64,000 bases of DNA from an uncultured Pelagibacteraceae bacterium (lineage in GTDB: Bacteria > Pseudomonadota > Alphaproteobacteria > Pelagibacterales > Pelagibacteraceae). Positions 1 through 64,000 of the stretch are shown here, piece by piece. Location: assembly GCA_902597175.1 (NCBI GenBank), contig CACJWN010000002.1, positions 62,001 through 126,000 of the forward strand. The letters run 5' to 3'. Numbering within the stretch: position 1 is the first letter of the stretch; each line of letters starts with the position of its first letter. Under the pieces are notes generated by a model, which saw nothing but the letters and a program-made list of their open reading frames with translations, had not been told where the DNA came from and did no database searches. The position numbers and the translations under genes were made by a program.

Positions 1-356
1 TTCTTTCAACTGGTTTGGGAGAAGTAATGGGTGCTAGAGACCAAGTAAGAATTATTGGTATCACAGCTCCTAAAAGAGTAGGTGATGCTCCAGAAGTCCC
101 AACTTTGAAAGAACAAGGATATGATGTTCAGTTTGTTAACTGGAGAGGTTTCTTTGCTCCTAAGAGTATGCCAAGTTCAGATGTTAAGAAGATCGAAAAA
201 ATGTTAGGCGATGTTCAAAAAACTCCTGAATGGGAAGCAGTAAGAAAAAGAAATGCTTGGGTGAATATCTATAACCCAGGACGTAAGTTTGACAGTTTCT
301 TAAAAGGTCAAACAAAAGAGATGACAGCGTTAATGAAAAAACTAGGCGTAATCTAG
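1..356 (+). CDS. Tripartite tricarboxylate transporter substrate-binding protein (TctC family), C-terminal part, truncated by window edge
   Basis: Open frame continues to the left edge; C-terminal TctC-like motifs (APKRVGDAPEVPTLKEQGYDVQFVNWRGFFAPKSMP); followed by TctB and TctA. Confidence 0.88.
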   Translation, partial: LSTGLGEVMGARDQVRIIGITAPKRVGDAPEVPTLKEQGYDVQFVNWRGFFAPKSMPSSDVKKIEKMLGDVQKTPEWEAVRKRNAWVNIYNPGRKFDSFLKGQTKEMTALMKKLGVI

Positions 357-378
357 TTGTTAACTTGAAGTAAGAGCA

Positions 379-849
379 GTGAAAATTAGTCCATCAAAAT
401 TAATTTCACTGCTCTTCTTTATCTTTTCAGGTTATTATTTATATACAGCCTATCAAATTCAAGTCTTTGCTTTTGATGAAAATGCACCATTTAATGCTAA
501 GACATTTCCAATTTATTTAGGTTTTGCTGGATTAGTTTTTTCTGCACTATACGTTATTTTACCGGAGACAAATCCTACTGACGTCGATTTAAAAGTTTTA
601 GATTATAAAAAAACTATAGGGTTAGTTATTTTAATGATCTTATATGGCTTAACTATTTTGAGAGCCGGATATTTTCTTTCAACTTCAATTTTTTTAGTCG
701 CCTCCTACATAATTTTAGGAGAACGAAAATGGATTTGGATATTTATTCTATCTTTTCCTTTTGTAGCAATATTTATGTACCTTCTTCACGGACTACTAAA
801 TATTTATTTACGTGATCCTTTTTTAAAATACTTAGGAATAATGGGATGA
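379..849 (+). CDS. Tripartite tricarboxylate transporter small membrane protein, TctB family
   Basis: About 156 aa, four predicted TM segments, between TctC and TctA genes. Confidence 0.85.
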   Translation: MKISPSKLISLLFFIFSGYYLYTAYQIQVFAFDENAPFNAKTFPIYLGFAGLVFSALYVILPETNPTDVDLKVLDYKKTIGLVILMILYGLTILRAGYFLSTSIFLVASYIILGERKWIWIFILSFPFVAIFMYLLHGLLNIYLRDPFLKYLGIMG

Positions 850-2345
850 TTGAAGGAATACTAATAGGATTACAAACTGCTTTATCACTCAAAAATTTAA
901 TGATGGTGATGATTGGTTGTTTTGCCGGAACAATTATTGGAATGCTTCCAGGCTTAGGACCTATGACAGCTATAGCATTAATGATACCGATTACTTATGG
1001 TTTTGATCCATCAACAGGATTAATTTTAATGGCCGGGGTTTATTACGGTGCAGTCTTTGGTGGATCAACTTCTTCAATTTTAATTAATGCACCTGGTGTT
1101 CCAGGAACTGTAGCTACTTCTTTTGACGGTTATCCAATGGCACAACAAGGTAAAGCTGGTAAAGCTTTAGCAATAGCTGCTTATAGTTCATTTGCAGGAG
1201 GAACAATCTCTGCAATCTTTTTACTTATTGCGGCACCTAGTTTATCTTTAGTAAGTTTATCTTTTAGATCTCCAGATTATTTTGGTTTAATGATCCTTGG
1301 TTTGACTGCTGTAGCAGCATTTTCATCAAAAGGTAATTTTTTAAAAGCTATGATGATGGTAGTTTTAGGATTAATGTTAGCTAGTGTCGGTCAAGATACT
1401 CTTTCAGATATTCCAAGATTTACTTTTAATAACATGAATTTATCAGATGGAATTAGTTTCGTTTTAGTTGTTATGGCTACTTTTGCTATGACTGAAGCAT
1501 TGACATTAATTTTTAAAGCTAAAGATCCAACTAAAGCTGCAAAACAAATCTCTCTTTCACAACTAGGTTCTATTAAACTCGATAAAACTGAGACAAAAAA
1601 AATGGTCACAACAATTCCTAGGTCATCTGTTTTAGGATTTATAGTTGGAGTTTTGCCAGGTGCAGGTGCAACAATCGCATCTTTCTTAGCTTATGGTATG
1701 GAAAGAAATTTTGTCAATGATGAGGAAAAACAAAAATTTGGTAAAGGAAGTGTAAATGGTATAGCTGCTCCAGAAACTGCTAACAACGCAGCATGCTCTG
1801 GTTCGTTTGTTCCTCTTCTCACATTAGGAATACCTGGAAGCGGAACCACGGCTGTTATGTTGGGAGCTTTGTTAGGTTTTGGTATCCAACCAGGTCCAAG
1901 ATTATATCAAACAAATCCTGAGATTTTTTGGTCTGTGATTATGTCAATGTACATTGGAATGGTTGTTCTCTTAATACTTAACCTTCCTTTAATTCCGTAT
2001 ATTGCCAGAGTTTTAGCAACACCTAGAACTTTTTTAATTCCTTTAATTTTATTCTTTTCACTGACTGGAGTATATTTAATGTCCTTTAACAATTTCGATA
2101 TTTACTTGATGATTGGTATTGCGGTTGTAGCAACTATGCTTCGTTTATATAATTTTCCAATGCCACCTCTCATACTTGCATTTGTACTTGGAGGTTTAAT
2201 GGAAGAAAATTTAAGAAGATCTCTATTAATTAGTGATGGTTCATGGACATTTTTATGGGATAGACCCTTAACACTTATAATAATGTTGACAATATTAGCC
2301 ATAGTAGGATGGCAAATTTACAGGAGTTTTTTTGATAAAAAATAG
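846..2345 (+). CDS. Tripartite tricarboxylate transporter large permease, TctA family
   Basis: 499 aa, GxLPGLGPMTAIALMIP and GVLPGAGATIASF repeats, PETANNAA and LGIPGSGTTAVMLGAL motifs. Confidence 0.95.
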   Translation: MIEGILIGLQTALSLKNLMMVMIGCFAGTIIGMLPGLGPMTAIALMIPITYGFDPSTGLILMAGVYYGAVFGGSTSSILINAPGVPGTVATSFDGYPMAQQGKAGKALAIAAYSSFAGGTISAIFLLIAAPSLSLVSLSFRSPDYFGLMILGLTAVAAFSSKGNFLKAMMMVVLGLMLASVGQDTLSDIPRFTFNNMNLSDGISFVLVVMATFAMTEALTLIFKAKDPTKAAKQISLSQLGSIKLDKTETKKMVTTIPRSSVLGFIVGVLPGAGATIASFLAYGMERNFVNDEEKQKFGKGSVNGIAAPETANNAACSGSFVPLLTLGIPGSGTTAVMLGALLGFGIQPGPRLYQTNPEIFWSVIMSMYIGMVVLLILNLPLIPYIARVLATPRTFLIPLILFFSLTGVYLMSFNNFDIYLMIGIAVVATMLRLYNFPMPPLILAFVLGGLMEENLRRSLLISDGSWTFLWDRPLTLIIMLTILAIVGWQIYRSFFDKK

Positions 2346-2482
2346 CATATGTGGTGTTATTGCAACACAAGAAATAGCATAAATATTGACTAATTTGACT
2401 ATACAAGAATTAATTGAATTTGACGATTATTGTGTAAACGTTTAAATAAACACTAATATTAATATTAATATAAGGTTTTAAA

Positions 2483-3133
2483 ATGAAAAAAATAATTAGT
2501 TCAATAGCTGGTTCAATTCTTCTATTTTGGACTTCTTTTGCTCAAGCAGAAGGCTTCCAAATTGGTGTGGGATTAATGGCCGGTCAACTTAATGCAGATG
2601 GTACTGAAACAGAAGGTACTGCTGCTGATACATCTGATAGATCAAAATCTTTCGATGAAATGTTCTACGGTGCCGACATATTCGCGGAAGTCGTTGGCGA
2701 CAATGGTTTCACGATAGGTTTATCGTACATTCCGGTTGATCTCGAAATCGGTAGTGGTTCTAGAACTGATACTGCTGTAGCAACTTCTGCAGGTGGTGCA
2801 GAAAACGATACTGGTACAAGAACTGCTAGTGCTGATGTTGAAGACTTAATTACACTTTATACAAACATGCCAATGGGTTCTAATGGTTGGTATGCATTAT
2901 TAGGTTATCACATGGCAACAGTCACAACTACCGAAACGCTTCCTAATTCAAGCTATGGTAATGAGGATATCACTGGTTACCAACTTGGTCTTGGAAAAAG
3001 AGACGGAAATAGAAAAATTGAGTTATCTTATTCAGATTTCGAAACTATAGATATTTCAGCAACAGGTGGAAACACTAACAGTATATCTGCAAATGCTGAC
3101 TCTTTACAATTAAGACTATCTTTCGGATTTTAA
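2483..3133 (+). CDS. Putative outer-membrane beta-barrel protein
   Basis: Signal peptide, alternating hydrophobic strands, terminal aromatic (LRLSFGF). Confidence 0.6.
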   Translation: MKKIISSIAGSILLFWTSFAQAEGFQIGVGLMAGQLNADGTETEGTAADTSDRSKSFDEMFYGADIFAEVVGDNGFTIGLSYIPVDLEIGSGSRTDTAVATSAGGAENDTGTRTASADVEDLITLYTNMPMGSNGWYALLGYHMATVTTTETLPNSSYGNEDITGYQLGLGKRDGNRKIELSYSDFETIDISATGGNTNSISANADSLQLRLSFGF

Positions 3134-3153
3134 ATAAATAATTTTTAAAAAAT

Positions 3154-3190
3154 TAAACCCATTCTTTTAATTAAGAGTGGGTTTTTTTTT
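3154..3190 (+). terminator. Rho-independent terminator downstream of the OMP gene
   Basis: 12-bp stem AAACCCATTCTT/AAGAGTGGGTTT with 6-nt loop followed by a T-run. Confidence 0.75.
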
Positions 3191-3575
3191 ATAATCTTAC
3201 GTATTTTTTTTCTTTATCAACTGACCAGTCTTTAGTTCCATTTACTACAATGAATAAAAAGCCACCTGCTAAACCAATATTTTTTAAAAAAGAAATTACT
3301 TGTCCTTGATTTGAAAAATCAAAATGAAATAAAAATGCAGTAGCAATACAAAAAGTTGCAAGTATACCTGCAGATATTCTTGCGTTATATCCAATAATAA
3401 CAAATACTGGTAAAATAATTTCTAAAGCTATTGTGGGATAAAGTAAAAAACCTGGCACACCGTAACCTTCCATCCATGACATCGATCCATCAATATTAAA
3501 TATTTTATTGTAAGCTGAGATTAAAAACAAAGCTGAAATAAAAATTCTTCCTAAAAAATCTAAAATATTTACCAT
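3189..3575 (-). CDS. DoxX family membrane protein
   Basis: 128 aa, four TM, GRIFISALFLISAYNKI start and conserved layout of DoxX family. Confidence 0.8.
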   Translation of the reverse strand: MVNILDFLGRIFISALFLISAYNKIFNIDGSMSWMEGYGVPGFLLYPTIALEIILPVFVIIGYNARISAGILATFCIATAFLFHFDFSNQGQVISFLKNIGLAGGFLFIVVNGTKDWSVDKEKKYVRL

Positions 3576-3641
3576 ATTAAGAATTTAAATAACTTCAAAG
3601 CAATGTCAAAAAACGATCTGTTTAAAACAGGTTTTTTTTAG

Positions 3642-4415
3642 TTAGAATGTTAAAGCCCTATAGATCATTACAGCGCCTCCAAGCACTACACAGACTTCAA
3701 TAATAATTGTATGCATCTTAACACCAAGTTTATCTGCTATTTTTTTTGCTGTATAAGATCCAAATATAGAAACTAGACCAATTAGAGATCCAACATATAA
3801 AGCATCTAAGTTTAATAAACCTAAATTCCAAAATGATATAAGTCTTATTGTGCAATTGATTAATGTTACAAAAGCATCAGTGCCGATAATCTGTCCTCCG
3901 ACCAAACCGTTTGCAGCTAGAGCTGTAAGCAAAACAGAACCTGGACCTAATATTACTCCGCTTATTGTTCCATAAAAAATTGCCATTATCCCTAAACCAA
4001 ACCACCCAATATTAAGATTTATTTTTTTAAAAACTCTTCTTAAAATAACAATAAACGCTAAACCAAAACCTAAACAAAAATATAATGTTTTTTCTGATAC
4101 CGCTGCATAGAAATTTGTTCCTGCTATTAAAAAAGGGGTAGATATGATTGCAAAGTAAAAACCTTTTTTCCAAAAAATATTTTTTCTGTAATAATACATT
4201 CTTGATAAGTTCGAAAATAAGACAAACACAGACATTAATGGGACTAAAAGTTTTACAGGTATAAAAGGAGAGACCAACAAACCTAAAGTCATACCACCTC
4301 CATAGCCGGAAATACCAGATACAACTGAAGCAAAAAAAGCAGTTAAGATTAATATTGAGAGTTCTAAAAAACCAAGGCTTGCAAAAAGAGCTGCTATATC
4401 AAAATTTGACTCCAT
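3642..4415 (-). CDS. TauE/SafE family sulfite exporter-like permease
   Basis: 257 aa, multiple TM, SGISGYGGGMTLGLLVSPFIP N-terminal motif. Confidence 0.85.
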   Translation of the reverse strand: MESNFDIAALFASLGFLELSILILTAFFASVVSGISGYGGGMTLGLLVSPFIPVKLLVPLMSVFVLFSNLSRMYYYRKNIFWKKGFYFAIISTPFLIAGTNFYAAVSEKTLYFCLGFGLAFIVILRRVFKKINLNIGWFGLGIMAIFYGTISGVILGPGSVLLTALAANGLVGGQIIGTDAFVTLINCTIRLISFWNLGLLNLDALYVGSLIGLVSIFGSYTAKKIADKLGVKMHTIIIEVCVVLGGAVMIYRALTF

Positions 4416-5768
4416 TTACTCTTTTAAGTTCAAATTACAGAGTTCAACTAATTCATCTACTGTGAAATTTTTATGGAGAATAAGATCAATTAAATCATCT
4501 GTTTGACTTGTTTTGAATACTTCCAATAATCGTTTTGATTTCGTCACAATATCCTTTTCATCCATTGGGTTATCAGGAGTGCCCCTAACTGACTTGGCGT
4601 GGTAAAATAATTCCTTATTATTACTAAATTTTATTCTAATTTTTGATTGCCTTTCAGGTCTTGCAATCGCTAATTCATCGCTAGAAACCGCTTTAATCTT
4701 TTTTCTTAAACTCACAACCTCAGGATCATCAAATAATTTTTCATCATGAGCCTCTACGTAACCCATTTTCTTTTTTATTAAATGAACGGCTATTAAATGC
4801 TGAGCACTTATTGATAAAATTTCTCTGTCATTTACAATGTGATACCTATCTGAGGGTATATCCACAACTAATTCAGTTATATCTTTATGATCAAATTTAT
4901 TATTTTTTAATAAATATTCAATAGCATCCATCATTGATTGAATTGGGGATCCTACTGACCATTTTTTTAGAGAAGCAGTATCAATTTTGAAATTCTCTCC
5001 AAGTTTTTCTACTATTAGCTTTGGATTTGGATTATGGGCAAATCCCTCATGAAAACCTCTTTCACCTAACAGTGGGTCGGTTACTGATGTAAAATTTTCT
5101 TTAGCTAAGAGGGCAGAATAAATTGCGTTTCTAGTTGTCATACCTGAAAATACGAATGCTTTCTCAATATGATCCGGGTCTCTATTCCAACACGCTAAAC
5201 CCGAAGTTTGTTGAACTGTGTATGATAAAAGATAATTACATTGTTCATGAGTTAGCTTAAGTAAAGCACCTGCTGAGGCAGCACAACCAAATATTGGCCC
5301 GATACTATGAGTAGCAAAAATAGAAGTTTTAGGAGTTTTATATCCTAAGCTTGTTGTAATTCTTACACCTACGTCATAACCTAAAGCAATTGCTTTAAGG
5401 ATTTCTTCACTACCTAATTTTTCTCTTTCAGCTACCGCTAAAGTAGCAGGGACGATAGCACAACCTGGATGAAATCTACCTTCTGTTGTTGAGTCATCAG
5501 TCTCATTTGCATGCGCTGCCATTCCATTGGAAAAACCAGCATTAATTGCTGAAACTTTTATATCGCTTCCAAGCAATGTGGACTCTTTTACACCACCTTG
5601 TGCTTTTGAGAATTTAAAAGCTTTTTTTCCAGGCAGCAGTAATCTACCAGTAAGTATAGATACTAGTGTATCTAATAGATGAAATCGAGTTTTAAACTCT
5701 GTTTTTTGTGGCAAGTCATTACTTAAAGCTTTAGAAATATATTTAGTTAATTCTTGTTGTACGTCCAT
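4416..5768 (-). CDS. MmgE/PrpD family protein
   Basis: AHANETDDSTTEGRFHPGCAIVPATLAVAE motif, GYDVGVRI, SVGSPIQSMMDA. Confidence 0.9.
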   Translation of the reverse strand: MDVQQELTKYISKALSNDLPQKTEFKTRFHLLDTLVSILTGRLLLPGKKAFKFSKAQGGVKESTLLGSDIKVSAINAGFSNGMAAHANETDDSTTEGRFHPGCAIVPATLAVAEREKLGSEEILKAIALGYDVGVRITTSLGYKTPKTSIFATHSIGPIFGCAASAGALLKLTHEQCNYLLSYTVQQTSGLACWNRDPDHIEKAFVFSGMTTRNAIYSALLAKENFTSVTDPLLGERGFHEGFAHNPNPKLIVEKLGENFKIDTASLKKWSVGSPIQSMMDAIEYLLKNNKFDHKDITELVVDIPSDRYHIVNDREILSISAQHLIAVHLIKKKMGYVEAHDEKLFDDPEVVSLRKKIKAVSSDELAIARPERQSKIRIKFSNNKELFYHAKSVRGTPDNPMDEKDIVTKSKRLLEVFKTSQTDDLIDLILHKNFTVDELVELCNLNLKE

Positions 5769-7279
5769 TAATAAATTCCTTTAATTTTATTATTATCTAA
5801 ATTCAAAAAACCCTCTTTACAATTCACATTAAGTCTTTTTACATCATCTTGGTTTAAATTGCTTAAATTATCAATCAAATTTAAAAATCTTTGTTCTTCT
5901 TTTTCTTCTACAATATTTTTAAACAATTTTTTCATCTTATTAATATAATTTTCTCTTACAAAAGGTGTTTTACCTTTGGGATGTGCATTTGCATAATCTA
6001 ATTGGTCAGTAATTTTATCATTATTATTTAATATAATTTCAACTTTTGCTCCTTGAGCTTTCTTTAAAGGATCACTCACATCATAATATTTTTTATTCCA
6101 TTCATCACTTTCGAACGTTTCAATTTTATTCCACAAATCAATAGTTTCTTTCCTCTTTTTTCTATTTTCTGCGTAACTTTTTTCATGGTGCCATTCACCG
6201 TCTTCAAGCGCTACTGCAAATATATACATTGCAGAATGATCGAGTGTTTCTCTTGAGGCCTCAGGACTATATTTTTCTTTGTCATTACTTCCACTACCCA
6301 TAACTATGTGAGTGTACTCTTTCGTAAATATATTTATTTTTTTTATTTCCTTTGTGTCTTTAATCTTTTTTCTCATATTAAACGCTAAATCAATTAACGA
6401 GTTTCCGTGATATCCAGCTGAATGTTCTTTTGTAAAAGTATTTAAAATTCCTTCTCTTGGCTCATTGGTCTCAGGAAGTTGAATTTTAATCTCTTCGCTA
6501 ATTTTTTTTAATAAAATTTGAACAATTCCATAATCACCTTCCCAAACAGGACTTGGAGAAGTATCTCCTCTGATCGCTCTATCTATTGCATCAATTGCAT
6601 TTTTTCCAACTAATCCAGGGGCGTATGCTTTCCAACTTGACAACTTACCTTTTCTTCCTTGTCTTGTAAAAACTGAGGTATGAGCACTCCACTGTATTGC
6701 TTGGTAAATCGTTTCAGTATCAAGTTTTAATAGTTTACCTAGCCCACTTGTAATAGCTGGACCTAAATGACCAACGTGATCTATTCGGTTAGGATTAAGG
6801 GCTATAGACAACGATAACCTTAGTTGTGTCTCGTAACTAGTGGCTATTGCTTTTACTAATTCTTCTCCATTACAATTTTTTTGCTGAGCTACAGCTAATA
6901 TTGTGGGAATACAATCTCCAGGATGACAAGTCTCTTTGGCCATTATATTGTCGTGAAAATCTAATTCTCTTACAGCTACAGCATTAGCCCATGCAGCCCA
7001 CTGACAATCATATTTTTTACTTTGATCTAAACCAAAAAGAGTTGATCCATAATTATTTTCAAATTTCATTGCTTGAGCTCTAGCAATTTTGACCGCTTTA
7101 TTATTTAATGCAGCGATTGCAACCCCTGCGTTATCTATAATTCTATTGCCAACCATATCTGAAATTTCTTTAGTTAAACTCCAATCTTCTGCGGCCATAT
7201 TTGCAATAAGCCATGCAAGTTGATTTTCTTTTTCTATTTTTGTTCCAGGTTTTTGAAGTTTAATTTTGTAAGATTTCAT
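5768..7279 (-). CDS. MmgE/PrpD family protein, 2-methylcitrate dehydratase (PrpD)-like
   Basis: LDFHDNIMAKETCHPGDCIPTILAVAQ, KAYAPGLVGKNAIDAIDRA, C-terminal YANAHPKGKTPF as in PrpD. ORF track starts at 7339; MKSYKIKLQ (7279) chosen as likely start. Confidence 0.88.
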   Translation of the reverse strand: MKSYKIKLQKPGTKIEKENQLAWLIANMAAEDWSLTKEISDMVGNRIIDNAGVAIAALNNKAVKIARAQAMKFENNYGSTLFGLDQSKKYDCQWAAWANAVAVRELDFHDNIMAKETCHPGDCIPTILAVAQQKNCNGEELVKAIATSYETQLRLSLSIALNPNRIDHVGHLGPAITSGLGKLLKLDTETIYQAIQWSAHTSVFTRQGRKGKLSSWKAYAPGLVGKNAIDAIDRAIRGDTSPSPVWEGDYGIVQILLKKISEEIKIQLPETNEPREGILNTFTKEHSAGYHGNSLIDLAFNMRKKIKDTKEIKKINIFTKEYTHIVMGSGSNDKEKYSPEASRETLDHSAMYIFAVALEDGEWHHEKSYAENRKKRKETIDLWNKIETFESDEWNKKYYDVSDPLKKAQGAKVEIILNNNDKITDQLDYANAHPKGKTPFVRENYINKMKKLFKNIVEEKEEQRFLNLIDNLSNLNQDDVKRLNVNCKEGFLNLDNNKIKGIY

Positions 7280-7376
7280 AATATGAAATGACATTTTACA
7301 TATTGAACTTAAGTCTAATATCGTGTTAACTTTTGTCAATTATATATAACAACTAACAAACAAAATGGGAGAATAT

Positions 7377-8390
7377 ATGATAAAATTAACTAAAAAGTTT
7401 TTTGCTTTATCTGCGTTCTTATCTGCACTTGTTTTTGCTTCATTTGCTATAATTTCAAATGCTGAGGCATCTTCTCATTCTAAGAAGAAAGGAACTTTTG
7501 CTACTGAGGCTTGCGATCCAATCCAAGTAGTAATTCACGCTTCTTACGGTGGTGGAACTGATACGACTGCAAGAATGATGTCTATTAGATCTAGAAGAAC
7601 TCTTGCTGCTGATATGCAAATTGTTGGTAAAAGAGGTGGATCAGGAGCTAAAGCTCAGAACTACACTTTAACTAGACCAAAAGATGGTTGTACAATAATG
7701 GCTCTAACTGAGTCTCACTTGTATACTATGGCTAGAGGAAAATCTGACATGAAGATCGATGATCTTGTTGGAGTTGCTAGAGCTATGGAAGAACCAACTT
7801 TTATTGTTGTTAACGCTAAAAATAAAGAGTTAAGCACAATTAAAAAGTTTATCAAAAGATCTCAAAAGAAACCTATCGTAACTGCTATCGCATCTATTGG
7901 AGGAACAGAGCACATTGGAATGTATAACTATTCTAAAACTGCTGGTGTGCCTTTCAAAGCGGTATCATTTGGATCAGGAGCGCAAAGCTTACAAGCATTA
8001 GCTTCTGGTAAAGTAGAGGCTTCATTACTTAACCCTTCTGAAGCAGCGGCTTTAATTGAAGATAAAAAAATTAAAGCAATTCTATTGTTACATGACAAAA
8101 AAATGGCTGATTATCCAAAAGTACCAACTTCGTACGAAATGGGTCATGAAGTTAAAGTTGTGACTACAAGAGGTTACGCTGTACTTAAAGGAACTCCACC
8201 AGAGAGAATAAAAGAACTTTCTGATGGAATGGTAAAAGCTATGCAACATGAAACTTTTGGAAATTATCTTAAAGGTGCATCTCTAGACCCTAAAACTAGC
8301 CCAGCTGGTACAGAGGTTTGGGATAAGCAACTTAAAGAAAATTACAAAAAAGCTGCAGAAGCTCTTAAAGGTTTAGGTTTAACTAATTAG
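7377..8390 (+). CDS. Tripartite tricarboxylate transporter substrate-binding protein, TctC family
   Basis: Signal peptide, IQVVIHASYGGGTDTTARMMS, followed by TctB and TctA; GGGAG ribosome-binding site upstream of ATG at 7377. Confidence 0.9.
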   Translation: MIKLTKKFFALSAFLSALVFASFAIISNAEASSHSKKKGTFATEACDPIQVVIHASYGGGTDTTARMMSIRSRRTLAADMQIVGKRGGSGAKAQNYTLTRPKDGCTIMALTESHLYTMARGKSDMKIDDLVGVARAMEEPTFIVVNAKNKELSTIKKFIKRSQKKPIVTAIASIGGTEHIGMYNYSKTAGVPFKAVSFGSGAQSLQALASGKVEASLLNPSEAAALIEDKKIKAILLLHDKKMADYPKVPTSYEMGHEVKVVTTRGYAVLKGTPPERIKELSDGMVKAMQHETFGNYLKGASLDPKTSPAGTEVWDKQLKENYKKAAEALKGLGLTN

Positions 8391-8393
8391 TTA

Positions 8394-8924
8394 ATGTCTA
8401 ACCAAAAAAAAATACATGATTTCGCGCCCAGAACTTTGGGCGCGGGATTCGTTCATAAAAAAGATTTAGTTCTTGCGATAATTTTAGTCGCGTTCGGAGC
8501 CTTTATGTATTATGAGGCTAGTAAGTTTCCTGAAGCACCAGCAATATTAGGAGATACACTTAACGCTGATGTATTTCCAAAAATGTTGATTACAATAATG
8601 TTTTTGTTGGTTGCAATTATACCTTTCGAATTTAAATTAACCCCTGACAAAGTAGCGAAAATTGACAAAGATCGGGATGATAAAACTTTAACAATTACGT
8701 GGTTAACGATTTTACTATTATTAACAATAGTATCTTTTGCTGAATATTTAGGAGCTGTAGTAACAATGGTTATTACTTGCCTGGCACTACCGCTACTGTG
8801 GGGTGAAAGGAATTATATTGCAGTAATTATTTATTCAATTTTATTCCCTGGATTTGTTTACTTATTATTTAACAAACTCTTAGGTTTATATTTCAACCCA
8901 GGTATTTTGGAGGCATTTAAATAG
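8394..8924 (+). CDS. Tripartite tricarboxylate transporter small membrane protein, TctB family
   Basis: 176 aa, four TM, between TctC and TctA genes. Confidence 0.85.
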   Translation: MSNQKKIHDFAPRTLGAGFVHKKDLVLAIILVAFGAFMYYEASKFPEAPAILGDTLNADVFPKMLITIMFLLVAIIPFEFKLTPDKVAKIDKDRDDKTLTITWLTILLLLTIVSFAEYLGAVVTMVITCLALPLLWGERNYIAVIIYSILFPGFVYLLFNKLLGLYFNPGILEAFK

Positions 8925-8928
8925 CATT

Positions 8929-10413
8929 ATGGAAGATGTAATAAGAGGTTTTCAATTATTAATGGAGGTGCAAAACCTAGCCTTAATTTTTGGCGGGGTT
9001 TTGATTGGTGTATTAGTTGGTGCTTTACCAGGACTGAGTTCGCCAATGGCTATAGCTTTACTAATGCCATTTACAATTAGTCTAGATCCAGTTGCATCAA
9101 TTTCTATGATGGCTGCTCTATATTGCGCAGGAACCTTTGGTGGTTCCATCACAGCAATATTAATTAATGCACCAGGAGCACCACCAGCGGTAGCTACTGC
9201 TTTAGATGGATACATGATGGCAAAAAAAGGTGAACCAGGAAGAGCCCTTGGTTTAGCGGCGATCTGTAGTGTCTTAGGTGGAATTTTTGCAATTATAATA
9301 TTTTTGTTTGCTACTCCACTATTAGCAGAGATAGCTCTTAAATTTGGGCCAGTTGAATATTTTGGTCTAACATTATTTGCTTTATCTATGTTAGCCGCAA
9401 TGAGTGGAAAATCATCTATAAGAAATTTAATAGCTGGAGCTATGGGAGTTTTAGTATCAACGATAGGTGTACACTTAGCAACTGGTGTAGAAAGATATGA
9501 ATTTGGTGTTCCTGAATTAACAGAAGGAATTAAGTTTGTCCCAGTTCTAATAGGACTTTTTGCAATGTCCGAACTACTCAATCAATCAAAAACACTTAAT
9601 GCTGCAGTGGAGAGAATGTCAGCGAAAGCTTTAAAACTTCCAACAATTGCAGAACTAAAAGAATTAAAAGGTACAATTTTAAGATCATCCGGTTTAGGGA
9701 CATTCATAGGTATTTTACCTGCAGAGGGAGCGACTGTAGCTGCAATGATGGGTTACAATGAAGCGAAAAGATTTTCTAAAACTCCAGAAAAATTTGGTAC
9801 GGGATGTGCCGAAGGTATCGCTGGGCCAGAAGCTGCCAATAATGCTGCAGCTGGTGGAGCGATGGTTCCAACCCTAGCTTTAGGAATACCTGGTAGTGGA
9901 ACTACAGCATTAATTTTGGCTGCATTAGTAATGCACGGTTTTCGACCTGGACCTTATCTGATTTCAGAAACTCCACACTTAGTTTATGCAATATTTGGCG
10001 CAATGTTGTTTGCTAATTTTGCCTTTTTAGGAATTGGTTTAGTGGGAGCTAAGTTCTTTTCATATGTAACTTTTATTCCAAAAAGATTTTTGTGGCCATC
10101 AGTGTTTATTTTCTCTTTAATCGGATCATATGCATATAGCTCAGCAATATTTGATGTTTGGGTAATGCTAATCTCAGGTATCATTGGTTATTTTGCATTG
10201 AGAAACGGATTTTCTCCAGCTCCATTCGTAATGGGACTGATATTAGGAAAAATGGTAGAGGAAACATTCACTCAATCAATGGTGATTTATGAGAGTAATT
10301 TTTTCAATTTCTTTGAAAGTGGAGTATTTATCTTCTTCATAATTCTTACGTGTATCAGTCTTACAACACCTTTCTGGGGTACAATCCGCAAAAAATTAGC
10401 TGCAAAAAGTTGA
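8929..10413 (+). CDS. Tripartite tricarboxylate transporter large permease, TctA family
   Basis: 494 aa, GALPGLSSPMAIALLMPFT, PEAANNAAAGGAMVPTLALGIPGSGTTALIL motifs. Confidence 0.95.
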   Translation: MEDVIRGFQLLMEVQNLALIFGGVLIGVLVGALPGLSSPMAIALLMPFTISLDPVASISMMAALYCAGTFGGSITAILINAPGAPPAVATALDGYMMAKKGEPGRALGLAAICSVLGGIFAIIIFLFATPLLAEIALKFGPVEYFGLTLFALSMLAAMSGKSSIRNLIAGAMGVLVSTIGVHLATGVERYEFGVPELTEGIKFVPVLIGLFAMSELLNQSKTLNAAVERMSAKALKLPTIAELKELKGTILRSSGLGTFIGILPAEGATVAAMMGYNEAKRFSKTPEKFGTGCAEGIAGPEAANNAAAGGAMVPTLALGIPGSGTTALILAALVMHGFRPGPYLISETPHLVYAIFGAMLFANFAFLGIGLVGAKFFSYVTFIPKRFLWPSVFIFSLIGSYAYSSAIFDVWVMLISGIIGYFALRNGFSPAPFVMGLILGKMVEETFTQSMVIYESNFFNFFESGVFIFFIILTCISLTTPFWGTIRKKLAAKS

Positions 10414-11174
10414 GCAAGGATTTCAATAAAAACAAAGTTGCAGTTCTTACTGGCGCAGCAAAGAAAATTGGAAGATCAACAGCAATAAAATTAGCAGAGC
10501 AAGGTTTTAATATATTAATTCATACTGGTGGCAAAAGCATCGAGGAAGCTAAAGATACAATAAAATTACTTGAAAAGTTTAAAATTAAATCAAACTACGT
10601 TACAGGGGACCTAGCAAATTTAGAAACAATTAATATCATTAAAGATGCGGCTTTAAAACTAGGAACGCCATCTGTTCTTGTAAATAATGCCGGATTGAGA
10701 ATCCACGAGCATTTTGAAAAGATAGATTATAAAGATTGGAAAAAAGTGATGACTGTGAATGTCGATGCTTCATTTTTATGTGCTCAAGCTTTAATTAATT
10801 ATATGGTAAAACAAAAATGGGGACGGGTAATTAATATTGGTGGTTTATCAGCACATATAGGGGCAAAAGAAAGAGCTCACGTTGTAACTTCAAAAGCAGC
10901 TTTAGTTGGTTTAACAAAAGCTATTAGTATGGAATTTATAGAGAAAGGTGTAACTTGTAATTGCGTTGTTCCTGGATTTATTGAAGATTTTGATAGCAAA
11001 GAAACTAAACTAAGTGGTCACTGGTTGCGCCACCCTCAAACACCTAGTTTGGTACAAAATAGATTTGGAAATCCAGACGAAGTAGCGGAAGTCATTGCAA
11101 ATCTTTGTAAGAAAGAAGCTGATTATATAAATGGACAGACTCTTCATGTGAATGGTGGTAGTTATACTCCATGA
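10410..11174 (+). CDS. SDR family NAD(P)-dependent oxidoreductase
   Basis: TGAAKKIGRSTA cofactor motif, NNAG, S-x12-K active-site region (GLSAHIGAKERAHVVTSKAA). TTG at 10410 overlaps the TctA stop; the ORF track uses an upstream ATG at 10350. Confidence 0.82.
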   Translation: MSKDFNKNKVAVLTGAAKKIGRSTAIKLAEQGFNILIHTGGKSIEEAKDTIKLLEKFKIKSNYVTGDLANLETINIIKDAALKLGTPSVLVNNAGLRIHEHFEKIDYKDWKKVMTVNVDASFLCAQALINYMVKQKWGRVINIGGLSAHIGAKERAHVVTSKAALVGLTKAISMEFIEKGVTCNCVVPGFIEDFDSKETKLSGHWLRHPQTPSLVQNRFGNPDEVAEVIANLCKKEADYINGQTLHVNGGSYTP

Positions 11175-12520
11175 CAATTTCTGAAGATTTTTCTAAATGG
11201 GCAAAAAATTTATCGACTAAAGATATTTCTGATAAGTCAAAGAAGACTTTAAATTATCTAATTAAAGATATTTGTGGAATTATCCTTTCTGCTAGAAATG
11301 AAAATTACGTTCAAAGTCTTGTTAAAGCTTATAAAGGATCAGGAAAATTTATTTCATTAGGACATGGGAGTGACTTTGATATTTCCTCCTCTGCTATAAT
11401 TGCGGGTACTGCTGCACATGGTGAAGACTTCGACGATACATTCGAGGGAAATCCTATGCATGTTGGAGCTTGTATGATTCCGGCTATATTAGCTGCAGCG
11501 CAAAGATTTAATTTAAATGGTGATCAGATTTTAAAAAGTTTAGCTGTAGGTACAGAGTTAATGTGTAGATTAGCCTTGGTTGCGCCAACTGCCATGCATA
11601 AACAAGGCTTTCATCCTACTGCTGTTTGCGGTACTTTTGGTGTAGCAGCTGGCCTTTCATCTGTTTTAAATTTAACTGAAAAGCAGATGGTGTCTTCATT
11701 AGGAATAGCCGGTAGTTTTACTTCAGGAATTATCGAATATCTTGCAGAAGGTTCTTGGACTAAAAGAATTCATCCTGGATGGTCTGCCAACTCAGGGATA
11801 AATTCTGTTTTAATAGCTCAAACAGATTTTTATGGACCTAGGACTGTTTTCGAGGGTGATCACGGTTTCTTTAGCGCTTTTGCAATTAAAGAAGTAAAAA
11901 GAGATTATTCTAAATTAACTGACTCTCTAGGTTCAAGGTGGGAAATAGAAAATTTGGCTTTTAAACCATTTGCTTGTGGAACTATGGCTCAGCCATTTGT
12001 AGATTGTGCAATTAAATTAAGAGACAAAATAAAAGACTTTAAAAAGATTAAATCTATAAAGGCAAAAGTTGGAGAGGGTACAGTACATCGGTTATGGGAG
12101 CCTTCTAAAGAAAAAAAGAAACCTTCCACACCATACTCTGCAAAATTTTCTGTCCCGTACTGTGTTGCTGTAGGCTTCATAAGAAAAGACGCAGGATTAA
12201 AAGAATTTGATGAGAAAAGCATAAATGATAAAGAAATTTTAGACTTAGCTAATAAAGTTGAGTATGAAGTTGACCCAAATGATGAATATCCAAAAAATTA
12301 TACAGGAACTTTGACTTGTATTACAGAAGAGGGAAAATTCACTGAACATCAACCTTGTTTTAGAGGAGGTAGAAAACAACCCTTGACAGAAAATGATATT
12401 GATAAAAAATTTAATGCAAATCTCAATTACTCTAAAATTAATGAAACCGAAAAAAATAATGTTAAAGATTTTATTAAAAATATTTTTACGAAGCCAAATT
12501 TTTCAAAAATTTTAACTTAG
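11171..12520 (+). CDS. MmgE/PrpD family protein
   Basis: AHGEDFDDTFEGNPMHVGACMIPAILAAAQ, GFHPTAVCGTFGVAAGL; ATGA overlap with upstream SDR gene. Confidence 0.92.
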   Translation: MTISEDFSKWAKNLSTKDISDKSKKTLNYLIKDICGIILSARNENYVQSLVKAYKGSGKFISLGHGSDFDISSSAIIAGTAAHGEDFDDTFEGNPMHVGACMIPAILAAAQRFNLNGDQILKSLAVGTELMCRLALVAPTAMHKQGFHPTAVCGTFGVAAGLSSVLNLTEKQMVSSLGIAGSFTSGIIEYLAEGSWTKRIHPGWSANSGINSVLIAQTDFYGPRTVFEGDHGFFSAFAIKEVKRDYSKLTDSLGSRWEIENLAFKPFACGTMAQPFVDCAIKLRDKIKDFKKIKSIKAKVGEGTVHRLWEPSKEKKKPSTPYSAKFSVPYCVAVGFIRKDAGLKEFDEKSINDKEILDLANKVEYEVDPNDEYPKNYTGTLTCITEEGKFTEHQPCFRGGRKQPLTENDIDKKFNANLNYSKINETEKNNVKDFIKNIFTKPNFSKILT

Positions 12521-12524
12521 TAGA

Positions 12525-13283
12525 ATGGAATATTCTATTTTATTACCTCAAACGATTTCAATTAACAGTGCAATATTTTTAATTTTTTTTAATTTTTTAA
12601 CATGTTTTATATCAACTGCACTTAGTCTAGGTGGAGGAATGTTGATGCTTGTGGGATTATCATTTATTTTACCAACAACAGCTTTAATACCGGTACACGG
12701 GCTTGTACAGCTTGGTTCTAATTTTGGAAGAATTTTTGTTTCAATTAAAGATTTAGATAAAAAGATTATTTTGCCTTTTGTCATTGGAACAATAGTGGGG
12801 TCTCTTTTTGGAGCAAATATAGTTGATTATCTATCTCCTGGAGTAGGACAAGTTGGGGTAGGTTTATTTATATTATATTCTTTATTCGGTACTTTTCCGC
12901 CACTAGGGAGAAAATATATTTTAGTTGGGGGTATCGCTACTACAATAATGTCGATGTTATTTGGTGCATCAGGACCAATAGTTTCTACTCTGATAAGAAA
13001 TATGGGTTTTAACCCTACAAAGCATGTGACAATTCATGGAGCATTCATGACTTCACAACACCTATTTAAATCAATTGGTTTCTTTTTTATTGGTTTTGCT
13101 TTTCAAGAATATATTCTACTCGTAGCGACAATGATTTTTGTAGGTTTTTTTGGTACTTATTTTGGAAAAAAAGTATTAATTTCAAAAGGTAAACACTACT
13201 TTCAAAAAGTTTTAACAATCATTTTACTATTAGGTGGAATAAGAATTATTTACTTGGGTCTACAAAATTTAAATTTATTATAG
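12525..13283 (+). CDS. TauE/SafE family permease
   Basis: 252 aa, multiple TM, ALSLGGGMLMLVGLSFILP and PVHGLVQLGSNFGR motifs. Confidence 0.82.
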   Translation: MEYSILLPQTISINSAIFLIFFNFLTCFISTALSLGGGMLMLVGLSFILPTTALIPVHGLVQLGSNFGRIFVSIKDLDKKIILPFVIGTIVGSLFGANIVDYLSPGVGQVGVGLFILYSLFGTFPPLGRKYILVGGIATTIMSMLFGASGPIVSTLIRNMGFNPTKHVTIHGAFMTSQHLFKSIGFFFIGFAFQEYILLVATMIFVGFFGTYFGKKVLISKGKHYFQKVLTIILLLGGIRIIYLGLQNLNLL

Positions 13284-13284
13284 T

Positions 13285-14418
13285 TTAAACTAAAACTTCA
13301 CCTCTCATTAAAGGTCTAAAAGTTCTAAAAAAAATTGCAGATTTTGCAAAAGGCTTGCCATTTTTATTTTCGATTATTGCACCTGCTGTCATTATTCCTG
13401 ATGGATTTCCTGCACGTAACTCTAAAGGATCTGAATTTTTTCTTTTAACTTTGTTTGGAATAGTTCCATCAATAGCTGCAGCAACCCCAATATTTACACC
13501 TGCAGTTCCCATTATAGCTTTATGAGTTTTTTCCATTGAAAACATTCTAGTTGTAATATCTTGATCATTGGAACTAATTTTTGTTTTATCTAAACTTACA
13601 TAATCTTTCGGGGAAGTTACAATTCCTATTCGAGGTGTATTCATAGGAGCTTCATTTTCAGAATTTGAAAGGCCTATGATGTGTGCAGATTTTCTTCTAA
13701 TTTTTTGAATTAAATTCATTTTGTCAGTTTTAGCGTCAAGTTCATCTGGTGTTTCTGTTCCTTTAAGACCTATATCTTCTGCAAGTAAATACACTAATGG
13801 GGTAGCTGCATCGACAATGCTTACTTTTATTTTTCCATAATCTTTTATTTCTATTTCATCTATTACATTGCCAGTTGGAAGAAGTTTACCTGTTCCTGAT
13901 CCTCCTGGTTCAATATAGTCTAATCTAACTTTAGATCCTGCGCCATGAACGCCAGCAATAGAGTAATCTCCTTCTATTAAAGGCTTTCCATCTTTAACTT
14001 GAAAAGTTGAATGTATAATCTTATCAGTATTGACTTGATAAATTCTAACCAAATTCTCCCCCTCTTTTGGTTTTATTATGCCCTCTTGAATTGCATACGG
14101 ACCAACTGCGCCAGATAAATTACCACAATTGTTGTTCCACTCCGCAATAGGTTTATCTATAGCAATTTGAATAAAATTATAATCTATGTCAGCATCATCT
14201 CTCTCTGAAGGGCTTATTATTACGCATTTTGATACTGAAGATACTCCACCTCCCATCCCATTAAGCTGTCTTTGATTTGTATCTGGACTACCTATAACTT
14301 TTAAAAATAATTCATTTAATTTATTTTGGTCGGAAGTGGGCAGGTCTTTTTTCTGAAAAAAAACACCTTTGCTAGTTCCACCTCTATAGTAAGTAGCTTT
14401 AATCCATTTTTGGCTCAT
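13285..14418 (-). CDS. prpF: PrpF-like (AcnD-accessory / aconitate isomerase family) protein
   Basis: MSQKWIKATYYRGGTSKGVFF N-terminus, GNPSGIMTAGA near C-terminus, downstream of aconitase-family gene. Start chosen at 14418 rather than the ORF-track 14469. Confidence 0.88.
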   Translation of the reverse strand: MSQKWIKATYYRGGTSKGVFFQKKDLPTSDQNKLNELFLKVIGSPDTNQRQLNGMGGGVSSVSKCVIISPSERDDADIDYNFIQIAIDKPIAEWNNNCGNLSGAVGPYAIQEGIIKPKEGENLVRIYQVNTDKIIHSTFQVKDGKPLIEGDYSIAGVHGAGSKVRLDYIEPGGSGTGKLLPTGNVIDEIEIKDYGKIKVSIVDAATPLVYLLAEDIGLKGTETPDELDAKTDKMNLIQKIRRKSAHIIGLSNSENEAPMNTPRIGIVTSPKDYVSLDKTKISSNDQDITTRMFSMEKTHKAIMGTAGVNIGVAAAIDGTIPNKVKRKNSDPLELRAGNPSGIMTAGAIIENKNGKPFAKSAIFFRTFRPLMRGEVLV

Positions 14419-14423
14419 TAAAT

Positions 14424-17051
14424 TTAAGCTTCCTTGTAAGCAGTTGGTAAAATACCGCCATTTTTCCAAAAGACAACTTCTTCAGGAACATCTAATCTAA
14501 CATTTAGTTTTATATCAATTACATCTCCTGTTTCTTTATGAATTTTCATTTGCACTTTTTTTTGATTATCATTTATTTTATCGAGACCTAAAATACTAAA
14601 TTGATCATTACTTTGTATTCCTATTTCTTCAATTCCTTGCCCTTTTTCAAATTCTAATGGCAATAATCCCATACCAATTAAATTAGATCTATGGATTCTC
14701 TCAAAACTTTTAGCCACAATGGCTCTAACTCCAATTAATAATGGACCTTTTGCAGCTACATCTCTTGATGAGCCGCAGCCATAATTTTCTCCAGCTATAA
14801 CTATTATCTCTTTATTCTCTTTTTTATACTCCATTGCAACTTCATAAAGTCTCTTCACTTTATTTTCTGGATATTTAACAGTTAAACTTCCTTCTTGATT
14901 TGGTGTCATCAAATTTCGGAGCCTTAAACTTGCAAAAGTTGATCTTGCAACAATCTCATGATTAGCTCTTCTTGTTAAATAATTATTAAAATCTTTTGAG
15001 TCAATCCCAAGCGCTGTTAAATAATCCCATGCAGCAGTACCCTTGGTGATAACACTTGATGGTGAAATATGATCTGTTGTAACTGAGTCTCCTAAAAGTA
15101 CAATTGGTCTAGCCAATTTTATATCTTTAATTTCATTATTTTCAGCCTTCATCATATACGGTGGCTTTTTAATGTAAGTGCTATCAGGCCAATCATAATT
15201 ATTTGAGTTTGAAACGTTTAAGTTTTCCCATAATTCTCCACCATCATTAACTTCTTTATACTTTTCTTTAAAAGTTTCAGATTTATAAAATTGATCAATA
15301 ACTTTATTCACTTCATTATTTGACGGCCAAACATTTTTAAAATAAATATCATTTCCTTTATTATCTTTTCCTAAAGCATCTTTAGATAAATCTTTTTTTA
15401 CTGAGCCAAGTATTGAAAACAAAACTACTAACGCAGGAGATGCTAAGTAAGATGCTCTTATATTTGGGTGTATCCTGCCTTGAAAATTTCTATTTCCAGA
15501 TAAAACTGCAACAGAAAAAACTTTTTCTTTTTCAATTGTGTTTGCTAAGTTCTCTTCTAATGGACCTGAACTTCCGTTACAAGTAGTACAACCAAATCCA
15601 ACGACATTAAAACCAAGTTCATCTAAATATTTTTGTAAACCAGATTTTTTTAAGATTTCAGCTGTAACTTTACTACCGGGTGCAAAAGAGGTTTTTATTT
15701 TATTTTTCTTTTTAAAACCAAGGTTAATTAATTTTTTTGCAATTAAACCCGCTGCTATAACATTTTTTGGATTTGCAGTATTTGTGCAGCTTGTGATAGC
15801 AGCTATCATAATATCTGCATCTTTAATTTTATATCCTTGAGTGGGCACTTCGAACTCGTCATCCCTAAGATCTTTGTTATAAAGCATTTTAGAATGTGAA
15901 TTAATTTCTTTTGAGAATTTATCTAAATCAATTTTATCTTCAGGATTTCTTGGTCCTGATACACATGGCTCTATCGTGGACAAGTCTAAATCTAGAACCC
16001 GATTGTACTCTGGAGCAGTATTAGATTTTCTCCATAAATTTTGGCACTTCGAATATTCTTCAACAATTTTTATTTCCTCTTCTGTTCTTCCTGTCATACT
16101 CAAATAGTTTAAAGTTGCTTTATCTACAGGAAACAAAACTGCTGTTGCACCATATTCTGGTGCCATATTTGAAATAGTTGCTCTATCACCAACAGTTAAA
16201 TTTTCAACTCCTTCACCACAAAATTCAATAAAACTACCCACTACTTTGCTGTCTCTTAATAACTTTGTTATGTACAAGACTAAATCTGTTGACGTAATTC
16301 CCTCTTTAAGTTGCTTCGTTAAATTCACACCTACGACCTCTGGTACAGACATTGGTATTGTTTTTCCTAACATTGAAATTTCTGCTTCTACTCCGCCTAC
16401 ACCCCAACCTAAAACTCCTATAGCATTTACCATTGGCGTATGGCTATCAGTACCGATGCAAGTATCAGGATGAATTAAATTTAAATTTTTCTTTTGCTCT
16501 CTCCAAACAACTTTAGATAAATATTCAATATTTACTTGATGGCAAATTCCTACTCCAGGCGGAATAACATTTACTTTATCCAAATATTTTGAGCACCATC
16601 TTAAAAAAGAGAAACGTTCTGAATTTCTTTCGTATTCTTTTCTCAAATTTTCAATTTCAGCTTTCTCACTACCAAAATGATCTACTTGTAAAGAGTGATC
16701 AATTACTAGATCAACAGGCACATTTGGTTGAATATCTTTTGAGTTTATTCCTTTTTTTTGCAAAGCTTCTCTATAAGCAAGAAAGTCTACTAACATAACT
16801 TTACCTAAGATATCATGACTTAAAATCCTATTTGGGGCAAAATTTATAGGCTTTCCTAATTTTTTCTCTAAAATTGATTTTACTTGCTCTTCTGCATTGT
16901 TATTTTGACCTAACAAATTTTGTCTAATAATGTTTTCTATCAATATTCTATAGGTATAGGGAACTTTATCTATGTCTTTTATTTTACTTATATCTACAAA
17001 ATCATATTCTTTATTATTAATACTAATTTTTTTAAAATCTTTAGGTATCAT
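14424..17051 (-). CDS. Aconitase family hydratase (AcnA/AcnD type, probably AcnD-like given adjacency to prpF)
   Basis: 875 aa, TSCTNTANPKNVIAAG, GFGCTTCNGSSGPL, GENYGCGSSRDVAAKGP motifs; prpF follows 5 bp downstream. Confidence 0.9.
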   Translation of the reverse strand: MIPKDFKKISINNKEYDFVDISKIKDIDKVPYTYRILIENIIRQNLLGQNNNAEEQVKSILEKKLGKPINFAPNRILSHDILGKVMLVDFLAYREALQKKGINSKDIQPNVPVDLVIDHSLQVDHFGSEKAEIENLRKEYERNSERFSFLRWCSKYLDKVNVIPPGVGICHQVNIEYLSKVVWREQKKNLNLIHPDTCIGTDSHTPMVNAIGVLGWGVGGVEAEISMLGKTIPMSVPEVVGVNLTKQLKEGITSTDLVLYITKLLRDSKVVGSFIEFCGEGVENLTVGDRATISNMAPEYGATAVLFPVDKATLNYLSMTGRTEEEIKIVEEYSKCQNLWRKSNTAPEYNRVLDLDLSTIEPCVSGPRNPEDKIDLDKFSKEINSHSKMLYNKDLRDDEFEVPTQGYKIKDADIMIAAITSCTNTANPKNVIAAGLIAKKLINLGFKKKNKIKTSFAPGSKVTAEILKKSGLQKYLDELGFNVVGFGCTTCNGSSGPLEENLANTIEKEKVFSVAVLSGNRNFQGRIHPNIRASYLASPALVVLFSILGSVKKDLSKDALGKDNKGNDIYFKNVWPSNNEVNKVIDQFYKSETFKEKYKEVNDGGELWENLNVSNSNNYDWPDSTYIKKPPYMMKAENNEIKDIKLARPIVLLGDSVTTDHISPSSVITKGTAAWDYLTALGIDSKDFNNYLTRRANHEIVARSTFASLRLRNLMTPNQEGSLTVKYPENKVKRLYEVAMEYKKENKEIIVIAGENYGCGSSRDVAAKGPLLIGVRAIVAKSFERIHRSNLIGMGLLPLEFEKGQGIEEIGIQSNDQFSILGLDKINDNQKKVQMKIHKETGDVIDIKLNVRLDVPEEVVFWKNGGILPTAYKEA

Positions 17052-17138
17052 AGAATTTCTTTTAACTTATTAATAAAAAGAATTATATAATATACTTAAA
17101 AAACTTAAAAATAATAGGCTATAACAGCTCAAATAATT

Positions 17139-18200
17139 ATGAATTCAAGTAAAAGATATAAAAAATCTGAATTAACTAATTTTACATATAATATTTTGAA
17201 GAAAGTAGGCTTAAATAATTCAAATTCTAAAATAATTTCAGACTTAATTATAAGAGCAGATGAAAGAGGAGTTTGGTCACATGGTATTGTTAGACTTCCG
17301 GTCTATGTAAATCGAATTGAAAAAAAAGCAGCTAAAAAGAATCCAAATTTTAAATTTAAAAAAATTTCAAATAATATTTTTCATTTATCTGGGGATAATG
17401 GTCTTGGGTATTTAGCTGCTAATGCGGGTATAAAAAAATGCGTTGCTTTAGCTAAAGAAAAAGGCATAGGTCTAGTTGCGATAAGTAAAAGCAATCATTT
17501 CGGCATGGCCGCCAATTATTTAGAATTTGCATCAAAAAACAAATGTATTGCATGGGTGTACACCAATGCTTCAAAAGCATTACCGCCTCACGGTGCTATG
17601 GCTCCATTTTTTGGCACAAGCCCTTTTGCATTTGGATGTCCAACAAAAAATAAAAATAAGCCCTTTATCTTAGACATGGCTTCATCCTCCGTAGCAAGAG
17701 GTAAATTAAAATTTGCAGCTCAAAAAAAAATCAAAATACCTTTCGGATATGCTTTAGATAAATTTGGGAAACCTACCAATGATGGATCAAAGGCTTTTGA
17801 AGGCATTATGTTGCCTTTTGGAGGAATGAAAGGTGCCGGTATATCCTGGATGATGGATATAGTAGCAGGTATTTTTACTGGGGCAAACCATAGTGGTAAA
17901 GTTAAAAATGCAATCAATGATTTTTCTGGTCCGTCAAATGTAGGACACTTAATGATTTGTATGAGGACAGATTTATTTCAGTCACATAATAGTTTTATAA
18001 AAAAAATTGAATTTGGTTTTAAAAAAGTAAAAAAACTGAAAAAGGCAAAAGGTTTTAAGACAATTTTGCACCCAGGAGAACCAGAATATTTAAATTATCT
18101 TTCAAATAAAAAAAAAGGTATTAGTTTGTCCAGGGGAATAATTATTGAGCTCAATAAACTAGCACAAAAATATAATGTAAAGACCCCTTTTAAAATTTAG
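17139..18200 (+). CDS. Ldh2 family malate/L-lactate/ureidoglycolate-type dehydrogenase
   Basis: ADERGVWSHGIVRLP, SNHFGMAANY, PHGAMAPFFGTSPFAFGCP motifs. Confidence 0.88.
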   Translation: MNSSKRYKKSELTNFTYNILKKVGLNNSNSKIISDLIIRADERGVWSHGIVRLPVYVNRIEKKAAKKNPNFKFKKISNNIFHLSGDNGLGYLAANAGIKKCVALAKEKGIGLVAISKSNHFGMAANYLEFASKNKCIAWVYTNASKALPPHGAMAPFFGTSPFAFGCPTKNKNKPFILDMASSSVARGKLKFAAQKKIKIPFGYALDKFGKPTNDGSKAFEGIMLPFGGMKGAGISWMMDIVAGIFTGANHSGKVKNAINDFSGPSNVGHLMICMRTDLFQSHNSFIKKIEFGFKKVKKLKKAKGFKTILHPGEPEYLNYLSNKKKGISLSRGIIIELNKLAQKYNVKTPFKI

Positions 18201-19659
18201 CTGCTGATTTTCCTGCAATCTTTCCAAAAACTGCTCCAGAAGTAAGCCCACTACCTCCAGGATAATTAAAATAAAAAATTCCACCAATTATCTCGCCTGC
18301 TGCAAATAACCCTTTAATAGGTTTTCTAAATTTATTTAAAACCTGGCAGTTTTTATCTACCTTTAATCCTCCGAAGGTAAAAGTTATTCCACATGTAACA
18401 CCGTAAGCATAAAATGGTGGCTTATCGATTAAGTTTGCCCAATTAGTTTTATTTATTTTTAATCCAGTTGTTTTTTTTCCGTCTTTAATTGTTGGGTCAA
18501 ACTTAATATTTTTTGTAACAGCATTATTATATAAAAAGATTGTTTTTAAAGCTTTTGATCTGTTCATTCCTTTGATCTTGTATATTAAATCTTTAATAGA
18601 GTTAGCTTTAATCATTGTTGCAGATTTTACATCATACTCTGGGTATAACATATGGCGTACTTTTTTATCAAAAATTTGCCAACCAACTTGTTTAGGTTGG
18701 TTTATTACTTCACGTCCAAACTTAGCATAAGTAAAATTTCTAAAATCCTCTCCCTCATCAACAAATCTTTCACCTTTCAGATTTAAAACAATTCCCCAAG
18801 GATAACTAATTTTTCTATACTTATTACTAATTTTTAAGTCACTAAACTCAGGACCATTCATATCATGGAAAACCGCATGACATCCTGACCAGTTCCCAAA
18901 TGGCATAGCTCCAATTTTCAAGGCCATACTTAATCCATCACCTGTATTGTGTCTTGTTCCTCTTACTTTAGCTGCCTCCCAGCCTACACCTAAATGCTTC
19001 TTTCTCATTTTTGAGCTAGATTCGAACCCACCACAAGCAAGTATCACAGATTTTGAAAAGATTTTCTTAATCTTTTTTTTATGTAATATTTTGACACCAC
19101 ATACAATTTTTTTCTTAAAAATTAATTCAGTTACTGCCGTATCGTATTGAATCTTAATTCCATTTTTTTTTACTATATTCAATAATGAGTCAACTAGTTT
19201 TTCACCTTGTCCGTTTACTTCTAATGTGAGTCCACCCCAATACTTCATTATTCCGTTTACTTTAAAGGATTGTCTTCCTTTTATTGGTTTAAATTTTAAA
19301 CCTTTTTTACTTAACCAATGTATTGTCTCGAAGCTTTTTGAGGTTAATGTTTTAGATAAATATTTATCCGTCTTTCCTTGAGTAACTTTGATCATATCTC
19401 TAAGGAAATTTGAAGAAGTGTACTTACCATAATCAATTTTTTTTGTATGTTTTAAGTTAGGAATTATTTTTTTTAAATCTGAAAAACCTTTATAGGCAAA
19501 TCTGTAAGCTCCATTAGTGTATCTGCTATTACCACCGCGATCTTTTTTTGAAGCCTTCTCTAAAACTAAAATGTTTTTTGCGCCATTTTCCTTTGCTGAT
19601 ATTGCTGCAGAAAGAGCAGCATTTCCCGCTCCAACGATTACTAAATCAAAGGTATCCAT
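18190..19659 (-). CDS. FAD-dependent dehydrogenase, tricarballylate dehydrogenase (TcuA)/fumarate-reductase flavoprotein-like
   Basis: Rossmann DLVIVGAGNAALSAAISAKENGA, GGNSRYTNGAYRFA, C-terminal AAGEIIGGIFYFNYPGGSGLTSGAVFGKIAG. Confidence 0.8.
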   Translation of the reverse strand: MDTFDLVIVGAGNAALSAAISAKENGAKNILVLEKASKKDRGGNSRYTNGAYRFAYKGFSDLKKIIPNLKHTKKIDYGKYTSSNFLRDMIKVTQGKTDKYLSKTLTSKSFETIHWLSKKGLKFKPIKGRQSFKVNGIMKYWGGLTLEVNGQGEKLVDSLLNIVKKNGIKIQYDTAVTELIFKKKIVCGVKILHKKKIKKIFSKSVILACGGFESSSKMRKKHLGVGWEAAKVRGTRHNTGDGLSMALKIGAMPFGNWSGCHAVFHDMNGPEFSDLKISNKYRKISYPWGIVLNLKGERFVDEGEDFRNFTYAKFGREVINQPKQVGWQIFDKKVRHMLYPEYDVKSATMIKANSIKDLIYKIKGMNRSKALKTIFLYNNAVTKNIKFDPTIKDGKKTTGLKINKTNWANLIDKPPFYAYGVTCGITFTFGGLKVDKNCQVLNKFRKPIKGLFAAGEIIGGIFYFNYPGGSGLTSGAVFGKIAGKSAAKF

Positions 19660-19703
19660 TAGTTTGTTTTATTATATTTATTTAAAAGATAAAGATAAAT
19701 TTT

Positions 19704-19720
19704 GTTTTACAATATAAAAC
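19704..19720. promoter_or_regulatory. Candidate IclR-type operator palindrome (site A)
   Basis: GTTTTACAATATAAAAC, perfect outer arms GTTTTA/TAAAAC, 45 bp upstream of the flavoprotein start; matches two sites upstream of the iclR-family gene. Confidence 0.6.
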
Positions 19721-19762
19721 TAAAAATTTATTATGAAACGGATAGCAATATTCTGAATTTAA

Positions 19763-21187
19763 TTATTTAGATAAAAGCTTACTTAATTTAGAGATATCTT
19801 TTACTTTTTCAAGATTTCTCACCAATTCGATAAGGGCTTTTGATTTTTTTGATGGCCACTTGGCGAACTCACAACAACCTAAAAATTTGTCTGCAACTTC
19901 ATCGTAAGACATTGGAATCATAGGGCTTCCTTTACCAAAATCTCCACGACCAGATATTTTCTTTCCATTTTTTAAATAAATATCAATTATTGTAGTCATT
20001 TTGTCGTATCCAGCTGCCTCAGCAACTTTGTTCTTATAAAAATTTACTTTTCTAAGCATTTGCTGAACATCTGGTTTGTTTATTCTTTTGTCTTGATACT
20101 CAGGGATATAAGCACGTCTTTGCACCAAAAGGATAGCCATCGAATATTCCATACTAAACTTCGCTTGGAATTCATTGGTAGGTCTATGGTGGATTAAAGC
20201 GTTTTGCATATTATGGTTAGTGCCTACATCAACCTTAACAACTTCATTTGGCTTAATGTCATGTTTTAAAATTAACTCAAGCATTTTCGTCATTCCCGGA
20301 TGTGTTAATGAACCACAAGGGTGAGGTTTAATTGAAACACCAGGTTTCGAAAAAGTCCATGGTCTTCCGAGCTGGCCTTTTACTGAATTTAAATTGTAGC
20401 CTCCACCATGAGCTTGGAAAAACCCTCTTGGTGACTCCAAAATTTTATCAGTTGCTGACCATCCAAAACCAACTAAGTCGCATGCAACGACGCCACTTTC
20501 AGCAGCTCTCCCTGCATGTAATGGTTTTGTCATTGTACCAAAATTTTCTCTTAAGCCAGCACTCATTGTAGCTGCTATAGCTAAAGATTGTTGGATTTGA
20601 GATACATTATAACCTCTAATTTTTGCAGCAGCAGCAGCAGAGGCTAAAGTCCCGCAAGTTGCTGTCGAATGAAAACCATGTTGATAGTGCCTTGGCGACA
20701 TTGCTTCAGAAACCTTACATTCAACATCCACACCAATTAAATATGCGTTTAAAAAAGCTTTACCATTAATTTTTTTTAACTCTCCCTCAGCAAAAGCACT
20801 TGGTAAACAAGGGGCAGTTGGATGTGTTAACAAGCCATAAACTCTATCTTTTTGAACAGCTAATTGAGTATCGTCATAATCATCAGAGTGTATCCCGGTG
20901 CCATTGGCTAGTGCAGCAAATCGAGATGTCACTTTCATTTTTGAACCAATTACAGTAGCTCTTCCTTTTGCAGAGTTATTTTTAATATGTTTAAATAAAT
21001 AATCTCCAGTTCTTGCTACTGATCCTGATAAAGCTAACCCGAAACCATCTAAAATGTGTTTTTTAGCTAACTCAACAACGTTTTTAGGAATTGATTGATA
21101 CTTATTTTTTTTAACAAATTCAGCAACGTACTTTGTAAGGTTTTTTCCTTTATCTGATTTAATATTTGGTGTGTAAGCTTTTCCCAT
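19763..21187 (-). CDS. MmgE/PrpD family protein
   Basis: GIHSDDYDDTQLAVQ...LTHPTAPCLPSAFAEGE, GFHSTATCGTLASAAAAAK. Confidence 0.9.
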   Translation of the reverse strand: MGKAYTPNIKSDKGKNLTKYVAEFVKKNKYQSIPKNVVELAKKHILDGFGLALSGSVARTGDYLFKHIKNNSAKGRATVIGSKMKVTSRFAALANGTGIHSDDYDDTQLAVQKDRVYGLLTHPTAPCLPSAFAEGELKKINGKAFLNAYLIGVDVECKVSEAMSPRHYQHGFHSTATCGTLASAAAAAKIRGYNVSQIQQSLAIAATMSAGLRENFGTMTKPLHAGRAAESGVVACDLVGFGWSATDKILESPRGFFQAHGGGYNLNSVKGQLGRPWTFSKPGVSIKPHPCGSLTHPGMTKMLELILKHDIKPNEVVKVDVGTNHNMQNALIHHRPTNEFQAKFSMEYSMAILLVQRRAYIPEYQDKRINKPDVQQMLRKVNFYKNKVAEAAGYDKMTTIIDIYLKNGKKISGRGDFGKGSPMIPMSYDEVADKFLGCCEFAKWPSKKSKALIELVRNLEKVKDISKLSKLLSK

Positions 21188-21240
21188 AACAATTTGTAGT
21201 GATTTCTTAGTTCAGCAAAAAAATTATAGATTGTCAACAA

Positions 21241-21257
21241 ATTTTATAATATAAAAT
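21241..21257. promoter_or_regulatory. Candidate IclR-type operator palindrome (site B)
   Basis: ATTTTATAATATAAAAT, 14/17 identical to site A, in divergent promoter region. Confidence 0.55.
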
Positions 21258-21261
21258 GTCT

Positions 21262-21278
21262 GTTTCACAATGCAAAAC
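21262..21278. promoter_or_regulatory. Candidate IclR-type operator palindrome (site C)
   Basis: GTTTCACAATGCAAAAC, 14/17 identical to site A, centre 21 bp from site B and immediately upstream of ATG 21281. Confidence 0.55.
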
Positions 21279-21280
21279 AC

Positions 21281-21958
21281 ATGAGCAACATTAAAGTTCT
21301 AGACAAAACTTTTCAGATTTTAAATTCATTTGATGATGCTAATAAAAGTGTTTCTTTAAAAGAACTTTCCTCAACTACAAAGCTTAATAAATCTACAATT
21401 TTGAGGATCTGTAACTCACTAATTAAATACAATTTTTTAATCAAAAATGAAGTTAATGGTAGCTATCGTTTAGGACCAGGCAGTTGGAAATTAGGTTCAA
21501 TTTACAACTCAAACTTTAAATCGGGAGAAGAGATAAGGTCAATACTAAATAGAATATTAGAAGCCACAGGTCAATCAGCTGGGTATTGGGTAAAAGCAGG
21601 TAGTAAAAAAGTTTGTTTGTATAGAGTAAACTCAAAGTCGGAACTTAACCATTATGTAGTTGAAGGGACTACATTTGAGTTAAAATCGGCTACTGGAAAA
21701 GTAATAAAAGCTTATACTCAAAATGATCAAGAGCTTAAAAATTTGATAAATAAAAAAGGTTATATTTATACTGCAGGAGAAAGATTGGATAACATAGCAA
21801 GTGTCGCTGTTCCAATATTTAACAATAAGGAAAATTTTACCGGTACATTAAGTATATCTGGTTGGAGACAATTTTTTACAAATAAATCAGTAGCAAAATT
21901 TCATAAAATTTTATCCGGGTATCAAAATCAAATGAAAAGACTTGTATCTAATGAATAA
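21281..21958 (+). CDS. IclR family transcriptional regulator
   Basis: N-terminal wHTH (TFQILNSFDDANKSVSLKELSSTTKLNKSTILRICNSLIKYNFL), IclR effector domain with SVAVPIFN. Confidence 0.92.
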   Translation: MSNIKVLDKTFQILNSFDDANKSVSLKELSSTTKLNKSTILRICNSLIKYNFLIKNEVNGSYRLGPGSWKLGSIYNSNFKSGEEIRSILNRILEATGQSAGYWVKAGSKKVCLYRVNSKSELNHYVVEGTTFELKSATGKVIKAYTQNDQELKNLINKKGYIYTAGERLDNIASVAVPIFNNKENFTGTLSISGWRQFFTNKSVAKFHKILSGYQNQMKRLVSNE

Positions 21959-22793
21959 AAAAACTCAAACATTAAAAAAGTATTTTAATGATAAAAAATC
22001 TTATAAAATCCCGACTTGCCATGACCCTCTTTCTATTAAGTTAATTGAAAAAAAGGGTTTTAAAATTGGATTTATAGGAGGTTTCGCACTCTCATCTGCT
22101 AGCTTTGGATATCCGGACGCTAGTGTAATTTCTAGAAAAGAACTTGTTGAATCGACTAAACTAATTTGCAATCAATCAAAAATTCCAATTATTGTAGATG
22201 CTGATACTGGTTTTGGAGATTTGAAGAATGTTTTTAAAACAGTTAAGGATCTTTCGCACGCCGGTGCATCGGCTTTAATTCTAGAAGATCAGGTATTTCC
22301 AAAAATATGTGCCTTAACAGATAAAGTAAAATTGCTAGATATGAAAAATGCATCAAAAAGAATTAAGACAGCAATTAAAGCCTCTAAAAAAACAAAAGGT
22401 ATTTTAATAATAGCAAGAACTGATGCTTTAACTAACAATTCAATCAAAGAAGCTGTAAATAGAGCAAATTTATATAAAAAATTAGGAGCTGATGCCATTT
22501 TTATTACAGGGATTAATAATACTAAGCAAGCAGATATAATTTCTAAAGAAGTTAAAAACATACCACTTTTTATAAATATCACAGAAAAAATTAAATTTAA
22601 TACGAATAAAATTAAAAAGAGTAGCTTTAAGTTTATTTTATATTCTCAACAGGTGCTAAATAGCTATGTCGACTCAACAAATCAAACACTTGACTTAATT
22701 AAAAAAAATAAAAACCCTAAATTCAAAAACAAAGCAAGCGATACCCTTAATTTACTAGAATTAAAAAAATATCTAAAAATAAAACAAAATTAA
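21951..22793 (+). CDS. Isocitrate lyase/PEP mutase superfamily protein
   Basis: PIIVDADTGFGD, GASALILEDQVFPK, IIARTDAL motifs; ATG at 21951 overlaps the iclR stop. Confidence 0.87.
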   Translation: MNKKTQTLKKYFNDKKSYKIPTCHDPLSIKLIEKKGFKIGFIGGFALSSASFGYPDASVISRKELVESTKLICNQSKIPIIVDADTGFGDLKNVFKTVKDLSHAGASALILEDQVFPKICALTDKVKLLDMKNASKRIKTAIKASKKTKGILIIARTDALTNNSIKEAVNRANLYKKLGADAIFITGINNTKQADIISKEVKNIPLFINITEKIKFNTNKIKKSSFKFILYSQQVLNSYVDSTNQTLDLIKKNKNPKFKNKASDTLNLLELKKYLKIKQN

Positions 22794-22795
22794 TT

Positions 22796-23854
22796 ATGAA
22801 AAATTATTATTTAGCAATGAAGAGAAGTTATAAGAGTATCTTAATAGGTATCTTAGGGGGCTATCTTGCTACATTAATAAATTTACCTTTACCATGGCTT
22901 TTAGGAGCTTTGTTGTTAAATCTTGTAGTATCTTTTACCAGTTACAAAATTACTTTTGATAAAAAAATTTTTCTTCCTGTTTTATTAATAATTGGTGTAA
23001 TACTTGCTGGATCATTTAATATCTCATTATTATATAAAATCCATCTTTGGATATATTCTTCTATCGCAATGATTATATGTACAATTGTTGGAACAGTAGT
23101 TGTTGCATTTTATTTTGTAAAAATTTGTAAATTTAAAAAATATGTTTCAACATTGGCTGCTTTACCTGGCGCATTTGTTGTTATATCAACTGCAATTAGC
23201 GATATTACAAATAATAAAAAAGAAAGAGGCCAAGTAGTTATTCCTCAAGCTACTAGAGTATTATTTGTTGTTCTTTTCTTGCCTTTTATATTTGTAACCC
23301 AAATAGGCTATCAAGAAATAGACTCTTTTGGAAATATTGCTACATATAATTTAAGGTATTTTCTAGAAATAATTTTTTTAATTATTGTTTCCTTAATTGG
23401 AACAAAAGTTTTAGAAAAATTTAGAATACCATCTGCTCCAATACTAGCAGCAATGATAGTCGCTGGTTTTTTCTATACTCTAGAACTAACAACTGCACGT
23501 TTCCCCGATATTTTTATTAATGTAGCTTTAGTTTTTTTAGGATCTGCGATTGGGTGTAGATTAAGTGGTTTAGCACCGAAAGAAATATTATTTTTTTCTT
23601 TTCATGGCGCTATAATGTCAGCAATATTACTAGGTATTGCTGCTATTTTTGCTTACATTTTAAAAATATATTTAGGCTTTGACTTCATGGCTGCCTTTTT
23701 AAGTTTTGCTCCAGGAGGGCTTCATGAGGTAGTAGTTATAAGTGTTGCTTATGACATTGACCCATTATTTGTGACTTACCACCATTTTCTAAGAGTATTC
23801 TTTATAATTTTTTCTGTTCCATTTATTTTGAAGTTTTTGAGGAAAAAAAAATGA
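22796..23854 (+). CDS. AbrB family (putative ammonia monooxygenase-annotated) membrane protein
   Basis: Two duplicated halves, PLPWLLGALLLN and PSAPILAAMIVAGFFY, FAPGGLHEVVVISVAYDIDPLFVTYHHFLR. Confidence 0.82.
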   Translation: MKNYYLAMKRSYKSILIGILGGYLATLINLPLPWLLGALLLNLVVSFTSYKITFDKKIFLPVLLIIGVILAGSFNISLLYKIHLWIYSSIAMIICTIVGTVVVAFYFVKICKFKKYVSTLAALPGAFVVISTAISDITNNKKERGQVVIPQATRVLFVVLFLPFIFVTQIGYQEIDSFGNIATYNLRYFLEIIFLIIVSLIGTKVLEKFRIPSAPILAAMIVAGFFYTLELTTARFPDIFINVALVFLGSAIGCRLSGLAPKEILFFSFHGAIMSAILLGIAAIFAYILKIYLGFDFMAAFLSFAPGGLHEVVVISVAYDIDPLFVTYHHFLRVFFIIFSVPFILKFLRKKK

Positions 23855-23893
23855 AATTGCATTAACCTTTTCAAGATATAAAATGAAAACTGT

Positions 23894-25021
23894 ATGAATA
23901 AGAACTCAGAAATTAATCTCAAAGAACACAAAATTTTTTTTGTAGGCGGAAAAGTTCAAAAAGTAAAAGATAACAATATTCTTAAAGGAAAAATGTATGT
24001 TGAAAGCTTCATACCCGCAAAATCTAATAATAAAAATATAATCTTAATCCATGGTGGAGGTCAAAGTGGCTCAGGTTTTATTACTACTGCTGACGGAAGA
24101 AGAGGCTGGCTTCATGACTTTTTATCTCACGGTTATTCAGTTTACGTCGTTGACCAACCTGGTAGGGCAAGATCAGGCTATTCAAGCACTCTCTATGGTG
24201 AATATATGGATAGAGAAACTAATATAGAAGATGCGGAGAGAAGGTTCACAGCCATGGCAAAAAAAGGTAATTGGCCTCAAGCAAAATTACACAATCAGTG
24301 GCCTGGAAGTGGGTTGAGAGGAGATAAAATATTTGAGGAATATATGGCCTCTCAGGTCAATACGATGTCAGATCGAGTATATATCGAAGAAATGTCGAAG
24401 TTAGCACTCTCAGAACTCATTGATCTAGTTGGAGAAACTGTTGTCCTTGGCCATAGCCAAGGAGGACCTTTTTGTTGGTTAGCTGCAGATGTTAGACCAG
24501 ATAAAGTAAAAGCTTGTGTAGCTGTAGAGCCTAACGGGCCACCATTTTTTAATGTTTCGTATGGCGGTATTAAACATAGTCATTTAAATAAACAAACTTT
24601 TAAAAAAAATGATTTTGATAAAAAATGGTATCAAACAAGCCTAGAACCAGATAGACCCAACGGCATTACGTATTCACCCCTTACTTATGATCCACCATTG
24701 AAGGATAATGAAAAACTTATACCTAAAATTGATGAAAATAAGACTCCAGAAAATTTAGTGCAATGTTTTCTTCAAAAAGAACCTGCAAGAAAACTTGTCA
24801 ATCTTTCAAAAGTTAAAATCTTAATTTTAACAGCAGAAGCATCTTATCACTCCCCTTATGATCATGGGACTAGTAATTTTTTAAAACAAGCAGGAGTTAA
24901 GCATGATTTTATAAGATTAGAAGATAACAATATTAAAGGAAATGGACACATGATGATGCACGAAAAAAATAGCTCAGATATTGCAAATTTTATAAATCAA
25001 TGGATAAAAAAAGTATATTAA
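23894..25021 (+). CDS. Alpha/beta fold hydrolase
   Basis: IILIHGGGQSGSGF oxyanion region, VVLGHSQGGPF nucleophile elbow, C-terminal GNGHMMMHEK. Confidence 0.88.
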   Translation: MNKNSEINLKEHKIFFVGGKVQKVKDNNILKGKMYVESFIPAKSNNKNIILIHGGGQSGSGFITTADGRRGWLHDFLSHGYSVYVVDQPGRARSGYSSTLYGEYMDRETNIEDAERRFTAMAKKGNWPQAKLHNQWPGSGLRGDKIFEEYMASQVNTMSDRVYIEEMSKLALSELIDLVGETVVLGHSQGGPFCWLAADVRPDKVKACVAVEPNGPPFFNVSYGGIKHSHLNKQTFKKNDFDKKWYQTSLEPDRPNGITYSPLTYDPPLKDNEKLIPKIDENKTPENLVQCFLQKEPARKLVNLSKVKILILTAEASYHSPYDHGTSNFLKQAGVKHDFIRLEDNNIKGNGHMMMHEKNSSDIANFINQWIKKVY

Positions 25022-26277
25022 AAGAAAACGAAATCAGCGCTGAACAAACAATAAATCTTTTAAAAAATAATAAAAAAAATATCTCTTTTTTAGATATTAG
25101 AGAAAGAAAAGAATATGTTCATGGTTTTGCTTTTGGTTCGGTCAATTGTCCCCTCTCAAAATTTAAATATTTAATAAGAGAATTAGTTCCTGATTTAAAT
25201 ACTACACTAATACTAATTGGTTTAAAAAATAATATTCAAACAATTCAAATACAAAAAATACTCAAAAAAATGAGGTATCATAAATCGTTTATTGTAAAAG
25301 GGGATTATAAAAATTGGAAAAAACATAAATTTCCCTTTTGGGCGGGAGAATACACTTTTTCAAAAGCATTTGGTGAATGGATAGAAATTACCTCTAATAT
25401 AAAAAATTTATATGCTAAAGATCTCTATAAAATTCACAAAAAAAAACATAATTATTTACAAATTGATGCCAGACCTAAAAAAGAATTTGAAAAATTTTCT
25501 CTACCGCAATCAGTTCAATGTTCTGGAGGTGAATTACCTTGCTATATAAATAATAAAGAGAATTTAAGAAAAAATTATATTGTTCATTGTGCCGGTAGAA
25601 CAAGGAGTATTATTGCATACCAAACATTAAAGGATTTTGATTTTAATAATAAAAAATATGTTTTAAATGGTGGAACACAAAACTGGGTATTAAGTGGGTT
25701 TGACCGTAAATTTAAAAACCAATCAAAAATTAAATCTACAAAAATAAACTATAAAGATGATTTAAAATTAGCAAATAGCATTGCTAAAAAATTTCAGATC
25801 CCATTAACTCAGATAAAAAGCAAAAACACTAACTTACATAATTTTCAAATTCATTCTGAAATTAAAAATTTTAAAAAAATAGCTGGTTGGAAACAAGTTA
25901 ATGCAACGACACTAATACAAAGTACTGATAAATTTATATCATCAACAAATACTAAAGTTTTAATATTTTCTAACATTCCAAGTTCAGCTGTTTTTACTGT
26001 TATATGGTTGAGGCGAATGGGTTACCAAGCTATATGGCAGAAAAGTAATGCTCGTAAAATTAAAAAAACTTATAAATTAACAAAATCTGATCCCACTTAT
26101 TTCTTTCCAAAAAGGCACCTTGGAAACAAATCTGACTCGAAAGGCTATTTAAATTGGGAGCATACTTTAATACCAACAATTAAAAAATGGGGTTGTAAAA
26201 ATCCATGGGTATCTGCAAATCAAAAAAACTTAAGCAAAGTTCAACATTCATTGTATAAGATTTATAAAAATTTCTAA
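25000..26277 (+). CDS. Multi-domain rhodanese-like sulfurtransferase
   Basis: ISFLDIRERKEYVHGFAFGSVNCP, YLQIDARPKKEFEKFSLPQSVQCSGGELP, catalytic-like HCAGRTRS loop in the second domain. Confidence 0.83.
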   Translation: MDKKSILKENEISAEQTINLLKNNKKNISFLDIRERKEYVHGFAFGSVNCPLSKFKYLIRELVPDLNTTLILIGLKNNIQTIQIQKILKKMRYHKSFIVKGDYKNWKKHKFPFWAGEYTFSKAFGEWIEITSNIKNLYAKDLYKIHKKKHNYLQIDARPKKEFEKFSLPQSVQCSGGELPCYINNKENLRKNYIVHCAGRTRSIIAYQTLKDFDFNNKKYVLNGGTQNWVLSGFDRKFKNQSKIKSTKINYKDDLKLANSIAKKFQIPLTQIKSKNTNLHNFQIHSEIKNFKKIAGWKQVNATTLIQSTDKFISSTNTKVLIFSNIPSSAVFTVIWLRRMGYQAIWQKSNARKIKKTYKLTKSDPTYFFPKRHLGNKSDSKGYLNWEHTLIPTIKKWGCKNPWVSANQKNLSKVQHSLYKIYKNF

Positions 26278-26365
26278 GTGATTTAAATTATTGTAATTTT
26301 TCAGCAACCTCATTGGGTAAAAATCTTCTTTATTATTGTAATAAGCTTATATATCTTAATTTCTT

Positions 26366-27130
26366 ATGATTTTAGGCTTTATTGGAACAGGAAAAATATC
26401 TTCTTCTATTATTTATGGTATTTTTAAATCTAAATTAAAAGTTAAGAAGATTTATATATCTTCAAGAAACGCTAAAATATCAAATAAACTAAAAAAAAAA
26501 TTTAGGTTAATTCAAGTAGTAAAAAATAATCAAGAAATAATAGATAAATCTTCTGTAATTTTTTTAGGTATAACGCCAAATGTAGGAAATAAAATTTTAC
26601 ATAAACTCTCTTTTTCAAAACATAAGAAAATAATAAGTCTTATATCTACAATTAATTTAATTAAGTTAAAAAAAATTATAAATAATAAGAATATAGTAAG
26701 AGCTATTCCTTTACCTCCAATAGAGATTAAAAAGGGCCCAATAATTATTTGTCCTCCAAGTAAATTTGCAAAGAATATTTTTAAACACTTAGGCAACGTT
26801 TTAGAAATTAAAAATGAAAAACTAAGTTATAAGTTTTGGTCAACTGCATCTTTGATGGCTGCTTATTATGAAATTTTGAACACAAGTTCTAAATGGCTTG
26901 TTAAAAAGGGGATCAATAAAAAATTTGCTGACACTTATGTAGCTGAATTGTTTTTCGCTTTAAGTCAGGATGCTCTTAATAAATCATCTCAAGGATTTAA
27001 AAAACTCGTAGCGGACTCACAAACCCCAAAAGGCTTAAATATGCAGGTTCTTAATGAATTGAAAAAAGGAAAATTCTTTACTAAGTTCTCCAAAGCTCTT
27101 GAAAATGTAAATAAAAGAGTGAGTAAGTAA
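26366..27130 (+). CDS. NAD(P)-binding protein, pyrroline-5-carboxylate reductase (ProC)-like
   Basis: MILGFIGTGKISSSIIYGI, AIPLPP, ProC-like C-terminal helical region. Confidence 0.72.
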   Translation: MILGFIGTGKISSSIIYGIFKSKLKVKKIYISSRNAKISNKLKKKFRLIQVVKNNQEIIDKSSVIFLGITPNVGNKILHKLSFSKHKKIISLISTINLIKLKKIINNKNIVRAIPLPPIEIKKGPIIICPPSKFAKNIFKHLGNVLEIKNEKLSYKFWSTASLMAAYYEILNTSSKWLVKKGINKKFADTYVAELFFALSQDALNKSSQGFKKLVADSQTPKGLNMQVLNELKKGKFFTKFSKALENVNKRVSK

Positions 27131-27133
27131 ATC

Positions 27134-28045
27134 ATGGAATATTTTATACAACAATTAGTTAATGGGATTACTTTAGGTTCAATTTATGGACTTATAGCAA
27201 TTGGTTACACCATGGTTTATGGAATTATTGGAATGATTAATTTTGCTCATGGAGATATTTTTATGATCGGAGCTTTTGTTGCTTTAATTTCATTTATAAT
27301 CTTTGGTTTAACTGGAGTGGCACTACCAATTATTTTACTTTTAGTTTTACTTATAGCTATGCTTTTCACAGCTTGTTATGGATGGACTGTTGAAAAATTA
27401 GCTTATAAACCATTAAGAGGATCTTTCAGATTAGCTCCACTTATTTCTGCATTAGGTATGTCAATTGTTTTACAAAACTATGTTCAAGTAGCTCAAGGAG
27501 CTAGAGTAAAGCCTATGCAGCCGTTGATAAGTGGTGGTTTGGAATTTTTTAAAAATTCTGAGTTTATTGTTACAGTTAGTTATCTTCAAATTTTTATCGT
27601 TATCTTAACAATAATTTTAATGGGTATTTTTACTTATCTAATTACAAAAACAGATTTAGGAAGAGCTCAGAGAGCTTGTGAACAAGATAGAACAATGACA
27701 GCATTACTAGGAATTAATGTTGATAGAACAATATCTATAACGTTTATCATTGGATCTTCATTAGCTTCAGTAGCTGGAATGATGTTTGTTCTTTATTACG
27801 GTGTAATTGATTTTTATATTGGGTTTTTAGCAGGGATAAAAGCTTTTACCGCTGCAGTGCTAGGTGGAATTGGTTCTTTGCCTGGAGCAATGTTAGGTGG
27901 ATTGTTAATTGGTTTAATTGAAACAATGTGGTCTGGATATGTTTCAATAGAATACAAAGATGTTGCAGCTTTTAGTGTTCTAATTATAGTTTTAATTTTC
28001 TTTCCAACTGGATTTCTTGGAAAACCTGATATCGAGAAAGTTTAA
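27134..28045 (+). CDS. livH: Branched-chain amino acid-type ABC transporter permease LivH
   Basis: QLVNGITLGSIYGLIAIGYTMVYGIIGMINFAHGDIFMIGAF. Confidence 0.93.
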   Translation: MEYFIQQLVNGITLGSIYGLIAIGYTMVYGIIGMINFAHGDIFMIGAFVALISFIIFGLTGVALPIILLLVLLIAMLFTACYGWTVEKLAYKPLRGSFRLAPLISALGMSIVLQNYVQVAQGARVKPMQPLISGGLEFFKNSEFIVTVSYLQIFIVILTIILMGIFTYLITKTDLGRAQRACEQDRTMTALLGINVDRTISITFIIGSSLASVAGMMFVLYYGVIDFYIGFLAGIKAFTAAVLGGIGSLPGAMLGGLLIGLIETMWSGYVSIEYKDVAAFSVLIIVLIFFPTGFLGKPDIEKV

Positions 28046-29313
28046 TGGAAAAGAAAGATATCATTCAGTCATTTAAAGATAGTTTATTTACAGGCTTTAT
28101 CGCTTTAGCTTTGTTTGGTCCGATAGTTGGTCTTAGAACTGCATCAAAAGGAGAAGGTTTATTTATTACTCCTCAATGGGGTGTCGTTTTTTTATTAGTT
28201 GGACTTTGTATTTTGGGAAGATTTTTAATCAATTTAAATTCAGCTAGAACAACTGAATTTACTATTTTTTCAAAGTTAGCCTCTAAATTTTCAGCCATAA
28301 CAGAGGATAAAGCAAAACACTTTGCAATTACCGCAATTTTGTTTGCTGTTGTATTTCCTTTTTTACCTTTCACTGACAGATATTTTATGGATGTAGCAAT
28401 AATGATTTTAACTTACATCATGCTTGGTTGGGGATTAAATATCGTAGTTGGTTTGGCTGGTCTTCTTGACTTAGGCTATGTAGCTTTCTATGCAGTTGGT
28501 GCATATTCTTATGCGTTGATCGCCACAACATTCGGTTGGTCTTTTTGGATTTGTTTACCGTTAGCAGGATTGTTTGCAGCTTTTTTTGGAATTTTACTTG
28601 GCTTTCCTGTTTTGAGATTAAGAGGAGATTATCTTGCAATTGTTACTTTAGGATTTGGAGAAATTATAAGAATTATTTTGATCAATTGGTATGAAGTAAC
28701 AAACGGTCCTGATGGTATCACTGGAATACCACGGCCATCTTTTTTTGGATTACCTTTTAAAAGATCTCCAGATGAGGGAGAAACAAGTTTTCACTTGTTT
28801 TTCAATCTTGAATATTCAACAATGCACCGAATAATATTTTTATACTATTTAATTTTAGTTTTAGCCTTAATTACAAATTACTTTACATTGAAAATAAGAA
28901 AACTTCCTGTTGGTAGAGCATGGGAAGCTTTAAGAGAAGATGAGATCGCATGTAAATCATTAGGCGTAAACCCTACAAACACAAAACTAACTGCTTTTGC
29001 AATTGGAGCTATGTTCGGTGGTTTTGCTGGTTCATTTTTTGCAACACGTCAAGCATTTATAAGTCCAGAAAGTTTTACATTTATTGAGTCAGCAATCATT
29101 GTTGCAATTGTTGTATTAGGTGGTATGGGCTCACAAACTGGAGTAGTTCTAGCATCAATTTTCTTAATTGGAATTACGGAAATGTTTAGGGATTTAGAAC
29201 AATATAGAATGATCGCTTTTGGTGGAGCGATGGTTTTAATTATGGTGTTTAAACCAAAAGGAATTTTAGCGAATAGAAAGCCGACTATCCTTATGCACGG
29301 AGATAAGAAATGA
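28045..29313 (+). CDS. livM: Branched-chain amino acid-type ABC transporter permease LivM
   Basis: GWGLNIVVGLAGLLDLGYVAFYAVGAYSYALIATTFG, GRAWEALREDEIACKSLGVNPTNTKLTAFAIGA. Confidence 0.93.
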   Translation: MEKKDIIQSFKDSLFTGFIALALFGPIVGLRTASKGEGLFITPQWGVVFLLVGLCILGRFLINLNSARTTEFTIFSKLASKFSAITEDKAKHFAITAILFAVVFPFLPFTDRYFMDVAIMILTYIMLGWGLNIVVGLAGLLDLGYVAFYAVGAYSYALIATTFGWSFWICLPLAGLFAAFFGILLGFPVLRLRGDYLAIVTLGFGEIIRIILINWYEVTNGPDGITGIPRPSFFGLPFKRSPDEGETSFHLFFNLEYSTMHRIIFLYYLILVLALITNYFTLKIRKLPVGRAWEALREDEIACKSLGVNPTNTKLTAFAIGAMFGGFAGSFFATRQAFISPESFTFIESAIIVAIVVLGGMGSQTGVVLASIFLIGITEMFRDLEQYRMIAFGGAMVLIMVFKPKGILANRKPTILMHGDKK

Positions 29314-30101
29314 GCAATTTACTTTCAGTTGAAAATTTGACAATGAAATTTGGTGGTTTGACCGCAATTGATGATTTAAGTTTTGATGCAAAAAATAATC
29401 AAATTACTTCTATCATTGGACCTAACGGTGCAGGAAAAACTACTGTATTTAATTGTCTAACTGGATTTTATAAGCCAACAAACGGTCAAATGTTCTTACA
29501 CAAAGAAGAGAGCAAAATTTCATTAAGAAAATATACAGACTTCAAAATTGCTTATGTAGCTAAGGTAGCTAGAACTTTTCAAAATATAAGATTATTTCCA
29601 GCAATGTCAGTTCTTGAAAACTTGTTAGTTGCTCAACACAATAAATTAATGGTTGCCTCAGGTTATTCACTATATGGTTTGCTAAACCTTAAAACCTATA
29701 GAGACAAAGAACAGCTAGCAGTTGATAAAGCAAAATATTGGTTAGATATCATTGGTTTAACTCATCGAGCGGATGATAATGCTGGAGATCTGCCTTATGG
29801 CGATCAAAGAAAATTAGAAATTGTTCGTGCAATGTGTATTGAACCAAGGTTATTATGTTTAGATGAACCTGCTGCTGGATTAAATCCAAGAGAATCTGCT
29901 GAATTAAATAAATTATTAAAATTTATTAAAACGGAAAAGCAAACAGGTATATTATTAATTGAACACGATATGAGTGTAGTAATGGGGATCTCAGACCATG
30001 TTGTTGTTTTGAATTACGGTAAAAAAATATTTGAAGGCACAGCAGATCAAACTAAAAATAGCAAAGAGGTTATTGAAGCTTACCTAGGAGTGGATGAATA
30101 A
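29310..30101 (+). CDS. livG: ABC transporter ATP-binding protein LivG
   Basis: Walker A GPNGAGKTT, FQNIRLFPAMSVLENLLVAQH, Walker B LLCLDEPAAGLNP. Confidence 0.93.
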   Translation: MSNLLSVENLTMKFGGLTAIDDLSFDAKNNQITSIIGPNGAGKTTVFNCLTGFYKPTNGQMFLHKEESKISLRKYTDFKIAYVAKVARTFQNIRLFPAMSVLENLLVAQHNKLMVASGYSLYGLLNLKTYRDKEQLAVDKAKYWLDIIGLTHRADDNAGDLPYGDQRKLEIVRAMCIEPRLLCLDEPAAGLNPRESAELNKLLKFIKTEKQTGILLIEHDMSVVMGISDHVVVLNYGKKIFEGTADQTKNSKEVIEAYLGVDE

Positions 30102-30820
30102 TGCTTAAAATTTCTAATGTGGAAACATTTTATGGAAAGATACAGGCTTTGAGAGGAGTTGATCTTGATGTGAATGATGGTGAAATCGTCTCTTTAATTG
30201 GCTCTAATGGAGCAGGTAAATCAACTTTGCTAATGACTATTAGCGGGGTGAATAAAGCTAAAAGAGGAAATATAGTTTTCAACGGTGAAAATATTGAGAA
30301 CAAACAGCCCCACAAAATCGTTGATATGGGTATTTGTCAAGTACCTGAGGGAAGACGAATTTTTTCAAGATTAACAGTAGAAGAAAATTTAAGATTAGGA
30401 GCTCATGCCAACGAAAAAGGTAAATATTTTGAAAATGATATAAAGGAAGTTTATGATTTATTTCCTGTTTTAAGTGATAGAAAAACACAGAGAGGTGGAA
30501 CTCTTTCAGGCGGAGAACAACAAATGCTTGCAATCGGTAGAGCATTAATGAGTAAGCCAAAAGTTTTGTTATTAGATGAACCATCTTTGGGCATAGCCCC
30601 TAAATTAGTTAATCAAATATTTATTTCTATTAAGAATATTAATAAGGAAAAAAATGTTACAATTTTTTTAGTAGAGCAAAATGCTAAAAAAGCTTTGGAG
30701 CTTGCTGATCGTGCATATGTATTAGTTAATGGCAAGGTTACCATTAGGGGTTCTGGTCAAGAACTTCTTAAAAATAAAGATATTCAAGCTGCCTACCTCG
30801 AGGGTGGGGTTAAAAATTAA
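30101..30820 (+). CDS. livF: ABC transporter ATP-binding protein LivF
   Basis: Walker A GSNGAGKST, VPEGRRIFSRLTVEENL, LSGGEQQMLAIGRALM. Confidence 0.93.
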   Translation: MLKISNVETFYGKIQALRGVDLDVNDGEIVSLIGSNGAGKSTLLMTISGVNKAKRGNIVFNGENIENKQPHKIVDMGICQVPEGRRIFSRLTVEENLRLGAHANEKGKYFENDIKEVYDLFPVLSDRKTQRGGTLSGGEQQMLAIGRALMSKPKVLLLDEPSLGIAPKLVNQIFISIKNINKEKNVTIFLVEQNAKKALELADRAYVLVNGKVTIRGSGQELLKNKDIQAAYLEGGVKN

Positions 30821-30903
30821 CATTTTTTCGTATTTACAAGTCTCAAATTTACGTGTTCAATATTAACTATTAATTAATTAATTAACAAACAAAGGAAAAT
30901 ATA

Positions 30904-32007
30904 ATGTTTAGAACTTTAAATAAATTTCTTTCATTAATTGCCGCTTCGTTAATGTTAGCAACTGTGTCAGCTAAAGCTGATGTTGTTGTTGCATCTGCTG
31001 GACCAATGTCTGGTCAGTACGCTTCATTTGGTTCTCAGTTAAAAGCTGGTGCTGAAATGTGGTTAAAGCACGTTAATAAAAAAGGTGGAATTAATGGCGA
31101 GAAAGTTAAATTAGAAATCGGAGATGATGCTTGCGATCCTAAACAAGCTGTTGCTGTAGCCAACAAATTTGCTGGTCAAGGCGTAGCTTATGTTGCAGGT
31201 CACTTCTGCTCTGGTTCTTCAATTCCAGCTTCTGCGGTTTACAACGAAGAAGGAATTATACAAGTTTCACCAGCTTCAACAAATCCAGCGTTAACGGATA
31301 AAGGTGGTAAATATACTTTTAGAGTTTGTGGTCGAGATGATCAGCAAGGTGAAGTTGCTGGTAAATTCTTAGCTGACAACTACAAAGGTAAAAAAGTAGC
31401 TATCCTTCATGATAAAACTGCTTACGGAAAAGGTTTAGCAGATGCGACGAGAAAAAATATGAAGAAAGCTGGCCTTAAAGAAGCTATGTACGAAGCTTAT
31501 ACAGCAGGTGAAAAAGATTACTCTGCTTTAGTTTCAAAACTTAAATCTAATAACATCGATGCAGTTTATCTTGGTGGTTACCACACAGAAGGTGGTTTGA
31601 TCGTAAGACAAATGAGAGACCAAGGTATGAAAACTAAATTAATCAGTGGTGACGCTTTAGTTACAGCTGAATATTGGGATATTACAGGTGATGCAGGTGA
31701 AGGTACGTTAATGACCTTCTCTCCAGATCCAAGAAATAATCCTGCGGCTGCAGATGTTGTAAAAGAATTTAAAGCTGCTGGTATTGAACCAGAAGGTTAT
31801 GTTCTTTACTCATATGCTGCGTTACAAGTATTTGAACAAGCTGCTAACCAAGCTGGATCTAACGACCCTGCTAAAGTTCTTAAAGTAATGAGAAAAGGTA
31901 AGTTTGATACTGTAATTGGTTCACTAAGCTTTGATAAAAAAGGCGACGTGAGCTTGCCAGGTTACGTATTTTATGAGTGGAGCAAAGGTAATTACAAAGA
32001 ACTGTAA
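30904..32007 (+). CDS. livK: Branched-chain amino acid-type ABC transporter substrate-binding protein
   Basis: Signal peptide, ASAGPMSGQYASFGSQLKAGAEMWLKHVNKKGGINGEKV, downstream of livHMGF. Confidence 0.92.
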   Translation: MFRTLNKFLSLIAASLMLATVSAKADVVVASAGPMSGQYASFGSQLKAGAEMWLKHVNKKGGINGEKVKLEIGDDACDPKQAVAVANKFAGQGVAYVAGHFCSGSSIPASAVYNEEGIIQVSPASTNPALTDKGGKYTFRVCGRDDQQGEVAGKFLADNYKGKKVAILHDKTAYGKGLADATRKNMKKAGLKEAMYEAYTAGEKDYSALVSKLKSNNIDAVYLGGYHTEGGLIVRQMRDQGMKTKLISGDALVTAEYWDITGDAGEGTLMTFSPDPRNNPAAADVVKEFKAAGIEPEGYVLYSYAALQVFEQAANQAGSNDPAKVLKVMRKGKFDTVIGSLSFDKKGDVSLPGYVFYEWSKGNYKEL

Positions 32008-32027
32008 TTCAATTGCTTAACTAATTT

Positions 32028-32053
32028 AAAAGGGGGCTTAGGCCCCCTTTTTT
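32028..32053 (+). terminator. Rho-independent terminator of the liv operon
   Basis: AAAAGGGGGC-TTAG-GCCCCCTTTTTT. Confidence 0.88.
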
Positions 32054-32071
32054 ATTTATAGAAAGGAATTT

Positions 32072-32407
32072 ATGGAAATAACTTATGACGATTTTAAAAA
32101 AGTACAAATTAAAGTTGGCACTGTCTTAGAGGTAAAAGTAAATGAAAAAGCAAGAAAACCTTCATTAATAGTTAAGGTAGATTTTGGAAAAGAAATAGGG
32201 ATTAAACAATCTTCAGCGCAGATTACTCACTATTACACTTCTGAAAATTTAGTAGGAAAACAAGTAATTGGAGTTTGTAATTTTCCGACAAAAAATATAG
32301 CTGGTGTTGTATCAGAAGTTTTAGTGCTTGGAGCTATAGAAAAAGACGGAAAAGTTGTCCTAGTGCACCCATCTCAGAAAACTGATAATGGTTTAGATAT
32401 TGCGTAA
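32072..32407 (+). CDS. csaA: tRNA-binding domain protein (CsaA-like)
   Basis: 111 aa OB-fold; DFKKVQIKVGTVLEV, QITHYYTSENLVGKQVIGVCNFP. Confidence 0.88.
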   Translation: MEITYDDFKKVQIKVGTVLEVKVNEKARKPSLIVKVDFGKEIGIKQSSAQITHYYTSENLVGKQVIGVCNFPTKNIAGVVSEVLVLGAIEKDGKVVLVHPSQKTDNGLDIA

Positions 32408-32746
32408 ATGATATTTGCACTAAAAGCTTTACTTGCTGGATTAATTATAGCCTTCTCATCTTGGCTTGCTGGTCAAAATCCTAGGATGGCGGGTTTTATA
32501 ATTGCCTTACCCATGGCTTCATTAATTGCCATTGCCTTTGTTTACTTTGAACACAATAGTGTTGAAAAAACAATTTTGTACGCGAAAAGTATTTTAATTG
32601 CTGTACCAGTAAGCTATTTATTTTTTCTTCCTTTTTTCTTAGCTAAACAATTTAACCTTAATTTTTGGATGATCTATGGCTCTGGAATACTACTGTTAAC
32701 TTTAGGTTTTTTCATTCATAAGTATTTTGCAAATTTTTTATCATGA
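32408..32746 (+). CDS. Small membrane protein of unknown function
   Basis: 112 aa with four predicted TM segments; conserved-looking gene context only. Confidence 0.6.
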   Translation: MIFALKALLAGLIIAFSSWLAGQNPRMAGFIIALPMASLIAIAFVYFEHNSVEKTILYAKSILIAVPVSYLFFLPFFLAKQFNLNFWMIYGSGILLLTLGFFIHKYFANFLS

Positions 32747-33180
32747 GTTCTGAAACATTTAGCTGGAGCTGTAAACATACTTGGTCTAGAAGTGCCAAAA
32801 ATACATTTTGGTGTTTACTTGGTTGCTCTATTGGTGACTTTGGAACTATTTTATTTTTTCAATTAACAAAAATTCCCTTTCCTGTTTTAGCAATAATGGT
32901 TCTAGCGATAATCAACGGAATTATTACAAGTATAATTTTAGAAACTATTATCCTATTAAGACAAAATTTTTCTTTTAAGTTAGCTTTTAAAACAGCTGTT
33001 GGTATGAGTTTAATCTCAATGGTAAGTATGGAAATTGCTATGAATGCTACTGATTATTTTCTTACAGGAGGAGCTATTTTAACTTGGTGGGTAGTGCCGA
33101 TAATGTTAGCTGTCGGTTTTGTTACCCCTTGGCCATATAATTATTGGAGACTCAAAAAATTCAACGAAGCTTGCCATTAA
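32743..33180 (+). CDS. DUF4396-like membrane protein
   Basis: WSCKHTWSRSAKNTFWCLLGCSIGDFGTI, multiple TM, ATGA overlap with upstream gene. Confidence 0.65.
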   Translation: MSSETFSWSCKHTWSRSAKNTFWCLLGCSIGDFGTILFFQLTKIPFPVLAIMVLAIINGIITSIILETIILLRQNFSFKLAFKTAVGMSLISMVSMEIAMNATDYFLTGGAILTWWVVPIMLAVGFVTPWPYNYWRLKKFNEACH

Positions 33181-33707
33181 GTAATTTTTTTTAAGATTTT
33201 ATCCTTAAAAACAAAATGATGAACAATTACCGCTAGTATATGCAGACTTACAAGTGCTAATAATAAGTAATTAGCGTAAATGTGAACTTGGTAATAAGCA
33301 TCAGCTAAAACAAAATTATCTTTTTCAAATCCATATTTAAAAAATATAAAATTAAGTGTTTCTCCCATATACAGTTTCTTAAGAATTCCAGAGATAGTTA
33401 TAGTAAAAATACTTAAATAAAGTAAGAAATGATTAGCCTTACCAATAAAGACTTGGCCCTTAAAAAAACTCTTAGTTTCAGATGGACTTGGGTTAAAAAA
33501 TTTCCAAATTAGTCTAAACAAAGTAAGATAGAAAACGGTTATTCCTATTAGGATATGTATATTTTCAAGTTCAATTCTTTCATCAGAAAATTCAAGCCCT
33601 ACTAAATAAAATCCAAAAGGAACTTGGGCTATTAATATAATAAATGTAATCCAGTGGAACAATTTGGCCAATAGGCCATATTCATTTTGACTGTTAAAAA
33701 TTTCCAT
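33177..33707 (-). CDS. Cytochrome b561 family protein
   Basis: 176 aa, four TM, LLAKLFHWITF and HILAVIVHHF histidines. Confidence 0.85.
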   Translation of the reverse strand: MEIFNSQNEYGLLAKLFHWITFIILIAQVPFGFYLVGLEFSDERIELENIHILIGITVFYLTLFRLIWKFFNPSPSETKSFFKGQVFIGKANHFLLYLSIFTITISGILKKLYMGETLNFIFFKYGFEKDNFVLADAYYQVHIYANYLLLALVSLHILAVIVHHFVFKDKILKKIT

Positions 33708-33725
33708 TATTTATTATAATTATAT

Positions 33726-34208
33726 ATGACATTTAAAAAAACCACATCTAAATTCATTATTCTTACAGTAATATTATTCTCTGTTTTTTTTATATTTAAT
33801 TTTGCCGCAGATAAAAAAGATGCTTTAGCAAATATTAACAATAAACAAATTGTTGAAGTCTTTAAGACACCCTCATGCGGATGTTGTTATGGATATGTTT
33901 TATTTTTAGAAAAAGAAAAATTCAAAGTAAAACAAACAGATATGAGAAGCCTTCATACAATAAAACAAAAATATAATATTCCAGTAGAAATGCAGTCTTG
34001 TCATACTACTATTATGGGTAAATACTTTATTGAAGGACATGTCCCGTTTGAAGCAGTTAACAAATTACTAAAAGAGCAACCAGATATTGATGGTATAGCT
34101 TTACCTGGAATGCCGATTGGCACACCAGGAATGCCAGGTGATAAAGATGAGCCTTATGTTATTTATCAACTTAAAGATGGGGAATCTTCAGTATTCATGA
34201 CAATATAA
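33726..34208 (+). CDS. DUF411 domain protein (predicted metal-binding)
   Basis: VEVFKTPSCGCCYGY, MQSCHTTIMGKYFIEGHVP, GMPIGTPGMPG. Confidence 0.88.
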   Translation: MTFKKTTSKFIILTVILFSVFFIFNFAADKKDALANINNKQIVEVFKTPSCGCCYGYVLFLEKEKFKVKQTDMRSLHTIKQKYNIPVEMQSCHTTIMGKYFIEGHVPFEAVNKLLKEQPDIDGIALPGMPIGTPGMPGDKDEPYVIYQLKDGESSVFMTI

Positions 34209-34213
34209 AGATT

Positions 34214-34663
34214 ATGATACAAAAGATTAAAATAATAAAAACACTTATTATTATTTTTTCTTTATTCTTTTCTTTTTCTGCTAATGCTCAAACTGTGGAG
34301 GAAATTATTAAAGGTAGAAAAGCTATGTTTAGTGAAAACTATCAAAACGCTAAAAAAATTTCTATATTATTGAAATCTAAAAGAATTGAGGAGGCTAAAC
34401 CTTTAATGAAAAAAATTTCAGATAATTATATAAAATTATTAGATTATTTTCCTGAAAATACAAAAGAAGGGTTTAAGACAGGAGCACTACCGAGTATTTG
34501 GGAGAATAAAGATGAATTCAATGCTTTAATGAAAAAAGCATCAGATGATATGATAAAACTTGCTAAGGCTATAGAGACTGCTGAAGATCTAAGAGCAGCA
34601 CAGAAAGAGCTCATGTGGAACAATTGTTCGGCTTGTCATAGTAAGTTTAGAGCGCCTCATTAA
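34214..34663 (+). CDS. Cytochrome c'/c556-like protein
   Basis: Signal peptide, helical, single C-terminal CSACH heme motif. Confidence 0.83.
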   Translation: MIQKIKIIKTLIIIFSLFFSFSANAQTVEEIIKGRKAMFSENYQNAKKISILLKSKRIEEAKPLMKKISDNYIKLLDYFPENTKEGFKTGALPSIWENKDEFNALMKKASDDMIKLAKAIETAEDLRAAQKELMWNNCSACHSKFRAPH

Positions 34664-34669
34664 ATTTAA

Positions 34670-35257
34670 ATGCAACTTTTTCCATTAATTTTATTCGGTA
34701 TTGCAACCGCTTTTTCTCCTGGTCCAAATAATATTATGACATCCTACACAGCTTTTAATTTTGGATTTAGAAAAGCCATTCCTACAATGCTAGGAGTTAT
34801 TATTGGATGGACACTATTAATTATACTTTTACAATTAACATCAGCTGCCGTTTTTCAAAAATATGAATTTATTCAAACTACAATTAAAATATTAGGGTCC
34901 ATTTATTTGCTATATATGGCATATAAATTATCTTTTGCAGGACAGACAAAAGATAAAAAAATTGATCCAAAGCCTGTTACTTTTCTTAATACTTTTTGGT
35001 TTCAATTTATAAATCCTAAAAGTATTATAGTTGGTTTGACCTCAATTTCGTTATTTATTGATACACAAAATAATTACTTAAGAGACTCAATTATTCTTAC
35101 TTTGGTTTGGTTTTTAATGGCTGTTGGAAGCCAAACAACCTGGTGTTTAATGGGAAAATATATGAGAAAATTCGCCACAAGTGATAAATTTATAAAGAAT
35201 TTTAATTATACAATGTCTTTTTTACTTATCGTTTGTGTAATTTTGTTCTATGTATAG
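34670..35257 (+). CDS. LysE family transporter
   Basis: FGIATAFSPGPNNIMTSYTAFNFGFRKAIPTMLGVIIG. Confidence 0.87.
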   Translation: MQLFPLILFGIATAFSPGPNNIMTSYTAFNFGFRKAIPTMLGVIIGWTLLIILLQLTSAAVFQKYEFIQTTIKILGSIYLLYMAYKLSFAGQTKDKKIDPKPVTFLNTFWFQFINPKSIIVGLTSISLFIDTQNNYLRDSIILTLVWFLMAVGSQTTWCLMGKYMRKFATSDKFIKNFNYTMSFLLIVCVILFYV

Positions 35258-35260
35258 CCA

Positions 35261-37933
35261 ATGAAATTTAATAGTAAAAACACATTTAAATCATTAGATA
35301 GTATCTCATCATCTAGCAAAGAGTTTAAAATATTTAGTTTAAAAAAAGCAGAACTCAACGGATTAGAGGGGATTTCTAAACTACCAATATCTTTAAAAGT
35401 CTTACTTGAGAATCTATTGAGACATGAAGATGGAGTTTCAGTTGACGAAAAACAAATTTTAGCGATTAAAGACTGGTTAAAGAACAAAAAATCAAACACT
35501 GAAATCGCATATAGGCCAGCAAGAGTCTTGATGCAAGATTATACTGGAATACCTGCAGTCGCTGATTTAGCTGCCATGAGAGACGCTGTAAAAAATAAAA
35601 ATAAAGATCCTGAAAAGATTAATCCTCTTTCGACAGTAGATTTAGTAATAGACCACTCAGTGATGGTAGATGAATATGCATCTGGAAAATCATTTGCAAG
35701 AAATGTTGAAAAGGAATTTTCTAGGAATGGGGAGAGATATTCTTTTTTGAAATGGGGACAAAAAGCATTTGATAACTTTAGGGTAGTCCCTCCTGGCACA
35801 GGAATATGCCATCAGGTTAATTTGGAATATTTATCCAAAGTGGTGTGGACATCTAAAAGTGATGGAGTTTCATATGCTTATCCAGATACATTAGTTGGAA
35901 CTGACAGTCATACTACAATGGTAAACGGATTATCGGTTTTGGGATGGGGAGTTGGTGGTATTGAAGCTGAAGCCGCAATGTTAGGTCAACCAATATCAAT
36001 GCTAATACCTGAAGTGATTGGTGTAGAACTTAAAGGAAAATTAAAAGAAGGTACAACTGCAACTGACTTAGTACTTACTATTGTTGAAATTTTGAGAAAA
36101 AAAGGTGTAGTTGGAAAATTTGTCGAGTTTTATGGGGAAGGATTAAAAAATCTTACATTAGCAGATAGAGCAACAATAGCTAACATGGCTCCTGAATATG
36201 GAGCAACTTGTGGATTTTTCCCTGTAGATAATGAAACTTTAAAATATTTAAAATTGTCGGGTAGAGATGATCAAACTATTTCTTTAGTTGAGAATTATTG
36301 TAAAGAGCAAGGATTGTGGGCAAATAACGACATTTCGTTCACCGACGTTGTTAAATTAGATGTAAGCACAGTAGTCACAAGCATATCAGGACCTAAAAGA
36401 CCTCAAGACAAAGTTCTATTAACAAACTCTGCAGCTGATTTCGCAAAGGTTTATAAGGAAAATACAAAAAGAGATACGCAAGTTACAGCTAAAGTTAAAG
36501 GAGTTGATTTTGAAATTACAGATGGTGATATTGTAATTGCTGCAATAACATCATGCACTAACACATCTAACCCAAGTGTTCTAATAGGTGCAGGGCTTTT
36601 AGCAAAGAAAGCTTACGAGAAAGGATTAAAAGTAAAACCTTGGGTCAAAACTTCCTTAGCGCCAGGCTCACAAGTTGTAACTGATTACTTAGAGAAAGCT
36701 GGTTTAAACAAATATCTAGATGAATTAGGATTTAACTTAGTTGGATATGGGTGCACTACTTGTATTGGGAATTCTGGTCCTTTAAATAAAGATATCTCGG
36801 ATGCAATAAATCAAAACGATTTATATGCAGTTTCAGTTTTATCTGGAAACAGAAATTTTGAGGGCAGAATAAGTCCTGATGTTAAAGCAAATTATTTAGC
36901 TTCACCTCCGTTAGTAGTTGCATATGCGATTGCAGGAACTATGAATTTCGATTTATATAAATCATCTCTAGGAAAAGATAAAAATGGAAAAGATGTTTTT
37001 CTTAAAGACATTTGGCCAAGTAATAAAGAGATTGAAGAAATTATGTTAACTTCTTTAGATTCTGAAATGTTTAAAAAAAGGTATTCTAATGTTTCTGAGG
37101 GCCCTAAGGAATGGAGAGAAATAAACACTGTAGATAGTGATATTTATAATTGGCAAGAAAATTCAACTTATGTGAAAAGGCCTCCATTTTTTGATGATCT
37201 TCCTGATAAACCTGAGGGATTTAAGCCAATAAACGATGCTCGAATTTTATTAGTTCTAGGAGATACGGTTACAACAGACCACATATCACCGGCTGGAAGT
37301 ATAAAAAAGGAGAGCCCTACAGGAGATTATTTTGAAAAATATCAAATTCAGCAAAAAGATTTTAATTCCTATGGTGCTAGAAGAGGAAATCATGAAGTTA
37401 TGATGAGAGGAACTTTTGGTAATATTAAAATTAGAAACGAAATGGCTCCAGGCACAGAAGGCGGGTTCACAATATTATACCCAGAGGGTAAACCCATGAG
37501 CGTTTATGAAGCTGCAATGGAATATAAAAAGAGAAATGATGATTTAGTTGTAATAGCTGGTAAAGAATATGGAACTGGCTCTTCAAGAGATTGGGCAGCA
37601 AAAGGAACCAAACTAATTGGAATAAAAGCTGTTTTAGCGGAAAGTTTTGAGAGAATACATAGATCAAATTTAGTTGGTATGGGTGTTTTGCCTTTACAAT
37701 TTAAAGATGGTTTCGATAGAAAAAAATTAAATATTACAGGCGCTGAACTTATAACAGTGATTGATATAAAAGATGGGGTCAAACCAAGAGAAGAAGTAAC
37801 TTGTGAGATTAAATATAAAGATGGAACAAGTAAAAAAATTCAAGTGTTATGCAGAATCGATACAGCAAATGAAGTTGAGTACTATAAAAATGGTGGAATA
37901 CTTCAGTATGTTTTAAGAAATATGCTTAATTAA
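35261..37933 (+). CDS. acnA: Aconitate hydratase AcnA
   Basis: 890 aa, TSCTNTSNPSVLIGAGLLAKKA, GYGCTTCIGNSGPL, GKEYGTGSSRDWAAKGT. Confidence 0.95.
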   Translation: MKFNSKNTFKSLDSISSSSKEFKIFSLKKAELNGLEGISKLPISLKVLLENLLRHEDGVSVDEKQILAIKDWLKNKKSNTEIAYRPARVLMQDYTGIPAVADLAAMRDAVKNKNKDPEKINPLSTVDLVIDHSVMVDEYASGKSFARNVEKEFSRNGERYSFLKWGQKAFDNFRVVPPGTGICHQVNLEYLSKVVWTSKSDGVSYAYPDTLVGTDSHTTMVNGLSVLGWGVGGIEAEAAMLGQPISMLIPEVIGVELKGKLKEGTTATDLVLTIVEILRKKGVVGKFVEFYGEGLKNLTLADRATIANMAPEYGATCGFFPVDNETLKYLKLSGRDDQTISLVENYCKEQGLWANNDISFTDVVKLDVSTVVTSISGPKRPQDKVLLTNSAADFAKVYKENTKRDTQVTAKVKGVDFEITDGDIVIAAITSCTNTSNPSVLIGAGLLAKKAYEKGLKVKPWVKTSLAPGSQVVTDYLEKAGLNKYLDELGFNLVGYGCTTCIGNSGPLNKDISDAINQNDLYAVSVLSGNRNFEGRISPDVKANYLASPPLVVAYAIAGTMNFDLYKSSLGKDKNGKDVFLKDIWPSNKEIEEIMLTSLDSEMFKKRYSNVSEGPKEWREINTVDSDIYNWQENSTYVKRPPFFDDLPDKPEGFKPINDARILLVLGDTVTTDHISPAGSIKKESPTGDYFEKYQIQQKDFNSYGARRGNHEVMMRGTFGNIKIRNEMAPGTEGGFTILYPEGKPMSVYEAAMEYKKRNDDLVVIAGKEYGTGSSRDWAAKGTKLIGIKAVLAESFERIHRSNLVGMGVLPLQFKDGFDRKKLNITGAELITVIDIKDGVKPREEVTCEIKYKDGTSKKIQVLCRIDTANEVEYYKNGGILQYVLRNMLN

Positions 37934-37934
37934 C

Positions 37935-38906
37935 CTATTTTAAACGCAAAATTTTTTTTGCCAGATCATTAGCACTCAACCAAGCACTTTCAACTTTAGA
38001 TCCAATAAACCAATCTGCGCATACTCCAATTCTTGTTTTTCTATCCCAATAACTTTTATAAGGTGATCCTTTTGAATTGTAAGAGTATTTCCAACCATGA
38101 GTTTTCTTAAATATTATTTTATTTTTTTTTACTCCTGTAAAATTGATGAATTTAGATATTAATAAGTTTTCAACTTTATTATTTATTTTATAAATATTTA
38201 TTTTCTTTTTTGCCCATTTTACTGTTGATTGTATTGTCCAAAGACCAACTGATGACCTAAACCTTTTTTTACTATTCTCATAGGCAACCCATGCTAAAAT
38301 ATCATCATTGAATTTGATACTGCTAATTGGAATATCTTTTTGATTTTTAACAGCAATCATAGTTGTTATGTTTGGCTCCATATCTATCTTAAGATTTAAA
38401 ATTTTTTTATTTAGAAATTTTTTGGCTAAAATTTTTAACTGAGGAAAAGGGCATGTAAAAATAATTGACTTTGACTTAATTACTTCATTATTTGTTAATG
38501 TAATTTCCCAAAAATAATTATTATTAAAAATTTTTTTTACCTCGGATTGATATTTTTGATCAATGCTTTTTAAGTAATATTTAGAAATTGCATTATTACC
38601 AATTCTTCCTATGAATTTTTGATTATTATCTTTTTTTTCGAAGGTAAAATCTAAATGGTTACCATCCCAAATTTTTAAAATTTTTTTTTTATTCAGTTGA
38701 TTTATAAAATTTTTAAATTTTTCAGTTTTTGGAGATATATATTGAACGCCATGATCAAAACTTAAATTATCTTTAAATCTTTTGTTTGAAGCTCTCCCAC
38801 CCGGGCCTCTTGCCTTATCAAGTATTTGAACAGAGTATTTTTTTGAAAGAAAGTTGGCTATCGTAGAGCCAGAAATACCTGACCCTATAATACAAAAATC
38901 TAACAT
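37935..38906 (-). CDS. FAD-dependent amine oxidase/renalase-like protein
   Basis: FCIIGSGISGSTIANFLSKKYSVQILDKARGPGGRAS, GVCADWFIGSKVESAWLSANDLA. Confidence 0.83.
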   Translation of the reverse strand: MLDFCIIGSGISGSTIANFLSKKYSVQILDKARGPGGRASNKRFKDNLSFDHGVQYISPKTEKFKNFINQLNKKKILKIWDGNHLDFTFEKKDNNQKFIGRIGNNAISKYYLKSIDQKYQSEVKKIFNNNYFWEITLTNNEVIKSKSIIFTCPFPQLKILAKKFLNKKILNLKIDMEPNITTMIAVKNQKDIPISSIKFNDDILAWVAYENSKKRFRSSVGLWTIQSTVKWAKKKINIYKINNKVENLLISKFINFTGVKKNKIIFKKTHGWKYSYNSKGSPYKSYWDRKTRIGVCADWFIGSKVESAWLSANDLAKKILRLK

Positions 38907-39523
38907 TATAAGAATAAAAACTTATACTTTTCATTTATTGAAAGGACTTCATAGCTTACAAGTCCTCCAATAATTAATTGAATTGAAATTATTAAAATTA
39001 CAAATAAGCCTAGATAACCAAGCCACATATGTTTTTTAATATATTCTGCAAAATAACTTGCAAGAGTGGCTATTAAAAATACAGACAATAATAATCCAAT
39101 AACCATTAAGTGAAAATTACCTTTAGAAGCTGCTACTACTGCAATTGTATTATCAAAACTCAATGTAAGATCTGCAATCAAAACTTGGTAAACACCAACA
39201 CTAAAACTTTTAGTTTCACCTGATTTTAGCTGAGGGGTTTTTATCTTATTTTTACCAAAAAAATCTTGTCTTAAATTATTTATAACCCATAAAAGCAAAA
39301 CTCCGCCTAAGATTTTAATCCAAGCAAATTCAAAAAGATAATTAGCTCCTGATGCAAAAATAATTCTAAACAAGAATGCTGCAGCAACACCCCATGCTAT
39401 AATTTTTCTTCTATTATCTGTTGCAAATCCTGCAGCGATTAAACCTATTATGATCGCGTTATCCGCAGCCATAACTATATCTATTAAGATTATTTGTATT
39501 GAGATAATTACTTGCTCTAACAT
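38906..39523 (-). CDS. TerC/YjbE family integral membrane protein
   Basis: IILIDIVMAADNAIIIGLIAAG, DLTLSFDNTIAVVAASKG. Confidence 0.87.
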   Translation of the reverse strand: MLEQVIISIQIILIDIVMAADNAIIIGLIAAGFATDNRRKIIAWGVAAAFLFRIIFASGANYLFEFAWIKILGGVLLLWVINNLRQDFFGKNKIKTPQLKSGETKSFSVGVYQVLIADLTLSFDNTIAVVAASKGNFHLMVIGLLLSVFLIATLASYFAEYIKKHMWLGYLGLFVILIISIQLIIGGLVSYEVLSINEKYKFLFL

Positions 39524-39570
39524 TCGAGAATCAATGTATATAAGGTTATTAAGATATATTAAAGAATAAA

Positions 39571-40896
39571 ATGGAACTGTTCAAAAGCTCATCAAAATTT
39601 TCAAAAAAACAAATAATTTTGTTGTCCATACCGGTTTTTTTTTCAAACATGGCCATTCCATTAGTAGGAATGGTTGATACGGGCTTGATGGGAAATCTAA
39701 GTGAAACCAAGTATTTGGCTGCAACTAGTATAGCTACATCAGTTATGACAATGATTGTTTGGAGTTTTGGTTTTTTAAGAATGGGGACTGTTGGAATAGT
39801 TGCACAGGCTTATGGTAGAAGTGATTATAGAGAGATAGTAAAAACGATTTTAAGAAATATAGCCCTTGCTCTAATTGCAGCATTTATAATAATTATTTTC
39901 TTCCCGGCTTTAAAAATTGCAATAAGTTATTTTTTTTCTCCTTCTGATGAAACAGAGGTATTAATAAAAACTTATTTAAATGTAAGAATTTTTTCAATTC
40001 CTGCAGAATTAATTATTTATGTTTTAGTGGGTTTTTATCTAGGTATACAAAAAACTAAAATTTCAAGTTTTTTAATAATTGTTCTATCAAGTTTGAATAT
40101 CATTTTTAGTTCAATACTAGTTTTAACATATGATTTAAAAGTTTTTGGTGTAGCTCTAGGAACATTAATTTCAAGTTATATAACCTTAATTATTTTCACA
40201 TTATTTACCTATAATTATATTATTCAAAAATTCAAAGTAATTCCTAAATTTGAAAATTTGGTAGTAAGATCTAAATTACTCAAACTTTTAAATATAAATT
40301 TAGATATTTTTATAAGAACCTTATTTCTCACATTTGCATTTCTGTGGGTAACTTATCTTGGTTCAAAAATTGGAGAAGATTATTTAGCAGTTAATACAAT
40401 ATTAATGCAATTTATTGTTTTATCATCATTCTTCTTAGATGCTTATGCATTTTCCACTGAAGGGATTGTAGGTTTCGCTATAGGGAGAAGGAACCGAAAA
40501 TCTTTTTTAGAAGTTGTAAGAAATTCTATTCAGGTAAGTTTTATCACTGCTATTATTATATCAATAATCTATTTAATTTTTTTCAAAGAAATAATTTATA
40601 TCATTACTGATATTGAGATTTTAAGATTTATTTCTTTTCAACATATCTTATGGGTAATTATAATTCCACCAATTGCATGTTTTTGTTATCAATTAGATGG
40701 AATATTTATCGGAGCATCACAAACAAAAGAAATTAGAAATGCAATGATAGTATCTGTTTTGAGTTATATTGGATTATCGATCTTCTTAACAAAATATCTA
40801 GACAATCACGGTATTTGGTTATCTCTTTTATTATTTATGATATTTAGGTCTTTGACTTTACAATATTATTTTAAAAATATTTTGAAAAAATTCTAA
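39571..40896 (+). CDS. MATE family efflux transporter
   Basis: 441 aa, PVFFSNMAIPLVGMVDTGLMGNL, duplicated 6-TM layout. Confidence 0.9.
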   Translation: MELFKSSSKFSKKQIILLSIPVFFSNMAIPLVGMVDTGLMGNLSETKYLAATSIATSVMTMIVWSFGFLRMGTVGIVAQAYGRSDYREIVKTILRNIALALIAAFIIIIFFPALKIAISYFFSPSDETEVLIKTYLNVRIFSIPAELIIYVLVGFYLGIQKTKISSFLIIVLSSLNIIFSSILVLTYDLKVFGVALGTLISSYITLIIFTLFTYNYIIQKFKVIPKFENLVVRSKLLKLLNINLDIFIRTLFLTFAFLWVTYLGSKIGEDYLAVNTILMQFIVLSSFFLDAYAFSTEGIVGFAIGRRNRKSFLEVVRNSIQVSFITAIIISIIYLIFFKEIIYIITDIEILRFISFQHILWVIIIPPIACFCYQLDGIFIGASQTKEIRNAMIVSVLSYIGLSIFLTKYLDNHGIWLSLLLFMIFRSLTLQYYFKNILKKF

Positions 40897-41760
40897 ATGC
40901 AATTTTTATATAAAATACCGGGTTATATTCTACTCTTATTTGGCGGTTTTTGTTTAAGCTGGGGAGGATTTATTATTAGATCTTTTGAAGAGGCAAGTAT
41001 CTGGCAAATATTATTTTTAAGATCTTTTTTTTTCCTTTTAGCTCTAATAGCTTTTCTTTTAGTAACTTATAAAAAAAATACCTTTAATATTATTAAAGAT
41101 TCCGGCCTTCCAGGTTTATTAGGAGGTTTTGTTTTATCATTTAGCTTTGTTGCTTTTGTTGTTGCAATGAGCAATACAACAGTAGCAAATGTCGTTTTTA
41201 TTATAAGTACTCAAACCATGTTCCTGGCAATATTTGGCTACTTTTATTTAAAAGAAAAAGTTTCTGTAATCGGTTTAATATCAATCCTTCTTGCTATGAG
41301 TGGTATTATTATAATGGTTGGAGACTCTATTTCAGGCGGATCATTATTTGGAAACATAGTGGCGTTAGCAATCCCAATAAATTTTGCGATTTTAGTAATG
41401 ATAATTAGAAAAAATACTAAAGTTGATATGGTTCCGGCAATTTTTTACTCCGGAATATTCAGTTTGATTTACGGTTTTTTCTTAACAGAGTCCTTTGAAT
41501 TCACTAAACATGATCTATGGATGGGTTTTCTTCTTGGAGTTCCGCAATTAGCGGTTAGCTTTATTTGTATAACAATCGGATCAAGAACAGTTGAGTCAGC
41601 AACAGTTGGAATTTTGATGTTGATGGAAACTTTATGTGCGCCTCTTTGGGTATGGTTATTTTTAAATGAAATTCCTCCAATTAGTGTATTTATAGGTGGC
41701 GCAGTCATTATTTCGGCAATAATATTGAAGAGTTTTGATAAAAAACATAGCAAGACTTGA
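40897..41760 (+). CDS. EamA/DMT family transporter
   Basis: Ten TM layout, LRSFFFLLALIAF, TTVANVVFIISTQTMFLAIFGYFYLKEKVS. Confidence 0.87.
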   Translation: MQFLYKIPGYILLLFGGFCLSWGGFIIRSFEEASIWQILFLRSFFFLLALIAFLLVTYKKNTFNIIKDSGLPGLLGGFVLSFSFVAFVVAMSNTTVANVVFIISTQTMFLAIFGYFYLKEKVSVIGLISILLAMSGIIIMVGDSISGGSLFGNIVALAIPINFAILVMIIRKNTKVDMVPAIFYSGIFSLIYGFFLTESFEFTKHDLWMGFLLGVPQLAVSFICITIGSRTVESATVGILMLMETLCAPLWVWLFLNEIPPISVFIGGAVIISAIILKSFDKKHSKT

Positions 41761-41790
41761 ATAATTTGCATTTGACTTTTTACTGTATTT

Positions 41791-41950
41791 AGAGGAAAGT
41801 CCTCTGCGTAACGGGAGAGACCATTTAGGCGCCGAAGGAGCAACCACCCCGGAAACTCTCAGGCAAAAGGACCGTTACCGTAATAACTCTGGAAAGCAGG
41901 CGAAAGCCTCACCGAAGGATTAAATCTCTCAGGTACATAGACAGATGGGG
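41791..41950 (+). ncRNA. Tandem glycine riboswitch upstream of gcvT
   Basis: Aptamer 1 ACGGGAGAGA...GGCGCCGAAGGAGCAA...GGAAACTCTCAGGCAAAAGGACCGTTAC (P1 GTAACGG/CCGTTAC, 41808-41878). Aptamer 2 CTCTGGAAAGCAGGCGAAAGCCTCACCGAAGGATTAAATCTCTCAGGTACATAGACAGATGGGG. Confidence 0.95.
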
Positions 41951-41966
41951 TTAGATAAGAGTTATT

Positions 41967-43061
41967 ATGGAAGTACAAAAAACAGCTTTATACAACTATC
42001 ATAAAAATTTAGGAGCAAAGTTTGTTCCTTTCGCTGGCTATGAAATGCCTATTCAATATAAAGATGGTATTGTTAAAGAACATATTTCTACAAGGACACA
42101 CGCTGGTTTTTTTGATGTCTCACATATGGGGCAATTTTTTTTAGAAGGTGATGAAACATTAATAGAGTCATTAGAGAAGATTATACCAGCAGATTTAAAA
42201 AATTTGAAAATTAATCATTCAAAGTATTCTTTTTTACTAAATAATGAAGGTGGAATAATTGATGATTTAATTATCACGAGAACAGAAAAAGGTTTTTGTA
42301 TAATCTTAAACGCAGCTTGTAAGGAAAATGATATAAAACAAATTTCTCAATTTTTAAAAAAACATCATAAACATCTTTTAAACAACGATTTATCTTTAAT
42401 AGCGTTACAAGGACCTAAATCTGTAGAGATTTTAGAAAAATTAATTCCAGGCGTTGCTAATTTAAAATTTATGACAGGAAACAATTTTGAGTATGAAAGT
42501 GAAAATCTATATGTAACAAGATCTGGATATACGGGTGAAGATGGTTTTGAAATCTCAATTTCTAACACAAAAGTTGAAAAGCTCATCGATTTCTTAATTT
42601 CAAATGAAGTTAAACCGATAGGTTTGGGAGCTAGAGATACATTAAGATTAGAGGCAGGTCTGTGTTTATATGGTCATGATTTAAATGAAAAAATAAATCC
42701 AGTGGAGGCTAATTTAAAATGGGCTATAGCAAAAAAAAGGAAAGAAGTTGGCGGCTTTAATGGATGGGAAAAAATAAAAAATTTATTAGCAAACGGAAGT
42801 GAAAAAATTAGAGTTGGTATAAAGCCAGATGGAAAAGTTATAGCTAGAGAAAATACGAAAATCTTTTCGACAGATAGTAATGAAATAGGATTCGTTACTA
42901 GCGGTACTTTTGGCCCGAGTGTGAACGCTCCAGTTGCAATGGGATATGTTAAATCAGAGTTTTCTGAGGTAGGTACACCTATTCAGCTTGAAGTAAGAGG
43001 AAAAAAATATGGGGGTAAGATTTCTGAACTTCCATTTTATAAAAAAAGTTATGTTAAATAA
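41967..43061 (+). CDS. gcvT: Glycine cleavage system T protein (aminomethyltransferase)
   Basis: LGAKFVPFAGYEMPIQY, FDVSHMGQ, GLGARDTLRLEAGLCLYGHDL. Confidence 0.96.
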   Translation: MEVQKTALYNYHKNLGAKFVPFAGYEMPIQYKDGIVKEHISTRTHAGFFDVSHMGQFFLEGDETLIESLEKIIPADLKNLKINHSKYSFLLNNEGGIIDDLIITRTEKGFCIILNAACKENDIKQISQFLKKHHKHLLNNDLSLIALQGPKSVEILEKLIPGVANLKFMTGNNFEYESENLYVTRSGYTGEDGFEISISNTKVEKLIDFLISNEVKPIGLGARDTLRLEAGLCLYGHDLNEKINPVEANLKWAIAKKRKEVGGFNGWEKIKNLLANGSEKIRVGIKPDGKVIARENTKIFSTDSNEIGFVTSGTFGPSVNAPVAMGYVKSEFSEVGTPIQLEVRGKKYGGKISELPFYKKSYVK

Positions 43062-43073
43062 GGAGAAACAAAT

Positions 43074-43454
43074 ATGAGTGAAAAAAAATTTTCAAAAAAA
43101 CATGAATGGGTTTCACTAGATGGAGACATTGCTACAGTAGGAATAACTAAGCATGCAACAGAAATGCTCGGTGACATTGTTTTTGTGGAGGTTCCTGATG
43201 CAGGTAAAGCTGTAGAAAAAGAAGGTCAAGCAGCTGTTGTAGAGTCAACTAAAGCCGCGAGTGATGTTTATTCTCCTATTTCTGGAGAAATTACTGAGGG
43301 AAATAAAGCAATTGCAGATGATCCCGGGAGCGTAAATACTGACCCTGAAGGTGCTAGCTGGTTTTTTAAGTTAAAGATAAAAGATAAAGGTGAGTATGAC
43401 TCTCTAATGTCAAAAGACGAATATGATAAATTTTGTAAGGAGAACCCTAGCTAA
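43074..43454 (+). CDS. gcvH: Glycine cleavage system H protein
   Basis: [36 protein letters not shown] lipoyl-lysine motif. Confidence 0.96.
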
Positions 43455-46322
43455 ATGATTGATGATAATTCAAAAGAATTTATTAAAAGACATATTGGTC
43501 CTTCTAAAGAAGATCAGTCCAAAATGTTGCAATATGTTGGGTATAAATCATTAGAGGATCTAATGAGCAATACTGTACCTGAAAAAATCTTATTAAAAGA
43601 TGATCTTAAAATTGATCAGCCAATGTCAGAGAACGATGCTTTAAAAAAATTAAAATCTATATCTAAAAAAAATAAAATTTTTAAAAATTTTATTGGAATG
43701 GGATACTATAATTCTATTACACCTAATGTAATTCTTAGAAATATTTTAGAAAATCCAGGATGGTATACATCTTATACACCTTACCAACCTGAAGTGGCGC
43801 AAGGTCGTCTTGAAATGCTTTTAAATTTTCAACAATCAATAATTGACTTAACGGGCATGGATATAGCTAATGCTTCTTTGTTAGACGAAGCAACAGCAAC
43901 AGCAGAGGCAGTAGGATTAAGCCAGAGATTAGATAAGACAAATTCAAAAAAAATATTTATTTCAAGCAATTGCAATCCTCAGACAATTGATCTCATAAAG
44001 ACTAGAACAAATCCTTTTGGTTTAGAATTGATCATTGGTGACGAAAAAAAAGAACTTTCAAAAATTAATGAAGATATAATTTGTGGTGTTTTATCTTATC
44101 CGGGAACTTTAGGTGAGATAAACGATCCTAGTGAAAGCATCAGTCAAATTCACAAAAAAAACGGCAAAGCTATTTTGGTTTGTGACTTATTGGCTTTAGC
44201 TAGATTAAAAACTCCAGCTGAACTTGGAGCTGATATTGCTGTCGGTAGTGCTCAAAGATTTGGTATCCCAATGGGATACGGCGGGCCCCACGCAGCGTTT
44301 TTTGCTACTAAGGAAGAATTCAAAAGATCAATGCCTGGAAGAATTATAGGCGTTTCAAAAGATAAACACGGAAAAAAGGCTTACAGACTTTCTTTACAAA
44401 CTAGGGAGCAACACATTAGAAGAGATAAAGCAACAAGCAATATTTGCACTGCTCAAGCATTGCTAGCTATCATTTCTGCTGCCTTTGCGATTTATCATGG
44501 ACCTGAAGGAATACTTAAAATAGCGAATAGAACTTCTAAATTAGCTAAAATCTTCGCTGATAACATTAAAACAGGTGGTTACAAGATTTTATCAGATCAT
44601 TTCTTCGATACCGTCACAATTAATACTAGTGAAAAAACAAATTCTATTTTTGAGGCTGCACTAAAAGAGAATATAAACCTAAGAAAAGTTGATAAAGATC
44701 ATTTATCAGTTGCTTTTGATGAAGCAAAAAAGCTTGATGATGTTAATTTACTTTTAAAGTTGTTTGGAGTTTCTAAAATTATTAAACAAGATGTAAAGGT
44801 TGAACTAGATAATCTTCCAAAAAATCTTTTAAGAACTTCAAAATACTTAACACATCCAGTTTTTAACAAATACCATTCCGAAACTGAGATGCTAAGATAC
44901 TTAAAGAAACTAGAAGATTGCGATATTGCGCTCAATAGATCAATGATTGCTTTAGGATCTTGTACAATGAAGCTAAATGCAACAGCAGAATTAATTCCCA
45001 TTACCTGGAAAGAGTTTTCACTTCCACATCCATTTGTTCCTACAAATCAAATGGAAGGCTATAAAATTCTCTTTAATGATCTAATAAATGATCTTAAAGA
45101 AATTACTGGATATGACGCAGTTTCTTTACAGCCAAACTCAGGGGCTCAAGGAGAGTACGCAGGTTTAATGACTATAAGAAAATTCCATAAAAATAATAAA
45201 CAAGAAAATCGTAACGTCTGTCTAATTCCAGACTCAGCTCATGGGACTAACCCAGCAAGTGCACAAATGTGTGGGATGAAAGTCGTTGTAGTTAATTGTG
45301 ATGAAGATGGAAACGTCGATATAGACGATCTTAAAAATAAAGCTGAAAAACACTCAAAAGATTTAGCTGCTTTAATGGTAACTTACCCCTCTACGCATGG
45401 AGTATTCGAGGAAAAAATCATGGATATTTGTGAAGTTATTCATAAGCACGGTGGACAAGTCTATATGGATGGAGCCAATCTAAACGCACTTGTAGGTGTT
45501 GCAAAGCCAGGGAAATTTGGACCAGATGTTTGTCATATTAATTTACATAAAACATTTTGTATACCTCACGGTGGAGGCGGACCAGGAATGGGCCCAATCG
45601 CTTGTGCTAAGCATCTAGCTGATTTTTTACCAACACACGAAATTATAAAAGAGGCAGGGCCTAAGAATGGAATGGGGGCTGTATCAGCTGCACCTTGGGG
45701 TAGTTCAAGTATACTTCCAATATCTTGGATGTATATAAAGATGATGGGTGCTGAAGGATTGAAAAAAGCCTCACAAGTTTCAATTTTAAATGCGAATTAT
45801 ATTTCAAAAAAATTATCCAAAGATTACAAAGTTCTTTACACTGGTAAAAATGGAAATGTTGCACATGAATGCATAATTGATATCCGACCAATTAAAGCAA
45901 GTTCAGGTATCTCTGAGGAGGATTTAGCAAAAAGACTGATTGACTTTGGCTATCATGCTCCAACAATGTCATGGCCTGTTGCTGGTACAATTATGATTGA
46001 GCCAACTGAAAGTGAAAATTTGGAGGAGATTGATAAGTTTTGTAATGCACTTATAAAAATTAAAAAAGAAATAAATTTAGTGGAGTCATCAAAGTTTGAC
46101 AAAACAGATAACCCGCTGAAAAATGCTCCTCATACTTATGTTGAGTTAGCTTCCAGTGAGTGGAAACATGCTTATTCAAGAGAGGAAGCAGCTTTTCCAA
46201 CTGAGTATGTAAAAAATAATAAATATTGGGCACCCGTTGCTAGAGTAGATAACGTTTTTGGAGATAGAAATTTAGTATGTTCATGTCCTTCAATGGATGA
46301 ATATAAAGATGAAGCTGCTTAA
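43455..46322 (+). CDS. gcvP: Glycine dehydrogenase (decarboxylating), single-chain P protein
   Basis: 955 aa; FIKRHIGPSKEDQ, YQPEVAQGRLEMLLNFQ, NLHKTFCIPHGGGGPGMGPI PLP-lysine motif. Confidence 0.97.
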   Translation: MIDDNSKEFIKRHIGPSKEDQSKMLQYVGYKSLEDLMSNTVPEKILLKDDLKIDQPMSENDALKKLKSISKKNKIFKNFIGMGYYNSITPNVILRNILENPGWYTSYTPYQPEVAQGRLEMLLNFQQSIIDLTGMDIANASLLDEATATAEAVGLSQRLDKTNSKKIFISSNCNPQTIDLIKTRTNPFGLELIIGDEKKELSKINEDIICGVLSYPGTLGEINDPSESISQIHKKNGKAILVCDLLALARLKTPAELGADIAVGSAQRFGIPMGYGGPHAAFFATKEEFKRSMPGRIIGVSKDKHGKKAYRLSLQTREQHIRRDKATSNICTAQALLAIISAAFAIYHGPEGILKIANRTSKLAKIFADNIKTGGYKILSDHFFDTVTINTSEKTNSIFEAALKENINLRKVDKDHLSVAFDEAKKLDDVNLLLKLFGVSKIIKQDVKVELDNLPKNLLRTSKYLTHPVFNKYHSETEMLRYLKKLEDCDIALNRSMIALGSCTMKLNATAELIPITWKEFSLPHPFVPTNQMEGYKILFNDLINDLKEITGYDAVSLQPNSGAQGEYAGLMTIRKFHKNNKQENRNVCLIPDSAHGTNPASAQMCGMKVVVVNCDEDGNVDIDDLKNKAEKHSKDLAALMVTYPSTHGVFEEKIMDICEVIHKHGGQVYMDGANLNALVGVAKPGKFGPDVCHINLHKTFCIPHGGGGPGMGPIACAKHLADFLPTHEIIKEAGPKNGMGAVSAAPWGSSSILPISWMYIKMMGAEGLKKASQVSILNANYISKKLSKDYKVLYTGKNGNVAHECIIDIRPIKASSGISEEDLAKRLIDFGYHAPTMSWPVAGTIMIEPTESENLEEIDKFCNALIKIKKEINLVESSKFDKTDNPLKNAPHTYVELASSEWKHAYSREEAAFPTEYVKNNKYWAPVARVDNVFGDRNLVCSCPSMDEYKDEAA

Positions 46323-46331
46323 TCTCTTTTA

Positions 46332-47558
46332 ATGAAAATCGCTGTTATCGGCTCAGGTATCTCAGGATTATCTTGCGCATATTTTCTCTCAAAAAAATAT
46401 AAAGTTGATCTATATGAAAAAGAAGATCACTTTGGAGGTCATTCTTTTACCTACGAGATAAAAGAAGATGATAAGATTGTTCCAGTAGATCTAGGCTTTA
46501 TTGTTTTTAATGAAGTTACTTATCCAAATTTAGTAAATTTTTTTAATGAATTAAAAGTTCCTTATGAAAAAAGCGATATGTCATTTTCTGTATCAATTAA
46601 GAATAGTAATGTTGAATATAGCGGAAGTGGTTTAGGAGGTATTTTTGCTAATAAATTAAATCTTCTTAATTTAAAATTTTTATATATGATTAGAGAGATA
46701 ATTTCATTTTATAAAACTGCTCCAAAATTACTTGAAAGTGAAATTAAAGAGGAAACTCTTGGCAGTTTCCTTAATAAAAAAAAGTTATCAAATTACTTCA
46801 TTGAGTATCACTTAATCCCCATGGTTGCTGCTATCTGGTCAATGCCTTTTAATAAAGCAAAGGAAATGCCATTAAAATTTTTTTTAAATTTTTTTACTAA
46901 CCATGGTTTATTTAAATTCAAAAATAGACCGCAATGGTACACAGTTTCAAATAGAAGTAGATCTTATGTAAAAAAAGTAACAGAGAAAATTAGTGGAGAA
47001 ATTTTTAAAAATTATAAAGTGGATAAGTTAATTAGAAGCGATGACAATATCAGAGTAATTATTGGCAATGAATATGTTGACTATGATCAAGTAGTGCTAG
47101 CTTCCCATGCAGACCAAAGTTTAAGAATGATAGAAAAACCAACGGAACAAGAAAAAGATATATTGGAAAAATTTAATTACGTGAAGAATGAGGCTTACTT
47201 ACATACTGATAAGAGATTAATGCCTCATAAAAAAAGGGCTTGGTCTAGTTGGAATTCTGTTTCAAACGGTGAAAAGACATGCATTACCTATTGGTTAAAT
47301 AAACTACAAAATTTAGATACATCTAAAGACTATTTTTTAACTTTAAACCCTATTTGTAAAATTAATGAAAATTCTGTTATAAAAAAAGTTGATTTTACAC
47401 ACCCATATTTGAATTCAAAAAATACCGCGCTTCAAAAAGATCTAAGATTAATACAAGGAAAAAAAAGGACTTGGTTTTGTGGAAGTTATTTTGGTTACGG
47501 ATTTCATGAAGATGGACTAAAATCATCTATAGATTTAATAAAAAACTTTAAGATTTGA
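46332..47558 (+). CDS. NAD(P)/FAD-dependent oxidoreductase (amine oxidase-like)
   Basis: KIAVIGSGISGLSCAYFLSKKYKVDLYEKEDHFGGHS; start of a DUF1365/Cfa cluster. Confidence 0.87.
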   Translation: MKIAVIGSGISGLSCAYFLSKKYKVDLYEKEDHFGGHSFTYEIKEDDKIVPVDLGFIVFNEVTYPNLVNFFNELKVPYEKSDMSFSVSIKNSNVEYSGSGLGGIFANKLNLLNLKFLYMIREIISFYKTAPKLLESEIKEETLGSFLNKKKLSNYFIEYHLIPMVAAIWSMPFNKAKEMPLKFFLNFFTNHGLFKFKNRPQWYTVSNRSRSYVKKVTEKISGEIFKNYKVDKLIRSDDNIRVIIGNEYVDYDQVVLASHADQSLRMIEKPTEQEKDILEKFNYVKNEAYLHTDKRLMPHKKRAWSSWNSVSNGEKTCITYWLNKLQNLDTSKDYFLTLNPICKINENSVIKKVDFTHPYLNSKNTALQKDLRLIQGKKRTWFCGSYFGYGFHEDGLKSSIDLIKNFKI

Positions 47559-48316
47559 TGAATTCCTGCATTTACAACGGTGAAGTAACTCATACAAGAT
47601 TTAAACCTGTAAGACATTTTTTAAAATATAAAACTTTTTCATTATTAATTGATTTAGATGAAATTAATCAACTAGACAGTTCAATAAATATTTTCTCTCA
47701 TAATAAGTTTAACATTTTCAGCTTTTACGACAAAGATCATGGAGAACGCGACGGAAGTGATTTAAAAGAGTGGGTTCTTAAAAACATTAGTAAGTTCAAA
47801 ATAAAAGGTGAAATTAATAAAGTTAAAATACTTTGTTATCCAAGAATTTTTGGTTATGTGTTCAACCCTTTAAGTATTTTTTACTGCTACGAGGATAATA
47901 AATTAAAGGCGATTTTTTATGAGGTAAAAAATACTTTTAATGAGCAGCATACATACATTTTTAAAATAAAAGATAACGAGGAAATAGCTCAAAAATGCAA
48001 AAAAAAGTTTTACGTATCGCCATTTATGGATATGGAAACTTACTATAATTTTAAATTAATAAATCCCAATGATAAACTCTCAGTTTTTATTAAACAAACA
48101 GACTCGATAGGAACAGTTTTAACAGCCACCCAAACAGGAGAGAAAAAAGAATTTAATTCGAAACAACTCATTTTTAACTTTTTTAAGTATCCGTTAATGA
48201 CAATTAAGATTATTAGTTCGATACATTTTGAAGCATTACTTTTATGGAAAAAAGGGGCAATATATAGAAAAAGAAATACTAAATTAAAGAACAATCTAAG
48301 TTACGAAGAATATTAA
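47555..48316 (+). CDS. DUF1365 family protein
   Basis: YNGEVTHTRFKPVRHFLKYKTFSLLIDL, YPRIFGYVFNPLSIFYCY, PFMDMETYYNF. Confidence 0.9.
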   Translation: MMNSCIYNGEVTHTRFKPVRHFLKYKTFSLLIDLDEINQLDSSINIFSHNKFNIFSFYDKDHGERDGSDLKEWVLKNISKFKIKGEINKVKILCYPRIFGYVFNPLSIFYCYEDNKLKAIFYEVKNTFNEQHTYIFKIKDNEEIAQKCKKKFYVSPFMDMETYYNFKLINPNDKLSVFIKQTDSIGTVLTATQTGEKKEFNSKQLIFNFFKYPLMTIKIISSIHFEALLLWKKGAIYRKRNTKLKNNLSYEEY

Positions 48317-49506
48317 TGAGTTTATTTAAAATTACAGAAAAATTTGTCTTGAATAAATTAAAGAACATCTCGCAAGGAAATTTAAAACTTATTAATTATG
48401 ATGGAAAAGTTTTTCACTTTGGCGACTTAGAGAGTAAATTATCTTCAGATATCAAAATTAATAATCCAAATTTTTACCTAAACGTCGTTATGGGTGGAAG
48501 CTCAGCTTTAGGAGAAGCTCACATGAAAAAAGATTTTTATACCTCAAATTTAACAAATTTAATTGAACTTACAGCAAGAAATATCAATACAATCTATTCT
48601 TTTTCAGGAAGTTTAAAATTACAAAAAATAAAAAATTTTTTGAAAAAAATATTTGCATCTAATACAAAATCAAAGAGTAAAAAATATATTTCAAAACATT
48701 ATGATTTAGGGAATGAATTTTTTTCATTGTGGCTTGATAAATCTCTCACTTATTCCAGTGCAGTTTATAAAAGCGATAAAGATGATTTAGAAATCGCTCA
48801 AAGAAATAAATTTCAAGAGCTTATAAATTTAATGAATATAAAAGATGGTAACAAGGTTTTAGAAATTGGATGTGGCTGGGGCGGTTTTGCTGAATTCTTA
48901 GCTAAAAATTATGATGTAAATGTAGACTGTATCACGATTTCAAAAAATCAATATGAATTTTCTAAAAAGAAGATTTTTAACTCAGGTTTAAATAATAAAG
49001 TTAATGTAAAGTTTTTGGATTACAGAGATCTTAAGGAAAAGTACGATCATGTAGCTTCAATAGAAATGATAGAGGCTGTCGGTGAAAAATATATGGACCA
49101 ATATTTTGGTACAATAAAAAATGTTCTTAATTACAATGGTACTGCAGCAATTCAAGGCATCGTGATAAAAGATGACTTATTTGAAAGATATAGAGCGAAT
49201 GAGGATTTTATTCAAAAATATATATTTCCAGGTGGATTTTTACCTTCAATTAAATTTATGGAGAATATAATTAAAAAAAATGACCTTAAACTAGAAAAAA
49301 TCAATACTTACTCGGATGACTACGCCAGAACTTTAGCAACTTGGAGAGAAAATTTTTTAGGTGTTTGGGAAAAGATTAGCCCACTTGGTTTTGATGAATA
49401 TTTCAGGCGTATGTGGGAATTTTACTTATCTTATTGTGAAGGCGGTTTTAAGTCTAGAAACATTAACTTGATTCAATTCTCTATGTCTAATAGATATTCG
49501 TCATGA
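48316..49506 (+). CDS. cfa: Cyclopropane-fatty-acid-phospholipid synthase family methyltransferase
   Basis: SKHYDLGNEFFSLWLDKSLTYSSAVY, VLEIGCGWGGFAEFLA, FIQKYIFPGGFLPS. Confidence 0.92.
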   Translation: MSLFKITEKFVLNKLKNISQGNLKLINYDGKVFHFGDLESKLSSDIKINNPNFYLNVVMGGSSALGEAHMKKDFYTSNLTNLIELTARNINTIYSFSGSLKLQKIKNFLKKIFASNTKSKSKKYISKHYDLGNEFFSLWLDKSLTYSSAVYKSDKDDLEIAQRNKFQELINLMNIKDGNKVLEIGCGWGGFAEFLAKNYDVNVDCITISKNQYEFSKKKIFNSGLNNKVNVKFLDYRDLKEKYDHVASIEMIEAVGEKYMDQYFGTIKNVLNYNGTAAIQGIVIKDDLFERYRANEDFIQKYIFPGGFLPSIKFMENIIKKNDLKLEKINTYSDDYARTLATWRENFLGVWEKISPLGFDEYFRRMWEFYLSYCEGGFKSRNINLIQFSMSNRYSS

Positions 49507-50027
49507 AAAAATTTATAATACTATTTTTACTAATTTTAACGACAGGATGTGCAAATAAAATGAAACCAACAGATTTTAAAGATCAAAAACCAAGATTAGT
49601 CATCGAAAATTATTTATCGGGTAATGTTAAAGCTTGGGGGGTATTACAAAATAGATCTGGAAAAGTTACGAGACAATTTAAAGCTGATCTAAATGGAAAA
49701 TGGGATGGTTCTCAATTAATTTTAGACGAAGTTTTTGATTGGAACGATGGGGAAAGACAAACTCGTCAATGGACTATTAAAAAAATTGATGAACATAACT
49801 ATGAGGGAACAGCCTCTGATGTAGTTGGAACAGCCAAAGGATATTCATATGGTCCAGCTTTTAAATTCGAATATGTATTGTTAGTGCCGGTTAAAGGGAA
49901 AAATATCAAAATTACTTTTGATGATTGGATTTTCATGCAGGATGATCGCGTGGCAATAAATAGAGCGACAATGACTAAGTTTGGAATAAAAGTTGCAGAA
50001 TTAACCGTAATGTTTGTTAAAGATTAA
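49503..50027 (+). CDS. DUF3833 family lipoprotein
   Basis: Lipobox LTTGCANK; FDWNDGERQTRQWTI, DDWIFMQDDRVAINRATMTKFGIKVAELTVMF. Confidence 0.87.
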   Translation: MKKFIILFLLILTTGCANKMKPTDFKDQKPRLVIENYLSGNVKAWGVLQNRSGKVTRQFKADLNGKWDGSQLILDEVFDWNDGERQTRQWTIKKIDEHNYEGTASDVVGTAKGYSYGPAFKFEYVLLVPVKGKNIKITFDDWIFMQDDRVAINRATMTKFGIKVAELTVMFVKD

Positions 50028-50776
50028 CGCTTTACTAGTTTATCTACTAAAAATAAATAAAGTCTATAAGGTAATATTCTTAAAAATTTTAAAGTTAAAG
50101 TTAAGCCTTTTGGGAAATGAATTTCAAAAGCATTTCCTTTCACCAAACCATTATAAATTTTATCTGCAGCGTATTCAGGAGTTTTTAAAAACGGCATTGG
50201 AAACTCATTTTTATCGGTCAGAGGAGTTTTGATGAAACCTGGTGATACAACTGAGACTCTTACTCCAAATTTTTTAAAATCAAAGTAAATACTTTCACTA
50301 AAATTAGTTAGAGCAGCTTTTGAAGGACCATAACCACTTGAATTTGGCAGACCTCTATAACCTGCAATTGAAGAAACTATCGAAATATGTCCAGATTTCT
50401 TATTTTTAAAATAATCTTCAACAACTTTTACGCAATCAATAACGCCTAAAAAATTAACATTAATTACATTTTTAATCTTATCTGGATCTATATTTTGCTC
50501 GTCCTTTGGCTCATAAGTTCCACTTGAAAATAAACAAACGTCAATGTCACCAAAAGCATTTAAAATATCTTTAAAAACATTATTTATTTGAGACTGGTTG
50601 GTTACATCCAGGGGAAATGAACTTATATTGTTGTGTTCAGCTAGCTCATCCAAAAGTTCTTTTCTTCTTGCAGATACAGCAACTTTCCATCCCTCGTTAG
50701 CAAATTTTTCGGCTACTGCCTTTCCAATTCCACTACTTGCACCTGTAATCCATATTTTTTTCTGATTTTCAGACAT
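50024..50776 (-). CDS. SDR family NAD(P)-dependent oxidoreductase
   Basis: WITGASSGIGKAVAEKFA, SSIAGYRGLPNSSGYGPSKAAL. Confidence 0.9.
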   Translation of the reverse strand: MSENQKKIWITGASSGIGKAVAEKFANEGWKVAVSARRKELLDELAEHNNISSFPLDVTNQSQINNVFKDILNAFGDIDVCLFSSGTYEPKDEQNIDPDKIKNVINVNFLGVIDCVKVVEDYFKNKKSGHISIVSSIAGYRGLPNSSGYGPSKAALTNFSESIYFDFKKFGVRVSVVSPGFIKTPLTDKNEFPMPFLKTPEYAADKIYNGLVKGNAFEIHFPKGLTLTLKFLRILPYRLYLFLVDKLVKR

Positions 50777-50797
50777 AAATTAGTTATACCTTAAATT

Positions 50798-51262
50798 ATG
50801 ACGAAGAATAAATATTTATCTCTAACATTCATTCTTTTAATAACATTTTTAGCATCTGGAATTGGTGGATTTACTACTGCGACTTTTAAAGAGCCTTGGT
50901 ATTCCCAGATAATTCTTCCAAGTTTTAATCCTCCAAGCTGGGTGTTTGGGCCTGTATGGACAATTTTGTATATCTTAATGTCAGTAGCAATTTGGCGTGT
51001 TTGGATAAACTATTATGATAATAAAATTTTAAACATATATTTTTTACACCTCTTTTTTAATATGATTTGGAGCATTATTTTTTTTGGTTTTCATCAAATA
51101 GGACTAGCATTACTAGATTTAGTAATAATTCTTTTATTTATAGTTCTCTTAATGAAAATTTATTATCTGAAAGATAAGATTAGTTTTTATCTGATGGTTC
51201 CTTACTTTTTATGGAGTGGTTACGCTTTAGTGTTAAATTTTAATATTTTTATTTTAAACTAA
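50798..51262 (+). CDS. tspO: TspO/MBR family protein
   Basis: 154 aa, five TM, EPWYSQIILPSFNPPSWVFGPVWTILYILMSVAIWRVW. Confidence 0.92.
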   Translation: MTKNKYLSLTFILLITFLASGIGGFTTATFKEPWYSQIILPSFNPPSWVFGPVWTILYILMSVAIWRVWINYYDNKILNIYFLHLFFNMIWSIIFFGFHQIGLALLDLVIILLFIVLLMKIYYLKDKISFYLMVPYFLWSGYALVLNFNIFILN

Positions 51263-51280
51263 ATTAAGCTATATACACGC

Positions 51281-52075
51281 ATGGACTACAAAAACACCTT
51301 TAATTTTTTAAGATCTTTACCCGCAAAATTAAATACATTTTACAAAAAAAAATCAAAATCTGGAATTAAAGTAAACAATAAATCGAAAAATAAGAAAGAT
51401 TTTGATCCAGTAACTAATTTTGATAAATCATTTGAAAAATATATAAGATCATTAATTTTAAAGAGATTCCCCAAAGATTCTATTATTGGAGAAGAGTTTG
51501 ACGATAAAAAGTCTGATAATTATTTTCAATGGTCAATCGACCCGATAGATGGCACAAGAGCTTTTGTTATTGGAGCGCCGACTTGGTCCAACTTAATAGG
51601 CCTTTCTTTTAAAGAAAAATCAAAAGTTGGTTTAGCAAATTTCCCAGAATTAAATAAATTTTATTTAAATGATCAAAAAAAATCCTATATTTTTAAAAAT
51701 AATAAAAAAAAAATTATTAAATCCTCTAATAATAGTAATTTAAAAACAATAAAAATTATTGGAAACTTTCATGGGACTTTAAGCTATGAAAGACAAAGAA
51801 AAGTTATAAAAAAATTTGGGTGGTCATTTAGGTTAGCCGGGTTTGATGCTTTAAATTATTGTTTATTAGCTGAAGGAACAGTAGATGCTGTAATAGAAGC
51901 AAACTTAAAGCCTTATGATATTTTACCTTTAATACCCATTATTAAAAATTCAGGTGCAATTGTAACAAACTGGAAAAATGAACCCGCAGAAACAGGAGGC
52001 AATATTATTGCTTCATCTAATAAAGCTTTACATTACAAGATACTAAGATTACTTAAACCTTTTACAAAAAAATGA
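51281..52075 (+). CDS. Inositol monophosphatase family protein (HisN-type histidinol phosphatase-like)
   Basis: KDFDPVTNFDKSFEKYI, GEEFDD, WSIDPIDGTRAFVIGAPTWS. Confidence 0.87.
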   Translation: MDYKNTFNFLRSLPAKLNTFYKKKSKSGIKVNNKSKNKKDFDPVTNFDKSFEKYIRSLILKRFPKDSIIGEEFDDKKSDNYFQWSIDPIDGTRAFVIGAPTWSNLIGLSFKEKSKVGLANFPELNKFYLNDQKKSYIFKNNKKKIIKSSNNSNLKTIKIIGNFHGTLSYERQRKVIKKFGWSFRLAGFDALNYCLLAEGTVDAVIEANLKPYDILPLIPIIKNSGAIVTNWKNEPAETGGNIIASSNKALHYKILRLLKPFTKK

Positions 52076-52593
52076 TTAATATATTTATAAATAGAGTTTT
52101 TAGAGCAATCAAAATTGATATAGATCTTTACGAAGAAGTTGAAAAAGATAAAAAAGCGACTTTTCAGGCTGGAATAGTAGTTGTTTTATCTAGTTTAGCC
52201 GCAGGAGTTGGCTCGATACACTTAGGAGCTTCAAATTTTTTAGTAGCACCAGCATTATCTTTGCTGAGTTGGTATGTTTGGGCTTACGTAATTTATTTTG
52301 TTGGTGTTAAATTATTCAGAGATCCAAACACAAAAAGTGATCATGGCGAGCTTTTGAGAACCATAGGTTTTTCTAGTGCACCAGGTCTGATTAGAGTTTT
52401 TGGAGTTACACCAGAATTGATGACCGTAACTTTTATAGGTTCTGCATTTTGGATGTTAGCTTGCATGGTTGTAGCGGTTAAATCTGCTTTAGACTATGAA
52501 AGTCTATGGAAAGCTTTAGGAGTTGTAGTTGTTTCATGGTTGTTTCAAGCATTCTTTTTATTCTTGATAATTGTTTTATTTAAAGGTTTCTAA
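52072..52593 (+). CDS. YIP1 family membrane protein
   Basis: Multiple TM, conserved RTIGFSSAPGLIRVFG, ATGA overlap with upstream gene. Confidence 0.7.
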   Translation: MINIFINRVFRAIKIDIDLYEEVEKDKKATFQAGIVVVLSSLAAGVGSIHLGASNFLVAPALSLLSWYVWAYVIYFVGVKLFRDPNTKSDHGELLRTIGFSSAPGLIRVFGVTPELMTVTFIGSAFWMLACMVVAVKSALDYESLWKALGVVVVSWLFQAFFLFLIIVLFKGF

Positions 52594-52904
52594 AGGGGAA
52601 AAATAGTTTTAGCTAAATTACAGCTGTTACAAACTTTGAAACTATACATGATAAAATTTTGTTTGACGCTTTCATCTTCTTTTTTGCACTCTTCACAAAT
52701 ATTGTTGAGTTCAACATTCTTATTTATTACCCAAGCTCTATGATAAAAATTGTCAATATTTTTTTGAATTAGACCTTTAGCCACTTTCTCAGCCTCGATT
52801 TTATTATAAGGACCATGAACAATTTTTGTTTGTTCGTCTAAAGTATCTATATTGTTAGGATTTTCATGAATTCCCTCTATGACAATAAATCCATCGTTTT
52901 CCAT
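52590..52904 (-). CDS. Small protein with CxxC...CxxC motifs, unknown function
   Basis: 104 aa; C-terminal CEECKKED...CNSCNLAK. Confidence 0.6.
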   Translation of the reverse strand: MENDGFIVIEGIHENPNNIDTLDEQTKIVHGPYNKIEAEKVAKGLIQKNIDNFYHRAWVINKNVELNNICEECKKEDESVKQNFIMYSFKVCNSCNLAKTIFPL

Positions 52905-52928
52905 AATTATTAATATATCATTTACAAA

Positions 52929-53498
52929 ATGAAAAAAATTTTACTTTTTGTCACTATACTTACCCTTAGTTTTAATTTGTATGCGGAGGAAAAAAAAGCC
53001 TATTTTGCTGGCGGTTGTTTTTGGTGTATGGAAGAGTCATTTGATCAAATAGAGGGAGTGTTATCGTCAATTTCTGGATATTCAGGAGGTCACTTAAAAA
53101 ATCCTACTTATCAAGATGTAATATATAAAGACACTGGCCACGTGGAGGCTATAGAAATAACATATGACTCCAAAGTTGTAAGTTATGAAAAACTTTTAAA
53201 TATTTATTGGAGAAATATAGATCCTTTTGATTCGGAGGGTCAGTTTTGTGACAAAGGTAAAAGCTATAGATCAGTAATTTTTTTTCAGAATCAACTAGAG
53301 AAAGAATTTATTGATAAATCTTTTAAAAATTTAGAAAGTAAATTTAATAGAGAAATAGTCACTTTAGTTTGGAAATTTAAGAAATTTTATCCAGCAGAGG
53401 ATTATCACCAAGATTATTATGAGAAAAATTTTATTCGTTATCTCATGTATAAAAATGGGTGTAAAAGAGAAGATATCTTGAGAAGAATATGGAATTGA
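52929..53498 (+). CDS. msrA: Peptide-methionine (S)-S-oxide reductase MsrA with signal peptide
   Basis: AYFAGGCFWCMEESFDQIEGVLSSISGYSGG catalytic motif. Confidence 0.95.
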   Translation: MKKILLFVTILTLSFNLYAEEKKAYFAGGCFWCMEESFDQIEGVLSSISGYSGGHLKNPTYQDVIYKDTGHVEAIEITYDSKVVSYEKLLNIYWRNIDPFDSEGQFCDKGKSYRSVIFFQNQLEKEFIDKSFKNLESKFNREIVTLVWKFKKFYPAEDYHQDYYEKNFIRYLMYKNGCKREDILRRIWN

Positions 53499-53944
53499 AA
53501 AAAATAATTTTAGCAATTTTTTTTCTAGGTTTTATTAATTCAGTAAATGCAGAAATGATAAAACCAGCTGAAAATTTATCTGCTTATGATGTTATTAAAA
53601 TACAATTAGATGCTCTCAAAAATAATGATGATAAAGATAATGGCATTAAACAAACATGGATATTTGCTCATCCTGATAATAAAAAGATGACTGGGCCATA
53701 CCCTAGATTTAGAATTATGCTTTATGATGTTCATTATAGAATACTTCTAAACCATTTTTCACATAAGATAGATTTAATTACGAATACTGAAAATAAATTT
53801 GTTTATGGAGTGAAAGTATTAAGCGATGAGAAGCAACAATTTTTTTATGAATGGCACGTAAGTAAAGGTAATGAGGAAAATTGTCTTAATTGCTGGTTCA
53901 CGACTGCAGTTTCAATGCCACTTGATCAAGGAAATTCAATTTGA
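53489..53944 (+). CDS. Putative periplasmic protein, DUF4864-like
   Basis: Signal peptide, LSAYDVIKIQLDALKNND, WIFAHPDNKKMTGPYPRF. Confidence 0.65.
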   Translation: MELKKIILAIFFLGFINSVNAEMIKPAENLSAYDVIKIQLDALKNNDDKDNGIKQTWIFAHPDNKKMTGPYPRFRIMLYDVHYRILLNHFSHKIDLITNTENKFVYGVKVLSDEKQQFFYEWHVSKGNEENCLNCWFTTAVSMPLDQGNSI

Positions 53945-54141
53945 AAAGACCACCCTTTGCAATACGATACTTAATTATTGGTGCAATATTAGTTTTGCCG
54001 CCAATACTCAGCACTCACTATGGATCAATATATTTAGGCAAGCATAATGGAGTCCTTTTAGGTTTTTGCGTCGGAATTGTTTGCGTATCTTTTGCATGCT
54101 GGAAGCTTTTTATCGATGGGTGGAGGGATGACGAAGACTGA
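53941..54141 (+). CDS. Small membrane protein
   Basis: 66 aa, two TM segments, TTG start overlapping upstream stop, adjoining downstream ATG. Confidence 0.55.
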   Translation: MKRPPFAIRYLIIGAILVLPPILSTHYGSIYLGKHNGVLLGFCVGIVCVSFACWKLFIDGWRDDED

Positions 54142-55277
54142 TGAAATTCGAAATCTCAAGGGACGGAGCTTTAAAACAGCTCGATGCTTTTATAAACAGT
54201 GAATTATCAAATTATAGTTTCAAAAGAAATTTTGATTTAGGCCCAAAAGACAAATCAAATGTATCTTGCTTATCACCTTATATCTCCCATAGATTAATTA
54301 CTGAGTATGAAGTAGCCAAAACTGTTTTATCTAAGTTTCCATATCAAAAAGTTGAAAAATATATCCAAGAAATATTTTGGAGAGTTTATTGGAAAGGTTG
54401 GTTGGAGCTTAGACCTCAAGTTTGGACTGACTTTATTGAGGATTTAAAAGGATTTAAGGAAGATGACAATTATAAAAAAGCAATCAATGGTGAAACTCAA
54501 ATTGAATGTTTTAATGATTGGGTAAAAGAGCTGAAAGAAAATAATTATTTACATAATCATACAAGAATGTGGTTTGCTAGCATTTGGATATTTACTTTAA
54601 ATTTACCTTGGCAAAAAGGTGCAGAACTCTTTATGAAACATTTATTTGATGGTGATGCTGCTTCAAATACATTGAGCTGGAGATGGGTTGCTGGACTTCA
54701 AACTAAAGGAAAGCACTACGTTGCTCAATCATGGAATATAAGCAAGTTTACTAATAATAAATATAAGAATGTTAAATTAAATGAGAACGCATTACCTGTA
54801 ACAGATAAAAGAGAATATAAATTAAACCCAATTGATTTTATTACAGAAGATAATTCAAATGAAAATTTACTAGTTTTTGAAAACGAATTAAATTTAGAAA
54901 ATAAAAATTTAAAAAAATATAAAAATATTTACTTAGTTTTACTTAGTAATGATGTTCGAAAGCTAAAGCTTGAACAAAAAGTCCTAGACTATAAGTCAGA
55001 AATAATTAATGATCAAAAAAAAAGATTTGAAGAATTACAAATCATAAATGAAGTAAAATTTCAAACTCTTATAACTGAAATTAACTCTTTTGATGTAGTT
55101 CACCCATGCATAGGAGAAAATTTTTCTTTTTTAAATACTATTCGAAAAAAGCGAAATTTAAAATTAAACTTTGTTTTGAGTGAGGAAGACAAATTTTCAT
55201 GGCAATTTTCTAATAAAGGATTTTTTAATTTTAAAAATAACATTCCTAAAATTTTGACAAGTTTTAAATTACAATAA
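54141..55277 (+). CDS. DNA photolyase FAD-binding-domain protein lacking the N-terminal antenna domain
   Basis: N-terminal FAD-domain start LSPYISHRLITEYEV, QEIFWRVYWKGWLELRP, DGDAASNTLSWRWVAGLQTKGKHYVAQSWNISKFTN. Confidence 0.85.
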   Translation: MKFEISRDGALKQLDAFINSELSNYSFKRNFDLGPKDKSNVSCLSPYISHRLITEYEVAKTVLSKFPYQKVEKYIQEIFWRVYWKGWLELRPQVWTDFIEDLKGFKEDDNYKKAINGETQIECFNDWVKELKENNYLHNHTRMWFASIWIFTLNLPWQKGAELFMKHLFDGDAASNTLSWRWVAGLQTKGKHYVAQSWNISKFTNNKYKNVKLNENALPVTDKREYKLNPIDFITEDNSNENLLVFENELNLENKNLKKYKNIYLVLLSNDVRKLKLEQKVLDYKSEIINDQKKRFEELQIINEVKFQTLITEINSFDVVHPCIGENFSFLNTIRKKRNLKLNFVLSEEDKFSWQFSNKGFFNFKNNIPKILTSFKLQ

Positions 55278-55278
55278 T

Positions 55279-55407
55279 CTATTTTGAAGAACATTTTTTT
55301 GAACAATATTTTACTCTATCCCAATTAAGTTTCCATTTTTTTCTCCAGGCGAAAGGTCTATTACAAACTGGGCAAGTTTTTTTTGGCAAATTAGCTTTTT
55401 TTATCAT
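55279..55407 (-). CDS. DUF2256 family small zinc-ribbon protein (42 aa, not in supplied ORF track)
   Basis: Manual translation MIKKANLPKKTCPVCNRPFAWRKKWKLNWDRVKYCSKKCSSK; CPVCxRPFxWRKKW...VKYCSxxC signature; start overlaps the DUF393 gene stop. Confidence 0.9.
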   Translation of the reverse strand: MIKKANLPKKTCPVCNRPFAWRKKWKLNWDRVKYCSKKCSSK

Positions 55408-55750
55408 TAAGTTGATGTTTATTTTTTATAAATAGGAAATAAGCTGCAATCTCATAGAAAATATTTAATATAAAAAAAAGAGGTTTAATTTTAAATATTT
55501 TATATAAAAAATTATATTTAGGAACATTTTTCCAAATTATTAAAAAAGACTCTGCTCCATCAATTATTTTACCATCTTGTATAACATGCATTCTTCTTAA
55601 AAGTTCTTTGTATGATTTGGAGGTAACTTTCTGAGCTTCTTCATTATTAGTTACATCTATCCATTCTACCCTGTTATCACTATGTTTTTTGTAATGATTG
55701 ATTTCGGCTCTACAAATATTACATGAATTGTTAAAAAAAACTTTAACCAT
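55391..55750 (-). CDS. DCC family thiol-disulfide oxidoreductase-like (DUF393)
   Basis: VFFNNSCNICRAEINHYKKHSDNRVEWIDV. Confidence 0.87.
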   Translation of the reverse strand: MVKVFFNNSCNICRAEINHYKKHSDNRVEWIDVTNNEEAQKVTSKSYKELLRRMHVIQDGKIIDGAESFLIIWKNVPKYNFLYKIFKIKPLFFILNIFYEIAAYFLFIKNKHQLNDKKS

Positions 55751-57224
55751 TAGTATTTTCTTTAATAAAATTATTAGCAGCTTTAAAAATTCTTGTTTTC
55801 CTCTCTTTATTCATTTTTTCAGAAACTCTAACCATCATTGCAAGACGTGGATTTTTTAAAAAGAATTTCTTATGTCTATCTATAAATTTCCAATATAATC
55901 CGTCCATTACATCACACCAAGGACCCTTTTTAAAATGCATCATCTTGAGAAAATAACTAGATCCACAAATATAAGGTTTAGTTGCAAAAATTCCGCCGTC
56001 ACTAAACAACCCCATTCCATAAACATTAGGCGCCATCACCCAGTCAGATGAATCCACGAACATTTCCATAAACCATTTATAAACTTGTTTAGGATTTATC
56101 TCACAAAGATTCATTATATTTGCCAATATCATTAGCCTTTCAATATGATGTGACCAACCGTAGTTTTTAGCATTATTGATTGCATGATCTAACGGATCTA
56201 AACCAGTATTCCCGTCATACCAAGATTTTTTCATTTTTCTTTTATGATTAAAAAAATTAGTGTTATCCAATCGTTGATCATAGTTTTGGTAAATTCCTCT
56301 CATAAATTCTCTCCAACCTATAATCTGTCTAATATAACCCTCTAAGGAATTAATAGGTACTTTATTTTCAATCTTTCTTAACTTCTCTATTATTTCTTCA
56401 GGGGCAATTAAACCTAAGTTTATAAGTGGGCTTAGCGCGCTATGAAAAACAGTATTTGATTTATCTGTCACTGCATCTTCATAATCCCCAAAAAGCTTTA
56501 TTCTCTCTTTCAAAAACTCATCAAGCCATTTACTTGCGTCTTTTCGTGTAGTTGGAAACCAAAATTTATCAGCATTCCCTGGATGGTCTTTAAAATTTGA
56601 ATTTATAAATTTTTTAAGAGTAATAGTTTCCTTTGTCTCTTTTGCCTTAGAAATTGCAGGAACTTTAATATTATTAGGAAGTTTTTTTCTATTATCTTCA
56701 TCGAAACTCCATTTATTCCCTTTTGGAGTTCCATTCTTATTCATCAATAAATTCATTTTTGTTCTTACAATTTTATAAAAATTTGCCATGAAAGGCCGTT
56801 TATTTTTAGAAAGGTAATCTTTAAATTCTTGTCTCTCCATTAAAAACATTGGAGATCTAATTTGGTTTATCTTAAGTGAATTTTTTTTTCCTAAATTAAA
56901 TATTCTTTTTTCAAAAAATTTATCCTCAATTTCAAAAAAAGTAATTTCTTTTATCTTTTTTTCTTTAATAGTCTTTTCTAATTTTTTTTCATAGGATAAT
57001 TTAAAATCTTTATTTACATCTTTATAAATTACATTAAAATTTTTTGATTTTAGCTCGTCTTTGAAAGATCTCATTGAAGACAAAAAAAGAAGAATTTTTA
57101 ATTTATGATGTTTTTCAAAAGTACATAAACCATAGTCCTCTGCCATAAAAAAAATGTGATCTTTATAATCAGATAGATATTTTGGGTTAAATAATTGATT
57201 TCCTAAAATAATAAAAAGCTTCAT
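55743..57224 (-). CDS. Cryptochrome/photolyase family protein (PhrB / FeS-BCP-like)
   Basis: FIILGNQLFNPKYL start, EGYIRQIIGWREFMRGIY, HHIERLMILANIMNLCEINPKQVYKWFMEMFVDSSDWVMAPNVYGMGLFSDGG, downstream cysteines. Confidence 0.92.
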   Translation of the reverse strand: MKLFIILGNQLFNPKYLSDYKDHIFFMAEDYGLCTFEKHHKLKILLFLSSMRSFKDELKSKNFNVIYKDVNKDFKLSYEKKLEKTIKEKKIKEITFFEIEDKFFEKRIFNLGKKNSLKINQIRSPMFLMERQEFKDYLSKNKRPFMANFYKIVRTKMNLLMNKNGTPKGNKWSFDEDNRKKLPNNIKVPAISKAKETKETITLKKFINSNFKDHPGNADKFWFPTTRKDASKWLDEFLKERIKLFGDYEDAVTDKSNTVFHSALSPLINLGLIAPEEIIEKLRKIENKVPINSLEGYIRQIIGWREFMRGIYQNYDQRLDNTNFFNHKRKMKKSWYDGNTGLDPLDHAINNAKNYGWSHHIERLMILANIMNLCEINPKQVYKWFMEMFVDSSDWVMAPNVYGMGLFSDGGIFATKPYICGSSYFLKMMHFKKGPWCDVMDGLYWKFIDRHKKFFLKNPRLAMMVRVSEKMNKERKTRIFKAANNFIKENTNG

Positions 57225-57308
57225 AGGTATTAAAATACATATTTTATTTATATATTACACGCGTCATTATTTGCATGTAAATAACCGTTAATAATGTTAT
57301 TTTTAATT

Positions 57309-58019
57309 ATGAAAAAAGTAATTTTAGGTGCAACAGGATCAATTGGATCCTCTTTGGCAAAGAAATTAGTTGAGAGTGGCGAGGAATTACACTTAGTAGG
57401 TCGAGATGAGTCTAGTCTATCAGCACTAGCCAATGAATTAAACTCATCATTTACTGTATGTGATGTTCTCGAAGAAAATTTTTCTGAAAAAATATTAGCA
57501 GATTTAAAAGATGAACAAATAAATGGTCTTGCTTTTTGTGTAGGTTCTATAGATTTAAAACCATTAAAGTTAACAAAAAAAAGTGATTTCATGCAGTCTT
57601 TCAATCTCAATCTTATTTCAGCAACAGAGACAATTAAGTCTTTAGCAGATAATTTAAAAAAAAATAAAGGTTCAATAGTTTTATTTTCAACAGTTGCCGT
57701 AAAACAAGGTTTTCCTAATCATGCGATTGTTTCATCATCAAAAGGTGCAATAGAGGGTTTGACATTGGCTTTAGCCGCTGAGTTCGCCCCGAATATTCGA
57801 GTGAACTGTATTGCCCCTAGTTTGACAAACTCTAAAATTTCAAATTTTTTACTAAAAAATGAAAAAGTTGCCGAAGGTATCGCCAAAATGCACCCATTGA
57901 AGAGAATAGGTGAGGGAGCTGACTCCGCATCTGTTGCTAAGTTTCTTCTTACTGACGAGAGCTCTTGGATAACAGGTCAAATATTGGGAGTAGATGGAGG
58001 ACGATCATCTGTCGCATAA
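57309..58019 (+). CDS. SDR family oxidoreductase
   Basis: VILGATGSIGSSLAKKLVESG, SSKGAIEGLTLALAAEFAPNIRVNCIAPSL; start moved to ATG 57309 from 57294. Confidence 0.88.
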   Translation: MKKVILGATGSIGSSLAKKLVESGEELHLVGRDESSLSALANELNSSFTVCDVLEENFSEKILADLKDEQINGLAFCVGSIDLKPLKLTKKSDFMQSFNLNLISATETIKSLADNLKKNKGSIVLFSTVAVKQGFPNHAIVSSSKGAIEGLTLALAAEFAPNIRVNCIAPSLTNSKISNFLLKNEKVAEGIAKMHPLKRIGEGADSASVAKFLLTDESSWITGQILGVDGGRSSVA

Positions 58020-58050
58020 CAATTTTGATTTAAAAGTTTAAATAAACATC

Positions 58051-58539
58051 ATGAAAAATTTAATTATAGTAATCTTTTCTTTACTATTAAGTTCAAGTTT
58101 GTTTGCAGCTGGAAGTGATAGCAGCAGTAGCTCCTCTAACGAGACATCACTGTACGAAGATGCTGTTAAATTAGTAAAAAGAGCTGGTAAATTAGAAAAA
58201 AAAGAAAAAACAGAAAAAGCTAAAAAACTTTATTCTCAAGCTTTTAGTAAATTAGAAAAAGCTCATAAATTAGATAAAAAAAATCCTGATATTCTTAATT
58301 ACATGGGGTTTACTTCAAGAAAAGTTGGAAATTTTGATCAAGCTGAGAAATTCTATCTAAAGGGTTTAAATATTAAACCAAACCATAATGGAATAAATGA
58401 ATACTTGGGTGAACTTTATGTGCAAACTAATAGAATCGACAAAGCCAACGAAAGATTAGAAGTTCTTAAGAGCTGTAATTGCAAAGAATATGGAGAACTT
58501 GAGTTGATTATAAAAACTCGTGGTACAAAAGTTTATTAA
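58051..58539 (+). CDS. Secreted TPR-repeat protein
   Basis: Signal peptide, PDILNYMGFTSRKVGNFDQAEKFYLKGLNIKPNHNGINEYLGELYVQ. Confidence 0.82.
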   Translation: MKNLIIVIFSLLLSSSLFAAGSDSSSSSSNETSLYEDAVKLVKRAGKLEKKEKTEKAKKLYSQAFSKLEKAHKLDKKNPDILNYMGFTSRKVGNFDQAEKFYLKGLNIKPNHNGINEYLGELYVQTNRIDKANERLEVLKSCNCKEYGELELIIKTRGTKVY

Positions 58540-58913
58540 GATAAGTCTACAGCAAACTTTTTTAATTTTTCAATTGGTATAAGTTCTAAGGTCTTAATAT
58601 TTGTCTTTTTTAAATAAACTGAGCAGGCTGCATCCTCTTCGATAGCTCTAGCGTACCAAGTTGCACAAACACACCAGCAGTCACCCTCTTTCAAACCTGG
58701 AAATCCAAATTCAGGATGAGGTGTAATCAAATCATTACCTACCTTCTTTGACCAAAGTAAAAATTTATCTGTCACTTTTGCACAAACTGTATGAACCCCT
58801 CTATCATTTTTATCTGTATTACAACATCCATCCCTAAACCAACCTGTTAATGGGTCATTAGAACATGGTTCTAAAGGCTCACCGAAAACATTTTTTTGAA
58901 TTTCATTACTCAT
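58536..58913 (-). CDS. DUF2237 family protein
   Basis: NVFGEPLEPCSNDPLTGWFRDGCCNTDKNDRGVHTVCAKVTDKFL. Confidence 0.92.
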   Translation of the reverse strand: MSNEIQKNVFGEPLEPCSNDPLTGWFRDGCCNTDKNDRGVHTVCAKVTDKFLLWSKKVGNDLITPHPEFGFPGLKEGDCWCVCATWYARAIEEDAACSVYLKKTNIKTLELIPIEKLKKFAVDLS

Positions 58914-59518
58914 CTTGAAAAAACATTAGCAATTTTTTTATCTATTTCTAAATTAAATGAAAAGGATCTTCTCTCTCCACTTGATTTAAATGGATATGCT
59001 GTATGCATCAAATAATGTGGAAAAAGAATTACATCACCTTCTTTAGGTTGATGATTGTAAATGCTATCACTTAAAAACATCTTGTTTCCATTTATAAAAT
59101 CTATTGTGCCATCGATTTTTGATTTTTTATGGCCTTTTGGAACAAATTTTGGAATTTTTAAGTAACCCACACCAGATATATGTCCATCATGGTAATGTAT
59201 TGGGTTATATTCATTATTAAATTGTCTCACTATCCAAAAATTTTTAATTGAAATTTTCTTTACATTTTTTCCAATAGTTTTAAAAATATATTTTTTTACC
59301 TCATTAGAAATTACTTTTTCTAAATTTTTTTTTACAAAAGATTTTGGTAATTGAAATTCTTGTTTTACCTGCCCAACTAATTTTTTCGAATAATCCAATT
59401 TTTTTAATAAACTCTTTTTATTTAAAATTTGGTCAACCTCATTATTAATTTTTTTTATTAATTTATTTGGAAATTTTAATTTAGCTATTTTTGGACCAAA
59501 AGGGCTTATTACTTTCAT
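58910..59518 (-). CDS. Putative 2OG-Fe(II) oxygenase family protein
   Basis: PIHYHDGHISGVGYLKIP (HxD), LFPHYLMHTAYPFKSSGERRSFSFNLEI (distal H and R). Confidence 0.75.
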   Translation of the reverse strand: MKVISPFGPKIAKLKFPNKLIKKINNEVDQILNKKSLLKKLDYSKKLVGQVKQEFQLPKSFVKKNLEKVISNEVKKYIFKTIGKNVKKISIKNFWIVRQFNNEYNPIHYHDGHISGVGYLKIPKFVPKGHKKSKIDGTIDFINGNKMFLSDSIYNHQPKEGDVILFPHYLMHTAYPFKSSGERRSFSFNLEIDKKIANVFSR

Positions 59519-59520
59519 AA

Positions 59521-59988
59521 TTATAGCTTAGTTGGATTAGGTTGACCTTTATAAACTTTTTCAGGATCAAATTTTTTTTCTTTTTCTTTGAATTCTAATT
59601 TAATTTCTTCAGAATTTTCAATTTTTCCTAAAGGTATTGATCTGTAAAAACATGATTTATATCCTACATGGCAACTTGCTCCGTTTCCTATATCTACTGA
59701 CATCCACAATGCATCCTGATCATCATCTATTCTTAAATCAATAACTTTTTGCACAAAACCGCTTGTTTTTCCTTTGTGCCATATATCTTTTCTAGATCTA
59801 CTCCAATAATGAGCTTCTTTAGTTTCAATTGTTTTTTTTAGAGCTTCCTCATTCATGTAACCATGCATCAATATTTCACCAGAGCTACTGTCCGAGGTAG
59901 TTACTGGAATAAGTCCATCGCCATCAAATTTAGGAGATAGAAATTTTCCTTCCTCTACCTCAAATACGCTTTCTCTCTTTTTGAACAT
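59521..59988 (-). CDS. hisI: Phosphoribosyl-AMP cyclohydrolase
   Basis: HGYMNEEALKKTIETKEAHYWSRSRKDIWHKGKTSG, CHVGYKSCFYR; start chosen at MFKKRES (59988). Confidence 0.93.
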   Translation of the reverse strand: MFKKRESVFEVEEGKFLSPKFDGDGLIPVTTSDSSSGEILMHGYMNEEALKKTIETKEAHYWSRSRKDIWHKGKTSGFVQKVIDLRIDDDQDALWMSVDIGNGASCHVGYKSCFYRSIPLGKIENSEEIKLEFKEKEKKFDPEKVYKGQPNPTKL

Positions 59989-60061
59989 GAGGGTAAAATA
60001 ATGAAAAAAAGACAAAATAGCAATTTGCATTAATCAAATATGTCCTATAAAACCTCTAACA

Positions 60062-60670
60062 ATGAAGTTAGTTAAAGACGCAGATAAAAGCACCTCAAAA
60101 AAGCCTGAAGTTTCGGATAAACAGGCAGAAGAGGCATTCAAAACTATTCTTAAATGGATTGGAGAAGATCCAAACCGGGAAGGTCTTGTTGAGACACCTA
60201 AGAGGTTAATTAAAGCGTTTAAAGAGTATTTTAAAGGTTATCATCAGGATGCTGAGGCTGATTTGTCTAAAACCTTTGGAGATGTGGAAGGTTATGACGA
60301 TATGGTAGTGGAAAAAAATATTACTCTTGAGAGTCATTGCGAGCACCATATGGCACCAATAATTGGAGTAGCGCATGTAGCTTATATTCCTAACAAAAAG
60401 GTTGTGGGTTTAAGTAAATTAGCGAGAACGGTAGAAATATTTTCCAAAAGACTTCAAACTCAAGAAAGACTTACAATGCAGATCGCTAAAACTTTAATGA
60501 ATTCATTAGACGCTAAAGGTGTGGCAGTTACCATTGATGCCGCTCATCAATGTATGACCATGAGAGGTGTCAAAAAGGAGAAAGCGACAACAGTTACTAA
60601 CTATTTTTTAGGCTCTTTCAGAGAAGACTTAGGTATTCAAAACAGATATTTAAGATATATTAAAAAATAA
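60062..60670 (+). CDS. folE: GTP cyclohydrolase I
   Basis: EDPNREGLVETPKRLIKAF, SHCEHHMAPIIGVAHVAYIPNKKVVGLSKLAR. Confidence 0.96.
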   Translation: MKLVKDADKSTSKKPEVSDKQAEEAFKTILKWIGEDPNREGLVETPKRLIKAFKEYFKGYHQDAEADLSKTFGDVEGYDDMVVEKNITLESHCEHHMAPIIGVAHVAYIPNKKVVGLSKLARTVEIFSKRLQTQERLTMQIAKTLMNSLDAKGVAVTIDAAHQCMTMRGVKKEKATTVTNYFLGSFREDLGIQNRYLRYIKK

Positions 60671-61672
60671 ATGTCTCAAAAATTTAAAGCTGTAGTCATA
60701 GATAATCAAAACGAAAAATTTACAAGAGAAATTAAAGAAATCGACATAGGTCATCTTAAAGATGGAAATGTTTTAGTCAAAATAGATTATTCAAGTCTTA
60801 ATTATAAAGACGCATTAATTTTAAACAATGGAGGCAAGATTGTTAGAAAATTTCCTTTCGTTCCAGGTATAGATTTTTCAGGTACTGTAGTTGAAAGTGA
60901 AGATAACAAATTTAAAAAAGACGATAAAGTAATTTTAACTGGCTTTAGGGTAGGAGAGGCTTTCTTTGGTGGTTTTGCTCAGTACGCTAAAGTTGACGCA
61001 AACTTTTTAATCAAAATACCTAAAGATTTAGATGCTCATAAGTCTATGATGCTCGGCACAGCAGGTTTTACAGCTCTTTTGTGCTCTTTTGCAGTTAAAG
61101 CTAAAGAAGAATTGTTGCTAGGTGAAAAAGTAAAAGATGTTTTGGTAACTGGCGCTACGGGTGGTGTTGGAAGTATTGCCGTAATGATCTTATCTAAAAT
61201 GGGATATGATGTTCATGCTGTAACAGGAAAAAAAGATAAAAATGATTATCTAAAAGGTTTAGGTGCAAAAAACATTATAGACAGAAAAGAATTTGAGGGA
61301 GAAAGCAAACTTCTAGAAAAAGGAGTTTGGGACGGAGTTGTTGACACTGTAGGAGGTGCTGCCTTAACAAAAATATTTGCACAAACAAAACCTGGTGGAA
61401 TAGTTGCTGCGTGTGGAAATGCAGGGGGAATAAAAATCAACACAAATGTAATGCCTTTTATTATTAGAGGAGTAAAACTATGGGGCATCGATTCGTCTGG
61501 TTCCTCAATAAAACGAAGGGAGTTTGTCTGGGGCGAAGCAGCTAAATTGATTGATTTTTCCAAAGTTCAATCATTTACTAAAGAACTCTCATTTACTGAA
61601 CTTTTAGATACTTTCCCTAAGCTTTTAAAAGGGGAGTTTTCCGGAAGAGCTATAGTAAATCCAAATAAATAA
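60671..61672 (+). CDS. acuI: MDR superfamily acryloyl-CoA reductase (AcuI/YhdH)-like
   Basis: IDYSSLNYKDALILNNGGKIVRKFPFVPGIDFSGTV, VLVTGATGGVGSIAVMIL. Confidence 0.83.
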   Translation: MSQKFKAVVIDNQNEKFTREIKEIDIGHLKDGNVLVKIDYSSLNYKDALILNNGGKIVRKFPFVPGIDFSGTVVESEDNKFKKDDKVILTGFRVGEAFFGGFAQYAKVDANFLIKIPKDLDAHKSMMLGTAGFTALLCSFAVKAKEELLLGEKVKDVLVTGATGGVGSIAVMILSKMGYDVHAVTGKKDKNDYLKGLGAKNIIDRKEFEGESKLLEKGVWDGVVDTVGGAALTKIFAQTKPGGIVAACGNAGGIKINTNVMPFIIRGVKLWGIDSSGSSIKRREFVWGEAAKLIDFSKVQSFTKELSFTELLDTFPKLLKGEFSGRAIVNPNK

Positions 61673-61690
61673 ACTATAATCATTTAAATA

Positions 61691-62581
61691 ATGGATTGGG
61701 ACAAATTAAAAATTTTTCATACTGTTGCTGAGGCATCGAGTTTTACTAAAGCATCTACAATCTTAAACTTAAGTCAATCAGCAATTAGCCGCCAAATTCA
61801 AGGCTTAGAGAGCGATCTCAAAGTTCAATTATTCGAACGTCATGCTAGAGGTTTAGTTTTAACAGAAAATGGAGAGTATCTTTTTAAATCAGCTCATGAA
61901 GTAATTTCTAAATTAAAAGATGTTGAGTCAAATTTAAGTGGTCATAAAGATAAACTAAATGGAAAACTTGTAGTAACTACCGTAGTTAGTTTTGGAACCA
62001 CTTGGCTTACTCCAAGAATTAAAGAATTTATGGATCTTCATCCTGGCATAGAAATTGAATTAATTTTTGACGATAGAGAACTTGATTTAGCGACACGTGA
62101 AGCCGATGTAGCAATAAGAATGAGAAGACCTAAACAGTTGAATTTGATCCAAAAAAAATTCGTAGATTTTAATTATCACATTTACGGCTCAAATAAATAT
62201 TTGGAAAAAAACGGTTATCCAAAAACATTAAAAGATTTAGATAAACATAAATTTATCACTTATGGCAAAGGAGCACCATCACCAGTCTATAATCCAGATT
62301 GGGTATTGAAAGTTGGCGCAAAAGATGGAAAAAAAAGAAAATCTTTGATGAAAGTAAATAGTGTTTATGGATTATTATTAGCAGTTCAAAGCGGTGTGGG
62401 TTTAGCTGCACTTCCGGATTATATAGCTCATAACCAAAGTGGAATTACTAAAGTTTTACCAAATGAACCAGGCAAGCCTACCGAAACACACTTTGTTTAT
62501 CCTGCGTCTCTAAAAAATAATGCAAGACTTATGGCTTTTAGAAATTTTCTTTTTAGTAAGGTAAACGAATGGAAATTTTAA
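61691..62581 (+). CDS. LysR family transcriptional regulator
   Basis: DKLKIFHTVAEASSFTKASTILNLSQSAISRQIQGLESDLKVQLFER. Confidence 0.93.
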   Translation: MDWDKLKIFHTVAEASSFTKASTILNLSQSAISRQIQGLESDLKVQLFERHARGLVLTENGEYLFKSAHEVISKLKDVESNLSGHKDKLNGKLVVTTVVSFGTTWLTPRIKEFMDLHPGIEIELIFDDRELDLATREADVAIRMRRPKQLNLIQKKFVDFNYHIYGSNKYLEKNGYPKTLKDLDKHKFITYGKGAPSPVYNPDWVLKVGAKDGKKRKSLMKVNSVYGLLLAVQSGVGLAALPDYIAHNQSGITKVLPNEPGKPTETHFVYPASLKNNARLMAFRNFLFSKVNEWKF

Positions 62582-63687
62582 TTTCATTTATAATTCCTTT
62601 TATAATACTACTCACAGTTGTAGTATTTATTCACGAATATGGCCATTATTACTATGCAAAGAAATACGGAGTTGGTGTCACCGATTTTTCTATAGGATTT
62701 GGTAAAGAAATATTTGGCTTTAATGACAAATCTGGAACAAGGTGGAAATTCTGCGCAATTCCCCTTGGCGGATATGTAAAATTTTTTGGAGATAGAAATG
62801 TGTTTAGCCAAGCAGAGCAAGAAGAATTATTAAAAAAATATAGCAAAGAAGATCAAGAAAAATTGTTTGTAGTCAAACCTTTATATCAAAGATCTTTAAT
62901 AGTAGCGGCTGGACCTTTTGCAAATTTTTTATTAGCAATATTTATTTTTGCATTCATTTACATGTTTGCTGGAAAAGATTTTACTCCTGCTCAAATACAA
63001 GAGGTTCAAGTGGAAAGTCCTGCTGAAGAAGCAGGCATTAAGTCAGGAGATATTATTCAATCTATAAATGGTAAAGATATAAATAGCATTATGGAAGTTT
63101 CCGCCTTCATTAATTCCTCTTCATCAGAGATAATTGACATCGGCATATTAAGAAATGACAGTGAAATTACATTTTCTGTAAAGCCTAGGATAATTAAAGG
63201 GAAGGACTCTTTAGGCAATAAAGCAAATAAAAAGATTATCGGTATAAAAATAGCTCCTTTAAATGATGAGATTAATAGAGAAAGATTAGGCCCAGCAACT
63301 GCTTTGCTTTATGCTTTAAAAGAGACTTGGTTTGTAATTCATGCTTCTTGGAATTTTATTATTTCGATGTTTAAGGGCACAGGGGACACAACTCAACTAG
63401 GCGGTCCTATAAAAATAGCTAAAATCACCGGTCAAGTTGCAAAACTAGGCTTTATAGCCTTTCTAAGCATTATGGCTTACATATCGATCAGTTTAGGATT
63501 TATTAATTTGTTGCCTATTCCTATGTTAGATGGTGGACACCTAATGTTTTATGCTTTTGAAAAGGTTTTAGGAAGGCCTTTAACTCAAAGAACACAAGAG
63601 GGATTTTTTCGAATCGGTCTTTTTTTGCTACTTTCTTTGATGTTTTTTACAACATTTAATGATTTAAAAGATTTAGGCTTATTTTAA
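62569..63687 (+). CDS. rseP: RIP metalloprotease RseP (site-2 protease)
   Basis: FIHEYGHYYYAKKYGV (HExxH), central PDZ domain, LPIPMLDGGHLMFYAFE. Confidence 0.92.
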   Translation: MEILISFIIPFIILLTVVVFIHEYGHYYYAKKYGVGVTDFSIGFGKEIFGFNDKSGTRWKFCAIPLGGYVKFFGDRNVFSQAEQEELLKKYSKEDQEKLFVVKPLYQRSLIVAAGPFANFLLAIFIFAFIYMFAGKDFTPAQIQEVQVESPAEEAGIKSGDIIQSINGKDINSIMEVSAFINSSSSEIIDIGILRNDSEITFSVKPRIIKGKDSLGNKANKKIIGIKIAPLNDEINRERLGPATALLYALKETWFVIHASWNFIISMFKGTGDTTQLGGPIKIAKITGQVAKLGFIAFLSIMAYISISLGFINLLPIPMLDGGHLMFYAFEKVLGRPLTQRTQEGFFRIGLFLLLSLMFFTTFNDLKDLGLF

Positions 63688-63710
63688 GCCATTTTTTAAA
63701 TCAAAAAAGT

Positions 63711-63791
63711 CAATAAAATCAACACTTTTAAAGCATACAATATATAGTGTTGATATTTACGTGAAACACCAAAAAAATGTTGATTTTATTG
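63711..63791. repeat. Inverted repeat upstream of the HU gene
   Basis: CAATAAAATCAACA (63711-63724) and its exact reverse complement TGTTGATTTTATTG (63778-63791); a third partial arm GTGTTGAT at 63747-63754. Confidence 0.75.
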
Positions 63792-63829
63792 GATTTTTAT
63801 AGAAATTACTAAATAACTAAGGGGCATAA

Positions 63830-64000
63830 ATGAATAAAAAACAATTAGTAGCAAAAATATCGTCCACATTAGGTCAAAGCAAAGCTGATGCTGAGAGAAC
63901 TTTTGACTCAATAACGACTATAATTTTAGATGCTTTAAAGAATGACGATACTGTAAAAATAGCTGGATTTGGTACTTATAAAGTAGCAAAAAGAAAAGCT
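63830..64000 (+). CDS. HU family DNA-binding protein, truncated by right edge
   Basis: Manual translation MNKKQLVAKISSTLGQSKADAERTFDSITTIILDALKNDDTVKIAGFGTYKVAKRKA. Confidence 0.92.
   Translation, partial: MNKKQLVAKISSTLGQSKADAERTFDSITTIILDALKNDDTVKIAGFGTYKVAKRKA

Follow-up and report, generated by a model that had tools for sequence, protein, structure and literature searches.

The tricarballylate (tcu) operon is controlled by TcuR, a LysR-type regulator. For the IclR family, the survey by Suvorova and Gelfand (2021; PMC8222616) gives the group-1 operator consensus GKTYCRYW3RYGRAMC with a tandem spacing of 18-22 nt, describes tandem sites at this distance as predicted for 94 of 181 IclR groups, and holds no Pelagibacter or MmgE entry in its main text. 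BhcR of Paracoccus denitrificans, an alphaproteobacterium, acts as an activator; a palindrome has been predicted ahead of the bhcA -35 element, and a dual role has been proposed (PMC11323563). SAR11 bacteria have few regulators and their nutrient responses are mostly poorly mapped; in the literature on SAR11 IclR or TTT regulation nothing specific was found.

Results

The Tricarboxylate Island and Its Regulator Gene

The window, i.e., the whole 64-kb stretch of DNA analyzed in this work, presents a G+C content of 31% and belongs to a genome (G000) of 988 kb that is 86% complete. A tricarboxylate island spans about 3.6-26 kb of the window and carries tctCBA (TTT transporter), four MmgE/PrpD paralogs including MmgE1, an AcnA-type aconitase and PrpF, an Ldh2-family dehydrogenase, a TcuA-like FAD dehydrogenase, an IclR-type regulator, a PrpB-like lyase, an AbrB-family membrane protein and a hydrolase. 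The four MmgE/PrpD paralogs (4416-5768, 5768-7282, 11171-12520, and 19763-21187) have diverged and lie together in a single island of this streamlined genome; of the two that were examined, neither reached an NCBIfam cut-off. MmgE1 (19763..21187, minus strand) has IDS epimerase and cis-aconitate decarboxylase as nearest solved relatives, and the TcuA-like FAD tricarballylate dehydrogenase (18190..19659, minus strand; the flavoprotein gene below) scored 550.9 bits with NF006130 (cut-off 369) and remained under the cut-off of TIGR02485 (240.7 vs. 372.55). Two further operons, both predicted to be regulated, diverge from each other: tctC-tctB-tctA, SDR, MmgE2, and a TauE-like gene on the plus strand (7365..13283), and MmgE3, MmgE4, and a TauE-like gene on the minus strand (3642..7282). 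The longest frame of MmgE3 (5768-7339) begins with a TTG at 7339, and the ATG at 7282, which overlaps site E described below, is the likelier start.

The regulator gene (21281..21958, plus strand) encodes 225 amino acids, with an N-terminal HTH_IclR domain (PF09339, 32.2 bits; cut-off 22) and a C-terminal IclR_C domain (PF01614, 41.3 bits; cut-off 24), the latter finding its sole match of the whole genome in this protein. Its AlphaFold model matched IclR structures with E values down to 1.8e-16, which is a coarse check because the pLDDT is 78. An identical protein occurs in AG-914-O19, a single-cell Pelagibacteraceae (SAR11) assembly of the same genus. Two genes follow in the same operon on the plus strand, one of the PrpB/isocitrate-lyase superfamily (21951..22793), which overlaps iclR, and the AbrB-family membrane protein gene (22796..23854).

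Palindromic Sites in the Window

The sequence-only reading had proposed an IclR regulon from three near-identical 17-bp palindromes, A (GTTTTACAATATAAAAC, 19704..19720) as candidate operator of the flavoprotein gene, and B (ATTTTATAATATAAAAT, 21241..21257) and C (GTTTCACAATGCAAAAC, 21262..21278) between MmgE1 and iclR, with a weaker site D (23868-23884) at the hydrolase gene. Coordinates and letters of all four were exact, as were the 14/17 identities of B and of C with A and the 21 bp between the centres of B and C; B and C, however, agree at only 11/17 positions, so that "near-identical" is generous. Two bp separate the end of site C from the iclR start codon. Symmetric arm positions amounted to 7/8 in A, 8/8 in B, a perfect palindrome, 6/8 in C, and only 4/8 in D. 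The window holds 11 perfect 17-bp palindromes and 86 with 7/8 symmetric arms; single AT-rich palindromes being so common, symmetry alone is weak evidence.

A position weight matrix trained on sites from other genera only gave exactly four matches of at least 15 in the window: A (21.1), B (18.2), C (18.2), and a new site, E (ATTTCATAATATGAAAT, 7273..7289; 21.7), located in the divergent promoter between MmgE3 (minus strand) and tctC (plus strand), with the tctC operon 3' of it. The next-best match scored 14.8 and lies inside a coding gene. Dinucleotide shuffles of the window led to an expectation of 0.155 matches of at least 15, with a maximum of 2 in 200 shuffles, and in 2000 shuffles of each of two gaps the observed maximum was never reached. 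Each of the promoters also presented a second element in tandem. E is accompanied by a weaker partner, E2 (ATTTTACATATTGAACT, 7293..7309), with centres 20 bp apart, which overlaps the probable tctC -35 element; a half-site (GTTTCATAAT on the minus strand, 19730..19739) lies 19 bp upstream of A, as indicated by the alignment of flavoprotein upstream regions and by geometry.

Conservation Across Relatives

The gap between MmgE1 and iclR was aligned at first for 13 loci and then for 25 orthologous regions from four genera of Pelagibacteraceae. The pair B plus C was present upstream of iclR in all 25, at IclR identities down to 56%, with centres 20 or 21 bp apart. Fifteen of the 17 columns of B were invariant; of the two variable ones, one is the central A/T and the other differs in a single locus (L134). 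In C, 11 of 17 columns were invariant. The stretch 21229-21240 beside B, which reads TTGACA on the MmgE1 strand, had 9 of 12 columns invariant. Mean major-allele frequency over the 25 gaps was 0.97 in B, 0.95 in C, and 0.98 in this -35 flank vs. 0.68 in the remaining 41 columns, which have diverged. In one locus (L136), site C (GTTTCATATTATAAAAC) had changed in both arms with its symmetry kept, i.e., in a compensated manner.

In all readable loci, site A lay 45-70 bp upstream of the flavoprotein gene, in degenerate form in L032 and L127, and it was kept with this gene in L031, L033, L034, and L035, where the latter lies more than 3 kb from MmgE1. All relatives read over the corresponding region (G310, G295, G196, G475, G155, G007, G315, G032, and G158) had site E at this promoter, and the E2 core TTTT..AT..TTGA was conserved in the alignment. 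Thus, the palindromes proved to be conserved upstream of orthologs, B and C in the 25 regions and A along with the flavoprotein gene. From these comparisons, A, B, C, and E are conserved candidate control sites, well beyond chance.

Extent of the Regulon

The degenerate pattern RTTTYAYAWTRTRAAAY, derived from A, B, C, and their orthologs, matched exactly at A, B, and E and nowhere else in the 988-kb genome, so that the genome-wide scan confined exact matches to the island; C differs by one mismatch. Autoregulation and co-control of MmgE1 and the flavoprotein gene, as proposed in the sequence-only reading, are supported by the conservation of the sites and by their co-occurrence with the regulator gene, whereas the suggested extension to the hydrolase fails: D scored 3.8, with the low symmetry given above, and was not conserved outside the genus, being a chance resemblance. 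The regulon appears larger in the other direction, where E, as a predicted operator, marks the MmgE3/tctCBA divergent promoter 12 kb away and covers the uptake genes. The site was absent from the AcnA-like/PrpF and Ldh2 promoters of the window, and the regulon is therefore not the whole island; one additional site was found upstream of Ldh2 in HIMB114 (G007), the only genome with a site at this gene. In one-mismatch scans of eight genomes with IclR, totals were near those of the reversed-pattern control (8 vs. 5 in G000), and we therefore do not extend the regulon further. Matches at 10190, 15886, and 46701 were rejected as lying inside coding genes, and another at 46295 in G007 as being far from the island and within a coding frame of 309 amino acids.

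Co-occurrence of Motif and Regulator Gene

A close IclR ortholog was present in 11 of 397 genomes of the order. Ten of these contained 2-6 exact matches each, the exception being G355, where iclR is cut by the contig end; the 10 genomes with an intact locus totaled 34 matches, 33 of them in the island. The 386 genomes lacking IclR showed 37 exact matches spread over 36 genomes, almost all scattered singletons at about the frequency of the reversed-pattern control. At least two matches occurred in 10/11 genomes with IclR vs. 1/386 without it (Fisher P = 5e-18, a value that overstates independence, the genomes being related); genome counts are not independent events because the orthologs share ancestry. 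Sixteen genomes have an MmgE1 ortholog of 84-86% identity and no IclR ortholog, a natural knockout, and an exact match appeared in none of them; nor was the site found in the DNA upstream of MmgE1 in the 14 of these 16 in which it was readable.

In three larger regions without IclR (L158, L159, and L160, from G120, G347, and G022), the MmgE1 ortholog follows tctCBA, which links MmgE1 independently to tricarboxylate transport. A relative of MmgE3 (49-50%) and a PrpB-like gene lie nearby, and this layout may be an alternative arrangement of perhaps the same pathway.

The start of the recognition helix, NKSTI, was kept down to 56% IclR identity, with T39 nearly invariant. In distant IclR paralogs (27-32% identity) the recognition helix differs, and the start codons are preceded by other tandem palindromes, such as TTCTATTGAATAGAA/TTCTATTCAATAGAA, whose centres are separated by 22 bp. 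Just upstream of such paralogs in L013, L019, and L020 (G326, G116, and G190), tandem palindromes TTCTATTSAATAGAA have centres about 22 bp apart and probably serve a different IclR paralog as operators in these other SAR11 genomes. Another paralog group (L014-L018) carries GTTCTAATAGGTAGAAC-like palindromes, which lie about 55-70 bp ahead of the start codon and may represent a third type of operator. Distant paralogs adjoin AbrB genes in L040 and L042.

Promoter Geometry

The conserved TTGACA (21232..21237, minus strand), 3 bp downstream of B, is the probable -35 element of MmgE1, as judged from its near-invariance and geometry; after a spacer of 17 it is followed by a weak -10 element, TGAACT (21209-21214, minus strand; 3/6 match). 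For the flavoprotein gene, a probable -35 element TTTATC (19694..19699, minus strand) lies 4 bp downstream of A, with a -10 element TATAAT (19671-19676, minus strand), again with a spacer of 17. Counted from the first base of each predicted -35, the site centres fall at -12 (B), -33 (C), -13 (A), -32 (half-site), -22 (E), and -2 (E2). These positions follow one another at intervals of about ten bp, which keeps the sites on a single face of the helix with respect to the predicted -35. The register of E and E2 differs from that of the other sites, and E overlaps the likely MmgE3 start. The promoter boxes are weak, and the activator geometry hence rests on predicted -35 and -10 elements.

Discussion

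We consider it highly probable, on sequence evidence, that A, B, C, and E are operators of the IclR protein encoded at 21281-21958, which would control most of the uptake-and-catabolism island as an effector-sensing switch. The regulator would sense a tricarboxylate or a pathway intermediate; judging by the gene content, the inducer would most naturally be a tricarboxylate or an aconitate-type intermediate. One IclR dimer would bind each 17-bp palindrome, and tandem sites 19-21 bp apart (B and C, E and E2, A and its half-site) would seat two dimers on the same face of the helix. The position of A and B directly upstream of the -35 elements suggests activation of the flavoprotein gene and MmgE1, where the promoter-proximal site is centred 12-13 bp upstream of the first -35 base and bound regulator would contact RNA polymerase. 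Site C abuts the iclR start codon, which suggests autorepression; its occupation would repress iclR along with the downstream lyase and AbrB genes. From these positions we infer the sign of regulation as activation of the catabolic and uptake operons together with repression of iclR. At MmgE3, repression would fit the overlap of E with the likely start. As a tentative proposal, one effector-sensing IclR activator, carried by a minority of SAR11 genomes, would use phased tandem operators at three promoters to switch a dedicated regulon for tricarboxylate uptake and catabolism, made up of the TTT transporter, the four MmgE/PrpD paralogs, the TcuA-like dehydrogenase, and the PrpB-like lyase, and its substrate would be a tricarboxylate that SAR11 is not known to use.

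The same IclR could instead bind these sites purely as a repressor at all promoters, with the substrate releasing repression. Repressors are included in the family according to PMC8222616, C overlaps the iclR start region, E the likely MmgE3 start, and E2 covers the probable tctC -35; A and B, however, lie wholly upstream of the -35 at equal distance in two unrelated promoters, and the TTGACA beside B is almost invariant, which makes this reading rather unlikely. Its counterpart at the level of the binder, in which another transcription factor, and not the adjacent IclR, uses the palindromes as its operators, draws on the fact that the binder is deduced from sequence. It has to face the co-occurrence of sites and iclR across four genera and the absence of sites where MmgE1 persists without iclR, and also the fit of the motif to the published IclR class and the different palindromes that distant IclR paralogs have at their own promoters; we regard it as very improbable. 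Hardly credible is an origin by chance, or the conservation of a promoter -10 sequence for other reasons: the perfect palindromes of the window and the TATAAT contained in B speak for it, and the shuffles, the confinement within the whole genome, and the deep conservation, including the compensated change in C, refute it for A, B, C, and E. For D, chance is accepted.

Control by the adjacent IclR would tie the four MmgE/PrpD enzymes, all uncharacterised, to a single transporter and a single inducer. The predicted regulon, whose operator is defined and which has HIMB114 as a cultivated carrier and occurs naturally in some genomes but not in others, offers a direct test of catabolic-island switching, and the conserved site set allows new regulon members to be recognised by sequence.

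Among known systems, the group-1 operators, as presented in PMC8222616, are alike in being odd palindromes of 17 bp, arranged in tandem about two helical turns apart, at the regulator's own promoter and at neighbouring operons. The pattern RTTTYAYAWTRTRAAAY fits the group-1 consensus except at the relaxed positions 1/17 and 5/13, the latter taking T/A besides C/G, unlike the published operators, and E in other genera, e.g., GTTTCATAATGTGAAAC, fits it fully. Spacings of 20-21 (B-C), 20 (E-E2), and 19 (A and half-site) fall within the 18-22 nt of that group, and the sites, like group-1 operators, recur upstream of orthologs and go together with the regulator gene. BhcR (PMC11323563), a close precedent, is likewise an IclR-type activator divergent from enzyme genes, with a predicted palindrome upstream of the target -35 and proposed autorepression, and its model NF045644 was the top NCBIfam match of our regulator; the score of 65.8 bits against a cut-off of 350 places the protein outside that equivalog, and the pathway under BhcR control is the beta-hydroxyaspartate cycle. 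The second-best match was to PcaR/PcaU/PobR, which belong to the IclR family and activate catabolic operons (TIGR02431, 53.1 bits vs. a cut-off of 284.75, hence outside the subfamily), and PcaR was among the PDB fold matches; they differ in serving aromatic pathways, PcaU with three-box sites. The TcuR-controlled tcu operon shares the TcuA-type dehydrogenase, whereas the island uses an IclR protein and a TTT transporter. The arrangement is a textbook one for IclR.
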